From Mortierella sp. BCC40632 (lineage: Eukaryota; Mortierellomycota; Mortierellomycetes; Mortierellales; Mortierellaceae), in the NCBI GenBank assembly GCA_011634665.1, contig WAEK01000002.1, positions 2,438,501-2,502,500 of the forward strand: DNA of 64,000 bases. Reading direction: 5' to 3'. The translations under genes were made by a program, and so were the position numbers. This document shows, in pieces, positions 1-64,000 of this stretch; the first letter of the stretch is position 1; each line of letters opens with the position of its first letter. The notes below the pieces were generated by a model. It was not told where the DNA came from, ran no database searches, and saw only the letters and a list, made by a program, of their open reading frames with translations.

Positions 1-2995
1 TGGAAGCCCAGAGACCCTCGCCCTCGCTTTCAATGAAGTTCAGGGGCGGAAGAGAGGAAGGGAAGAGGGACAGGAGCAGGTGAGGATAGAAGTGAGCGAT
101 GGGAAAGAGATGAACGTGAGAGTAGAGCACGGCGCATGCGCGTGCGCGCGTGTATGTATACTTGTGCGTGAATGTTGTGTTGTGGCTCGAGAGAAGGGAG
201 AGTGAGATGAAGCGAAGAACTGATAGACGATGAGCTCAATGGGACACGATCGGGATGTGGGGACATGGGCCTCTGGGTGGACTGGTTTGGAGTGAGAAAA
301 AGAAGGTGGTTGTCATGGTACTTTGCTGTAGAATGGGTTAGGACACAAAACACGCAAATAAATGCGCGCACACGCGTGTCTACACAGTGTCGCACTGTTC
401 CTGAAGGGAAGGGGGGTGGCGTCTGCCTAAAAGTGAAAAGTGAAGACCTTGCCAGGGGAGGGGGCGTACATTCAAATCTGTCGTGTAAGATAGGGTCGAA
501 AAGAGAGGGGCCAAAGGTGTCCAAGGCGCTTGGAACGTTGCGCATCAGTGGATAGAAACGACGGCGGTGTGTTTGACCAATGCCAAGTTGATGGGTCCGG
601 ATAAGCCGGTACGATGGACTGTTCGATGGAGATCGGGCATGGCGGCTCTGACAGGTGAGAGCGCCCATCCCTGGCGCTGGGTGCTTTGCGATGGTGCGTG
701 TGGCAGCTGGCACGCAATAAGATATGCTTCAGAGCATGCACCACCCCTGTGAACGAGCAAAGAAAAAAATTAGAAGAGAAAGCGTTCACCGGTCCTCTTC
801 CTTCTTCTCCCTACCTACTCTGAGAGCAAGGCCAACAAGAAAAAAAAAATAAAAAAAAAAATAAAAAAAAAGAGCATTGCGGCACAAGGTATTAATGCGT
901 GCGACCGAGAGAGGTTATACAAAGTGTACAAGACTTCGACTCTGTCGGCGGAGCAATTCACTCTTTTGAGTGGGCCTATTCAATCCATGCGATTGAATCC
1001 TCGTTCATCCAAGCATTTCAAATGACAAAACGGAAATACACTGGCAGGTCTGTTGCTGTGTGCGTGTGCGTGTGTATGAGAGCTTGAAGAATTGTGTGTG
1101 TGTAAATGTGTGTGTGTGTGTGTGTGTCTGTATGTGTGTGTGTGCTCAGGCTAGGAAAGAACGTCCGTTCGGTCCATGTTTCTACAACCGGGAGAGGGAG
1201 AGGTCGGAGGGGCTAACATGGACGAGGCCCGCAGGGGTCTCGAAGACGACCCTGTCATTTTGACCCTGTACAGCGGACAAACAGGGCCACACGTCTTTCT
1301 CTACTTCTCTTCCACCCTCACAGACGCCGATGACGACGATGGCGACGGTGCGGAAAGAATGAACTCGCCAAAAGGGTGAAAGAAGGTGCATCATTCTTTC
1401 AGCCCAGCTGTTTTTGTCCTTCTCCTTTTTTCTTTTCTTTCTCTCTTTCGTATCGCTGGCTCGGTCGAGGAACATGCAGCTTGCAGCCTGCAGCAAGACA
1501 GCACGATGCACATTCTGGGCAGCAGCGAACACACACACACACACACACACATAGACACACACATAGACACACACATACGCATTGGACTTTCCACGCAATA
1601 AAAGACGATCGTGCGTGCTTGTGCCTGCTGCGTCTCTCTGTGGAAGAGTGTGTGAAAAAGCTTGAGAGTCAGGGGCAGAGGCAGGGCGAACGAGTAAGTA
1701 GAAGCAGCGAGATGGGTTCAATCCGCAGACGAGCAGAGCCAGCCGCCGGCAGCCAGTGGCGGCGGTCTCGAGTCCACCGGAATGAATCCGAGTGAATAGC
1801 CCGGATGGAAAGCACTGGGCAAGCGGAGCCGGACAAGAAAGGCGACGCGCAGACAGGAGCAAGCGAGCGAAATAGAATAGAATGCGGGCTGCATCGAGCC
1901 CGTACCAATGGCCTAGCGCTGCACAAATGTGCGTTGCTCGTTGGCTCTTTGCAGTTAAGGAAACCTTGTTGGCCTTGCCTCGCCCGCTGGCCTTGTCAGG
2001 TCCCTGGGGACGCAGATGAGGGGAGGCGAGGCCGATGGCAAGTCATTTCAATCCTTAGGGACGACAGGGGCATTTAGTTTACTGCCCTGGCCCTATCCGT
2101 TGATGTAGTGGGTACCGGGGGTGGAGCGAGCACCAGCAATGGTACCGAGAATAAACTCATGGTCTACGCTAGGTCCTAGAATGGCCGAAGATGGTCTAGT
2201 AAAGGAAGTGGACAGGGTGCTGACTCTTGCGAGCGCAAGCGGGCGGGCGGGCGAGGCACTCTGTGCCACTCACGCCAGGGCCACGGTCCTCTCACACTGT
2301 TTGTCCGTCTCTCCTTTTCTACGCCGTCTGTTCTTTCCTTCTTTTCTTTTTTTCTTTTCTCTCTCTCTCTCTCTCTCTTTCTCTTTCTTTTTCTCCTCTC
2401 TCTCTCCTCTCTCTCCTCTCTTTCTCTCTCTCTCTCTTCTTCTCCTCCACCTCCTTCCCCTCCTCCTCTCATTCGAACATCGCTCCTCCATCATTGCTAC
2501 TACCCATCCATTGCATCCGACTGCATCCCTACCCGATTACACATCCCTCCTGTTCATCCTACCGGGACCCTATCACTCACCCTGACCTTGGTATGTCTCC
2601 TCTCCCCTCTCCTACCCTCTTTGCCCTACCTTCGCCCTACCTTTGCCACACCAAGGCCCAATATCTCTACCCCACCTCAACTCCATCTCTGCCCCCGCTT
2701 CTACCCCTGTCCCAGCCGCACAGGCCGATCGGTCGCACACGATTCGCCTCGACTTGGTCACCGGGTGGGAGAGATGAGCAGCCTAGCCTGGTGGAGCCGA
2801 AGACCCATCCTTACACCTCAGACTTCGTTGTTTGCTCTGGCGCACCTCTCCCGCGATCTGCTCGCTTGCACTAACCACTCTGTCCCGTCCTTTCTCGTCC
2901 ATCCCGGCCAATGCAGCGTGCTCGAGCGGCCGCAGTGAAAAGAGAGATACCACCGTTCCCACCCCACCCCATCCTCCTCAGCCCATCCTAAAAGA
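1..2995. other. Intergenic region and long 5' leader upstream of the Ndt80-like gene
   Basis: No gene is supported here. Open frames on both strands have low-complexity products and no family motif. The stretch holds an A-rich tract near 840-872, a (GT)n tract near 1094-1142, a (CA)n tract near 1530-1575 and a strong CT-rich tract near 2340-2450. CT-rich tracts just upstream of a start codon are usual in fungal promoters and leaders, so 2340-2990 is probably promoter plus 5' UTR of the downstream gene. That is inference from position only. Confidence 0.5.
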
Positions 2996-5900
2996 ATGAC
3001 CACCGCCACCTCGCCCATCGTTGGCCTTCCCGAGCTTTCCAGAGATCGCTCGGCCTCAACAGCGTCCAAACATCTAGTCGACTATGCTCCGGACAGAGCC
3101 GAACCCCGCTCTGCTGCTGCCATGCTCGACTACGCGGCCGAACAGCAGCCACCACAACCACAGAGCTACGATAGCCTGTATAATCATCATTCGACACCAC
3201 CTACGTCTACTTCGTCGCATTATGCTCCTACCTCGGGTGCCTATTTGCCCCCGCCGATTCAGACTCTTCCACCAAGTAATGGTGCGAGCGCCGTGCACCC
3301 ACATGCTTCCGCAGGGGTGGTTCATGGCTCGTTCGCATCACCCACGTCGCCCTTGCCCAGTGGGGCATATGCCTACGCGCAGGCACCTGCACAGGCAGCA
3401 GCACAGGGTCATTACGAATACGAGCAATACCACGGACAATACCATGCACACGCATCATACCCGCAGGAGCACCACCAACATCCGCTGTAAGTGACCTCGG
3501 ATAGAGAGCTAAAGAAGTGAGAGAAAATGGGAGAGAGAGAGAGAGAAAAATGGAAAGAGAGCGAGGTGCAGATCTCTGTTCTCTGCTCCTATTCTCTGTT
3601 CTTTGATATGCGACGTATGATTGCGGGCCAGTGCTTCTTGTGGCCAGCTGCAGGGCGTACAAGATCGCTGTGCCCTGTGCAGGACAGACACAAGGCCTGG
3701 TGCAGCAGCAAAAAAGGTGCCCCCATGGGTCGGGCTGCGAGACGGAGTGGACGAACAAGATGGGGAGAGAAAAGGTCAACTGGGAGGATTGTACTCAGGG
3801 ACTCGAGTTGGCTGGGTGGGTAGGCGGGCGAGGGAGCGGGTGGTGGTGGAATGGAGAGGAGGCAATAAAGGCCACTCCCGATCACGCTCAAAGAAAGAAG
3901 AGATGCCCGACCTGCCGTCGTGCGATGTTATCTGGGTTCGAGATCTTTTTCCTTCTTTTCTCAACCACTCGACTGACCGATGTCCTTTCTCTCTATCTCT
4001 TTTTGGGTCTTGCTCATTTCTATTCTCCCTTTTGCGCTACCTGGCCTCGTCCAACTCTAACCGAAAAAAAAAAAAAAAAAAAAAAACAACAGTAGCCCCG
4101 CAGCTGACGGGAACGGCGCGCCATTTTACGGCGGATATCCGATTCCTACCGGCAAGGTGGATGGCACGAATGGCAATCCCAACTCGTCCCTCAGCAACGG
4201 CTCGTACTCGTCGTCTGCATCGTCGCAGCACTATCCAAGGTAAACAGAGCACATACCCTGCTCCTGCTTCTTCTCCTTTACGGTGCCACAACGGCTCTCG
4301 CACGCTGCCGGAAACATGTGCTGGGTGGTGGGTGCGGGACAACAGTTGGTGGTGGGATCCACAGCGTTCGTGTGAGAGCGGGGACAGGGGCAGGGCAAGG
4401 GATGCTTGTGCTTCTCGTTCTACGGACGTCTTCCGGAGATGAGAGCCAGAACCTTTTTTTATCCTTCCTTGTGACAAAGAGAGAAAGAGCGCATATTCTC
4501 TCGCCGAAAGGCCTCTCTCACTTTTTTCTTGCTCTTTCTCTTGCACCTTTCACTCTTTCTATCCCTTTCTATCTTTCCCTATCACCGCCACGCTCCCGGG
4601 AGGGTCACATGGCGAGATGCTGGGGTGGCTCGTTCTGCCTTGGAAACAAGGCTCGGTGGGAAACGAAGCAAAAGCCAGGGAAAAAAAAAAAAAAAAAAAA
4701 AAAAAGGCAGGTGGTGTTTAGAGTTCTTGGTACATAGACGGCGGTACGCCAGCGTAGCCTCGAGCTGGTTCGAGATCGATGTGAGACGCGACCGCGGTAC
4801 CTACAGGGCGTGGCCGTCTTGGCGGGAAATCGCTTTTTTTTTTTTTTTCCTCACGAGGCTTCCATTGCCTTTTGTGCCCAGCGCGGCGGGGTGGACTGAG
4901 AGAGTGCTCTCCCGGACTCGGGAAACATCATTCTTTCGAACGACTTGGCTCTGGCCGAGGGGGAAATCTCCTCTTCCCCGCTGGGAGGGAGAGATTGGGT
5001 CAAAAGAACTTACTTTCTCCCTCCCTCCTCTCCTGACTGGCAACTGATCCATCCCCAACGACTCTATCGGTCTCTCTCTCTCACTTTCCGGTGGGCCAAT
5101 CACCGTCCGTGTTGCTTTCCCATCCACTCCATGGCGGCATCGCTCACTCTCTGTCGTTTCTCCTCTCGGCTCCACTCCACTCCATTCCATTCGCCCAATT
5201 CATGTTGCTCACATATTACTATCTATCTATCTATCTATCTCTTCACTCGTCTGCTCTAGGGGCCATCCATACAGTCACCACGGTAGCATCGACGAACAGG
5301 AACCACTGAGCCCAAGCGATATGAGCGACCGTGACCCTTCCATGGTCTACTCAACCTCGGCTCCTAACCCATCCGGCCCTGGTCTTTCCATGTGCAGAAC
5401 TACCAAGCGCCGCTCAGAAGTTTCTGCTGCTCACGAGAGCCCGTACTTCTACCCGGCCCAGCAGTACCACAACTTGTTCAGCATGGACCAATCCACGAGG
5501 TAAGCCTATTCCGCGCATTAGACAAAAGAATTGACCACATTGAACTACGACACACCGACACTAATATTCTTATTTCCTCCATCCTTTAATTTTTAGCTAT
5601 TCGCTCAAGATTGGAGCCAAGATTGACCGCGGATTCTTCCTCGCAGCGGGCGACTGGACATGCTACCGCCGCAACTACTTCCAGATCAGCGCTGTCTTCT
5701 CTATTGCCAACATCGACCCGATGCTCCACTCTGAGGTTCCCTGTCTGATGGACCGTGCAGGAGAGATTGTTCAGGTCAGAAACTTTGCCATTTGCATCGG
5801 TGCTCAAATCCAGAACGGAGAAAAAGTTATCGAGCTTGTTCAGCACACGCCAAAGCGCGACAAGGGACCACAGATGACTCCTCGAGCAACACATGTCCGC

Positions 5901-6974
5901 GCTGGAGGCGATCTCAACCAAAACACCTCGGCCACCAATCCGAATGTCGTCACCTTTGAGCGAGTTCAGTTCAAGACTGCGACTGCTAACAATGGAAAGC
6001 GGAGAGCTGCCCAGCAGTACTACCAGGTCCATGTCGACCTCTTTGCAGAGCTGGATTCCGGTGAGCAGGTCCTAGTCGCAAAATCCTACTCTGCACCATT
6101 GGTCGTGCGTGGCCGCTCCCCCGGCCACTATGCTGACACAGATGAAGGTGCACCTTGTGCCGCACACCAGGTCAGTGGCCGTTACTACCGCAATGACAGC
6201 ATCAGCAGCAATGGTGGAGGACCGATCGGAGCCGCTGCAAGCGAATACCCATACTACCCTGGCTATGGCTACGGCTCGACCTACCAATACCAGTCTCTTG
6301 GATCGGCCTCGCATATTGCTGCTCAGTCGCCACCCGAAGGAGGATACTACGAGCGCTCCGATATGGGGTCCTATCCCGGTAGTCCCATGTCCCCCGTTGG
6401 CTCTTCTCATGCTGGTGCGCTCGACACTCCGCAATCTCACCATGCACACCCATATATGACGCCTCAGGTGCCCCAGGGCTTTGTCTCTGAACCAGTCTCG
6501 CCCGACATGTACAACGCCTCAGGCTTCACAACACCTGGAGCTGAGAGTCCCAGCTCGAGCTACGGTCGTTTCCCGCAGACACATCCTCATGCGCAAAACG
6601 GACACTATCCTTACACGCCACCCTATTCACAGTACCCTCAGCCGCAGGACCATCAGGAGCAGGATCATGAGACCCAGATGGCGGGACTTCGAATTCATTC
6701 ACCCGTCAGCCCCTCGAGTCCTGGAGCGCCGACGCCCCGGCGGCAATCGTTCAGCTCCTCGCTGAAGAAGAACGAGCGGGCCTCGTTCTCTGGCCCGTCG
6801 TCGACTGCTCGGAAAACCCGGTCGATCTCCATGTCAGGCGTGACTAAGCGTGCTCCAAGCAGCACACGACCCTCGCGGACAGTGCCTGTGACCCCGACAC
6901 GCGATCTTGGCATGGGGCTGGGCATCACGAATGACCGCATCCCCGAGGCCCTCATGGAAGAGCATCTCGCTTAA
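2996..6974 (+). CDS. Ndt80/PhoG-family (p53-like fold) transcription factor
   Basis: Sequence-specific DNA-binding regulator of the Ndt80 / VIB-1 / XprG family, which in fungi controls meiosis, nutrient-stress proteases and programmed cell death. Exons 2996-3486, 4093-4239, 5260-5499 and 5597-6974 join in phase to 751 aa. The N-terminal part (about residues 1-290) is low complexity, rich in Pro, His, Gln and Tyr. The DNA-binding domain lies mostly in exon 4: SYSLKIGAKIDRGF, then a cysteine-containing YRRNYFQ strand, FERVQFKTATANNGKRRAAQ, and the family hallmark VVRGRSPGHY. A disordered Tyr/Pro/Ser-rich tail follows, with basic stretches near RKTRSIS. The start has good context and the next in-frame ATG would lose the conserved-composition N terminus. 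Family assignment is firm; which paralogue it is, and its target genes, are not visible. Confidence 0.92.
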
Positions 6975-7986
6975 GAACGCCAAGGTGGAATAGCGGTTGA
7001 AAGGAGGCCGCTCCATTGACAGTGCAGTCTATATTCCTCTTGAGTTCTTTTCTTTTCTTTTTCTTTGCTACCGCACACATATCACCCTTGTTACCCCTTC
7101 TCTTGTTATTGACATTCATTCATTTATTTATTCACTGCTCTTCCTTTTTCTTTCTTGTGCTATTCCCACTCTGTTACAGCCAGTTTTTCTTCTTCTTTTC
7201 TTTTCTTTTTTTTTGTTTTAATTTGAAAGGACGACCGTTTTGTTTGTATAGCCTCTCTTTGTTCTCTGTTCCTTTTGACCACTCTATTCCCCTCTTCATC
7301 TACTTTATCTACCTACCCAATCTACCCTTCTGTTGTTGTTGTTGTTGTTGTTGTTTTTTTTTTTGCCTTGCACGTTGTTGCCCTTCTGCGTTCCTTCTTT
7401 ATTCTTTCTCTCCTAGGCATGAGTTTACCTATCTCTGGCAATGAAGTTGGTATTATCGGTTGAGAGAGAAATAGAGATATAAAAGAAGGAAGGAAGGAAA
7501 GAGAGAGAGAGAGAGAGCAACTGAGAGAAGAAAAAAATAGAGATAGAGAGAGGGACGGGACCTTTTCTCGACCTGCCCTATTACTCCTCTGGACTCTTTC
7601 TTGTTGTCTAGCTTGCTCTGCACAGGGGATACCTCGAGACAAGGGTCCCATCCGAGCCTCAATAAAGTGCGCTGGACGCGTTTCTACATTTCTACAATTC
7701 CCCCTCCCCCCAATCACTGCCCAATGAAATGAGATAAAAAGTGACTTCTCTGTTCTCTGGACTTGCTGGTCACTGTTCTGGCATGCGAGTCTTTCCTGCT
7801 GCAGAGCACTCACACACAACAAAATCCACTCGCGCATCATCCAGCTGCAGACGCTTCAAGCAAGGAACAAGCAGGGACCCATCGTGCACATTGTCAGAGT
7901 CTTTTTGCCTACATCTCGTCAACAAGTCCATCCGCCTCTGCGTCTTGACTCGTCCACTCCTTGATTCTCTACATTTTCATCCATCG
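6975..7986. other. Spacer between the Ndt80-like gene and the TPX2-like gene
   Basis: A 3' UTR region that is strongly T-rich (7030-7420) with a (TTG)n run near 7334-7354, followed by GA-rich DNA near 7495-7550. The frame of the next gene stays open upstream to about 7741, but that stretch has non-coding character and no conserved motif, so I treat it as leader. Confidence 0.5.
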
Positions 7987-10900
7987 ATGCAGGACGCGAC
8001 CACCGCTGCTTCCCGTGTCTCTACAAAAACGACGGCCAATCGCAATACCTCAACATCTTCAGGACCAATTGCCTCGATCGTTGCACCTGTCACCACCAAC
8101 CAACAGGACTCTCGCCGGCTATCGGGCATGTCATCACTCTTCTCTAACCCAATGGCCACATTGACTGATCCATCGTCTTCATCGACTGCCACGAGAAAAG
8201 AAACCCTTTCAGCCCGAAACTCAAGTCAACCGCCATCATCCACTTCAATGCGTGCCCTGTCAACCTTGTCGTCTTCCACAGGAGTGGGAATGCCAACCAG
8301 CTCAACTAGAATCTCGTCTGGTCCATTTTCGTCCCTTCCTCAGAGTAGGCGTTCCAATACCATAGTTGAACCAACAGCTATCCGAGTCCAACCACACACA
8401 GAGACGACAGAGACAATGGACGATACGTTCAAGGATCTCTTAAGGAACGGATCCAACCCCTTTGCGAGGTCAGAGGAAAGGACACAAGAGGATGAGGAAC
8501 CAGTTCGGAAATTGGCCAAGCGTTCGCATGATGGAACTCCTTTCACCTCTCTTCAGGATAAGGCGGGCGTAACTGACTACTCAAGTCATCAAGGTCAAGG
8601 TCCAAAGGCAACTCAGTCGGAATTTGCTCAGGAAACAGTCGACAATTCAACCACCCAACAGCAGATCCCAACAACACCCAAACGAAACAACCGTGGCCCA
8701 TCCTTTATGACTCCTAGTCCGGACAAGAGAAATCAAGGGGAGGATCTCGACCGCCTCTCGTCGCCGTCCCCTGCCTATATCGCCAATCCCAGCCCGTCCA
8801 ACCTCCCAAGTTTTTTTTCTGCATCGGAACCCCATGGCACAAGCTCTGACCACCCACAGCAGCAATCACAACAGCACCGTCACCACCACTCCAGCCTGGA
8901 CAGCTCAAGGAGGCAGCGAGAGTCTAATGATCGCGAGGCCTCGGCACTCTTACGTCCATCCAGACCACGCTTTAGTGCTAGTACTCACATAAGTAGTAAT
9001 AGCAACACCATCGGCAAACCCTCCCGGATGCCAATTGAGCCCGTAGCCTCAAAAGAAAAAGGACCTCACCACTCCGACCGATCGACTTCTCTATTCAAGG
9101 CGCGGCCTGTGGACCCAAAAGTGTTTGCAAGTGCAGGCGACTTGGGAGTGCCCAGGATTCGGAAATTACCACTTACAGTACCGGTCTCACCCAACTTCAG
9201 TAAACCACGGATCAAATCCTTAAATTTGGGAACAACGCCTGAGACTAGTAACAAGAGTGCTGCTGCAGCACGTCTTGCCAACCTACTCAAGACAAGACCA
9301 ACGAGAGGAGCAGCGCTTTCTGCTTTGACGGCATCAACTTCAGAAGCGGTCTCAGAAGCAACTAATAGAGGTCAAATATCAACGAATAGTCAGCGGAGCA
9401 AATTCGAAGGGTCATTGACGTCGATGCCAACCACTCAGACCGTCCAAGAAAACAAAAGAGTCCGTTCAGATTCTTTAGAAGAGCCGACAGGACGGAATTC
9501 TTCTGCACTATACCCGCCCACCACTCCAGCAACTACATTCAGTCCTTCGATTGAAGAGAATGTCCCTGACAGAAGAATCAGTAATACTATTTATGGACTA
9601 GCCATCGGTAACCACGGTCGAAAATCCATTCTAGGGCCACCCATTCGTTTTGATCCCAAGGGTCGAAGCGAGGCAGAGGTTGGTGTGACCAAGGACACAG
9701 GGAATCCCCTCCCTGCTGACAATGCCAAGGCACAACCACTGCATGCTAGCCGCGGGGATAGTTCTCAGAGTCAGAGCACACATCGCCTTCCAGGAACACA
9801 TACTTCAGAGGACAGACCCCCGGGTTGGTCACGGAAACAGTTGACGCAACCTATTCCATTCAAGTTTGCGACGGATGAACTATTACGAAAACGCATAGTC
9901 CATCCAACCACAGCTCTCACGGCCAATCCTTCTACGCAACAAAGTAATACTAAGGGTCAACTAGGCTCTCGAGCTGGCTCAACACCATCCATCTTTAAGC
10001 GGGCCCCTCAACCATTCAAGGTATAAGAAATTTGGAAGGAGAGATCAGGAGAGGGGTGGGGGGGGGGGAAGAACTTTTTTATTTATCCAGATGCTTACCT
10101 CTGGCATTCAAGCGGATTTCTAACGAGTCACCATGTGTAACTCTTTTACATTTAGAAACAATTGACAATTCCTGTACCCTTCCGTCTTACGACTCAACTT
10201 CGAGCAGAGACACGGGAACCAGAACACCACCATCGCCACCCTTCTTCACAAGAAACAGCAGCGATCGTATCAACCGACCCTTTGCCTTTGTCCTCGTCCT
10301 CGACCTCATCATCATCATCATCCAAGAACCCGAGACGTCTTAGCCGATTGGCCGGCTTGAAACCGCTCTTGCCTAGCGCCACTACATCAACAGCGATTGC
10401 CCACAAATCGACCTACAAACCTACAGTACCGATTTCACCCAAGTTTGGTCGGCGCGTGACCCCTGTCCGAGCCTTAGGACCTCCTCGATTCCTGTTGAGG
10501 AAGAGTACTAAAGAATTGACACAACCTCAAGGATTCCAGTTTCGATCTGAACAACGGGCCAAGAAGCGAGAGGAGTTTGATGAATCGATCCGAAGGAGGG
10601 AAAGAGAACTTGTAGATCTCAAGCAAAAGAATACTCAGCTTCACAAGGTAACATCGTGCATTTTTTCTTCTTTTTTCAGATTTATGAGAAAGAAAAAAAA
10701 AAAAGAGCTGAAGGAAAGCGCTTAACTCTCTTGAGCTACCAACACATCCCCTTCTCCCCTCTTCCCCTTCTCCTTCCTCTCCAACCTGTTAGGATCAAGA
10801 GGTCAAGTCAAGAGCCCAGGCTACTCTCGAGGAGTCCCTGTCCAACTTTCGAGCACGACCGATCAAGCATTACCAACCAACAGTGATCCACCATTCGAAA

Positions 10901-11338
10901 CGACCCTTGACCCAACCGATCAGCCCCATGATTGGTGAGAAACGGAAACGATACGAGATGGAAAGACAATATCTGGAACAACAACAAGAACAAGAACGAT
11001 GGGCTCAACAATTGGAACAAGATCGTGCGCTTGAATTGCAACAGGAGCAAGAACAGCAACTACAGAGAAGACGCTCGCATCTGAATGATCCTTCTGTTCG
11101 TGGAGGACAGATGGTTGAAGGTCAGGAAGAAGTGAGGACGGAGGATCAAGTAAATCGAGATGAGATGTATCAAGTCTATGAAGAAGCAACGTTGATGCAC
11201 GATCAAGAAGTAGCGATTCAGGAACAACTCGAAGAACAAGAACGACGACATTCACTTTTGTCTTCGACTCATCTACAACGACCTTCTGCGATCGGGACTA
11301 GATCTTCTATCTTTGGATCTTCTTCTCAGCGCATTTAA
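7987..11338 (+). CDS. TPX2-like microtubule/spindle-associated protein
   Basis: Likely spindle-assembly or microtubule-binding protein. Exons 7987-10020, 10156-10647 and 10793-11338 join in phase to 1023 aa. The first ~480 residues are Ser/Thr/Pro-rich and look disordered. The C-terminal half carries repeated short motifs typical of TPX2-family regions: LTVPVSPNFSKPRIKS, LTQPIPFKFATDELLRKR, LTIPVPFRL, VPISPKFGRR, then ELTQPQGFQFRSEQRAKKRE running into a charged coiled coil. A second block follows, FRARPIKHYQPT plus RPLTQPISP, then a long Gln/Glu/Arg coiled coil (about 870-990). This order of Leu-Thr-x-Pro anchors followed by F-x-F-x-(S/T)-(D/E) and a basic helix matches the family. The start at 7987 is chosen because upstream sequence looks untranslated; 7782 is an alternative. 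It could instead be a lineage-specific protein that only shares TPX2 motifs. Confidence 0.75.
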
Positions 11339-11351
11339 AATACGAGCATAA

Positions 11352-11383
<32 letters not shown>

Positions 11384-11500
11384 CTTTTCACTAATAAAAA
11401 CAGAACCCTTTGGAGGCAATGGAATGCATGTTGTATGCGTGTGAAGAATAGGGGACACGGCCGCTTTTTACACACTTTTAAATCATCTTGGTTGTTGAAG

Positions 11501-11539
<39 letters not shown>

Positions 11540-11709
11540 GGTTTTGGGATTGGATCCTAGGTTTTCTCCTACTCTGCCTCTCCCTTTCCTCTCCTCTCTC
11601 TTTTCAGAATCAAGTATCCCATTTTTTTTTTCTTTCATAGTCTTACAAATTGATCTTCTTTCTCCTGCTTCTTCCTTTCGGGACTCATATAGGCTCATCA
11701 TTTTATAAC
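11339..11709. other. Convergent 3' spacer with long poly-T tracts
   Basis: Tail-to-tail spacer between the TPX2-like gene and the kelch gene. It contains two T homopolymers of roughly 30 nt (near 11355-11382 and 11504-11538). No gene seen. Confidence 0.6.
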
Positions 11710-14700
11710 TCATGGATTCCAGTTGTGTGAGGGCCCCATCTTGGGCGTTGGAATGTGCGATGAAAGGAGGATGGTACCAGCATCCACACCATTCAACGCC
11801 TGGGCCGTGATTGGCTCCTCTCCAAGAGCCACATCCCGCAACGCAATCATATTCGACGGCAAATCACACACATCCTCAGGTGCCTCCCGGAAAGTGTAAT
11901 GTGTCCCTGCTCGATGAAGGTTCGGGTTCCGCCTGAAATCCTCCTCACGTCGTTTCTCGTATTGTTTGCTATGTTGGAGGGTCTTGACATAAAAGACTCG
12001 TTGGATATCGGCTTGTTGTTGTGGGAGTCGATCACTTCGTGGTAGGTCCGCCACAAATTGAACTCCTCCTGCACCCACTACGCCCGGACCTGTTGGTCCA
12101 CCAGCCCCAGAGCCCACCAGTGGGGGGAGCACTACATTTCCCATGGGAGAGCCATCATCCTTCATCCGATCCTTGATCCGATCCTTGGCTGAGGCTGGAG
12201 TTGAAGGTACTGACATGGCTGTAGGCAAGGGAGAACCCATAGTCATGGTGGGTGAGGGACCATGGCCCACCTTGGGGGTTCTGACTGAAATGTCCTGCAT
12301 TCTAGCATTCTCAGAGATCGAGGAGTGGGGCATGTACGGTGAGCTCGTCATTCGATGTGAATCTGCCATCAACGACGTTGTCGACAACACAGCAGCTGAT
12401 GGACTCTCAGATGCATAGGGTACAATCAAGAACGGCTCGCGGTCCGGTGTCTTGTCCTTGCCCTTGAGCCGCGATTCACGTTCCTTGGGCTTCCCTGCTG
12501 TCGAGTCCCTATTGGGAATATTTCGATTGTTGCTTGCTGGACTGTTGCTATTCCGCCTGAGTGCCTTTTCCCTTTCACCAATGTTCAGCGGCTCCCGCTC
12601 ATAGCTCGATATCCGTCCCAGCTCCTTGTTCCGCCGACTGGGCGAAAGAGCGGAGGCAGCTGTGGTACTTGACATGGCCGATTTGCGATGGTCCACGTTG
12701 TCCCTGTCTCGATCCCTGTCTCTGTCCCTGTCTCTGTCCCTGTCTCGATCCCTGTCTCTGTCCCTTTCTCGATCCCTGTCCCTGTCCCTTTCTCGATCCC
12801 TGTCCCTGTCTCTATCTCGATCCCTGTCCCTGTCTCGATCCCTGTCCCTGTCTCGATCTCGATCCCTTTCCCTATCTCGGTCCCTCTCTCTGTCCCTGTC
12901 TCTTTCCCTGTCTCTTTCCCTGTCTCTTTCCCTATCTCGGTCCCTGTCTCGATCTCGATCCCGGTCCCTGTCGCGATCTCTTTCTCGGTCCCTATCACGA
13001 TCCCGGTCTCTGTCTCGATCTCTGTCCCTGTCCCTATCCCAGTCCCAATCCCGGTCTCTTTCTCGTTCTCTTTCTCGTTCTCGTTCTCGTTCTCTGTCTC
13101 GGTCGCGAGCCCGGTCAGAATTTGAATCGATATGGTACATGCTCAACTTGGATACATTCGGCGAAGGCGTAGGCGAATTGAGACTGTCGCCCGTTCCTAG
13201 GTTTCCCTCCACAACAAGCGGGTCCGAGGATAAGGACGTCCGAAGAGCCCCAAAAGACCGTTGGCGTTGGTGTCGTCGTTTCCGTCGTTGCTTCCTGCAT
13301 CGACAAACCCATATCAATACGAGAGCCAGTATCAGTGCCAGACTGCCTACCCCGATGCCGATGATAGCGCCCAAAGGTAGTGGGAGCTGTGGCTCTGACG
13401 GCGGCTTGGCGGTGGATGCGACTGAAGGTACAAACTGGTTGGTCCACGACCAAGCCGTTGTGTTAATGATGGCGACCTGTGGGTCTGAAAACTGTTTTTC
13501 TCCATTGTAGTTTCCCGTATATCCTAGAAGATGAAAACGATCAATAAATAAAGGGGAGAGGAAGGAGGGGGAAGAAAGGAGGAAGCATTGTCTTTTCGTT
13601 TTAGTATTCCTCCATAGTGAATTTGGATTCGGGCAGTAACATTACCGATTAAATGATTCTAAAAATACAACATGAGAAAAGCAAGCCGACAAAACAAAAA
13701 CAACAAACCTCCAACAATGATCAGCTGGTCGCCGGTCGCCATCTGACAGGCTGCTCCTGCACGTCCGGGCGTAGGACGCTGCGAGATAGAAATGGACCTC
13801 CAGGTCCAAGTATCCGTGTCCAGAATCCAGGAATCACTCAGAGTGCCGTTTTCGCCCGCACCGCCATACATAAACACATTCCCATCTGGAAGGACTACTG
13901 TACAAGGTTCGAGTCGAGGCTGGGGTGGGATAGTGCTCTTGAGCGTATGGCTTGAAACCTCGGCATTGACGCTGTTAACCATGAACCCGGTGTTGAGAGG
14001 TTGGAAGGCCGTAACAGAACCCGTCGTACTCAGGTCCTTACTACCGCCCATGAACAGAACCCGTTTATATTTTGGCAAATAAAGAGTGATGGGTTGTAGT
14101 AGTCCAGGAATTTGGGTGGTGTTCCTCATGGACATGGACCATGCCCAGCCACTAGGAGCCGAGCGTGTGTCGAGGACATTGATCTCGAGCGAGATAGAAT
14201 ATGTAGTGTTGCCGAGGCCATCCTGCTGCGTAACAATCCCGCCAATAAGAACTACTCGGCCCAAGCCCTGGTCACCAGCAATGCCAACCATGGTGCGTGA
14301 GGTCTGAGGGAGGAACGGAGGATTGGAACTTGATGGAGAGAAGGTAGACCAGTTATCAGCGGCTAACTCGTAAATCCCGATGAGCTGATTCGGTACTTGC
14401 CCCAGTCCAGCGACGATCAAGCATTTCTGATCATTTGAAGCTGCGACGTTTGCGCTTGCGACCGAATAGCCTGCCTGATGCTTAGTCCATTGGATCGAGT
14501 CGGTGTAGAAGGGCTTGCTGAGTGAAAGTGATAGTGTCTCGTTGCTAGCTATGTACGGTTGCTGGAGCGAGACGGAGCCCGAGATCAAGTAGAGGGTATC
14601 ATTGATGACGCTGGCGCCGGCATTAAAGCGTGGGGTGTAGTCTCCAGGCTCAGCGCGGACAGGAGGAACGATGATGGGGACGAGCGTCGGGAGATAGAAA

Positions 14701-14864
14701 GCCGAGAGCAATATCAGAGCCGAGTGGTATTGAGCACGCGGGCGCCTCCTCTGCAGGCCATCGGGGGACGGGCGTGGCCGCACGAGGGTGTGGCGATGAA
14801 AAGGAGATTGGCGCAGGAGAGCGGCAAGGCACCGGCGGCGGCGGCTCGGCGGCCGAGGGTCCAT
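11710..14864 (-). CDS. Kelch-repeat single-pass membrane protein with Arg-Asp-repeat cytoplasmic tail
   Basis: Two exons, 14864-13709 and 13523-11710, join in phase to 989 aa. An Arg-rich N terminus is followed by a hydrophobic signal or anchor segment near residues 48-70 ([19 protein letters not shown]). Residues ~75-400 form a kelch / galactose-oxidase-like beta-propeller: repeated Gly-Gly plus Tyr/Trp blades such as [33 protein letters not shown] and LIIVGG. Several Asn-x-Ser/Thr sites suggest an extracellular domain. One transmembrane helix near residue 450 ([17 protein letters not shown]) is followed by a basic stop-transfer stretch ([15 protein letters not shown]). The cytoplasmic tail starts with an exceptional run of about 145 residues of alternating Arg-Asp/Arg-Glu, then a disordered Ser/Pro region, ending PSHNWNP. 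The architecture suggests a surface sensor or adhesion protein; ligand and partner are unknown. Confidence 0.8.
12694..13125 (-). repeat. Coding minisatellite encoding (Arg-Asp/Glu)n
   Basis: Hexamer-based minisatellite inside the kelch gene, with units of the type CGxGAC and CGxGAG on the minus strand. It encodes roughly 70 Arg-Asp or Arg-Glu dipeptides. The third positions of Arg vary while the charge pattern is kept, which suggests selection on the protein rather than simple slippage. The plus strand reads as a long open frame of Leu-Ser or Pro-Val-Ser, which is only its shadow. Confidence 0.85.
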
Positions 14865-15258
14865 CGAGGCCGAGGCGACAGGAGATGGGAAGACGGAGGC
14901 AAGAAGAAGAGGAGCGAGAGTCGATGGTCACACAACAAAAGATGAGATGGGCGCGATCGATTTGGTAATCGAGCAACGCGATGCAGAGAGTTGGGAGGAG
15001 GTTAGTGTGGACCGTTTAGGTCTTGTCGGAGGCGGTGCGGTGTGAGAGTAGGTGGCGTAAGATGGGACGGTGCTGTGTATGTGGAAAAGAATAGTGTGGG
15101 CGGGTGAAAGTTGGAGTGATTGCGGAATGCAAGATGGTTGAGAGCGGAGGCAGCACAGCAGCTGGGCGGGGTCAGGGCGACGACGGGCGGCGGGGCGATG
15201 GCGGGATCGGACGCGGCGGCAACATCTGGCCCAGGGAAGGATCGGATTAATCAGAGAA

Positions 15259-15290
<32 letters not shown>

Positions 15291-15525
15291 AGATGAAGAA
15301 CGAAGCGTGGATGAGAAAGGAAGGAAGGAAGGAAGGGGGGAGGAGAAAAAGGAGAAAAATAATAAAAAAAAAAAAGGGATAGATGGATGGATGATGCGGA
15401 TGATGAAAATAAGGATGATGCATCAATGGAAAGAGAGGGCGCGGGCGAGGCTTTTGTTTGTCTATTCTTTGCAACTTTCTACTTTCTACTATTACTCCTT
15501 CTCCTCCTTCAACCACTCTCTTTCT

Positions 15526-15559
<34 letters not shown>

Positions 15560-16241
15560 ACTCACCACCTCTCTCTCCCACCGTGCTGGTGCCCTGTCTC
15601 CGCCCGAGGGCATCGAAGACAGACAACTCTGCAGTCGCATGTCGCACAGCATGGCCCCCCGCCCGCTCTCTCACTCTCTCACTCTCTCACTCTACTGACC
15701 TTGCCTTGTCTTTGCCTCTGCATTTCTGCGCACCCTGAACCTGCAAAGCTGCAAAGCTGCAAAGCTGCGAAGCTGCGAAGCTGCAAATGTCCATGGAGAC
15801 ATTCATTGCCTAAACTTCTCGATTCCATTTCAGCCATCGCACACCCGGCCCGGCCCTGTATCGGCTGCACAGCCTCACAGCCGCGTGTCATGCTGGTAGT
15901 GTGCGAAACATCCGCACAACCAATTGGGTTTCATCAGACTGACTTCTGAACGGAGACTCAAGCAACCTGAAGAACACAAATGCTGGGGGGTGAGGAGGAT
16001 AGACGATGAGAGAGACCGATTGCGCACAAACAACTCACCCTCGCACATTCACATTCACACCTTCCACACGGGCCGCGAGGATTGCCGTCATGTTCGTCTA
16101 CACCCGCATGCATCTTTATTGCGGTAGCACTGTCATTCTTGTGCCCTTGTCTACTGTATGAATTTGCACAATCCCAAACCTCCTTTTCCCCTCCACCTTC
16201 CTCCCCAACTTCCTCTTCTACCCCAGCCCAGCCCTTTGCTA
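14865..16241. other. Promoter region of the kelch gene and 3' flank of RCE1
   Basis: No gene seen. Contains a poly-A tract near 15260-15289, GA and CT microsatellites (15310-15360, 15528-15560), and a short tandem array of 9-mers near 15744-15788. Both neighbours read on the minus strand, so this is mainly the upstream region of the kelch gene. Confidence 0.5.
15744..15788 (+). repeat. Tandem 9-bp array, GCAAAGCTG-type units
   Basis: Five consecutive 9-mers of the form (G)CAAAGCTG / GCGAAGCTG with one-base variants. Sits about 0.9 kb upstream of the kelch gene start. No function is implied by sequence alone. Confidence 0.7.
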
Positions 16242-17734
16242 TTATTGCCCCACGACCTTGGCCACGGGCCAATAGACAGCGCACAGGCCGTCGCCATACA
16301 GGGCCGGGTGCGTCATCGGGCCAAGCAAGATCCCAAAGAGCACCATACCCGAAACAAACGCTGCAATAATCCATCTCCGCCAATGGCCATAGTATTGGAT
16401 GTTGGACACTTCAGGGAATCCCATCAGATTGCAGAACGTATGACAGATACAGGGAGCCAAGAGACTAGATGTTCGTAGAAAGAGGAAACAGGCAAACCAA
16501 CCAAACAGAGTTGTATAGGTGAACTGCACCAACACCATGACGACTGCTTGGGTAAGGGCTTGCCGTGTCCGTCCTCGCTTGACATAGGCCTCGTACGCGT
16601 GATGGAGATGTGCTTGATCAAGACAAGAGAGAAAAAGAAAGAAAGAGAAGACAAGAGACAGAGAGCACATGTCCAAAGAACCATTTGGCAGAGTCAGTAC
16701 TCCTGGTCAAGTATATTACAACAGGTCCACGCATAGTCGCGAGGGGCAGTGCAGATGTGTGCTCAAAGAACAAAAAAAAAAAAAAAAAAAGTTGTTTGTT
16801 GTGGGTATTATTATTATGATCGCACACAAAACAGTTAGATCTCTTTTGGCTGTTGTTGGTGTTACATTGAGATCCACTCACTCACCCGCCCACCCACACC
16901 ACCAACATCAATTACCAATGCCAAATACAAAGGGCAGGCCGAAAACCATCCCTTTCAAGGACGCTCCTGAACAGGCTGTGATCGCTGCCATGCACCCCCG
17001 AAATATGAACTCTTCCGAAATCGGCCCCTAGAAAAAATACAAAAAAGCACGACAAAAATAGAATCAGCTCTAGAGTGTGAATAAATGTGCCGATAACCAA
17101 AAAAAAAAGCGCGAGATTTGCTTGGCATGTCGCTTTGGTCTCTCGGCCATACATACCACAATATAGTTTCGTGTGCTGATCAAGTCCCATTCTCCTTGCC
17201 AGGGCATAATCCATCGCTGCCTCAGTTGAAACGGAAGCTCCTGATCAATGTAGAGCATTAGCAGTGGCCCCATAAATAAGATCGCGACCAACAACAAGGG
17301 CACGACTATGTGAGTCAACACCGAGGCCACACTGACGCATGGTACAGACAATCCAAGAAGTCGGAAGAATAGTTGAAGTCGAACCCAGAATGACTAGCCA
17401 AGAAAAGGGTTGATAGGACTGATTAGTTGCAACGAGAAACAGGAATAAAAAAAAAAAAGGTCAAACATACTGCTTCTGCTGGGATGGCCCCTGTGGCACT
17501 AAGGATCAGCCCAAGAGAAATGGGAATAAGCACCGACGACAAGGCGATACCCTTGAACCGTTGTACGATCACAAGAGGGTGGTTCCGATCCAGCGGTGCA
17601 TCCTGTGGGTTCGCTGGAGTCTTGTCGGCACCAGTGATGGGGAAAACATACAGTGAAAACACAAAAAAGAACGTGGAGGCAACACAAAAAAGACCAGCTC
17701 CCCACGAGGGCAGAGTCGGTATGTAGGCGATCAT
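16242..17734 (-). CDS. RCE1: CAAX prenyl protease 2 (Rce1, ABI/CPBP family)
   Basis: Endoplasmic-reticulum membrane protease that removes the C-terminal -aaX tripeptide from prenylated CaaX proteins such as Ras and Rho before carboxyl methylation. Exons 17734-17471, 17393-17157, 17027-16916 and 16612-16242 join in phase to 327 aa, close to the usual eukaryotic length (~300-330). Catalytic signature GPISEEFIFRGCM (paired Glu followed by Phe-x-x-Arg) is in exon 3; the second motif GIAHLHHAYEAY spans the exon 3/4 junction and supplies a catalytic His; the third motif HTFCNLMGFP is in exon 4. At least seven hydrophobic segments are visible, beginning with the N-terminal LFCVASTFFFVFSLYVFP. The exons joined by phase reproduce all three conserved motifs uninterrupted, so the splice model is reliable. 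Confidence 0.93.
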
Positions 17735-18419
<685 letters not shown>

Positions 18420-20222
18420 TCACTGAGGATCCTCTTCGATCTCATCGACTTCTTCGGCATCGTCTCCGTAAATGCACCGGAGAAGGATAGCCACAGCACC
18501 TTCCACGCCTCTCAATTGTATCAGACGAACAAAATGCGTCGGAATAGTATCTAATATCGATCGTTCGTCTGCTTGTCTCCCTACAAAGGCCAGACCATAG
18601 CCATGACAGTCAACGTTGGCATGGATGCATTAGTGGTCTCTTACACTTTCACCATCTCTAATATAACAAAGCTTCCTCTTAACTTACATTTTTTGGGCAT
18701 TCTTGGTAAAAGCTGTATCTGAGGGACTATCTTGCCTTCAGGCGTTGCATTGATGATCCAGCTCAGGACAAGATCCGGGTCATTTTTTCTGTATAAAAAA
18801 AAAGTGAGCATTGAAAAGGTTGAGAAAAACTTCCCTCAAGACAACATCAGCTACATCTCTTAGCATCGTCATTAAAGTTGGAAACAAGTAGCCGCTGCAC
18901 TTGCCTAGGGCCCGAGAAGGTTAACACTTGAGTGCTAGAACTAATAGTTGGTATAGATTCCGATTGGCCGCCCTCACTTCCTTGAACAACATTTTCAATA
19001 GCATGGTTGTTTTTTACGAGTCCCGGGAATCGCTCTGTCAGGACACCCATCAGCTTCCGGCGGTCAGAATCCATTTGGGCATACTGGTAAAAAGTCTGAA
19101 AGAATGGCATTAGCTGCCGATCTTGTGAAGCCCTATGATTGAAAGCGAAAATGTCAAAAAAAAAAAAAAAAAAGGGGGGGGGGGATGGTACTTGTTGGCC
19201 ACGGTATTGGATACGGAACCAATAAACCAGAATAACCTACTTATCCAGATATCCCTCGAGTTCTGAATGTGCGCTATGTGCAACTTTGATCCGCAACTCA
19301 TCCACAGCCAACTCAGGTTCGCAGACCGTGAACTTCACATCAAATTCCTGCAAGAAGCAATGTCCAATAAACTGGTATTCTCGCGACGTAACACCGTCTT
19401 TGGTTGCGGAACGAATTCGGTTTTGAATGGACGTGAACGAGATTTTGGTGAAATTCTGGAGTCTTTGGACCTAGAAAGATGAGAGGGGGAAAGGAGCCGA
19501 GTCGATTAGTATATTGGCTGCCTATAGTCAAGGTACCATGGTCATTGGAAACGATTACCCTTACCATATCTACATCTATACTAGCAGGTGTGTTGGAGAG
19601 CGGTCCACGTTGCTGTCCTGCCTGTGTGTTGCTTGAACCACTCTCTCTATTCGCGGTGTCCGTGAGACTCAGCTGGTTGATACTGCCCAGTATGACTCTA
19701 AGTAAAAGCACCATACCATTAGTCTTTGCAAGTAGGATCTTTTCAATCTCGATCATGAGGGGGCAGGAGTGGGAAAGTATACCTCATCTCTTTGGCATCC
19801 GTCTCTTGGACCTTCTGATGTCTCTCCAGAGCAGAAGACACTGCTCTCTCCCGTCGACGCTTGACCGACTCGAGCTTTGCCTCAAGTCGATCCACCTCAG
19901 TCGTCATATTACGAAGCTGTTCCAGAAGAGAGCTCTTTTCGACATTCAGATCGCCTTCGACCAACATGGAGCTGCGCGACGATGACGACTCATGAGGATT
20001 CAAATGTCCGTCAAGTTCTGAAGGTGTGAATCCGAGCATAGGCTCTTCAAATTGATTGGAGGACAATGTAGCATCCCAGGAGGAGCCAAAGGGTGTGAAT
20101 GGACCAGTAGGCTCTGTGAATAGTCGACCAAAAGCCATCCCTTGATCAGAAGCCATCCTTGCAAAGTTTCCTGTAGCCTCCCCCTCCTGCTGGAATCCCT
20201 TCATCCTGTCATTGCTGAACAT
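18420..20222 (-). CDS. Centromere protein P (CENP-P / Ctf19-type) kinetochore subunit
   Basis: Probable inner-kinetochore (CCAN, CENP-O/P/Q/R/U complex) subunit. Six exons, 20222-19783, 19697-19565, 19470-19241, 19132-18905, 18788-18688 and 18580-18420, join in phase to 430 aa. Residues ~90-150 are a coiled coil (EKSSLLEQLRNMTTEVDRLE). The C-terminal half matches the animal CENP-P RWD-like layout: a FTKISFTSIQNR strand, then FIGHCFLQEFDVKF, SELEGYLDKAS leading into MPFFQTFYQYAQ with DRRKLMG and RFPGLV, then PDLVLSWIINATPEGKIVPQ and a terminal helix HFVRLIQLRGVEGAVAILL. Order and spacing agree with the vertebrate protein over its whole length, with a longer N terminus here. Intron 4 uses a GC-AG donor (AG|GCAAGT), the only choice that keeps frame. 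The family call is from memory of the pattern; an HMM search should confirm it. Confidence 0.85.
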
Positions 20223-20920
20223 TTACAGTCAAGAGTCTGAGGCTGAAATGGCCAGGGCGAGCGAGAGAGTGTGTGTGTTTGTGCTAGAGAAAAGAGAAGA
20301 GAATGAAGCACGGTGGCAAAAACACTGGAGAAAAGGGGTTCTAAGGTTCTATCCCCCAACGCCTTTGAACGCTCATCACGTGTAGGAACGAAGGGCATTC
20401 TCAAGTCCTGTTCGCAATTTTAGCATTAAATGTCCACGCTCCATGTCGCTGTCTTTCTCTTCGTTGCGCTGCGCTCTCCCCAAATCCTCTACCCATCGGG
20501 CCTTTCCGATTCTCTCTTTCTCTCCTATCTCCTGTCTGCAGTTTAGCTCTGCTTCCCGTCTGGCGTACCATTGGACGGACGGCTGATTCGCAGGCTAATT
20601 CGCGGGCCGATTCGCAGTCCACAGACATGATTCATCTCTTCGGGACCTGAAGGTCTCCAGCTGCAGGCCCAGCTCATTTCCGTCTTTTTGCCTCCTTCAC
20701 CCTCAATTATCTCTGTCTCGCTCTCTTTCTCTTTCTCTCTCCCTTTTTACTCTCATACGCTACCACTTCCTCCTCCTGCTTCTTCCGGCCTGTTCTCCAG
20801 CACGCTCTCTTCTTGCTCTCCGCCCTGGTCGGCCCATCCTATTTTCCGTCACCGCTGCCGCCGTCGCCTTCCCACATCCCAGAGCCAAGCTCCTTGCCCT
20901 CCTCGCTCTCACCTCCTCCA
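20223..20920. promoter_or_regulatory. Divergent promoter between CENP-P and the PL14 gene
   Basis: About 700 bp between two outward-facing start codons. The half nearest the PL14 gene is pyrimidine-rich on the plus strand (20690-20900), typical of a fungal leader. No specific factor site is claimed. Confidence 0.5.
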
Positions 20921-22252
20921 ATGGACATAAGACCATACTCCTCCCATACATCGGCGTCGATCAGTGCCAGCACTGTCTCGTTCAGAGTGGGTATGCTCCA
21001 ACTCCTTATCCTCTTACTCATCCAGAACCCCAGCCGAGGATCTATCACTGGTGTCGCTGCCGCTGCCACTAGCACTCCACTGACTCGAGAACAGATCTAT
21101 GCACAGGCAGGACTTGTCCAAGACTGGGTCGCACCCATGCCCAGTACTTCTCTAGTTGCAGCAGGAGTAGACACCGCTGGGAATGTAAACACGGGTGAAA
21201 AGTTCATCGTCCACAACTGGTTTACGACCTTTCATACCATTCAAATCGGAGGAAACGATCTATCCTTTGTAAACGATCCATTCAGTGGTCTCGTGTCGAT
21301 TGCAGCTCGCAACGCATCGGATTTAGTCCTCCAGGTCAACTATCCGAAAGGGTCATTTACACCCTCGATTGGACCGGTCCCAGGCGGCGCTCACTTTTAT
21401 TCCAAACCCTTTGGAGACAAGACGCCGTTTTCCAAGATGTTGGTCAGCTATGATGTTGGCTTCCCAAACGGGTTTGATTGGGTCCTTGGTGGCAAGCTTC
21501 CAGGCGCTTATGGAGGAACCCCCTACGACGGCTGCTCAGGGGGAATCCAATCCACAGGAGCCAATTGCTTGACCATGCGTCTCATGTGGCGAGCAGGTGG
21601 AATCGGAGAAGGTAAAACGAGAGGGTTAATATATTAGGACAGCCATGAGCACCTTTTTTATGCGTGCGTGTTATGTGTGTGTGTGCGTTTTTTTTTAGTC
21701 CAGTCAAAGACACCAGTAAGCTGATAGCGTATTTGCGTCTTTTTTTTCCCCTCAGCCTATGCATATGTTCCTGCAGACCCAGACTCCAAGTTTTGTAAGG
21801 ACCCTCAAGTTCTTTGTAACGACCAATATGGCAAGTCCATTGGCAGAGGCCTGATTTACTTTCAACCTGGAACCTGGACACGACTCGATATCTTGATGGA
21901 ACTCAATGAGCCAGCAGGCAATAGCAACGGCACTTTACAAATCTATCTCAACGGCGTTCTGGCTGTGAACCAGCACAACATTCCCTATCGTAGTGTAGGC
22001 ATGGTAGGATTCCAGGGGCTATTGTTTTCATCCTTCTTTGGAGGCTCGGACCCAAGTTATGCATCACCGATGAATCAAAACGTGTATTTTCGAAACATTC
22101 GCCTAAGTGTTGGCGCGCCAGCCAAGCTCTACGAAGGAACCGGCGTCAATGGCTCGAGTCGCATGATCGACACACACACCCTCTCCTTGCTACGGACCAG
22201 TGCGGTCGCCATCGCAATAGCCACGCTATTCCTCTTTTCTTTTGTTGCTTGA
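20921..22252 (+). CDS. Secreted, probably GPI-anchored, polysaccharide lyase family 14-like protein
   Basis: Predicted extracellular polysaccharide lyase of the PL14 type (alginate/glucuronan-like beta-jelly-roll). Exons 20921-21611 and 21756-22252 join in phase to 395 aa. A hydrophobic segment MLQLLILLLIQ begins at residue ~25, so the true start may be the internal Met at 20993, which would give a standard signal peptide. Family features: KMLVSYDVGFPNGFDWVLGG, KLPGAYGG, a Cys-rich turn CSGG...CLTMRLMWRAGGIGE, then AYAYVP, the Lys/Tyr segment QYGKSIGRG, FQPGTWTRLDILMELN, LQIYLNGVLA, and FSSFFGGSDPSYASP. The C terminus has a small-residue site (GVNGSSRM) followed by a hydrophobic tail (AIAIATLFLFSFVA), consistent with a GPI signal. 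Substrate cannot be read from sequence; fungal homologues are often annotated as glucuronan or alginate lyase-like. Confidence 0.85.
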
Positions 22253-22784
22253 AGCAGAGCTCATTGTTTATTCATCGAATCCATACGGCTGCTATTTCGA
22301 CTCGTTACATTTATTTTACTTAATCTAATTGATAGACTACTGGGATACAGGATCCAACACCAAAAAAAAAAAGGCGGCTGTGTCTTTTGCAGAGCAAAGA
22401 CGTTTCCGCACCGATGAATAAAACCTCTAACGAGCTTATAGAGAGGGGAGGGAGGGGATGTGAAGAATGCACTTTTTAATACAGAAAAGACCCTATTCGA
22501 GCTTGGATAGCTGATAGAGGGTTGGGGGCGACTCTAGTTACCCTGTAGATGAGCAAAATGTTTTTTTTTTTTTGTTAACGAGGGTCCCACGTGGGTATGC
22601 AGAGTTTATGGAATACCGGGGTTACTGCCCCATTATCACTTGGGCCACAACGGAATCTAACCCTGCAAACAAACACTAAATAGTTCTACCTAATGTCCGA
22701 ATACTCTGCTCGCCATCACCCATGTCGCATGAGTAGTCGTAATACCAGCTCCCTGCGCGGCCTGTTGCGCTCATTCGTCGTCTT
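22253..22784. other. 3' flank of the PL14 gene, start of the transposon island
   Basis: No gene seen. Contains short A and T homopolymers near 22362 and 22561. Marks the shift from gene space to decayed repeat sequence. Confidence 0.5.
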
Positions 22785-24204
22785 TTAGCCCTCTTGGTCC
22801 GTCGCTGACACTTTTCCCAACTCCATTACCTCCAGCTTCCTCTTTCTAAGGTAGTACTCATGTGCACTGCGATCTGCTTCGTCGTATGTCTCCTTGAGGT
22901 TCGGCTTCTGCCTCAGCAGATTGTTCAAGTCGGAGAAATCTTCACAGCTACCACGATGTCCGTCAGCACCGCTGCGTTTGCTCGCCGCAAAGACTCTTAT
23001 CGACTCTTCCCAATCCACCGTAGTGTCACGCCGTTGACCCAGATCTGCCCCCGATCGAATAATTCGATGTCCTCAATGAACCTGCTGGCTATGTACTTTA
23101 TAAATTGGACAGGACCTGTACCCCTGCAAGGCACAACACATGCAATGATGCCGATGGAGGAGCGTATGGACGTACATGCCGGCCACCACTAGATCCGCAA
23201 CAATGCGCCCGTTGCTCCATTTTTTTTCTCCGCCACAAATCATTAGACTTAGATATAGTGTTTTTCATCCGCATAACAGTCGCAAGGAAGTCCCAGTCTT
23301 CGATCAAACTAACTCGCATCAAAGCTCTGCCCAGCTCTGCAAAAAGCTTTGTAAGCCAGCACTAGGCACATTTTCGGGGCCTTTCATCCAGAACCATTCC
23401 AACACTTTCCAGAGTTTCTGCTCTTACAACATCTACCGTCAAGGAACAAGGCTGTACTCTTAGGAATAAAGGACAAGATAGACAGGAAAATAGTTTACTG
23501 CAGACTGACGGGAAAAGGGGAGGGGAGGGGCGTCCTTTTATGTTACTGAGATCTACACTTAAGCTTTTCATAATGTCAGAAAAATGAATTAAGTCTTTCA
23601 TCCGAGATGGGGCGACAATCTGTGTCTCTGGTAATGAGTCGAGATCTTCACCTGTGGTTGTATCTTTATCAGGCTCGTAAGTTGGAGGTATTTTTGCTTC
23701 CCTCTCGCTTCCAGTATCAGAGTCATCAATTATTTCTATGATGGGAAAAGCTGAAAGGACGATTCATGATGATAATACTCGACAACCACGAGTTGATTCT
23801 ATCTGATCGATTCTCGCCATCATCTGAGTCTTCAGTCGCCTTCAAGTCGAACCAGTATATTTTGAATCCAGAGATGGTCTCTTTGACACTAGCCTTCTGG
23901 GCGATTACTGCCGCCTCCTTGGCAACAGTTACGGAGTTTGTCAATGGCCTCTTATCTGCAACCCAAAGGGCATGTCGCTCCCAAAAAATACTCTCATATC
24001 GTTTCCGGGAAAGCTTGTATGCTTTCTGAAGCTTGTCTCGTCAAACTGGGGCTGATAAGCGACGAGAATGCTTCATTTGCAGTTTCCTTGTCATCAAGGT
24101 TAAACTTCCTCACAAAGTTGGAGAATGACAAATACTCCTTTTTAGGCTTCTTGTCAACAGCCCATGCCAAAACAAAGTGCAGTAGTTATAGAATGCGCTG
24201 CTAG
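22785..24204 (-). pseudogene. Decayed protein-coding gene, family not recognised
   Basis: Colinear coding fragments on the minus strand in shifting frames. Near 24190-24010 a frame reads LSFSNFVRKFNLDDKETANE and continues to SPSLTRQASESIQAF before a stop. At 23944-23770 another reads VKETISGFKIYWFDLKATED. At 23690-23580 there is an acidic stretch, and at 23120-22785 a frame with GQIWVNGVTLRWIGKS and then the open tail ending KVSATDQEG. Charge pattern and lack of low complexity argue that these were once coding, but stops and frameshifts separate them and no start or splice model rescues the whole. I do not recognise the family. Confidence 0.45.
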
Positions 24205-24404
24205 AAGGGTGGTGGTGAGAAAGAGAATACCAAGGTTACTGGCTGCTATACTATCACAATAGCTACTGCAAGGCTTAGAAACAATATCTACAGAATGTGT
24301 AGCATATATCATGTAACCATACCACTGGAGACCACCATCGTCGCAGCCACCTCCCGGTCGGCAGGGAACAGAATTACTCTGATGCACCTGCTGGACCTAA
24401 AGAG

Positions 24405-24640
24405 GTGGGACCGCTGATGAAGAGATTTTTCTACATGAGCGAAGGCAACCCTGATGTTCATTACCTTCTGTATCTGAATTACGGCACCAGAGTTCGATTG
24501 CTATGCAAGACAGGAGACAAAGGCAATCCTACCTGTGCCGAAAAATACTGTGTTGAAGCAAATGTGACGGCCATCGGTACTGGAGGAAGCTCCCTCCAGA
24601 CTAAATATCTTGGGGGTCTGTTCTCTGTCCTTTCGATTCT
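24405..24640 (+). pseudogene. Short cysteine-rich coding remnant, unknown
   Basis: A frame reading YLLYLNYGTRVRLLCKTGD with two further Cys (CAEKYC) looks protein-like up to about 24600, then runs into unrelated sequence. It is opposite in strand to the neighbouring remnants. No family recognised. Confidence 0.3.
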
Positions 24641-24920
24641 ACCCTGTCAATCGGCGCTTTTTAGCCTCTCTGTTGGCTCTGTTGCCATAGTGGTTGATAG
24701 CCTCCTCCCAGATTTCCCTTCGCTGATTCTCTGATGCTGGGCAACTCCACATATGGTCGTTGTTTTCTATCTGGACACCAGATTTGTGCAGCGACGCCAA
24801 ATACCGCATGTGCATCGGGCAAACATCACGTTCCCTGCTCGTAGCATTCAAAACAGCTTTTGACCCGATGGGTCCGTTGATTGGTACCCTGATTCCACGT
24901 ATAGACTTGGTTATCTTCAC
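24639..24920 (-). pseudogene. Possible non-LTR retrotransposon (LINE) C-terminal remnant
   Basis: The fragment contains a Cys-Pro block (CPM...), then NNDHMWSCPASENQRREIWE. The order Cys-x-x, about 20 residues, then His-x-Trp-x-Cys-Pro followed by a charged helix resembles the zinc-knuckle-like end of fungal LINE polymerases seen in Rhizophagus and related genomes. Only about 90 codons survive and no reverse transcriptase is adjacent, so the call is tentative. Confidence 0.35.
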
Positions 24921-25413
24921 TCTCTAGGTCAGGGAGTGCCCGTTTCGCCCACTTTTAGTGTCGCCTTACAGTTTTCTGTTTTATAAGAGACTGTTAGATC
25001 TACCATCCATCGCCTCGCGCGTGATCTCACCACCGCAGTTTCAACCCCATCGACGAGAGTATTGCCTCTGTTGTACCATGATACTTCAACATTCCCAGGC
25101 CTCTCTTGAACTGCCTTTGTTATTACAACCCACAGTCCAGCAAGGTTAGTACGCTATTATTTCCTTGGTTGCGTTGTTGCTCTACCAGTCACCAGTTGTT
25201 TGTACGCTGAGACTACCCCAGTGGTAGAAACTATGGTCGCAATCAGGTCCATGAGCTTAGCCTTCACCAACGACGCATACTCTGCCACTGAATGAAAACA
25301 CCTGTACCTCTGAGGCATCCACAACTACACATACCATCGAGATGTCTGTTGTTCCTACTGTCCTGCATGAGTCTGACATTGGGCTCACTCCCTATCGACG
25401 CGTCTATTGAACT

Positions 25414-25445
<32 letters not shown>

Positions 25446-26980
25446 TGACTGTCTCTGTTAAGAAAACCACGCGGGAAAAGAACTAATCTAAGGCCACCAC
25501 GTTGTGGTGACAATCCTCTCGTAGCCATGTCAACTACATGCGGCCACTGACCCCGCACAAAGACTGTCGTCCCTTGTCAGGATGGAAGCGTCTATTAAAC
25601 TGGGACACACCTACTTGTTGTATTCTAGTTCAGCTGTGTCTCTGATCGACTGAAATTGTGATTGGAGCCGTTCATTCTCCTCGTTCAGGTCCCGTGTGAG
25701 GCATCCTGGAGCCATAGATTCTCACAATTCGCTCACTCATAAAAGACTTCTACCGCAATTGCTCGGTTCCTATCAGAGAGAGTGCAAGCCTTGCTTCTGT
25801 GCCGGGCTACACTCCGCTCAAATGTCTGTGAATAGCGTAAGAATCCAGGGTCACCTGCGAAGCCATGCTGTAGCTGGTTTACACCTTTTCCAGGTCCTGG
25901 GATGTATCTCTATCCAGGCTGGTAGACTGAGACTTTAGGATCCTGTCAGTGTTGGATGGGAGAGAAAGGCCCAAGGCCAAAAAGGACGCCTGTGCTCAGG
26001 GAATTTGGTGCTAAATAAATAAGGGGGGGAATGGATGCTGCTGCTTGCGGCTTTTCCTCACTTTCATTAGACGCTCCCATACCTCTTTCTTCTCTTCGCG
26101 CCTCTCTCCCTTTGTCACTCCTTGCCTTCGACCTTTCTCTACTGTCCTCGAACTTTCGGCAATTGCCATCCTTCTCTCCCGTCTGCGATCCACCAAGGGT
26201 TCTTCCTCGGGATTCCTCTCCATTCAAAAACACAGTGCTCATTTGTCGCGCCTTTCCCTTCATCCACTAACCACAATGACAACAAGGTCTTCTGGGGTTC
26301 CTTCAAGGATTGTCAACTGTTGTTGTCGTTGTTGCGTTTGGTCCCCCAGATCATGACATACGATCGCATACCATGCTCTCAGTCTTCCCCGGAGGTCCAA
26401 CCTGTCTTTCGGTGTTACCCAGTCTTCGATCATCATCCCGTTCTCACTTGTCACGCCGTGTAAGTAGAATATCCTGCCGCTGAAAAGTTGTTTCGCGAGC
26501 TTAATGAATACCTTGGGTGGGGTAGGGACATCCGGGAGCAGTGTTTCGATGATCGTGTCAGGTTTTCGGGGACTAAAAAAAAAAAACATATCCCTCTTTA
26601 CCATTAGTCGACAGATATGCGCCTGGAAGTTGTGCTGTAGACGGCATGCAGCTGCTTTTGGCGACTCAAAGGGGTGACTCTGCAATCCCACTTCAGCTTT
26701 CAACCTGAGCACCCCTGCTGCCATTGTCCTGCCTAAGAACTACTTGTCTTGCGAACATAGCCATACTGTTGTAATTTGCTTTTTTTTTTTTTTTTTCGTT
26801 TTTTTACACAATCTGTTTCCGCTTTGCTTATACCAGGACTTGGATCAGGACCCCGAGAACGCAGGGAGATCGCCAGTGCGCTTGTCCAACGAAATAAGCT
26901 GGAATAGTCGATAGTTGATGGAAGCTCTTTGCCAATGCCAGGTCAGAAGATCAATTCAAATGGCGCCGCAAGAAACATAG
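24921..26980. other. Gene-free, repeat-derived stretch upstream of element A
   Basis: No complete gene. A minus-strand open frame at 26260-26724 looks partly protein-like (KVFIKLAKQLFSGRIFYLHG) but has no start context, splice partner or known motif. A homopolymer near 25419-25445 and a T tract near 26780-26797 are present. The last bases before 26981 hold one copy of element A's target-site duplication, ATAG (26977-26980). Confidence 0.4.
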
Positions 26981-27355
26981 TGTCCTGAATAGAGGTAATC
27001 TATCCAGGCGTCCTATAGAGCAAGCAGCGCTGCTCGGCTCTCCACCAGCTACTGCTCCCGCCAGAGGCGGAGCGGTAGCCATAGACCTTCCCGCCGGACC
27101 ACGTCACCCATGGGGCAATGGCTGACCAGTATAAATAGTATCGGCCGCTGCCTGAAGAGTTCCTCACCTTTGTGTGAGGAACCCTTTCAGGTAGGACCTT
27201 TGACCCCCCCTCCTATATACCCGCTAGACCTACAAGCAATAAACTGACCTTTGTGTGAGGAACCCTTTCAGTTCCTATTTGTTGTGTTTGTGCGCTAGTT
27301 TGATACGCATCGCTGGCGCTATAGAAGAGAGGTATAGTTACACTCTTTTCTGTCA
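26981..27355 (+). repeat. Element A 5' LTR
   Basis: TG...CA ended. TATAAATA at 27130-27137 and AATAAA at 27238-27243 give a conventional LTR promoter and poly(A) signal on the plus strand. A 25-bp direct repeat occurs twice (27166-27190, 27247-27271), on either side of the poly(A) signal. The first copy overlaps a perfect 9-bp inverted repeat, GTTCCTCAC / GTGAGGAAC, that could form a hairpin just downstream of the TATA box. Confidence 0.95.
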
Positions 27356-27529
27356 ATGGTAGCAAAGGAACGGTCCGCCCCAAACCTCTGTCGATCGATC
27401 AAGACCTTTTTTATTTTACGACTCCCCTATTTTTGCATGTACCGCGATTACCGCTCCACAACCCCCACCTCAGACACTTCTTGCTCGTCCCCTCCCTCAA
27501 CCAACGCCTCGACAAACTCCTTACCCACC

Positions 27530-29671
27530 ATGGCCGAGAGAAAGACCCCGTCGCTTAGCGCAGACACACCCACCTTCTCGGGGATCGAGCAGATGGATCT
27601 GAAGCTATACGTGCGGATGATCGAGAACCAGTTCTCCGAGAAGGACTGGCCCGAAGACAAGAAAGTACTCACATTCACGAACCGCCTGCGAGGGGCGGCG
27701 GTTGCTTGGGCCTTCGATTTGGTCGACAACGAACCCAAAACCAGGGAGTGGGCAGTCTTTAAAGCCTTGTTCTTGGAGAGGTGGCAACCTATCCACTTGT
27801 CACTCAACTTGAGACGGGCCCTCCGAGACCTCCGTTACCTGGACACGGACACCCCAGACACTTTCCGTCTCAAGTTCATGTCCATCGCTAACAATCTCCC
27901 CGACATGGCCCTGGTGGACAAGAAGCTGCAATATGTCGAAAAGCTGCCCGAGTACCTGGCGCAAGACCTCGAGCGCCTCTGGGAGATCAATGATACGCTC
28001 GAAGCCCTCGCCGACAAGGTTACCCGCCACGACCAGAACCTCCGCTCGCTGGGAGCCCTTCGGAGCAAGAACTCGAAAGTCCAGACCACCCGCAATGTCT
28101 CCCAGCCGCGTCCCGAGCCAGCCTACTTCCCCCCCCCTACCACCGCGCCAACCTCTGAGCCGGCCGGTGAGCCCATGGACGTTGACTCAGTAGACTTGGC
28201 TGCAATCCGCACCCGGAAGTTCTTCTCCCGCCATCGGGCCAAGAGACAATGCTTCAATTGCGGGGAAGAGGACCACATGATAGCAGATTGCAAGAAGCCT
28301 ACGGACGCATGCTTCAAGTGTGGAAAAAAGGGGCATATTTCTAGATTTTGCATGAGTGGAAATAAAGGCAGCAAGGGAGGTCAACAGTACACACTAGAGA
28401 GTTACCATGTTGGGACACAGAGGGAGGACACGAGAATAGAGTTAAATCGGCCAGTGAACGTTGTTCAAGGTACCATTGGAGGGATGGCTGTACGCGTGTT
28501 AATCGACTCCGGAGCCTCGGGAAACTTTGTGAGCTCCGCGTTGACCGACCGTTTGGGCAAGAGGCTATGTCGCACAACACCCTTGCGAACCCCGGTGCGC
28601 ATTGTCCTAGCGAGAGGGCAAACCTCAGCAGCCACATTCCGTGCAACGGTTAACCTGCAGCTCGACTCCTTGCCCATGCCCGAGTCAGGCATTGTCGTCG
28701 ACCGACTGCGTTACGATATGATCTTGGGCCAGCCGTGGCTCAGGAAGTGGAACCCGAGTGTCAATTGGACCACGGGCGAGTACAGGTGGAAAATCAACGG
28801 GAGAAAGCAATCGGCCCAAGGAGAAGAGAACACCGCTAAGAATACCGAGAGGGGAAGAGCAGAGGCCGCCAACGCCACCGAGGAGACAGCGAGCACGCCC
28901 AACGAGCGGGAAGGTGATGAAGAGAGCGCGGAGAGCGAACAGCGGGAGGCGGAGGAGGAAATGAATGGAGCGGTAGAAGAGAGAGAAGAGCTGACCGGGA
29001 GCGAGGAGGTGAAGGAGGAAGAGGAGGAGGAGGAGGTGAAGGAGGAAGAGGAGGAGGAGGAGGTGAAGGAGGAAGAGGAGGAGGAGGAGGTGAAGGAGGA
29101 AGAGGAGGCCTTCAAACCCATCCGCATCCTGAGGAAAAAGCAGTTCAAACGACTCATCCAAGAGGTCGGCAGCTTCGGCATCATGACGCTCGACTCAATC
29201 AATCACGGAAGACACCCTCGAGCTGAACGTAGTCGATGGAAAAGACGACCTGGCCAAGGTCCCGGAAGACATGAAAGACATGGTCCGAGAATTCGCTGTC
29301 GATGTCTTTTTTCCGAGCTGAACGAGCTGCCCCCCCACATCGTCATGTCGACCACCGCATCGAGACAGGGGAAAGCCCCTCCCCATCGCACTGCCAATCC
29401 GACGCATGTCCCCACAGGAGCTAGACGCCCTGAAGGAACAGCTAGACGACATGCTGAAAAAGGGTTCATCCGCCCAAGCATCTCCCCATGGTCCGCCCCT
29501 GTCCTATTCACACGGAAGAAGGACGGAGCCCTCAGACTCTGCATCGATTACCGAGAGCTGAACGCGGTGACGGTGAAAAACAAATACCCGCTCCCGCTAG
29601 CTGATGAATTTTTCGATCGCCTTTCAGGTGCCAGGGTATTCTCTAAGCTCGATCTCCAAGCAGGTTTTTAA
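27530..29671 (+). CDS. Element A gag-protease and start of reverse transcriptase (frameshifted)
   Basis: The gag start is taken at 27530 (ACCATGG), though the frame is open from 27356. Capsid-like region around [20 protein letters not shown], followed by two CCHC zinc knuckles: [14 protein letters not shown] and [14 protein letters not shown]. Aspartic protease follows with the active site [10 protein letters not shown] and the flap/ILG motif MILGQPWL. A Glu-rich linker contains three tandem 9-residue repeats (VKEEEEEEE). The frame then shifts near 29200 and again around 29300-29400 before entering polymerase at [20 protein letters not shown]. The shifts fall in or next to homopolymers (TTTTTT, CCCCCCC), so they may be assembly indels or real damage; a programmed shift is less likely because more than one is needed. 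Confidence 0.85.
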
Positions 29672-30823
29672 CCAGATCCGCGTAAAGACGGAAGACATCG
29701 AGAAGACCGCCTTCGGCACACGATACGGGCACTACGAGTACCTCGTCATGCCATTCGGCCTCACGAACGCCCCAGCATCATTCCAAGGGCTCATGAACGA
29801 AGTACTCCATGGAGGCGTCGACAGATTCTGCCTTGTGTTCATGGACGACATCCTGGTCTACAGCCGCAGCAGGAAGGAACACTACCAGCATGTCCGGTGG
29901 GTGCTAGAAAGGCTCAGGGAGTATAAGCTGAAGGCAAAAATGAGCAAATGCGAGTTTGCACAATCGGAACTGCTTTTCCTGGGTCACATCATCAGCGCAG
30001 AAGGGATAAGAGTGGACCCTAAGAAGGTCCAAGCTGTTCAGGAGATGGCAGTCCCCACCAACGTCCAAGAAGTCCGACGGTTCCTGGGATCGACTGGTTA
30101 CTTCAGGAAGTTTATCGAACGATATTCTGCTCGCGCCGCCCCACTCTTCGAGTTGACCAAGGACACAGAGAACGGCCGAGGGAAGAGACGACCTCTACCA
30201 AAAAGATGGGGAGAGGAGGAACAAGCTGCGTTCGAGGACTTGAAGAACGCACTACTGACAGCACCGGTGCTCAAGTTACCTGATTTTCTCAGAGGGTTCA
30301 TCATCGAGTCTGACGCGTCGCTGGAGGCGGCTGCCGCTGTCCTACTTCAGAACTTTGGCACAGAGGAGAAGAAAGAGATCCACCCGATCGCGTACATGTC
30401 AAGGAAGCTGGAAGAAGGCCAGAAGAAATGGCCCGCTCACGAACGGGAGATGTACGCTATCTTCCTAGCGTGTAAAGAATGGCGCACTTACTTCCAAGGG
30501 AGGAAGGTCACCATTATCACTGACAACCACAGCCTAATCTTCCTCAAGAAACAACGCGACATGAGCAGGAACATGGCGAAGTGGTGTAGCTACATGGAAG
30601 AGCAGGACCATATCATCATCTACCGTCCCGGCCGTGATAACCCGCTCGCCGACGCCCTATCCCGACCCAATGGCGCCCCAGCACCAAGTGAAGAGATGCA
30701 ACTGTCGTTCACCGAGCTAGCCCTGGGGGTAGTGCTCGCTGACGACGACGGCGAGTGGGATGCCAATGAAACCGCGCTCTACCTGCAGGAAGCCATCCTC
30801 AACGCCATCGACGACAATCCAGA
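29604..30823 (+). CDS. Element A reverse transcriptase and RNase H
   Basis: Continuation of pol after a one-base frame change near 29660. Motifs: [13 protein letters not shown] (RT motif 4), [11 protein letters not shown] (catalytic F-x-DD box), [14 protein letters not shown], the connection domain [16 protein letters not shown], then RNase H with [13 protein letters not shown], an active-site Glu in [11 protein letters not shown] and the [11 protein letters not shown]sp, and a final ADALSRP typical of the RNase H end. The reading frame continues past 30823 only into the LTR of inserted element B, so the last ~60 codons of that open frame are not native. Confidence 0.9.
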
Positions 30824-31006
30824 TGCAACAGTCAGAGGCCAGGGAGTCTTTGGTTTGGGCAGTTTATTGCTAAAGATTAAAGTAATGAGAAAGCTAACTA
30901 TTTATACAAGTGGTTTGGTGGCAAATGGAAGGGGGCGCGGCAGTGGTGGCAACTGGACAGTCACAAATAGTGGCAAAGGGCGCAGCTTGAAGAGGACACT
31001 GTCGCA
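30824..31006 (-). repeat. Element B copy 1, 3' LTR
   Basis: 183 bp, TG...CA ends when read on the minus strand. Looks identical to the partner LTR at 35857-36039. Confidence 0.95.
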
Positions 31007-31024
31007 CCTTCCCCTTTTAAAAAT

Positions 31025-33695
31025 TTAGGTCGTGTTTCTGCTTGTACTCGTCCACAGTTTCCTGGCAATGTAAGATCCTTTACTTTTTTCCCATGTTGCC
31101 TCGTCTCGAGAGTAGCCCTTCCATAAAATAAGGAACTGATGCTGCCGTCGATAGTACCGATAGTCCAGAATACTGTCTACTTCAAACTCTTCTTCTCCAT
31201 CGATGATTTCAGGCTCTGGTTCTGAATGTACTGTTGTCCGAGGGCCGAGTGATTCTGGCGACTCTTCATAGTGTCGGAAACGATCCACATGGAACACGTC
31301 GTGTATTTTCATTGTCGGAGGTAATTCAACTTTGAAGGTGACAGGGGACAATTGCTGAAGGAGTGTGTAGGGTCCAATGAATCTCGGCTTCAGTTTATCT
31401 GATGGTCTGTTTTGGTCTGCTGGGATAGTGATATGTTCCGCGTTGAGCAAGACTTTGTCGCCTTCTTTGAAGCTGTGCTCGATCCTATGTTTGTCTGCGT
31501 TCCAAGTCTGCCTTTCCTGTGCGAGTCGAATAGAATCCTGGGCCTCCTTGAGTATCCTGCTCTGGTCGCTTACAAAACTTTCAACCTTGGGAGCTTTAGA
31601 CGGTTGGGGTTGGAGTAGAGCGGATGGGATACGGGGATGGTAGCCCATGTTCAAAAAAGAAGGGAGAGTAACCAGTTGTTGGGTTGACCGAGTTGTTGTA
31701 TCCAAATTCGAGTGAAGGTAATGAAAGATCCCAGTTTGTCTGTTGTTGATCTATGACAGACCGGAGCATCGTTGTGAGAGTTTGGATTGCGCGTTCTGAT
31801 TGTCCATCTGTTTGGGGGTGGTGTGCAGTTGACATGGCTAGTCTTGTGTCCATTAGTCGATGTAACTCCTGCCAGAACTGACTAGTAAACTTTGTATCCC
31901 GATCTGACACAATAGTTGTTGGCATTCCATGAAGTCGGAAGACATTTTTGAAGAAGCAATGGGCCACGTCAACAGCTGTGTCAGTTGTTCTACTTGGTGC
32001 AAAGTGGGCCTGCTTTTGATAGTTTGTCGACAAAAACTGTGATTGCATCGAATCTCTCTCTGTTCGTGGTAATTGAACGACAAAATCCATTGTTACTGTT
32101 TCCCATCGCTGATCTGGGATTGGAAGTGGATGGAGGAGTCCTGTTGGTGCACGATTGCTATGTTTGTTCCTTTGGCAACTCTCACAAGTTCTGACGTACG
32201 TCCTGATATCATTGACTATCTGTGGCCAGAATGCAAAGCGTCTCAAGTTGTCGTAGGTTTTATCGAATCCCAAGTGTCCTGCTATGGCTGAGTCGTGTGC
32301 ATCATGGATAAGTGAGTGGCGGATGTCAGCATTCCTGGGGATACAAATTACTGATTTGCCTCGTCGTAGTACGTGGAGTAGGCCATCGAATATAGCATAT
32401 CCTTGAGGTGGTTGTCCTTTCATGCAGCTGTAATAAATAGGCCATAAACGGCTGTCGTCTCTGTAGCTAAGGATGAGTCGTTTTCGAAGATCGCGGTCCA
32501 GAGCTATTTCCATGGAATTAAAATCGACAGGTTGGGGTAGGGAGTGGTCAGGTCGGCGGGAGAGAGCGTCTGATACGATGTTTTCCGATCCTTTCTTGTA
32601 CTTGAAGGTGAAGTCGTACTCCTGAAGGAGTTCCATCCAACGAGCTTGGCGACGGGTGAGCTTCGGTTGTGTAGGAAAGTGTCGTAGGGTAGCATGATCG
32701 GTGTATACAATGAAATGTGTTCCATCGAGATAGTATCGCCATGTTTTCAGGGCATGTACAACTGCCAACAGTTCCTGCTCATGTGTTGGATAGTTCCTTT
32801 CTGCTGAGTTCATTTTGCGAGACGTGAAGGCGACTGGTCGTGACTCTCCATTTTTGTCTATCTGAAATAGGACAGCTCCCACAGCAAATCCAGATGCATC
32901 TGTCTCCACGGATGTAGTCAATTCAGGGTCAAATATCCTGAGGACTGGTGCTTCACTAACAGCTTTTTTGAGGGCGATAAAGGCTGACTCATGGCTGTCA
33001 TTCCATTCGAAGGGGACGTCGTCTCCTAAGAGAGATGTCAGGGGCAGAGCTATCTGAGCAAAGTTGTTGACATAGTTATGGTAGAACTGAGCGAGGCCGA
33101 TGAACTGTTGAACTTCCTTTTGCTTTGTTGGTCGAGGCCATTCTCTGATAGCTTTGACGAGTCCAGCGTTTGTTTGAATGCCATCCTTGGTGAGAATGTG
33201 TCCCAAAACTCCGTTTGTTGTTGTAGAAATGAACATTTGCTGAGCTTTGCGTAGAGGCCGTGCTTCCTGAAGAGAGAGAGAACTGTTCGTAGATGGTCCA
33301 GGTGTTCTTTCTTGGATTTAGAGTAGATTAGCACGTCGTCTAAGTAAGCTACAACAATTTCGTCCAAGACAGGGTTCAAGACGGTGCGCATCATTGAAGA
33401 GAAGGAAGCTGGGGCGTTTGTCAGACCAAAAGGAACAACATTAAATTCATAATGTCCATATCGGCAACGGAAGGCTGTTTTGTGGGTATGCGGTTCGTAG
33501 ACTCGTTGTTGATGGTATCCTGATAAGAGGTCGAGTTTCGAGAAATACTTTGGCACCTCTGAATCTGTCAATCAACTCGTCAATTCGAGGCAGAGGGTGG
33601 CGGTTCTTTTGGTGATTCGGTTGAGACCTCTGTAATCCCACACACATTCTGAGGGTTCCTTCCTTTTTTGCGAACGAATAGGACGGGAGCGCCAT
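31025..33695 (-). CDS. Element B copy 1 pol: RT, RNase H, integrase, chromodomain (frameshifted)
   Basis: Read on the minus strand with several frame changes. [14 protein letters not shown] and the YLDD box in [14 protein letters not shown]. RNase [15 protein letters not shown] and [11 protein letters not shown]. Integrase: the zinc finger with [18 protein letters not shown] and CESCQRNKH, then [21 protein letters not shown] and a catalytic Glu in [11 protein letters not shown]. The C terminus has [11 protein letters not shown] and a chromodomain ([32 protein letters not shown]). Frame breaks lie mostly in A or T runs, and copy 2 is open at several of the same places, which points to homopolymer indels rather than slow decay. 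Confidence 0.88.
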
Positions 33696-33741
33696 AGGGT
33701 GATGTGCTAGGCTTAATGAACCCTTTTTTTCAACAGGTCGT

Positions 33742-34488
33742 CTAACTGCTTTTTAGTTCATCAAGTTCAGCGATTGAAAGTCGAATGACAGGTCGGACAG
33801 GTGGATCGGCGGTAGGGTCGGTCTCAATTCGCATTGCATCTCCTCTGTCTGGTGGGAGTCCATCAGGGAGAGAGTCGGGAAATACATCAGGGAACTCTTC
33901 CATAACTATTTTTCGGATTTCAGGGTCAGCATTTTCCAAGGGGTTGGTGACAGGCTTGACATTTCCTTCTTTTGAGTAGGGCAATAAAGACTTCACTACC
34001 AGGAAGGGCGGCGATGGTGTTGAAGTGCATGTGGCTAAGGAGGAGTCCACCAGAGGTTGTCGTTACTGAAGTGGGTTTGAAGCCGCGACATGTCCAGTGA
34101 ACTGTCTTTCCGTTGTGATCAAAAAGACTAGTTTGTTCGTCTGCCAGTTGATATTCGGGTTGATGTCAGTGAGCCAGGGTTTACCGAGGATGATGTCGTA
34201 TTTTTGGAGGTCATAAGCGATAGTGTCTACCGTGTCAGTGTAATTATCGCGTGCAAGTGTAATGGTTGCCGTGTGGGATGTCGTAGATGAAGAGCCGTTA
34301 GGGAGGAGGACTGGGATGGGGTTGCACGACTTTACGGGGATCGAGTGTTGGGATAAAAATCGTTTGCTGATAACATTCATTTCAGCCCCGCCATCGATTA
34401 AAATCTTTGCAGGGTGGTTGTTGACTGCGCCGATGAAAGTAAGGAGTCGTTGTTGAGCCTTTGCAATAGTGAAGCTATGAAGACCCAA
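33742..34488 (-). CDS. Element B copy 1 aspartic protease region (frameshifted)
   Basis: Aspartic protease domain between gag and RT: the active-site loop reads [12 protein letters not shown], with Gly-Gly in place of the common Ser/Thr-Gly after Asp, followed by a conserved DIILGKPWL near the second beta-sheet. The downstream linker [20 protein letters not shown] is the usual approach to gypsy RT. A frame change separates the two parts near 34000-34130. Confidence 0.8.
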
Positions 34489-34814
34489 TCCTTTCTTTTT
34501 TCTTCGGTTTTGTGTGTTGACTCTGGCGATGGGTCTAGCTGTAATTCAGGAGCAGGTGGGTCCAGGTCCACTTTGTCACTAATACAAGCCTTCTCCTCAG
34601 TCTTTGACGACGTTGGCATTGGTTCATGGATGTTTGTGTGGGCCTTGGTTGGGTCGTGAGTATTATTGTCATTATTTTTCTGAGGAGTGGACGAAGTAGA
34701 GTTGAATACTTTTTTTTATTTTTATTCGCTTGAGAACTTAACTCTGGTCTTGGAACACTCCCCTGATCCAGGTGGATAGGAGAGGGGTTTCAGCAACCAA
34801 GCCCTGGACTGATC

Positions 34815-35709
34815 TTAATTGCTGGGGCCTTTCCCCCTGCTCGGGCTGAGGGGAGAGGTCTCTTCGGATTCTATGTTGTTGAAACGTTTTCCACTGCGAC
34901 ATTCGTTAGCCATATGTCCATCCTTGCGGCAGCGGAAGCAAGCTCCTCGTTGGCGGAGTCGCTCGCGTTCTTGTGGCGATAGTTTGGGTGTTGATGAGGG
35001 GCGGGAAGAGAACTGTCGACGAAGGGCGTTAAGTTCGGTCCTGAGGTTATCAATTTCCATAGCCATCGGGTCTTTTTGAGTACTGTTGGAACCGGAGGGG
35101 AAGAGGGACCATGGTGATTATCGTGGGAGAAATAACTGGAGGGGTAGAGGATATCGTGGACGATTGTTGCCTCGGTGATTGCTTTTTCAAGGGTCTTGGG
35201 TTGGCGTAGTCGAACCTGTTTAGAAGTTTCTGGATCGAGGCCACGAAGAAACCGGAAAAGTGAAGCGTCCTTGTCTTCCTTTGGGATGAGACGAAGGTAT
35301 CTTCTGAACTCATTTGTATATTCAGCGACGCTTTTTTTTCCTTGGATCAGATTTTCCAACTTTTAAACGAGCAGCGTGGACAGCATCAGGAGGCGTGAAC
35401 CTTGCGATAAACGAAGCGCGGAAATTCTCCCAGGGGGTGTCAATCTTGATCTCAGATGTGCGCCACCAAGAGCGTGCGTCTTTTGTGAGGGCAAGTACAA
35501 AGTACCGAACCCAAAGATTCTTGGAGAGCTGTAAGACAGTGAAATACTCTTCATAGCTATCGGCAAAATTTAGACACTCTTCAGCATCGATAATGCCACT
35601 AAAAGGGCTCGGGCTTGGGCGGTTTGAGGACGGCGGCAAGGGTTCTTGCTTGATCATTCGCGGCCAATCCTTGAAGAATGGAGGCGGAGGCGTCGGCTTC
35701 TTGGCTCAT
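34815..35709 (-). CDS. Element B copy 1 gag (frameshifted)
   Basis: Start MSQEAD at 35709. Retrotransposon gag domain with [16 protein letters not shown] and [20 protein letters not shown], then a single CCHC knuckle [14 protein letters not shown] near the C terminus. An alternative upstream start lies in the primer-binding site itself (ATGGCAGCAAAGG), in a different frame from MSQEAD. Frame changes near 35335 and 35080 coincide with T/A runs. Confidence 0.82.
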
Positions 35710-35856
35710 GATGGAAAGGGAAGAAAAATAATCGGAAAAGGGGGTCTTGATCTTGGGGTACTTGGGTTGGAGTCGTGGGGGTCCGAGGGGTGGCAGGGTT
35801 CGAGGGGGAGTCGGTGTCAGAGGGGTCGGTGGAAAGAGATTGTACCTTTGCTGCCA

Positions 35857-36039
35857 TGCAACAGTCAGAGGCCAGGGAGTCTTTGGTTTGGGCAGTTTAT
35901 TGCTAAAGATTAAAGTAATGAGAAAGCTAACTATTTATACAAGTGGTTTGGTGGCAAATGGAAGGGGGCGCGGCAGTGGTGGCAACTGGACAGTCACAAA
36001 TAGTGGCAAAGGGCGCAGCTTGAAGAGGACACTGTCGCA
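35857..36039 (-). repeat. Element B copy 1, 5' LTR (promoter end)
   Basis: 183 bp. Carries TATAAATA and AATAAA on the minus strand only about 30 bp apart, so the R region must be very short. Confidence 0.95.
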
Positions 36040-36063
36040 CCAGAGGACCAGACCCTAGAGGAC

Positions 36064-37233
36064 ATGGACTGGCCGCTACTGCTCCCCGAATATGGCGACA
36101 CCGGTACACTCACGGACCCTGGGAAACACCACCTGCTGGAACTCCTAGAAGATGAAAAGAGGAACTTCAAATGGAACGAGGATGGAGTCTACCGGATGAT
36201 AGACGACGACCCGGTAGAGTACTTACCATTCGCACGACGAACCGACTACCTGGCCAAGCTTCATCATAGCGTAGGCCACCCGGGGACGCAAGGGATGTAC
36301 GACAGAGTGTGCGGACGCTACTGGTGGCCTAGTGTACGGAAGGACGTCGGCACGCTGTGCAGAGAGTGTAAGGAATGCCAACTGACGAGGGGAGGAGCAT
36401 CGACGACAGAACCGCTACACGCTTTCACGCCCGCCAAACCGTTCCAGAGATGGGGCATCGACTTTATTGGGAAGTGCCCCAAGACCCAGCAAGGGAACCA
36501 GTGGATCCTCGTAGCCGTCGACCATGCGACGGGTTGGACAATAGCCAAAGCCCTGCCAGACGCGACCGCTGAGACAGTTGCCGACTTTATCTACCAGGAA
36601 ATAGTCATCAACTTTGGATGCCCTGCTGAACTGGTGTCAGACCGTGGACCCCAGTTCATATCGGACACGCTACGCGCCTATCTCGAAAAGCTGAAAGTCA
36701 AGCATCGCCTCACGTCCGCCTATCACCCCCGCACGAATGGGAAAACCGAGCGCACCAATGGAATCTTAGGCACCGCACTCACCAAGTATGTGGGCAATCG
36801 GATGAAGCATAAATGGGATTTATTCCTTGACCAGGCCCTGCTAGCATGCAGAACCCGCAAGCACACCGTCTCCCAGAAGTCGCCTTTCTATCTAGTCTAC
36901 GGTATTGACCCGACCTTACCTGGAGACACGACTAGACCATACGTGTACGATGCGACGTCGTATGAGGAGGTGACAGCACAACAGGAGGCGAGATTGGAGA
37001 GGTTGCGGGGGAGGAGGGAAGGGAATGAGGAGCGGCAGACGGAGGCAGCGAGAGCAATGGAGCAAGTCTACAACGCTCGACACGACATCGACCCAGAAAA
37101 CCCTCGCCGCACGTACCAGGAGGGGGACTGGGTGCTGGTGAAGAATATCGCCAGGAAGAAGTTCGAGTACCCGTGGTATGGGCCGCTGAAGATTGATGCT
37201 ATCACTCCCTTTGGTGCGTACAAGTTGGTGTGG
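36064..37233 (+). CDS. Element A integrase, 5' part (interrupted by element C)
   Basis: Resumes element A after B1. HHCC zinc finger: HHSVGHPGTQGMYDRV ... CRECKECQ. Catalytic core: RWGIDFIGKCP, SDRGPQFISD and the Glu in TNGKTERTNGIL, giving the D,D-35-E triad. C-terminal GPY/F-like module YPWYGPLKIDAITPFGAYKL ends at 37233 where element C begins; the native sequence resumes at 45674 with PDGKSKLDLVHKDRLKMA. The stretch after KLVW up to 37326 is read into element C and is not native. Confidence 0.92.
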
Positions 37234-37605
37234 TGCGGCGTAGAGGACCAGCACAGGGGGAAAGAGCTCGCACTACTTGGCAGGCAGGTGTGTGAAACCT
37301 ATTGGGAAAGGGGATTGCCAGCATAGAAGAGGGAAACATAATGATCACGACGCATATCACCGTTCTATAGAGAGAGAACAAGGCAAGAGAAAAGACTCGC
37401 AAATGAACAATATCTAGCTACAGGATCGCACCCCCGGGGCGGGCGGACGAGTGGACCTGCTCCAGACGGTAAGTATTCACAAACGGATCGGGAAAATAAA
37501 AGGAAGAAAACAAAAACTGTCTTTATTGTCTGGTGTCGAGGGACACCATTTATACCCCCAGGCCCAGGGGCCAGAAGATCGCCCAGTCGTATTTACTACA
37601 CCACA
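37234..37605 (-). repeat. Element C 3' LTR (left)
   Basis: Ends TG...CA. Differs from the right copy mainly by A-run lengths near 37485-37515. Next to the polypurine tract, so the 3' LTR when read on the minus strand. Confidence 0.88.
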
Positions 37606-37683
37606 CCTCTCTGATCCCCGTGCCTCTTCGATACCCAACTGGATATCGCAGCTGCCAAGTGAGTAGCTCTACTCCTTTGAGCT

Positions 37684-37715
<32 letters not shown>

Positions 37716-37893
37716 GACATCTCCTTGCTCAAAGCACCACCAAGTGATCTTGACATCTGATTGGTCCACCATGCATCATTCGATTGACTCAATCTCATCT
37801 CGATGTTTCCCAAAAATAAAATAAAATAAGAGTTCGAACATGGGCTCGACAAGAAGACATCCCCTCTTCATCTTGTCCACTCGTTGTTGTCTG

Positions 37894-37929
<36 letters not shown>

Positions 37930-38006
37930 AACCTGCTCTTTGACCTGCCACTTCTGCTTTTGATACCCTTCCGGGAACGCCCTTTCACCGTTATCACCCA
38001 ACCACC
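37606..38006 (+). promoter_or_regulatory. Presumed promoter/leader of the antisense gene in element C
   Basis: Non-coding 400 bp between the left LTR and the plus-strand start codon, with two T homopolymers near 37688-37715 and 37897-37928. The start codon at 38007 has a strong context (CAACCACCATGCC). No TATA box is obvious. Confidence 0.35.
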
Positions 38007-39133
38007 ATGCCCCGCCCACGTTCAGGAAACACTCAGCAAGGTCGTGTTGGCGATGCGCCGAGCGCTGGGACTCTTCGACAGCACATCCCAAGGCCACCCT
38101 TAGGGGAGGTCAAATTAATATCCTGTTTAGCCCCCCCAGTGGTTGCGGAGGGATCATCCGAAGAACCTCCTCCATTCGATCAGCCGACTCAGATACTGGA
38201 GCGCGAACTGTGGTCGGATGCGTTTGTGGCCAATTCGGACGGCGAGGATGGCGATGAGTCTCCCGCGCACCGCAAAGGTGCAGACCAAGACAGGAAAAGA
38301 CTCTTTCTTGAGGACGCGACGGACGTTGTGCCTGCAACAGAGAGGCCTCTCATCGATCGGCATGTAGGGTCCGAGAGAGACGAGGAATCATCTATTCCGG
38401 GTGCAAGGGCTTCTGCGGATGCTGGATCTTCACAGCGTCCAAATGAGACGACTCGTGGGGCAAGTCCTTCGGGTCCAGGCACGAGGAGTTCTCCTGCGCT
38501 GAATTTGCAGGGGTCGGGTTCTCGCTCACAGGAGGGGGGAGTCCATCTGGTCTCGGTAAACGGAAACAACGAAGTGATGAGGAAGTTCCTGGCTGGTCCA
38601 GGAAGGCTCACGGGACCCCTTCGATGCTCGCTGATCTGTCGTCCTATCAGCAGTTGTTCCGGCGTTGGGAGCACCTAGAGCTACTCCGTTCCGAACTAGC
38701 GTTCAAGGCTCTCCATGATCCGACGATGTGCGCCAGACCCATAGATGTTCTTGGGGCCGCTCAAGACCTGGGCCGCTATACAATCACTGGCTTGGGGGTC
38801 AGCAGGACTTCCATGGATATCATCCATAGTCAATTTCTCTTGGAGAGCTCCCTTCGTTCCTTAGTCCAACATCAATCTGCGCTAATGCAACATGAGGCCG
38901 CCCTTCGCGAGAATGGACAACGTCTCGACGCCATAGGCCATAGCCTGGATCGACATAACCTGGAAGCCTGGAAACACGCCAAGCGTATCAGGCCTTATAT
39001 TCGTGAGGCCGAGGAGATGGAGGAGGAGAATCTTGAAGCCGCTCGAGGTGGAGAAACTGATGAGGATGAACCAGAAGAGGATCAAGATGGAACGCACGGC
39101 AGAAATATGTGAAATGGGGAAACCAAGGTTGAA

Positions 39134-39170
<37 letters not shown>

Positions 39171-42100
39171 TTTTTTTTTTTTTTTTTTTTTTGAGATGAT
39201 CATGGTCGCCACAGGGAATAGGGGAAGGGTGAAAGGAAAAGGACAAGGACGAGGGGGAAAGGACAGGGAAGAAGAACAAATGGAAGGAGTCAAAGAGAAA
39301 GGACAAAATAAAGATAAATAATAATAATAACAAAAAACTGCTTTGCAAACTGCGGGCACGAGGATCTCCTCCCTGCTCCCTTCTAGTCGATCCGTTCATT
39401 TACTGCAACAGTCAGAGGCCAGGGAGTCTTTGGTTTGGGCAGTTTATTGCTAAAGATTAAAGTAATGAGAAAGCTAACTATTTATACAAGTGGTTTGGTG
39501 GCAAATGGAAGGGGGCGCGGCAGTGGTGGCAACTGGACAGTCACAAATAGTGGCAAAGGGCGCAGCTTGAAGAGGACACTGTCGCACCTTCCCCTTTTAA
39601 AAATTTAGGTCGTGTTTCTGCTTGTACTCGTCCACAGTTTCCTGGCAATGTGTAAGATCCTTTACTTTTTCCCATGTTGCCTCGTCTCGAGAGTAGCCCT
39701 TCCATAAAATAAGGAACTGATGCTGCCGTCGATAGTACCGATAGTCCAGAATACTGTCTACTTCAAACTCTTCTTCTCCATCGATGATTTCAGGCTCTGG
39801 TTCTGAATGTACTGTTGTCCGAGGGCCGAGTGATTCTGGCGACTCTTCATAGTGTCGGAAACGATCCACATGGAACACGTCGTGTATTTTCATTGTCGGA
39901 GGTAATTCAACTTTGAAGGTGACAGGGGACAATTGCTGAAGGAGTGTGTAGGGTCCAATGAATCTCGGCTTCAGTTTATCTGATGGTCTGTTTTGGTCTG
40001 CTGGGATAGTGATATGTTCCGCGTTGAGCAAGACTTTGTCGCCTTCTTTGAAGCTGTGCTCGATCCTATGTTTGTCTGCGTTCCAAGTCTGCCTTTCCTG
40101 TGCGAGTCGAATAGAATCCTGGGCCTCCTTGAGTATCCTGCTCTGGTCGCTTACAAAACTTTCAACCTTGGGAGCTTTAGACGGTTGGGGTTGGAGTAGA
40201 GCGGATGGGATACGGGGATGGTAGCCCATGTTCAAAAAGAAGGGAGAGTAACCAGTTGTTGGGTTGACCGAGTTGTTGTATCCAAATTCGAGTGAAGGTA
40301 ATGAAAGATCCCAGTTTGTCTGTTGTTGATCTATGACAGACCGGAGCATCGTTGTGAGAGTTTGGATTGCGCGTTCTGATTGTCCATCTGTTTGGGGGTG
40401 GTGTGCAGTTGACATGGCTAGTCTTGTGTCCATTAGTCGATGTAACTCCTGCCAGAACTGACTAGTAAACTTTGTATCCCGATCTGACACAATAGTTGTT
40501 GGCATTCCATGAAGTCGGAAGACATTTTTGAAGAAGCAATGGGCCACGTCAACAGCTGTGTCAGTTGTTCTACTTGGTGCAAAGTGGGCCTGCTTTGATA
40601 GTTTGTCGACAAAAACTGTGATTGCATCGAATCCTCTCTCTGTTCGTGGTAATTGAACGACAAAATCCATTGTTACTGTTTCCCATCGCTGATCTGGGAT
40701 TGGAAGTGGATGGAGGAGTCCTGTTGGTGCACGATTGCTATGTTTGTTCCTTTGGCAACTCTCACAAGTTCTGACGTACGTCCTGATATCATTGACTATC
40801 TGTGGCCAGAATGCAAAGCGTCTCAAGTTGTCGTAGGTTTTATCGAATCCCAAGTGTCCTGCTATGGCTGAGTCGTGTGCATCATGGATAAGTGAGTGGC
40901 GGATGTCAGCATTCCTGGGGATACAAATTACTGATTTGCCTCGTCGTAGTACGTGGAGTAGGCCATCGAATATAGCATATCCTTGAGGTGGTTGTCCTTT
41001 CATGCAGCTGTAATAAATAGGCCATAAACGGCTGTCGTCTCTGTAGCTAAGGATGAGTCGTTTTCGAAGATCGCGGTCCAGAGCTATTTCCATGGAATTA
41101 AAATCGACAGGTTGGGGTAGGGAGTGGTCAGGTCGGCGGGGAGAGCGTCTGATACGATGTTTTCCGATCCTTTCTTGTACTTGAAGGTGAAGTCGTACTC
41201 CTGAAGGAGTTCCATCCAACGAGCTTGGCGACGGGTGAGCTTCGGTTGTGTAGGAAAGTGTCGTAGGGTAGCATGATCGGTGTATACAATGAAATGTGTT
41301 CCATCGAGATAGTATCGCCATGTTTTCAGGGCATGTACAACTGCCAACAGTTCCTGCTCATGTGTTGGATAGTTCCTTTCTGCTGAGTTCATTTTGCGAG
41401 ACGTGAAGGCGACTGGTCGTGACTCTCCATTTTTGTCTATCTGAAATAGGACAGCTCCCACAGCAAATCCAGATGCATCTGTCTCCACGGATGTAGTCAA
41501 TTCAGGGTCAAATATCCTGAGGACTGGTGCTTCACTAACAGCTTTTTTTTGAGGGCGATAAAGGCTGACTCATGGCTGTCATTCCATTCGAAGGGGACGT
41601 CGTCTCCTAAGAGAGATGTCAGGGGCAGAGCTATCTGAGCAAAGTTGTTGACATAGTTATGGTAGAACTGAGCGAGGCCGATGAACTGTTGAACTTCCTT
41701 TTTGCTTTGTTGGTCGAGGCCATTCTCTGATAGCTTTGACGAGTCCAGCGTTTGTTTGAATGCCATCCTTGGTGAGAATGTGTCCCAAAAACTCCGTTTG
41801 TTGTTGTAGAAATGAACATTTGCTGAGCTTTGCGTAGAGGCCGTGCTTCCTGAAAGAGAGAGAGAACTGTTCGTAGATGGTCCAGGTGTTCTTTCTTGGA
41901 TTTAGAGTAGATTAGCACGTCGTCTAAGTAAGCTACAACAATTTCGTCCAAGACAGGGTTCAAGACGGTGCGCATCATTGAAGAGAAGGAAGCTGGGGCG
42001 TTTGTCAGACCAAAAGGAACAACATTAAATTCATAATGTCCATATCGGCAACGGAAGGCTGTTTTGTGGGTATGCGGTTCGTAGACTCGTTGTTGATGGT

Positions 42101-45100
42101 ATCCTGATAAGAGGTCGAGTTTCGAGAAATACTTGGCACCTCTGAATCTGTCAATCAACTCGTCAATTCGAGGCAGAGGGTGGCGGTTCTTTTGGTGATT
42201 CGGTTGAGACCTCTGTAATCCCACACATTCTGAGGGTTCCTTCCTTTTTGCGAACGAATAGGACGGGAGCGCCATAGGGTGATGTGCTAGGCTTAATGAA
42301 CCCTTTTTTCAACAGGTCGTCTAACTGCTTTTTAGTTCATCAAGTTCAGCGATTGAAAGTCGAATGACAGGTCGGACAGGTGGATCGGCGGTAGGGTCGG
42401 TCTCAATTCGCATTGCATCTCCTCTGTCTGGTGGGAGTCCATCGGGGGGGAGAGTCGGGAAATACATCAGGGAACTCTTCCATAACTATTTTTCGGATTT
42501 CAGGGTCAGCATTTTCCAAGGGGTTGGTGACAGGCTTGACATTTCCTTCTTTGAGTAGGGCAATAAAGACTTCACTACCAGGAAGGGCGGCGATGGTGTT
42601 GAAGTGCATGTGGCTAAGGAGGAGTCCACCAGAGGTTGTCGTTACTGAAGTGGGTTTGAAGCCGCGACATGTCCAGTGAACTGTCTTTCCGTTGTGATCA
42701 AAGACTAGTTTGTTCGTCTGCCAGTTGATATTCGGGTTGATGTCAGTGAGCCAGGGTTTACCGAGGATGATGTCGTATTTTTGGAGGTCATAAGCGATAG
42801 TGTCTACCGTGTCAGTGTAATTATCGCGTGCAAGTGTAATGGTTGCCGTGTGGGATGTCGTAGATGAAGAGCCGTTAGGGAGGAGGACTGGGATGGGGTT
42901 GCACGACTTTACGGGGATCGAGTGTTGGGATAAAAATCGTTTGCTGATAACATTCATTTCAGCCCCGCCATCGATTAAAAATCTTTGCAGGGTGGTTGTT
43001 GACTGCGCCGATGAAAGTAAGGAGTCGTTGTTGAGCCTTTGCAATAGTGAAGCTATGAAGACCCAATCCTTTCTTTTTCTTCGGTTTTGTGTGTTGACTC
43101 TGGCGATGGGTCTAGCTGTAATTCAGGAGCAGGTGGGTCCAGGTCCACTTTGTCACTAATACAAGCCTTCTCCTCAGTCTTTGACGACGTTGGCATTGGT
43201 TCATGGATGTTTGTGTGGGCCTTGGTTGGGTCGTGAGTATTATTGTCATTATTTTTCTGAGGAGTGGACGAAGTAGAGTTGAATACTTTTTTATTTTTAT
43301 TCGCTTGAGAACTTAACTCTGGTCTTGGAACACTCCCCTGATCCAGGTGGATAGGAGAGGGGTTTCAGCAACTAAGCCCTGGACTGATCTTAATTGCTGG
43401 GGCCTTTTCCCTGCTCGGGCTGAGGGGGAGAGGTCTCTTCGGATTCTATGTTGTTGAAACGTTTTCCACTGCGACATTCGTTAGCCATATGTCCATCCTT
43501 GCGGCAGCGGAAGCAAGCTCCTCGTTGGCGGAGTCGCTCGCGTTCTTGTGGCGATAGTTTGGGTGTTGATGAGGGGCGGGAAGAGAACTGTCGACGAAGG
43601 GCGTTAAGTTCGGTCCTGAGGTTATCAATTTCCATAGCCATCGGGTCTTTTTGAGTACTGTTGGAACCGGAGGGGGAAGAGGGACCATGGTGATTATCGT
43701 GGGAGAAATAACTGGAGGGGTAGAGGATATCGTGGACGATTGTTGCCTCGGTGATTGCTTTTTCAAGGGTCTTGGGTTGGCGTAGTCGAACCTGTTTAAG
43801 TTTCTGGATCGAGGCCACGAAGAAACCGGAAAAGTGAAGCGTCCTTGTCTTCCTTTGGGATGAGACGAAGGTATCTTCTGAACTCATTTGTATATTCAGC
43901 GACGCCTCTTTTTCCTTGGATCAGATTTTCCAACTTTAAACGAGCAGCGTGGACAGCATCAGGAGGCGTGAACCTTCGATAAACGAAGCGCGGAAATTCT
44001 CCCAGGGGGTGTCAATCTTGATCTCAGATGTGCGCCACCAAGAGCGTGCGTCTTTTGTGAGGGGCAAGTACAAAGTACCGAACCCAAAGATTCTTGGAGA
44101 GCTGTAAGACAGTGAAATACTCTTCATAGCTATCGGCAAAATTTAGACACTCTTCAGCATCGATAATGCCACTAAAGGGCTCGGGCTTGGGCGGTTTGAG
44201 GACGGCGGCAAGGGTTCTTGCTTGATCATTCGCGGCCAATCCTTGAAGAATGGAGGCGGAGGCGTCGGCTTCTTGGCTCATGATGGAAAGGGAAGAAAAA
44301 TAATCGGAAAGGGGGTCTTGATCTTGGGGTACTTGGGTTGGAGTCGTGGGGGTCCGAGGGGTGGCAGGGTTCGAGGGGAGTCGGTGTCAGAGGGGTCGGT
44401 GGAAAAGATTGTACCTTTGCTGCCATGCAACAGTCAGAGGCCAGGGAGTCTTTGGTTTGGGCAGTTTATTGCTAAAATTAAAAGTAATGAGAAAGCTAAC
44501 TATTTATACAAGTGGTTTGGTGGCAAATGGAAGGGGGCGCGGCAGTGGTGGCAACTGGACAGTCACAAATAGTGGCAAAGGGCGCAGCTTGAAGAGGACA
44601 CTGTCGCATTTACTTTATCACCCACCAACGGCGAGCCGTCCGTCCTCAACCTGAACAACCGTTACTTAATTTCCGGAGACGACTTCCTGCCTTTTCTACA
44701 AAAGGAATCGAGGGAGTGTGGATTGGGAAACTGTTCGGGGTCATCTTAAGCTTTGAGCCGGCAAATATTGAACATCAGGGACCTTTGGCCGTAGAAAGAA
44801 TAGAGGGAAGAGAGCAGTTGGTGATCCATGGCAACCCGTGGCTTTGTCATTTCAAAGTGGTAACGAAAACACTTGAACCGACAACTAAACTCCGGCTGAA
44901 AATATTTTACGGATCTGAGGGTGTGGAGGGGAGGCATGCCATCAAAAGGACAAATATTTTGAAAGGGTATGTCGTGGGTGCAAGTGTGAAATGGAGCAGG
45001 GTCTGGCGAATCGCTTCTGATGGAGATAACTTGTGGTGGTGGAGGGTATCGCCCATCGATGGCTCAGCGTGTGTCAGAAAGGTCGAAAAAGAAAGTAATG

Positions 45101-45304
45101 TGATGAAAAAAAAAGAGAAAAAAAGGGAAAAGAAAAGGTACAAAATATGAAAACAACAAGAACAGTGAAAGCAACGTCTTGATCGGTTGTTTGTTTTATC
45201 TAGGGGAGAGTGCAATCATTGAAGATGACCTTCCGCTAGAACCTCTTATTGAGTATCCGACAATGGTTGCCCAGGTTCTCCACCATTTTTTCTGTGCGGC
45301 GTAG
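38007..45304 (+). CDS. Antisense cargo gene of element C, unknown function (split by element B copy 2)
   Basis: Exon 1 starts at 38007 and reads about 350 codons: a disordered acidic/Ser-Pro region, then a helical part with [20 protein letters not shown] and [19 protein letters not shown], ending very acidic. One frame change is needed, at the G6 run 38534-38539. A possible donor at 39047 (CGAG|GTGGAG) has the right phase. Exon 2 is 39387-39403 plus 44614-45094 once element B and one TTTAC are removed; it is open for 165 codons across that junction ([20 protein letters not shown], then a Trp-rich part [19 protein letters not shown]). A phase-1 intron 45095-45203 leads to exon 3, ending [12 protein letters not shown] with the stop TAG at 45302-45304, inside the LTR. 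I recognise no family. Phase agreement across two junctions argues that it is a real spliced gene. Confidence 0.6.
39404..39586 (-). repeat. Element B copy 2, 3' LTR
   Basis: 183 bp, matching copy 1 LTRs by eye. Polypurine tract AAAAGGGGAAGG adjoins on the internal side. Confidence 0.95.
39597..41321 (-). CDS. Element B copy 2 integrase with chromodomain, intact frame
   Basis: The longest uninterrupted pol segment of element B. It opens in a partly out-of-frame RNase H tail, then runs in one frame through the integrase zinc finger (CESCQRNKH), core ([25 protein letters not shown]), the GPY/F module and a full chromodomain ending [19 protein letters not shown], stop at 39597. Chromodomains of this type bind methylated histone H3 in related elements and steer integration to heterochromatin; here that role is inferred from the domain. 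Confidence 0.92.
   Translation of the reverse strand: MAILSRWNTFHCIHRSCYPTTLSYTTEAHPSPSSLDGTPSGVRLHLQVQERIGKHRIRRSPRRPDHSLPQPVDFNSMEIALDRDLRKRLILSYRDDSRLWPIYYSCMKGQPPQGYAIFDGLLHVLRRGKSVICIPRNADIRHSLIHDAHDSAIAGHLGFDKTYDNLRRFAFWPQIVNDIRTYVRTCESCQRNKHSNRAPTGLLHPLPIPDQRWETVTMDFVVQLPRTERGFDAITVFVDKLSKQAHFAPSRTTDTAVDVAHCFFKNVFRLHGMPTTIVSDRDTKFTSQFWQELHRLMDTRLAMSTAHHPQTDGQSERAIQTLTTMLRSVIDQQQTNWDLSLPSLEFGYNNSVNPTTGYSPFFLNMGYHPRIPSALLQPQPSKAPKVESFVSDQSRILKEAQDSIRLAQERQTWNADKHRIEHSFKEGDKVLLNAEHITIPADQNRPSDKLKPRFIGPYTLLQQLSPVTFKVELPPTMKIHDVFHVDRFRHYEESPESLGPRTTVHSEPEPEIIDGEEEFEVDSILDYRYYRRQHQFLILWKGYSRDEATWEKVKDLTHCQETVDEYKQKHDLNF
41084..42275 (-). CDS. Element B copy 2 RT and RNase H (frameshifted)
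   Basis: RT from [17 protein letters not shown] through [12 protein letters not shown] and [14 protein letters not shown], RNase H from [16 protein letters not shown] through [11 protein letters not shown]. Frame changes near 41800, 41545 and 41140. The T-run at 41545 is longer than its counterpart in copy 1, where RNase H stays in frame. Confidence 0.85.
42403..43044 (-). CDS. Element B copy 2 aspartic protease
   Basis: Same domain as in copy 1 ([18 protein letters not shown]) but in frame through [15 protein letters not shown] and the linker to [10 protein letters not shown], showing that the break in copy 1 near 34000-34130 is an indel. Frame is lost again near 42440 in a G run. Confidence 0.82.
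   Translation of the reverse strand: MQRLNNDSLLSSAQSTTTLQRFLIDGGAEMNVISKRFLSQHSIPVKSCNPIPVLLPNGSSSTTSHTATITLARDNYTDTVDTIAYDLQKYDIILGKPWLTDINPNINWQTNKLVFDHNGKTVHWTCRGFKPTSVTTTSGGLLLSHMHFNTIAALPGSEVFIALLKEGNVKPVTNPLENADPEIRKIVMEEFPDVFPDSPPRWTPTRQRRCNAN
43390..44281 (-). CDS. Element B copy 2 gag (frameshifted)
   Basis: Start MSQEAD at 44281. Same gag domain and CCHC knuckle ([14 protein letters not shown]) as copy 1. Frame changes at different positions from copy 1 (near 44060, 43975 and 43795), including a local deletion that drops a few bases before KQVRLRQPK. Confidence 0.82.
44426..44608 (-). repeat. Element B copy 2, 5' LTR
   Basis: 183 bp. Differs from its partner by a small compensating change near 44474-44483 (AAAATTAAAAG in place of AAGATTAAAG). 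Followed internally by the primer-binding site TGGCAGCAAAGGTACA. Confidence 0.95.
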
Positions 45305-45669
45305 AGGACCAGCACAGGGGGAAAGAGCTCGCACTACTTGGCAGGCAGGTGTGTGAAACCTATTGGGAAAGGGGATTGCCAGCATAGAAGAGGGAAACAT
45401 AATGATCACGACGCATATCACCGTTCTATAGAGAGAGAACAAGGCAAGAGAAAAGACTCGCAAATGAACAATATCTAGCTACAGGATCGCACCCCCGGGG
45501 CGGGCGGACGAGTGGACCTGCTCCAGACGGTAAGTATTCACAAACGGATCGGGAAAAAAAAAAGGAAGAAAACAAAAAAACTGTCTTTATTGTCTGGTGT
45601 CGAGGGACACCATTTATACCCCCAGGCCCAGGGGCCAGAAGATCGCCCAGTCGTATTTACTACACCACA
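45295..45669 (-). repeat. Element C 5' LTR (right)
   Basis: 375 bp. Minus-strand TATAAAT (45612-45618) and AATAAA downstream. Its first ten plus-strand bases provide the stop codon of the cargo gene. Confidence 0.88.
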
Positions 45670-45673
45670 GTGG

Positions 45674-46174
45674 CCGGATGGAAAGTCGAAGCTGGATTTG
45701 GTGCACAAGGACAGGCTGAAGATGGCGCAGTGGGAGGAGACGGAAGGAGAGCCCACGAAGGCGTGGTATAGGACGAGGAATGGGAGGGATGAGAAGACGG
45801 TGGAGATGGAAGAGGTGAGAAGGGACGATGAAGATGGGCCGCAAGATGAACCAGAAGAAATAAGAGGGGCGAGGCAGCCAACGATCGAGCCGACCCCCGA
45901 GGAAAATTTTGCTGATGACGTTGCGGCTGAGGTGGAAGAAGAAGATGAGCCACTGCAGAGAAGGACGAGACCCCGAGCCAACCCAAGGATCGATGCCGCA
46001 GGTGCGGCATGGATTCAACGTGGGGAGATTGTCCTGAATAGAGGTAATCTATCCAGGCGTCCTATAGAGCAAGCAGCGCTGCTCGGCTCTCCACCAGCTA
46101 CTGCTCCCGCCAGAGGCGGAGCGGTAGCCATAGACCTTCCCGCCGGACCACGTCACCCATGGGGCAATGGCTGA
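45674..46174 (+). CDS. Element A integrase, 3' part, extending into the 3' LTR
   Basis: Continues the integrase after element C: PDGKSKLDLVHKDRLKMAQW closes the GPY/F-like module, followed by an acidic tail rich in Glu, Asp, Pro and Arg and no chromodomain. The frame stays open across the polypurine tract and 145 bp into the LTR, ending at TGA 46172-46174. So U3 is partly coding in this element. Whether the extension is translated is not known, but the frame has no stop before the LTR. Confidence 0.82.
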   Translation, partial: PDGKSKLDLVHKDRLKMAQWEETEGEPTKAWYRTRNGRDEKTVEMEEVRRDDEDGPQDEPEEIRGARQPTIEPTPEENFADDVAAEVEEEDEPLQRRTRPRANPRIDAAGAAWIQRGEIVLNRGNLSRRPIEQAALLGSPPATAPARGGAVAIDLPAGPRHPWGNG

Positions 46175-46404
46175 CCAGTATAAATAGTATCGGCCGCTGC
46201 CTGAAGAGTTCCTCACCTTTGTGTGAGGAACCCTTTCAGGTAGGACCTTTGACCCCCCCTCCTATATACCCGCTAGACCTACAAGCAATAAACTGACCTT
46301 TGTGTGAGGAACCCTTTCAGTTCCTATTTGTTGTGTTTGTGCGCTAGTTTGATACGCATCGCTGGCGCTATAGAAGAGAGGTATAGTTACACTCTTTTCT
46401 GTCA
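46030..46404 (+). repeat. Element A 3' LTR
   Basis: 375 bp, apparently identical to the 5' LTR. Its end lies 25 bp from the mature 5' end of tRNA-Ala, with target-site duplication ATAG in between. Confidence 0.95.
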
Positions 46405-46429
46405 ATAGTCAATCAACAATGGTCCAACT

Positions 46430-46502
46430 GGGGCTGTAGCTCATTTGGTAGAGCGCTCCCTTCGCATGGGAGAGGCATGGGGTTCGATTCCCCACTGCTC
46501 CA
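46430..46502 (+). tRNA. tRNA-Ala (anticodon CGC)
   Basis: Intronless 73-nt cloverleaf. D-arm GCTC/GAGC, anticodon stem CTCCC/GGGAG with loop TTCGCAT (CGC at 46463-46465), T-arm TGGGG-TTCGATT-CCCCA, acceptor GGGGCTG/CTGCTCC with one T:T mismatch and one G:T pair, discriminator A. A-box and B-box (GGTTCGATTCC) are intact. Reading CGC means it decodes GCG Ala codons. It is the probable landmark used by element A. Confidence 0.93.
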
Positions 46503-46504
46503 AG

Positions 46505-46518
46505 TTTTGCTTCTTTTT
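46505..46518 (+). terminator. RNA polymerase III terminator of tRNA-Ala
   Basis: TTTT at 46505-46508 only 2 nt after the mature end, with a backup TTTTT at 46514-46518. Confidence 0.75.
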
Positions 46519-47036
46519 ACCCATTCTTTTGGGTACCGGGTCAAGGATCTTCGGGCTCTTAGACCTTCCGGTACTTGGGGGAACTGCATCAGCTACTCTT
46601 TTTGCTACCCAAACGAATCGTTTAGGTCGCGATTATGCACAGAAATCTCACACCTTCGGAGCTTTGAGCTGAGCTGGGTTCAAAAGCTGAAGTCCAAATT
46701 TGTCCAGCTTAAAAAGATGACCTCAAAAGTTGCGTTGGTATGCCGATCAGTACTGAGAGTATGACAGATAAGCATCCAAGAAAGCAATTTCTTCTGGGCA
46801 TGTCAGACAGCAAACAATACTTGGGACGGAGGGCGGATTCGTTTGGACAGCTCTCGCATCTAATGAATCTTACAGCAAGGTCTCTTCCGATAGAATCAGC
46901 CTTCCATTCTATGCATAGTAACAGTGGTTATCTAAGTGAGGCAGGTGAGCCAGCATCCATGTTGATGCGATGTTCTTGGTTCTGGCAGACAGAGCTCTCG
47001 AAAGAAGCCCCTGAGAAAAAAAAGATGAGATCTGAG

Positions 47037-47053
47037 AAAAAAAAAAAAAAAAA

Positions 47054-47137
<84 letters not shown>
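47037..47137 (+). repeat. Poly-A plus (GA)n composite
   Basis: About 26 A followed by about 37 GA units, with no interruption visible. Confidence 0.9.
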
Positions 47138-47141
<4 letters not shown>

Positions 47142-48974
47142 GACCCATTGGCTCTCACGAGGTTATACATGAAGAGCCGTAGCCGGCTCAAGGCCCTGTT
47201 GCTCCAGAGCTGATCCAAAGCATGAAATTGCTGGCTAGACAAGTTGCAAAGATACTGGGGAGATAGGCGTCAGCACTCAAAGGTACATTCATTGAGGCTA
47301 ATACATAAGCACCTTGGTACACCTGCCTTTTTTTTTTTTTTCTTTTCGAGCTCGCATTGTTGGCTACACTTTAGTAAAGCTGGGAAGAGGGCATGTAGGA
47401 ACTAAAAAAAAAAAAAAAAAAAAAAAAGTAGCCAAAAAGAAGTCAAAAAGACGCACTGTACGTTTCGGAATCAGATGTTTTGCGCGCGATGAGTACTAAG
47501 TAATTATAGTAGTATGGTGCAAAGAAGTATCATCAGCAACCAACGAGCTCAATAAACGATTTTTGGTGCTTGTTCCTAGAAGTCTAGGCCACAGGCGTGT
47601 CAAAATGTTTCTTGCTGCCTTTGCGCTAGTTTCTTGTCACTCCTCACAAACCCCCCCAAAGCTCAAATGCGCCATACTCCTAACACCGACAATCAGACTT
47701 GAACCAAGGCTCCCACAACATAAATGAGATCATCAATCTTGACTGAACCTAGGCTCGGGGATACTGCTTGAGAAGGGGGCAGTATCTAGATGAGGAGAAC
47801 CAAAAGGAGGTTTGTAGGGAGAGAGGGGGTCTAAAATGTCCAAATCCAGAATAGAAAAGGGAACATGCCACTTGTAGTGTTCCTATTCCGGTGGAAACTT
47901 TCAGAGAAGAAGGGATACATCTGGGAAAGAGGAAGGGTCTTGAAGTAGAATGCTTCGAAGCCTTTCGAGCCATGTTTTTTTTTCCCTTGTCAAAGTGAGC
48001 TCTATTATCTGAAAATTGGTCAGAGCAATAAGGATATGGAAACTATCTTTTTCTCCTGAAGCTTTCAGTACTGAAGACAGGTCATCGCCACTGTTGAGTT
48101 TGATCTCACAGTGACGGATGTGCAGATCTACAGTAGATAAGCAACATGCTCAAACCTAAGGTGTTCTTCTGTATTATCCTGGATGGACCCTTCCCTCAAT
48201 TCATTGGACGGCAGATCGTTTGTTGTCAAAGTGAGCCTAATGCATCGATTGATGTTAGAGCGAACATGTTGACCGAACCAGATCACGCTGAACCCCCCTT
48301 CCCCGCCCTTTTTTTTTTAAGCAATAGACTCGACGCAGTCAGTGTATTGAAAGTATTAAGATCATGTTGTGCCACATTCTTACCCAAAGAATACTCTCCA
48401 ATAAAAGACGGGAATTGTGCATTGACACCATAGACTCACCCAATCCATAATGCTACCACCACACCGCTTCCCCACCATACCTTGGTTTTGTATCGTTCAG
48501 CTAGCCGAGAGACATTCGACTAGTTCCACAGAGAAATTGATCAAGCACGTTATTGCATACAACGGAGGCCAACACCGCTTCTATTTTTTTTTTAAAAAGA
48601 AAATGAGGGCAAGGAGAAGAATTACCTAGGCTGGCCAGGCTTGCTTGGACCAAACTCCTGGTAACATGCATTTACAAGAAATGCAGAAGAAGAAAAAAAA
48701 GGAAAAGAAAGAGGAAGGGAGAGAAAAGAAGGCATAAGCGTGGAAGGGTCTAATGTGAGACTGGGGGAGGGGGTGACGGTGTCTCACGTTCATCACCTCA
48801 AGTATAGCCACCAAGATAAAGTAAATGCAAGAATTGGGAAAGCATCTCGAATGCGTTTGAGAGGATGTTTGGCAAGAAACGAGACTCGTGCTGGTTCGAG
48901 AATAGTAAAGCACTACGCTTACAGATCTTTCGATTCACTAATTGACCCTGTTTTAATGCGGAAGGACCAGGCCG

Positions 48975-49010
<36 letters not shown>

Positions 49011-49016
<6 letters not shown>

Positions 49017-49053
49017 GAGTAGAAAAACGAGTAGAAAAACGAGTAGAAAAGCG
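49011..49053 (+). repeat. Tandem 12-bp array, AAAAACGAGTAG
   Basis: Three near-perfect units and a partial fourth directly following a ~39-nt A homopolymer. Confidence 0.75.
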
Positions 49054-50514
49054 ATTGAATACAAAAGGTTCACATACCCTCCTCTCCCCTCAAGAGGTTC
49101 GGCAAAAAGGTATTCCCCAGAACTAGGCGTGCTGAGCGCTGGTTCTGAAGGTATTTCTTCCTTTATAGGACAAAAGGTGACGAAATTGGATCACGGCCTT
49201 GCATGACCAATGCGTTTGGCACCAAGTAGTAACAAGAGTGAGTTTCTGTCCAGATAAGAACTCCAGTTACTCCATTGCGGAAAGTGCCAACCTTTCCTTA
49301 GAGCCAAGCTATTCTTGATTTAGAAGTTTTGAGGCCATGCTAGGACATTATTGTTCTCCGTTCATGTATTCCTCGCCATTGTGCAACCAACCTTGGGGAC
49401 CAGAAAAGGCCCTATTGAGCGTCGAGTCTAGAACCAAACACGAATCGGTTGATTTCTCCGCCGAGCAAATGGGAAGAATGGCCTCGACTCGAATTGTCCA
49501 AAAGGGAGCACTTGCGCAAACAAATCGACAAGCAAGCCTATCCTATCACTTTTTCTTCCTTCTCACTCTGTCAAAGTCCCGGGAAGTAGAGCCGCAGTCC
49601 CGTTCAGGCCAATTGTCCCACAATAGGAAAAAAAAGCTAGGCAAGTGGACTTACTCTCTTCAGAGCTGCAGGTTGCCGAAAGTTCTTTATGTGGTAAACT
49701 CGTAGCATACGAGATGTGCTCGGCTCTTCTTTTCTTGTCGATTCTAGCGCCCTGCGCAGAGGGTGCACAACTCCGAGGGTTAGGTTGCTTATTTCGTATA
49801 GGGTTTGTTCGCCCCTCCCCTCCTCGCCCCTCCCCAACGACAGAGGGTTGAGGTGTTGGTGGATGGCAGCTTTTTTCAACAAAACTACCCCTCGGCATTT
49901 TGTAATGCCGAGCGAGCAAATCAGGGGCGGGATTTCATCGTCAAGCGTGCTCGCTGCCCCTAACTTGATCCACCAGCTCCTGCTTGTGTTGTTCACGTCG
50001 GTTGATTCTCTGCCAAGTTCGAAACCAGGGTCGGATGACACCCAGAAACGACCGCTTTTAGTGAGATCTCGATCGAACAAACCCATTAGACCCTCTTCTT
50101 TCTCTAGCGAGAAAGAGGTTGGGAGGGGGGGGGGGAGGAAGTAGAGGAGGAGGGGATTGAAATGAGAGTCCCTCCAAGTATTTTCGATTTTGGCGACGCC
50201 GCGGAATGGCGCAGCAGCCATTCAAAGTTGAGTTATGGATCACGACAACTGACAGGCAGATTGGTATAAAAGTGGCTCGCGCACCTCTGATGTCCAAAGC
50301 ATCTTTCTTTTCTTGGAAGCCAATTCCAGTTAGGCTCGTCTCACCCACTCCTTATTGCTCGCTCTCTCGCCTCGCTCCCACACTATTTTTTCTTCTATTT
50401 CATCGGAGAGCTCTTCTCTGCTGCATTCCATCCCTCGACCTCCTTTGCTCGTTCTATCAGCCTTAACTCATCGCCCTCTCACACAACCCAAATATCAGAA
50501 TACGAGCCTCCAAT

Positions 50515-52590
50515 ATGGCGTTTGACCGTGATGTCAAAGAAGAGATGGAGGACCTCACCATTTCACCAACTGCCACCACCTCAACCACACTCCCTGTTCT
50601 ATCTCAGATGACCGGAGAGCCGTCCGAAATGAAAGATGGAGGTGGTTCCTCCATCTCGGAGGAGGTCTCCGATGTTGGCCCGGTGCCTGAACCACTCTAC
50701 CACAAACCTCCCACCAGGCAGTTTGTACTAATCATGATCGCGTAAGTTGAGCTCCTCGTCCCTCTCCTCTTTCCAATTAGCCAAATAAATGCCGGCCGTT
50801 TATTCTTCAACCCTAACCTTCCTCTGCGTTCTGTACTCATGCTCACTCCTTGATTTTTTTTTTATTTACTTGATAGGCTGTCGCTATGCGTCTTCCTCGC
50901 CAGTTTGGACCAGATCATCGTTTCAACCTCTATCCCTGCTATTACACGTGAATATAATGCACTCACAGATATCTCCTGGCTCGGGACGGCTTACATGTTG
51001 ACGGCTACGGCCTTCCAGCCCTTGTAAGTTGATTTAAATTTTTTTCTTCAGGTTGAACTATGCAAATCCCATTGAAATCATGTTTGCTGTCTTGTCCTAA
51101 TTCGTTTTTTTTTTTTTTTTTTTTTTTTTTTTTCGGATCCTTTTTCCATATCTCACCCCTTGCCCTTATCCTCACCCTCACCCTCGTCCTCGCCCTGACT
51201 TTCTTACCCCTTTCTTCTGGGTGCCGAAAGATACGGAAAAGTCTCGGATATTTTTGGTCGCAAGTCGACAATGCTCTTTGCCAACTTTATGTTTCTAGTT
51301 GGCTCTGCGATTGCTGGATGGGCCACTTCCATGACCATGCTGATTGTCGGACGTGGTGTTGCTGGTGTTGGCGCAGGAGGTCTGATGGCCATGGTTTTGA
51401 TCATTCTGTCAGATATGCTGGACATGCGAGAACGCGGCAAGTACATTGGGTTCATTGGTGCCGTCTTTTCGTTCTCTTCGGTGATCGGACCTCTGCTCGG
51501 TGGCGCGTTCACGGATCATGTCACTTGGAGATGGTCGTTCTGGATCAACTTGCCCTTTGGTGCTATCTCAATTCTATTTATCGCTTTCAATCTTAACCTG
51601 CCGACCCCCGAGGGCACACTCACCGACAAACTCAAGCGTATTGATTACTTTGGTTCAGTCCTTTTGTTGGGAGCTGTGATCCTTATTCTCCTGCCTCTGA
51701 GCTGGGGTGGCGCAAAGTACGCGTGGAACTCGGGAATCATCATTGGACTTCTCTGTGCAGGAATTGCTGTCACGATCATCTTTATCCTTGTTGAGTGGAA
51801 GGTGCCGCGCGAGCCTATCCTGCCTATCCATTTGTTCAAGATCCGTAACCTGTGGTCGACCTACGGTGGTCTCTTCTTCAGTGGCATGTCCTTCTTTGGT
51901 ATTCTCTTTTATCTCCCAGTCTATTTCCAGGTCGTCAAGGGTGAATCAGCCACCGTCGGAGGTCTCGAGACCATCCCATTCGTGTTCGGTATTGTCCTTA
52001 CCTCGATTTCGTCTGGTATCTGGGTCCTCAAGAAGGGCACCTATGCGTTCTTCCCTGCCACTGGTAATGCTCTTTTTATCCTCGGATCTGCCCTGTGTAT
52101 TCTATTCAAACAGGACACACCCCGAGTTGCAACCATTTTTGTGCTTCTGATCTGTGGCATGAGTATGGGCTTCTCGATGCAAGCCTCCACCCTTGCTGTC
52201 CAGGTAGCTGTCAAGCCCAAGTACATGGCCACTGTGACGAGTCTGGTCCAGTTCGTTCGAAACCTGGGCAGTGTCTTTGGTGTGGCGATTGTTGGTACTA
52301 TCTTCAACAACAAACTCGACGGTGCTCTTGAGGCGGCCTTCCCATCTGATCCAAGCATTCTTCGGGTCACCAACGATTACAGTATCATTCATCAGTATCC
52401 ACCAGACCAGACCAAGACTATTTACGACTGTTTTGTCCTTGCGCTCCACTATGCATTCTATGCCTGCGTGGCTTTCTGTGGAATGGCGTTCATCCTGAGT
52501 TGTTTTATCCAGCACAAAGAGCTCAAGACGAATGCCAACCAGCGTAGAGAGCAAGAGAAGCACACGCCACCAGCAATTGATATGGCATAA
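50515..52590 (+). CDS. MFS drug:H+ antiporter, 14-transmembrane (DHA2) type
   Basis: Plasma-membrane or vacuolar exporter of toxic compounds or metabolites. Exons 50515-50741, 50877-51023 and 51231-52590 join in phase to 577 aa, the usual DHA2 length. An acidic cytoplasmic N terminus is followed by LDQIIVSTSIPAITREY (motif D1 region with the first helix), WLGTAYMLTATAFQPLYGKV, the loop 2-3 motif GKVSDIFGRK, the motif-B-like LIVGRGVAGVGAGG in helix 4, motif C GAVFSFSSVIGPLLGGA in helix 5 and WRWSFWINLPFG. Fourteen hydrophobic segments can be counted. Substrate is not predictable. It sits alone with no biosynthetic cluster next to it, so a general detoxification role is more likely than a pathway-specific one. 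Confidence 0.9.
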
Positions 52591-53447
52591 GCCCACCAAA
52601 AGAAAAGAAAGAAAAAAAAACCGTTCAAAGTATTCTTGCATACCAAATATTAATCGTAGATCTATAAAGCATCAATCATTCCATGCAGTTGATACCTTTT
52701 GGGATTGAAAAAAAAGTGGCAAGCATGGTTATGCTAGGGGTTGAAAAAGTCTTTTTAAAGTGGAGCAATTCCCATCAGGAGGGGGAGGGGGAGTGCATGT
52801 CTGGACCACTGACATGACGACCAAATACGGATGTGATTCTGTTCCTTGTGAGAGGCGATTGTAGAGTCGGACTGAGCAGCAGAAGAATGTGCATGGAGAC
52901 AGTCGATATGATTAGGAAATCGGCTTGTTCAGAAACTAAGGACGAGAGGAGGAGAGTCAGAGAGTGCCCTAGGAGAAGGAGTGAGTGAATTGGGGATAGT
53001 TAGATGAAGAGATAGTTCCAAGAGAAAGCAGAGAATCAGCGTAGATGCTTTGCCCAATGCAGGAACAAGCATTGCTCTTGGCGGGGTTCCAGAGACGGGT
53101 TGGCCCGCTCCCCCTGGTCAGTTCCTCCTTGTCTTTCCGAGGGTATCCACCTAACGCCATCCAACGGTTGTGCGAGCCTTCCGAAGAGCAAATGGGATCA
53201 TGGGTGAGCACAGGGAATACAAGAGATAGAGTATGTGATGTGTGAGAGAGAGAGTGTGCCAGGCCAGGGTGCAGATCAGTGCACCAAGGCAAGGCACTTG
53301 ACTGCAGTCTTCTTTCCTAGTCCGCTACGCTACAAGGCTGCGTTTCTCTCTGGACATGGTTCATCCGCATCGCAATTGTTTTAGTTCCCCTTTACTCTTC
53401 ATTCAATCATCCATCCTCTCCCTTCCAATCCTGGGCTGATCGCTACC
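52591..53447. other. Spacer between MFS and F-box genes
   Basis: 3' UTR of the MFS gene and promoter/leader of the F-box gene. No repeat or RNA gene recognised. Confidence 0.5.
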
Positions 53448-55691
53448 ATGACAGTGGGCGCATCTGCGTCTTCGTCGCCAACTATGTTCCCACCGTCTCG
53501 CTCCCAATCTCCATCCCACCTTTCTGTTGAGATCTCCAGTCCGGCAGCCCCTGGCTCCAGCACCACTCAGACAATGAATAACAACCGCTGCAAGACCAAG
53601 AATCTGTTTGAGATTCCAGAATTGCTCCATCGAATCTGTATATTCCTCTCTGCCCATGACCTGACCCATTGCGTTCTCGTCTGCCGGTCTTGGCATGCGC
53701 TCTGTACTCCATTGCTTTGGTCCTCCATCGAGGTTTTGAACAGCACCAAGTACTATCAGTTCCTGGCCCCTCAGACCTCGATCGATGCTCTCCCCAGATA
53801 TGGCCGGCATATCCGATCCATCACCACACTATACTATAACCTCTTGGCGCCGCTGTTGAACCAGAATGTCAATTGTCCCAATTTGACCCATCTAGTCTTT
53901 CCAAAGAGTTGTCGGTTCACGGATCCGCCTTTGCCCGCTGGGATGCACTCTGACTACAAGAGCCACGACAGTGGGAGCAAATACAAGAGTGGCGATGCCA
54001 GCGACGACCTCGACAGAGCAGAACAACAACCCCAATCAATTGAACAACTTGTCGGAACCAATCCTACCACAAATGCGGGCAATAGTATCGAGTCCACTTT
54101 GACAGCCATGACGGGGATTCAGCAGGATGCACATGTCCCACATTTGTACCAACCATATCGGGGTCCTACTGAAATCCGCGCCAGGAGTGCCTCTGGTCTC
54201 TTCAAGGAAACAATGTTGATCGAAATAATGCGGAAGAGTCCTCAGCTCCGGGTTCTGACCATGGTTGGATTTCCCTTTGATAATGATGGTCTTATTGCCA
54301 GTGTGGCCGAGCAGCTTGCACGGGGGAGGTTAAGAAAGTTGGAACTTATGAACCTCCATTACTGTGAAGTTAAGGCCAGTTCTCTGAAACGACTTTTGGA
54401 CAGCTGCGCCCCTACTCTTGAAGAACTTGGCTTGTCGATCTCGTTTGGAAGTCTGGCGCAAGTAGAGTCGAGTCCTTCCACAACATCAGCAGAGGAGATT
54501 GTACAGGATTCAATGATAGTCGAGCCCAATGAAGTTAGCAGTAGCAGTGGTGCCTCGCCCAACCAAGATTATGGTCATACCAGCCCACCACTTTATCCCA
54601 ACAAACGACAACGAACACAGCGGGATTTACTCGGCGGTCCAAAGCCTTGGGGGATGAGGAAATTGACTCTCAAGGGTAACCTGAGTGGTCAAGGTCCTCT
54701 GATTTGGCTGCCTCTTCTTCGACAGTGTACTCAAGTCCAGGTCATCAGTGTCGACATTTACGCAAACTCTGCTCTCGAGTCTCTTGCACAAACCATTCAG
54801 GACCACTGCCCGTTAGCGAACGAGCTAACAATTCGATGCATGAAAGGAAGTCCTCAGGAAGACAGTCGGATAGCAGCCTTGATCGAAGCGAGCTCTGCTT
54901 CTTGGAAGCACCTCTCCTTGTCTTTTTTTCACGGATGTGGTCCCTTATCTGCAGCGGCATTGTTGCGCCACTCAGCCACACTAGAGACCTTGATTCTCGA
55001 GGAATGTGATGGCGTTGGAAGTGAGGATATTCAGATGATTCTTTGCACCTGTCCAAACTTAAAGACCTTCAAGGCAATGACCTCTAACGGAATGGAGTTC
55101 TCAAGCACAGTCTACCTGGACGCCAACGAGATGATCGACTCGCCCTGGATCTGTCGGTCACTCGAGAACTTGAAGGTAGTGATCACTGGAATTGCTAGAC
55201 CTGATCTGAAGACTGACCAGTACGGAAACGCATTGACAGGACCATTGCATGATGGTACAATTCAAGGATATGACCTTCAGAGGATTGTCTACCAGCAACT
55301 GGGCTCATTACCAAAGCTGCAGGTGCTCTGGCTTGGCCATGACAAACAGGATCTTGACGACGAAGGGAATTACTATCCGACAGCGACCGAGGGTCAATGG
55401 AGGTACATTGACCCGGATGAGCAGTTCGAATGCCTAGAGTTTTCTCTCAAAAGTGGACTGGGTCTCTTGAGTGGCCTCAAAGATCTACGGGAGTTAAACA
55501 TTGATCGGCTAAGAACACGGGTCGGGCTCTCTGAGGTTCAGTGGATGAGCGACCATTGGCCCAGGCTCGAGTCTATCATTGGTCTTGTCGTCCATGGTGA
55601 AAAGCCCCCGAAGCACGTCCAATGGCTCTACGAACATAGGTCCGATATCGCGCTCCCACCAGTTCTTGGGAGCTTTACCACTGCATTCTAG
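53448..55691 (+). CDS. F-box and leucine-rich-repeat protein
   Basis: Likely substrate receptor of an SCF ubiquitin ligase. Single exon, 747 aa. F-box at residues ~50-90: EIPELLHRICIFLSAHDLTH followed by VCRSWHALCTPLLW, the usual Leu-Pro-like start, central helix and C-V-C-x-x-W block. Downstream are irregular leucine-rich repeats interrupted by two disordered Ser/Asn-rich segments (about 175-230 and 345-395): PQLRVLTMVGFPF, RKLELMNLHYCEV, LEELGLSISF, LETLILEECDGVG and LKTFKAMTSNG. The pattern matches the large family of Mortierella-type F-box proteins rather than a named orthologue. The stop codon is only 24 bp from the converging ABC gene. Confidence 0.85.
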   Translation: MTVGASASSSPTMFPPSRSQSPSHLSVEISSPAAPGSSTTQTMNNNRCKTKNLFEIPELLHRICIFLSAHDLTHCVLVCRSWHALCTPLLWSSIEVLNSTKYYQFLAPQTSIDALPRYGRHIRSITTLYYNLLAPLLNQNVNCPNLTHLVFPKSCRFTDPPLPAGMHSDYKSHDSGSKYKSGDASDDLDRAEQQPQSIEQLVGTNPTTNAGNSIESTLTAMTGIQQDAHVPHLYQPYRGPTEIRARSASGLFKETMLIEIMRKSPQLRVLTMVGFPFDNDGLIASVAEQLARGRLRKLELMNLHYCEVKASSLKRLLDSCAPTLEELGLSISFGSLAQVESSPSTTSAEEIVQDSMIVEPNEVSSSSGASPNQDYGHTSPPLYPNKRQRTQRDLLGGPKPWGMRKLTLKGNLSGQGPLIWLPLLRQCTQVQVISVDIYANSALESLAQTIQDHCPLANELTIRCMKGSPQEDSRIAALIEASSASWKHLSLSFFHGCGPLSAAALLRHSATLETLILEECDGVGSEDIQMILCTCPNLKTFKAMTSNGMEFSSTVYLDANEMIDSPWICRSLENLKVVITGIARPDLKTDQYGNALTGPLHDGTIQGYDLQRIVYQQLGSLPKLQVLWLGHDKQDLDDEGNYYPTATEGQWRYIDPDEQFECLEFSLKSGLGLLSGLKDLRELNIDRLRTRVGLSEVQWMSDHWPRLESIIGLVVHGEKPPKHVQWLYEHRSDIALPPVLGSFTTAF

Positions 55692-55702
55692 ACATTCTTT
55701 CA

Positions 55703-55715
55703 TTTATTTAATAAA
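55703..55715. terminator. Shared bidirectional poly(A) signal, TTTATTTAATAAA
   Basis: AATAAA on the plus strand (55710-55715) serves the F-box gene; its mirror TTTATT (55703-55708) is AATAAA on the minus strand and serves the ABC gene. Cleavage usually falls 10-30 nt downstream, so each transcript should end inside the other's coding region. Confidence 0.65.
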
Positions 55716-58700
55716 CTAATTTATATCCTTGGTCACTCCTGCCTGGTGAGCAAGCTGACTAAACAGGGATGTCTCTCTACTGAGCAACTCTGCAGGCGGA
55801 TCGAATTCCTGGACGCGCCCCTTGTCCATGACCAGGACCTTATCCGAATCCATGATTGTCTTGATCCGATGCGCAATCGTCAAGATAGTTCTATCTTTAA
55901 ACTCTTGACGGATCGTCTTTTGGATCAAAGCATCGGTCTGGACATCTACTGCTGCTGTCGCCTCGTCCAAGACCAGGACCTTAGTCTTGCGGAGTAAGGC
56001 CCGTGCAAGGCACACCAACGATCTTTGACCGACCGAAAAATTGTCGCCATTTTGAACCATCTCAAACATGAGGCCACCTTTTAGCGACATGACATGCTCC
56101 TTCAAATGGGCACGCTCGAGTGCTTCCCAGAGATCTAGATCCGAATGCTCCCCGAACGGATCAAGGTTATCGCGCACGGTCCCTGCAAAGAGAGTTGGGT
56201 CCTGAGGGATGATTGCAAGATGTTGTCTGAGATCTCGTAAACCCATCGTAGAAATATCGATCCCATCAATCTCGATAGAACCACCACTTTCCTGATTCTG
56301 ATTACTAATTGCGTCTCCGTTTGACCGCTGCCTCTCTTCGCGAATGGCAAGGATTTCTTCTACCGTCATTTTCTCTGTCGAGGGGTCACTCGCCAGAGCC
56401 CAAAAACTGTCTGCTGCTTCAATGATTCGAAAAAGAGCCAGTGTCAGCGAAGATTTTCCAGCCCCAGTCCTACCAACGATGCCCACCTTCTCGGATGGCT
56501 GAATCTCAAAGGATAAATCTTTGACGACTAGATCCAGTCCCTCACGATAACGAGCTGAATAGTTTTTAAAGGTCACTCGACCCTGCTGAGGCCATCCCTC
56601 TGGACGATGGGCTCCTGTCTCCATCGGTGCTTCTGTTGGTTTTTCGATATACTCCTGTACTCTTTCGACTGAGACTAAGAGATTCTGTACCTCGCTGACA
56701 GACCGGACAATGTAGTTGATAAAGACGATCATGTTGGAAGAATAGCTCAAGGACAGTCCTACCAGACTGGCATCCAAGGTCCCAGCACTGAACACAGCCA
56801 ACGATGCCGCAGTAAAGACTGTGGCGGACCCCAGGATCTCGAGTCGTATTTGAAGCCAACGATTATCAAGCGCGTACGCGTTCTGTCGAACTACAACTAC
56901 GTCCGCAATGTCATCGTTTTTGCGGGTCAATTGGTCTTGAAGACCTGAGATGGCACGGATGGAAGAGACACCGGCTAGGGATTCGCTAAAATTTTGGTAG
57001 AGAGGTGACTTGGAGACAGACAGTAGACGCTTGAGTGAACCTGAAGAGCGGATAAAATAATCCTGAATCACCAGATAGGTCACTGCAAGAGGGGGGACTG
57101 CGATCAGGAAGAGTGGGGTTGAGTATACGACGACGATCAGGGTGCCAAAGATCACTACAGAGAATGTTAAAAGATAATTGAACTCGGAAGGTAACCGGTC
57201 GTCGACCGAGTTAATGTCAGAAGAAAAACGATTGACAATTCGACCCATCCTATGGAAGCGACCAGAAAAAAAAATAGAATGATAGAAAGAACTCTTCTCG
57301 TTAGAGGAAGACAAAATTGATCGACAGGAATGCTACAAAAAAAAAAAAAGGTGACCTTACGGTGTGGTGTCAAAAAAGCTCATTGGTAACCGGAGGACAC
57401 GAGTCAAGAGTTGGTTGTGGATGACTACTGAAGCCCGAAGCCCACAAACGACCCAGATAAGGCGTTTGACGACAATATCCAAAAGCATGTACAAGACAAC
57501 CAAGGACCCATATCCCAGAAGGTAAAATGCAACAGGTCGTGGTGGTTGATGTTCTAGTTCTCGTTCTTGGGTATCCCTCATCCAGAACCTGAGCCAAAAA
57601 TTGGACGAGATTTGTGCGGCCTGTGATAAAATCGCAAATAGGAAACAAATACACACGTTACGATAGGATCTATTTGGATGAGCAAAAAAAAAAAAAAAAG
57701 TCTGTCGGTTAGTTGAGTGCGAATAGAGCGGTTCACACAGGAGGTGGGTCAGAGGTAGATGGAATGATGGCTTTCTTGGGTTTTTTTTTTCACTTACGCT
57801 GCTTTGAAGTAGGTTTTCATGACACCCCAGCCAACCTTTCCACTTTCCATCTTTTCGTCCACGACTAATTCGCCGCGTTTCGAGTGAGTTCCTGCTTCGT
57901 TCATCTCCTCAGAAATCGTTGTAATTTCGCTCATTTCGCTCTCTGACCCGTTGTCCTCGTTGTCCTCATTGTCCTGCTGAGCATTTGTACCACTACTATC
58001 GCCCGTCATGAACGTTCCATATTGGTCGTTAGAAACAGCACTCCTCTGTCTTGAACGGTGCGACGCCTTCTTCCTCGACGTTGAGTATTCTGTAATTAGT
58101 TGGTAAAAGGTACTGTGAGCCTCCATTAACTCATGGTATCCACCTTGCTCAGCGATTTGTCCGTCTCTGAGAATAATGATCCTATCAACATGCTCAAGAT
58201 GATGAGTGCCATGGGTCACTAATATTCTAGTCTTGTCTTTGAGGAGACCCTCAGGTCCGATCAGATTCTGCCAAAGGTGTTGGTCTACATGTGCATCTAC
58301 GGCACTGAGCGGATCGTCAAAGAGGTAGATGTCTGCATCCTGATACGCTGCTCGTGCAAGAGAGACTCGTTGTTTCTGTCCACCTGAGAGATTAATCCCT
58401 CGCTCTCCAATCTCGGTTTGATCTCCAGCAGGAAGCATCTGAAAATCGGGGACAAGCCCAGATGCCAGAATAATCCGTTTGTATTTTTCTTGATCATAGT
58501 GCTTTCCCAAGAGAATGTTGTCTCGAACCGTAGCATTGATAATCCATGCTTGCTGGGGTACATAAGCAATATCTCCATAGATAGAGACACCTCCATGTAG
58601 CTTATACATTTCACCCATGACTGCATAAAGAAGCGAGGATTTCCCTTGTCCAATTCTACCCACGATCGCTGTCAAACTTCCGTCGTAAATCTTGAGGTTG

Positions 58701-61116
58701 ATATCTAGCAAAGTGGGCTTTACGGCTTGCAGATCGTCATGTATCGCAGAGAGGAGTGGCTGACGTTCGTTTTCTTCTAATGCCAAAGGTTCTCGCGGCC
58801 TCTCCCATGAGAATGTTCCTTGGTCGATCCAAAGCGCTAGTGGCAATGACGAGTCGGGATCCAATGGCTGTTGGTCGTGACTGAATTTCTGGATGGCCTC
58901 CGAGTCGATCTCTTCCTTCAATAAGAATTCTTGGATACGCTCCATTGAAACGGTGACAGCAATGGTCCTAAAGATCATCTGAGAGACGATACCAAGTGGG
59001 CGATTCATCAAATTGAAAACGGCGATGCTGACAAAGATGATCTCTGGATCCATCTTTCCTGGGGTCATATTAGGCCCTCCCATGGTCGCGTAGACTGCAA
59101 AGGTTGTCAGGGCCACAAGCATAGTGATAGAAGAGTAGACAATCATTAAGAACGAGCGAATGATAACCAGAGACTTTAGTTCCGTGAGTTCCTTAGATCG
59201 GATGGCGTCAATCTTTTTTCGAAATGGGATCTCCCTTTAAACGAGAGGGGAAAGAAAGGGTAATTAGTAAGAAAAGGAGATGGTTCCCAAGAGTCTTCAT
59301 TCTCATTTCTCTTCTACCCATTCCCTGCCCGATCTGGTATACAAAGACACAAACACACATACCAGCAATAGAGCTTGACAATCTTGATATTAGACAAAAC
59401 CTCTGCCATGGCTCTAAGACGACTATCCATCCACTTTAGATTTTTCTCTTGAAGTGCGCTCATCATTTTCCCCATCTTTGCTTGGAAAGGAATGACGATC
59501 GCAAATATGCCAAGACCAGTAAAGATGGACCATCCCAGTAATTGATATACTATGGTGTTGAGAAGTCGAGTATTTTGGGTTGTGAATAAAGAGAGAATTG
59601 CCCCGCGCATCCTCACGAGTCTCCAGTGAGCGAACAAAACAAATAAAAAAGAGCACACTTACACAAAACAATGGCTAGGAACAACTCAATTGGGACAGTT
59701 ACGAGAGGAGGCAAGAACATGGAGGCCTCTATCCAACGCTCTGCATCCACAGACATGAGGTTGGTAATATCCCCCAGAGTGCATTGTTGTCGTGCATGGG
59801 GTGAGAGCTTCATCGCCTTTCTGTAAATCATAGCCACAGTTGCCGCGCGTGCCCTGATACCAAAGTCCATATTGCCTTGAAACGCAACGCTAAGGCAAAG
59901 GGTTGTTGCAATGCTGAAAAAGGCCATCGCCCCTGCAATGGCGAATCCTATTCTGCGTGGTGGAGGCTCAACTCCTTTCCGGACCGATTCAGCATACTCA
60001 TCAATGAACCTGAGAAGATACTTGAATAACATCGGAGGTATATAGATAAAGGTAAAGCCCAGGAATCGAAACAGCATCATCCAGAAAATATCTTTTCTAT
60101 ACGCTTTTAATGCGGCCTTGAGGAACCAAGGAGATCGCTTTGCCGTAGCGCTGTCAGCTACCTCCTTGTCCCACGAAGCCGAGATTCGCTCATGGTTCAC
60201 ACCTGTCATGAGTCGGGCTGGTGTTGTATGTTCGAGGTCGTCTCCCGTCAGGGGTCGTTTTGCTCCCAAGGAGACAATACGCTGAAAGTGGTGATAGGAA
60301 ACACGCGAGAAGAGGTTACTCAGCTCTTGATCACTCATCTTTTGGTTCTCGCGAGCCAGTCGTTGGACTCTTGTCCGACCCCGTGGGAATGCTTCCACAA
60401 AAAACGCCGCCGAGACAATTATGATATAAATGACCAAAGAACGGCAGGCAAGAGCGATCGAAGCAACCTCGGGATGATCCTGGGGGTCCTTGTCGATGGA
60501 AGTCATATCCTGATACAGGATGTAGAGGGCAATGACCGAAGTGGTGAGAGTGACAATATAATACACGAATAACGTATCGGAGGAACGCACTGTATATCGG
60601 TGCTCAGACTTATTAAGTTCTGCTGCGAAGACCTAGGCAGCAAAAGTTGACCGTGAGTAAAAACGCCTTTCCCTGATGCCTTTTATGACTATTGTTTCCG
60701 ATTATTCAGTATTCACTGGCGTTTACCCATGCGAGAGCCATTAAGCTTATACTAGGCATAAAGTGGTCTGGCGGGAGCTTGGTCGACGAAGTTCCATACA
60801 ATCCAATAAGGAAGAGCGAGGCACCACTCATTAAGAGTTGGGTGGGCCAGAATATCCAGTTCGTTCGACCATAGCCATGGGGCACCCCATTGTCCCTGAG
60901 CCATTGGTTCCGAATCATAAATGCTATACAAGCTACAATTGCTGGCCCGCCAAGCAGGGTGAAGTATCCTCCGTGGGTCTTCAGCCATGATATCATAGTC
61001 TGAATAGGGTCTACACTATCTCCAGCCCGGACAGAGTTATCGAGATGGTCAAGAGAGACCAAACTGTTTAGCCCAAACAGGCTTCCTGATACCTGGGATG
61101 AGGACATGGGGAGCAT
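55716..61116 (-). CDS. ABC transporter, subfamily C (MRP/YCF1-like), full length with TMD0
   Basis: ATP-driven pump for conjugates, metals or drugs, probably vacuolar. Six exons, 61116-60727, 60632-59663, 59549-59363, 59234-57798, 57669-57361 and 57249-55716, join in phase to 1608 aa. Order: an N-terminal hydrophobic TMD0 of several helices, TMD1, NBD1, TMD2, NBD2. NBD1: Walker A GRIGQGKSSLL, signature LSGGQKQRVSLARA, Walker B IYLFDDPLSAVD with Asp in the catalytic Glu position, as expected for the degenerate ABCC site. NBD2: Walker A GRTGAGKSSL, degenerate signature FSVGQRSLVCLARA, Walker B VLVLDEATAAVD with Glu, and the H-loop in TIAHRI. A ~45-residue acidic insertion sits between NBD2 Walker A and SIEIDGIDIS. 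The linker after NBD1 is Ser/Asp/Glu-rich, a usual phosphorylation site. Substrate cannot be assigned. Confidence 0.92.
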
Positions 61117-61130
61117 GCTGGAGGGGCTGG

Positions 61131-61161
<31 letters not shown>

Positions 61162-62120
61162 GGGAGAAGGAGAGATGAAGAATGCCGAGAAGAAGGGGAT
61201 CGTCAACCTTTTATATAACTGCGCCGCGCCGCGCGTGACTCGTCTTGTATCATTCTCTGGCGCAGAGCCAGCAATGAGCAAATAGCCCAGGGCGCAAATC
61301 CGCCACGTAGTGAGCTGGGAATTTGCCCACACGTGCGACGTGGGTGATGGAGATAGAGTATAAGGACATGAATGGCCAAAGTGACAATAGGGCAGTTGCC
61401 CTGGTTTCCATGGACTCTGTATGCCCAAATGGGGTCATGTTAACAAGGGAAACAAAGTTCCCAGAGCACAAATCCTCTGTCGCCGCTCAGACCAACACTG
61501 CCAGTTCCTCTCTTTACGAATGACATTCCGCTAATCTACTGATCCTGAAAGGCGTGGAAGCGTGCCCTGATGTTTGGTCATGGGAAACCTATCCTTCTTC
61601 GTTTCTTTCTCTCCCTTTGTCCAAGATTAAGTAAGCACGATTTAAGTTGACGACACAAGGTTCTGATGCCAACGCCAATACAACCATAGTGTAACTAGAG
61701 CACTGTGATCGCACTGTTGTCAACAAGGAGACACAAATTGAGTTCTTGAACAACTGTGGCATGGCACAGGAAGTGCTTCTGCTCCCTTTCTCCCTTCTCC
61801 CCCTTTTTTTTTCGGCAATCCACCTCTCCTTTTAAAAAGTCACCGCCCGCTAAACTGCTAATTGCAGACTATGGACTCTGGTCGGCTTTGTAGACTCTAC
61901 AGTGGACTGAGATGAGACTCTTTTGACGGCGATACTTTGGATCAATGGACTCGCCGCACGTCCCAAGATCGGGAACAGGTCTCCTCAAATAGAGATCATC
62001 CATTGGAGGAGCGACTAGCTGACTACCCCGACCTACCAAGCCTAGTCCATCGCAAAGCAACGCCCCTTTGGTTGTTTTTGCTCTATCTTTATCCCATCCT
62101 CTTTTTCTTCCCTCTCCCTT

Positions 62121-62159
<39 letters not shown>

Positions 62160-62502
62160 TCAGTTGAGTTGATTACATATGGTTTATTTAGCCGAAGCGT
62201 ATTCGAATGGAGGGTTCCGTATTACAGGAAGAGCCAATTTGTAGACCAAAGGTAAAAATCGATCTACTGAAACGAAGGAAGGAATGAAAAAGGTACACCA
62301 GATCGTTCGAGAGTCTCGTGGATAGGACCCTCATGTCAAAGAGAAACCGCCCAAAAAAATAAAATGAGCATAGCAGAAGGTACAAAACCCCTCTCCCATC
62401 TCTCCCTCTCCCCTCTCCTCCCCATCTCTCTCTCTCTCTGCCTGTAATTCGAAACAATACATTGTTGCCAGCAAAAAAAAAAGGTTTATTGAATGGGAAG
62501 GG
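61117..62502. other. Promoter region of the ABC transporter and 3' flank of glyoxalase II
   Basis: No gene. Includes a purine-rich block just upstream of the ABC start (61131-61190) and a (CT)n tract near 62122-62161. Open frames here carry no family motif. Confidence 0.5.
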
Positions 62503-63020
62503 TCAAAAGTTGTTCTTCAACTCTCGGAGAACATGCATCACATCTATAGGATCGGACTTGCCAGTGAATGCCTGAAGTGTTGGCTCGCTATTATGTTTCA
62601 TAGACAAGGTACAGAAGGAAGAAAAAAAAAAAGACATGAGGTCAGTAGAATGTTCTTTCTCTCATGACCTTTTTTTTTAAGGAAAAAAAAAAAAGTCCGA
62701 CTTACTTGACGCGGAGGAAAGGATTGCACAGCAACTCCTCGCCAATAGTTCCTGGAATAGTCATCTTTACATTCTCGCTCATGACCCACTGAAGTTTCTG
62801 GATAACATGTTGATTATCTGGCTCGACGTGGTGTGCGAACTGGAGGTTGGCCTTGGTGTACTCGTGACCACAATAGACCTTGGTCTCGACAGGTAGAGTG
62901 GCCAGGATATGGAGCAGACTGTTGTACATATCTGCTGCTGTACCCTCGAAAAACCGTCCGCAGCCACCTATTTGAACATTAAAAAGATAGGAGAGAAAAG
63001 GATAGATAGGTACAGATAAC

Positions 63021-63108
<88 letters not shown>

Positions 63109-63586
63109 AGAGTGATTAGCGATAGTTTCTCAGAGATCGGGCTGCATCTGGACTGGTGTGAGCCTAATGCGAACAAGCTCTGGCCTGAATGAGTGAGTAT
63201 GATCTACTTACTGAGGAAGAGAGTATCGCCAGTGAAAACAGCCCGATCGGGACCATCCCTAGCATAATAGCTAACACTGCCTTTGGTATGGCAGTGAGTC
63301 CAAAGGGCCTGGATGGTGAGTGATCCGATCTTGAACTCTTCCTTGTCCTTGACAACATAGTTGATCTCAGGGATACGTGCATCGGCACCAAAGACGGCCA
63401 AGCCAGGCTTCTTTGATATCAACTCGATGTTTCCTCCGGCATGATCCCAGTGGTGATGTGTACAGAGGACCGAGGTAAGTTTGGCGCCGAGGTGTTGCAG
63501 GATGTGCATCAGTTTCTGAGGATCGACAGGGTCGACCACTGCAGCTTCTGAGGTCTTTTCATCGAGGATGATATAAGAGTAGTTGT
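62503..63586 (-). CDS. Hydroxyacylglutathione hydrolase (glyoxalase II), 3' part
   Basis: Second enzyme of the methylglyoxal detoxification pathway; hydrolyses S-D-lactoylglutathione to D-lactate and glutathione, using a binuclear metal centre of the metallo-beta-lactamase fold. Exons 63586-63212, 62967-62706 and 62587-62503 join in phase. The zinc motif reads THHHWDHAGG, followed by the metal-ligand positions in WTHCHTKGSVSYY, FTGDTLF and GCGRFFEG, then VYCGHEY with the substrate-binding Tyr and KANLQFA. Ends EPTLQAFTG ... LKNNF. The first exon begins mid-codon at the conserved DNY motif and no upstream exon with a start is present up to 64000, so the 5' end lies outside the window or more than 400 bp upstream. 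An (GA)n tract fills much of the first intron. Confidence 0.93.
63023..63104 (-). repeat. (GA)n microsatellite inside a glyoxalase II intron
   Basis: About 40 units, reading as a long pyrimidine tract upstream of the 3' splice site in the transcript sense. Confidence 0.9.
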
Positions 63587-64000
63587 CTAAGTTGAGCAAT
63601 CAGAGGCCGAGTGCATATGAAAGAAGGTAAAAAAGAAAAATAATAGTGAGCACACGCGTCAGTCGTGCATGGTGGGAGGCGGTGCGGAGGGTAAAGGAAA
63701 AGAAGAGAAAGAGAGAGAAAGAGAGAGAAAAAGAAAAGGAGAAAAGAAAAAAAAAAAAGAGGGTGCTAACCAAAAGAACAAGAAACAAGAGATGGAGATT
63801 GAAGAGAGAGAGAGAGAGAGAAAGAGATAGAGAGACTGGAGGCAGAGTGGGACTAATGGACTAACGGGATACGAATCTTTTGGTTTTTTGTCCCAAAGAA
63901 GAAGCACTCCTCGGTCGTCACACACACACAGCACATCAACACGCTCCTTCACACCACACACCCTTCGCACACTCCCCAGCCCGACATCCCCATTCACTAC
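63587..64000. other. Intron or upstream flank of glyoxalase II
   Basis: Purine-rich on the plus strand with no exon recognised. Could be the first intron of glyoxalase II continuing off the window. Confidence 0.5.

Follow-up and report, generated by a model that had tools for sequence, protein, structure and literature searches.

Does the LTR element at 37234-45669 carry an intron-containing, host-like gene antisense to its own promoter, and whose enzymes move it? The element, which we call C, lies in the window (the whole stretch of DNA analysed here, 64,000 nucleotides), and an initial annotation had proposed an answer to both questions: a spliced plus-strand gene survives inside C since its introns are invisible to the LTR-driven RNA, and another element supplies the machinery. 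We examined these proposals in turn, starting from the landmarks of the element.

37230-37233, no strand: left target-site duplication (TSD), GTGG
37234-45669, LTR sense minus: element C, whole, including the nested element B
37234-37605, minus: left LTR, the 3' LTR in C's own sense, from LTR alignment
37522-37527, plus coordinates of a minus-strand signal: AATAAA in the left LTR
37549-37554, plus coordinates of a minus-strand signal: TATAAA in the left LTR
37606-37690, minus: polypurine tract and 3' UTR end, common to gypsy elements K and J
39404-44608, minus: element B, a chromodomain-type gypsy inserted in C and not part of it, TSD TTTAC
45267-45285, minus: primer-binding site, by complementarity to tRNA-Ala(AGC); 19 nt identical in K
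45295-45669, minus: right LTR, the 5' LTR in C's own sense, from LTR alignment
45670-45673, no strand: right TSD, GTGG

The structural description of C held up well. Its LTRs are direct repeats with TG..CA ends, the GTGG duplication is present on both sides, TATAAA and AATAAA are located on the minus strand of the left LTR, and the polypurine tract adjoins that LTR; the primer-binding site adjoins the right LTR across a 9-bp spacer. Only the size had to be reassigned: without B, the whole element measures 3226 bp and its interior 2479 bp, so the ~3.2 kb previously given for the interior fits the complete element. A first alignment of the two LTRs gave 1 substitution and 3 gap columns, and a global alignment 6 substitutions and 3 gap columns, the higher count stemming from another placement of an A-rich run. 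Read in the minus sense, the C LTR has AATAAA only ~21 nt after the TATA box (37522-37554), and the LTR of J is similarly tight. On the plus strand, the C LTRs and two related LTR families share GGTAAGTATTCA or GGTAAGTGTTCA, a perfect form of a 5' splice site, which lies at approximately 37472-37483 and 45533-45544 in C.

We searched eight C copies for gag-pol by tblastn, using 167 queries that comprised the six-frame ORFs of at least 60 codons from J and K together with five gypsy proteins encoded in the window. No convincing match was found in these copies; the best E value, 0.003, arises from sequence at and beyond the K LTR end. The same queries recovered gypsy pol in other loci with E values down to 8.9e-152, the best row being a gypsy nested in J. 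The description of C as an LTR element lacking reverse transcriptase and gag-pol is thus upheld in the eight copies.

C is not a solitary structure. Within the genome searched (49.9 Mb, 62 contigs), interior searches and the loci fetched gave at least 14 interior-bearing copies: that of the window, L009 to L017, a single copy split by an insertion over L020/L021, and partial copies on C23, C30 and C38, those on C30 and C38 known from match coordinates alone. At least 40 LTR matches were scored of 106 candidates, which makes the LTR count a lower bound. Eight uninterrupted two-LTR copies measure 3145-3233 bp, and a 4-bp TSD flanks ten of 11 two-LTR copies and all nine single LTRs examined. LTR pairs differ by 0-1 substitutions in seven of the 11 copies, so the family, judged by this measure, is young; by global alignment the remaining pairs differ by 4 (L017), 5 (L010), 6 (window) and 14 (L011) substitutions. 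The last of these, L011:4715-7859, combines the most diverged LTR pair with the absence of a TSD, the sole such case among the 11, and may have arisen by recombination between copies. Older relics are found as well. L029 matches the interior end of C at 76% and runs on into LTR sequence at 73%, and L031 retains 148 bp of the antisense ORF described below, also at 76%. A second, partial LTR match (91%) lies ~360 bp from the single LTR L027; of L032, 4.5 kb were covered. At L030:2568-2987, small pieces of C LTR in one orientation stand beside interior pieces in the opposite one, with matches of 31-60 nt at 100% among them, in a rearranged and deletion-ridden fragment.

The signals for reverse transcription point to the partner. 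Beside the right LTR, the minus strand reads TGGTGGAGAACCTGGGCAA, the first 18 nt of which are complementary to the 3' end of tRNA-Ala(AGC), including the CCA that is added to tRNA 3' ends. All three genome matches to the primer-site complement that we tested with ARAGORN are tRNA-Ala(AGC) genes. The primer site recurs in element K (locus L036), where it is identical at 19 of 19 positions and adjoins the 5' LTR on its inner side; in element J (L034/L035) it falls within a 32-nt stretch at 91%. At the opposite end, the polypurine tract and 3' UTR end of C match those of K (86% over 88 nt, of which 19 nt are LTR) and of J (78% over 106 nt), and each match extends into the LTR start. K belongs to a Ty3/gypsy family, with Pfam matches for gag, zinc knuckle, RNase H and integrase and a gypsy RT match; its LTRs, ~712 bp long, are 99% identical to each other and its TSD is CTCA (4 bp). 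J, a more distant relative, has gag-pol matches, LTRs that are 98% identical and the 4-bp TSD GGGT. In both elements gag-pol runs in the sense predicted by primer site and polypurine tract, which is the minus sense of C. An autonomous relative whose gag-pol runs with plus-sense LTRs would have spoken against the initial proposal; K and J run in the minus sense instead.

Since the K copy that we read is split into several ORFs and the J copy is interrupted by another gypsy, we regard the two as the partner family and not as a working helper. Outside C, the genome contains ten K-like polypurine places (86-90%), and for five of them the primer-site motif lies at a distance of 6.18-6.26 kb in matching orientation. 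Beyond their ends, the 372-bp LTR of C and the LTR of K cannot be aligned; deletion alone therefore does not derive C from K. We also considered as a source of the autonomous partner two other LTR families, seen at L013:9330-9730 and L022:1-300 and 72-80% similar to parts of the C LTR. The L013 type (at least 40 matches scored of 103 candidates, 41 matches given) and the L022 type (two identical places) were set aside: in the one stretch read, L033, we saw split single LTRs and no pol match.

Taken together, C is a non-autonomous LTR retrotransposon, most likely mobilised in trans by K/J-type elements, with which it has primer site, polypurine end and 4-bp TSDs in common. Our overall reading, in which C also has a single-exon antisense ORF and no spliced host gene, has a probability of about 85%. 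That C moves by another element's enzymes, as first proposed, is very probable from the same shared features. Transcription of C would begin in the LTR at 45295-45669 and run along the minus strand; Ty3/gypsy proteins of the K/J type would reverse-transcribe the RNA, using the tRNA-Ala(AGC) primer site and the polypurine tract, and would then integrate the copy with 4-bp duplications. C would share with its helper the cis signals and little else. Counting against this reading are the LTRs of C and K that differ beyond their ends, the split K and interrupted J copies, the missing TSD of L011, and an antisense ORF that is full length in only one copy, L015, and gives no signal of selection.

We then turned to the spliced gene of the initial annotation, whose proposed exon 2-3 junction lies to the right of B.

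44593-45147, plus: frame holding the proposed exon 2, 185 codons between stop codons, its left end inside B's LTR
45095-45203, plus: A-rich segment proposed as intron, with donor and acceptor motifs
45203-45301, plus: proposed exon 3, 33 codons, not accepted here as an exon

The proposal was of an intron-containing, host-derived gene whose introns outlast the RNA stage by lying antisense. The motifs behind it are real. A GTAATG donor at 45095 and a TATCTAG acceptor ending at 45203 are present in the window, where the frame is open for 168 codons up to the GT and continues in phase with 33 codons past the AG; C does have a long antisense ORF, at another place. The wider family does not bear the gene out. 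The frame preceding the donor is long and in phase in one of 11 copies, being open for 36-70 codons in the other ten, with the caveat that assembly indels in repeats may contribute to this difference. In L015, the longest frame of the exon-2 region (167 codons) was reached by 39 of 2000 shuffles. Twelve of the 33 exon-3 codons touch the antisense primer site (45267-45285), the 9-bp spacer or the LTR. The older relic L029 has 31 nt in place of ~178 nt, so that ~147 nt, including the proposed intron segment, are absent, a gap that could be a deletion in the relic. DNA and protein searches of this genome returned no host parent for the exon-2/3 region. We rejected the two-exon gene on the in-phase long exon being confined to one copy of 11, the overlap of exon 3 with primer site and LTR, and the lack of a host parent in this genome, and we regard the model behind it as highly improbable.

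The plus-strand coding potential of C lies instead near the left LTR, in an ORF missed in the first annotation.

38007-38678, plus: first frame of ORF1 in the window copy, 223 aa
38624-39112, plus: second frame of ORF1 in the window copy, 162 aa

In copy L015, ORF1 is a single exon of 367 codons with an ATG start, on the plus strand, antisense to C and next to the sense 3' LTR. The window copy has it split between two overlapping frames that together correspond to the L015 ORF. The claim of a plus-strand ORF antisense to the element's promoter therefore survives as single-exon ORF1, and not as the exon-2/3 gene. None of 2000 dinucleotide shuffles of the L015 region reached 367 codons, L015 having been picked as the best of nine aligned copies for this test; GC content at its three codon positions is 0.66/0.50/0.51. 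ORF1 is uninterrupted over residues 1-367 in L015, 1-349 in L011 and 1-329 in the C38 copy, and is shorter or broken in the remaining copies of this genome.

Nine copies show 27 indel events in ORF1 versus 4 substitution columns, and across the whole element indels are about as frequent as substitutions. Unlike ORF1, the unique 747-codon F-box gene in the same window is unbroken. Some frame breaks in ORF1 may be assembly errors in repeats, and for this reason ORF1 cannot be judged copy by copy. Before gap-adjacent and homopolymer columns were filtered out, ORF1 looked far less variable than its neighbours, a contrast on which we build nothing; after their removal, variable columns numbered 3 of 937 in ORF1, 1 of 312 in the exon-2 region and 7 of 535 in the LTRs (ORF1 versus each of the two LTRs, Fisher p 0.11 and 0.055). 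The seven ORF1 variants among 12 copies, 1 synonymous and 6 non-synonymous versus 2 and 5 expected, gave no signal of selection. Compared with ORF1, relic L031 carries 15, 13 and 8 changes at codon positions 3, 1 and 2, and among its differing codons the residue is kept in 8 and changed in 19. ORF1 looks as if it was once coding, and we treat it as a putative gene that, we infer, is or was expressed.

ORF1 had no Pfam match, and the whole protein had no homologue at E <= 0.01 among the 7994 candidates listed from a protein collection, nor did residues 200-345 at E <= 1 among 240 candidates. As a control, the F-box gene of the window retrieved 21 proteins from this collection, 17 with Mortierella-type genus names and 4 without an organism; Mortierellaceae are thus represented, and these matches also suggest that the host itself is probably of this family. 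Against the PDB, ORF1 gave four weak matches (E 0.014-0.92), the best two carrying DpHF names, which we take to denote designed helical filaments. DNA and protein searches of the genome itself for a host parent returned C copies, a few decayed fragments and, for ORF1, one marginal match (E 0.57) inside a 1560-codon frame on C1.

These searches bear on the idea that ORF1 was captured from the host and that its parent gene has since been lost or has diverged past recognition. Its length, beyond that of all 2000 shuffles, would suit a cellular origin, as would a pyrimidine-rich stretch and an ACCATG context at its start, noted by eye. With no parent in the genome and no homologue in a collection that includes Mortierellaceae, we consider capture unlikely, and the description of the cargo as host-like is not supported. 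Somewhat better placed, with odds still short of even, is a refinement of our preferred reading that concerns the origin of ORF1: C may descend from a full-sized gypsy with an antisense ORF by its 3' LTR, having lost gag-pol and kept the signals and the ORF. C still has the primer site and the 3' UTR end, and ORF1 sits antisense beside the sense 3' LTR, the usual site of such ORFs according to PMC7264820. Running counter to this descent, the genome yielded no gag-pol element bearing an ORF1 relative, and K and J have no ORF1 match.

Within our preferred reading, C resembles non-autonomous elements of the TRIM and LARD type: it has LTRs, primer site, polypurine tract, TSDs and many copies, lacks gag-pol, and has a gag-pol-encoding partner that shares its cis signals. 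It differs from them in its long antisense ORF and in an LTR that departs from its partner's beyond the ends; at ~3.2 kb with 372-bp LTRs, it presumably fits neither size class neatly. Pairs of non-autonomous and autonomous LTR elements have been described in fungi (PMC3248453).

ORF1 has counterparts in position. ORFs that lie antisense in the stretch from pol to the 3' LTR are described for Grande, RIRE2, Retand and PvRetro13, and one for Boty of Botrytis and Sclerotinia (PMC7264820); the Boty ORF is named brtn (also in PMC8365987). Like ORF1, these aORF-3R (maize Grande, rice RIRE2, Silene Retand, Botrytis Boty brtn) lie antisense beside the 3' LTR and lack known cellular relatives, and PMC7264820 gives their function as unknown and reports no database relatives. 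Gag-pol is present in most known forms of aORF-3R families, whereas in C the antisense ORF is the sole candidate gene and has no gag-pol upstream of it in the same element. Some Retand elements are non-autonomous, and Retand clusters carry antisense ORFs (PMC11963269). We found no sequence relation between ORF1 and the aORF-3R proteins, as gauged by Pfam; having no Pfam match at all, ORF1 has none to TRP28.

Gene-capturing LTR elements, among them maize Bs1, likewise hold non-retroviral coding sequence between their LTRs, but the interior of C has no cellular parent that we could find in its own genome. Captured genes usually follow the element's own sense (PMC7264820), and LTR elements of bdelloids capture other extra ORFs (PMC5408684). 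LTR elements of the non-autonomous kind are already on record, as are antisense ORFs next to a 3' LTR (PMC7264820), and the suggestion of an undescribed class is not supported; our search of one open-licence literature collection turned up no description of an element of this kind from Mortierella. C is unusual in having no candidate gene other than an antisense ORF and in an LTR distinct from that of its partner.

C and K would be a parasite and its partner among the LTR elements of an early-diverging fungus, a young pair in which a minimal set of common signals (primer site, polypurine/3' UTR end and LTR ends) stands out between otherwise unrelated LTRs. The pair also sharpens a question that extends from plants to fungi, namely why long antisense ORFs beside the 3' LTR persist, here in an element without sense genes. 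One answer would be that C, a gypsy parasite, keeps a functional ORF1 under its own promoter near the 3' LTR. If so, the ORF1 protein would serve C, for example by regulating or capturing the machinery of its K-type partner, and C would then be an LTR element reduced to a single gene, an antisense one; we rate this a long shot, below gene capture.

The surroundings of C add a further layer of nesting.

27356 (gag), 29604 (RT) and 36064-37326 (integrase): gypsy element A
51271-52587: MFS transporter, an ordinary host gene right of the nest
53448-55688: F-box protein gene right of the nest, 747 codons, host gene
57797-59146: ABC protein, an ordinary host gene right of the nest

A second copy of the B family, inserted in element A, occupies 31000-36060; its pol stretches are 95-99% identical to B, and a B-type LTR match lies at 35858-36040. 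Element A thus bears two nests, this B-family copy and C with B inside. To the right, the F-box protein aligns along its entire length, at 78% identity, with a protein from Lunasporangiospora selenospora (Mortierellaceae).
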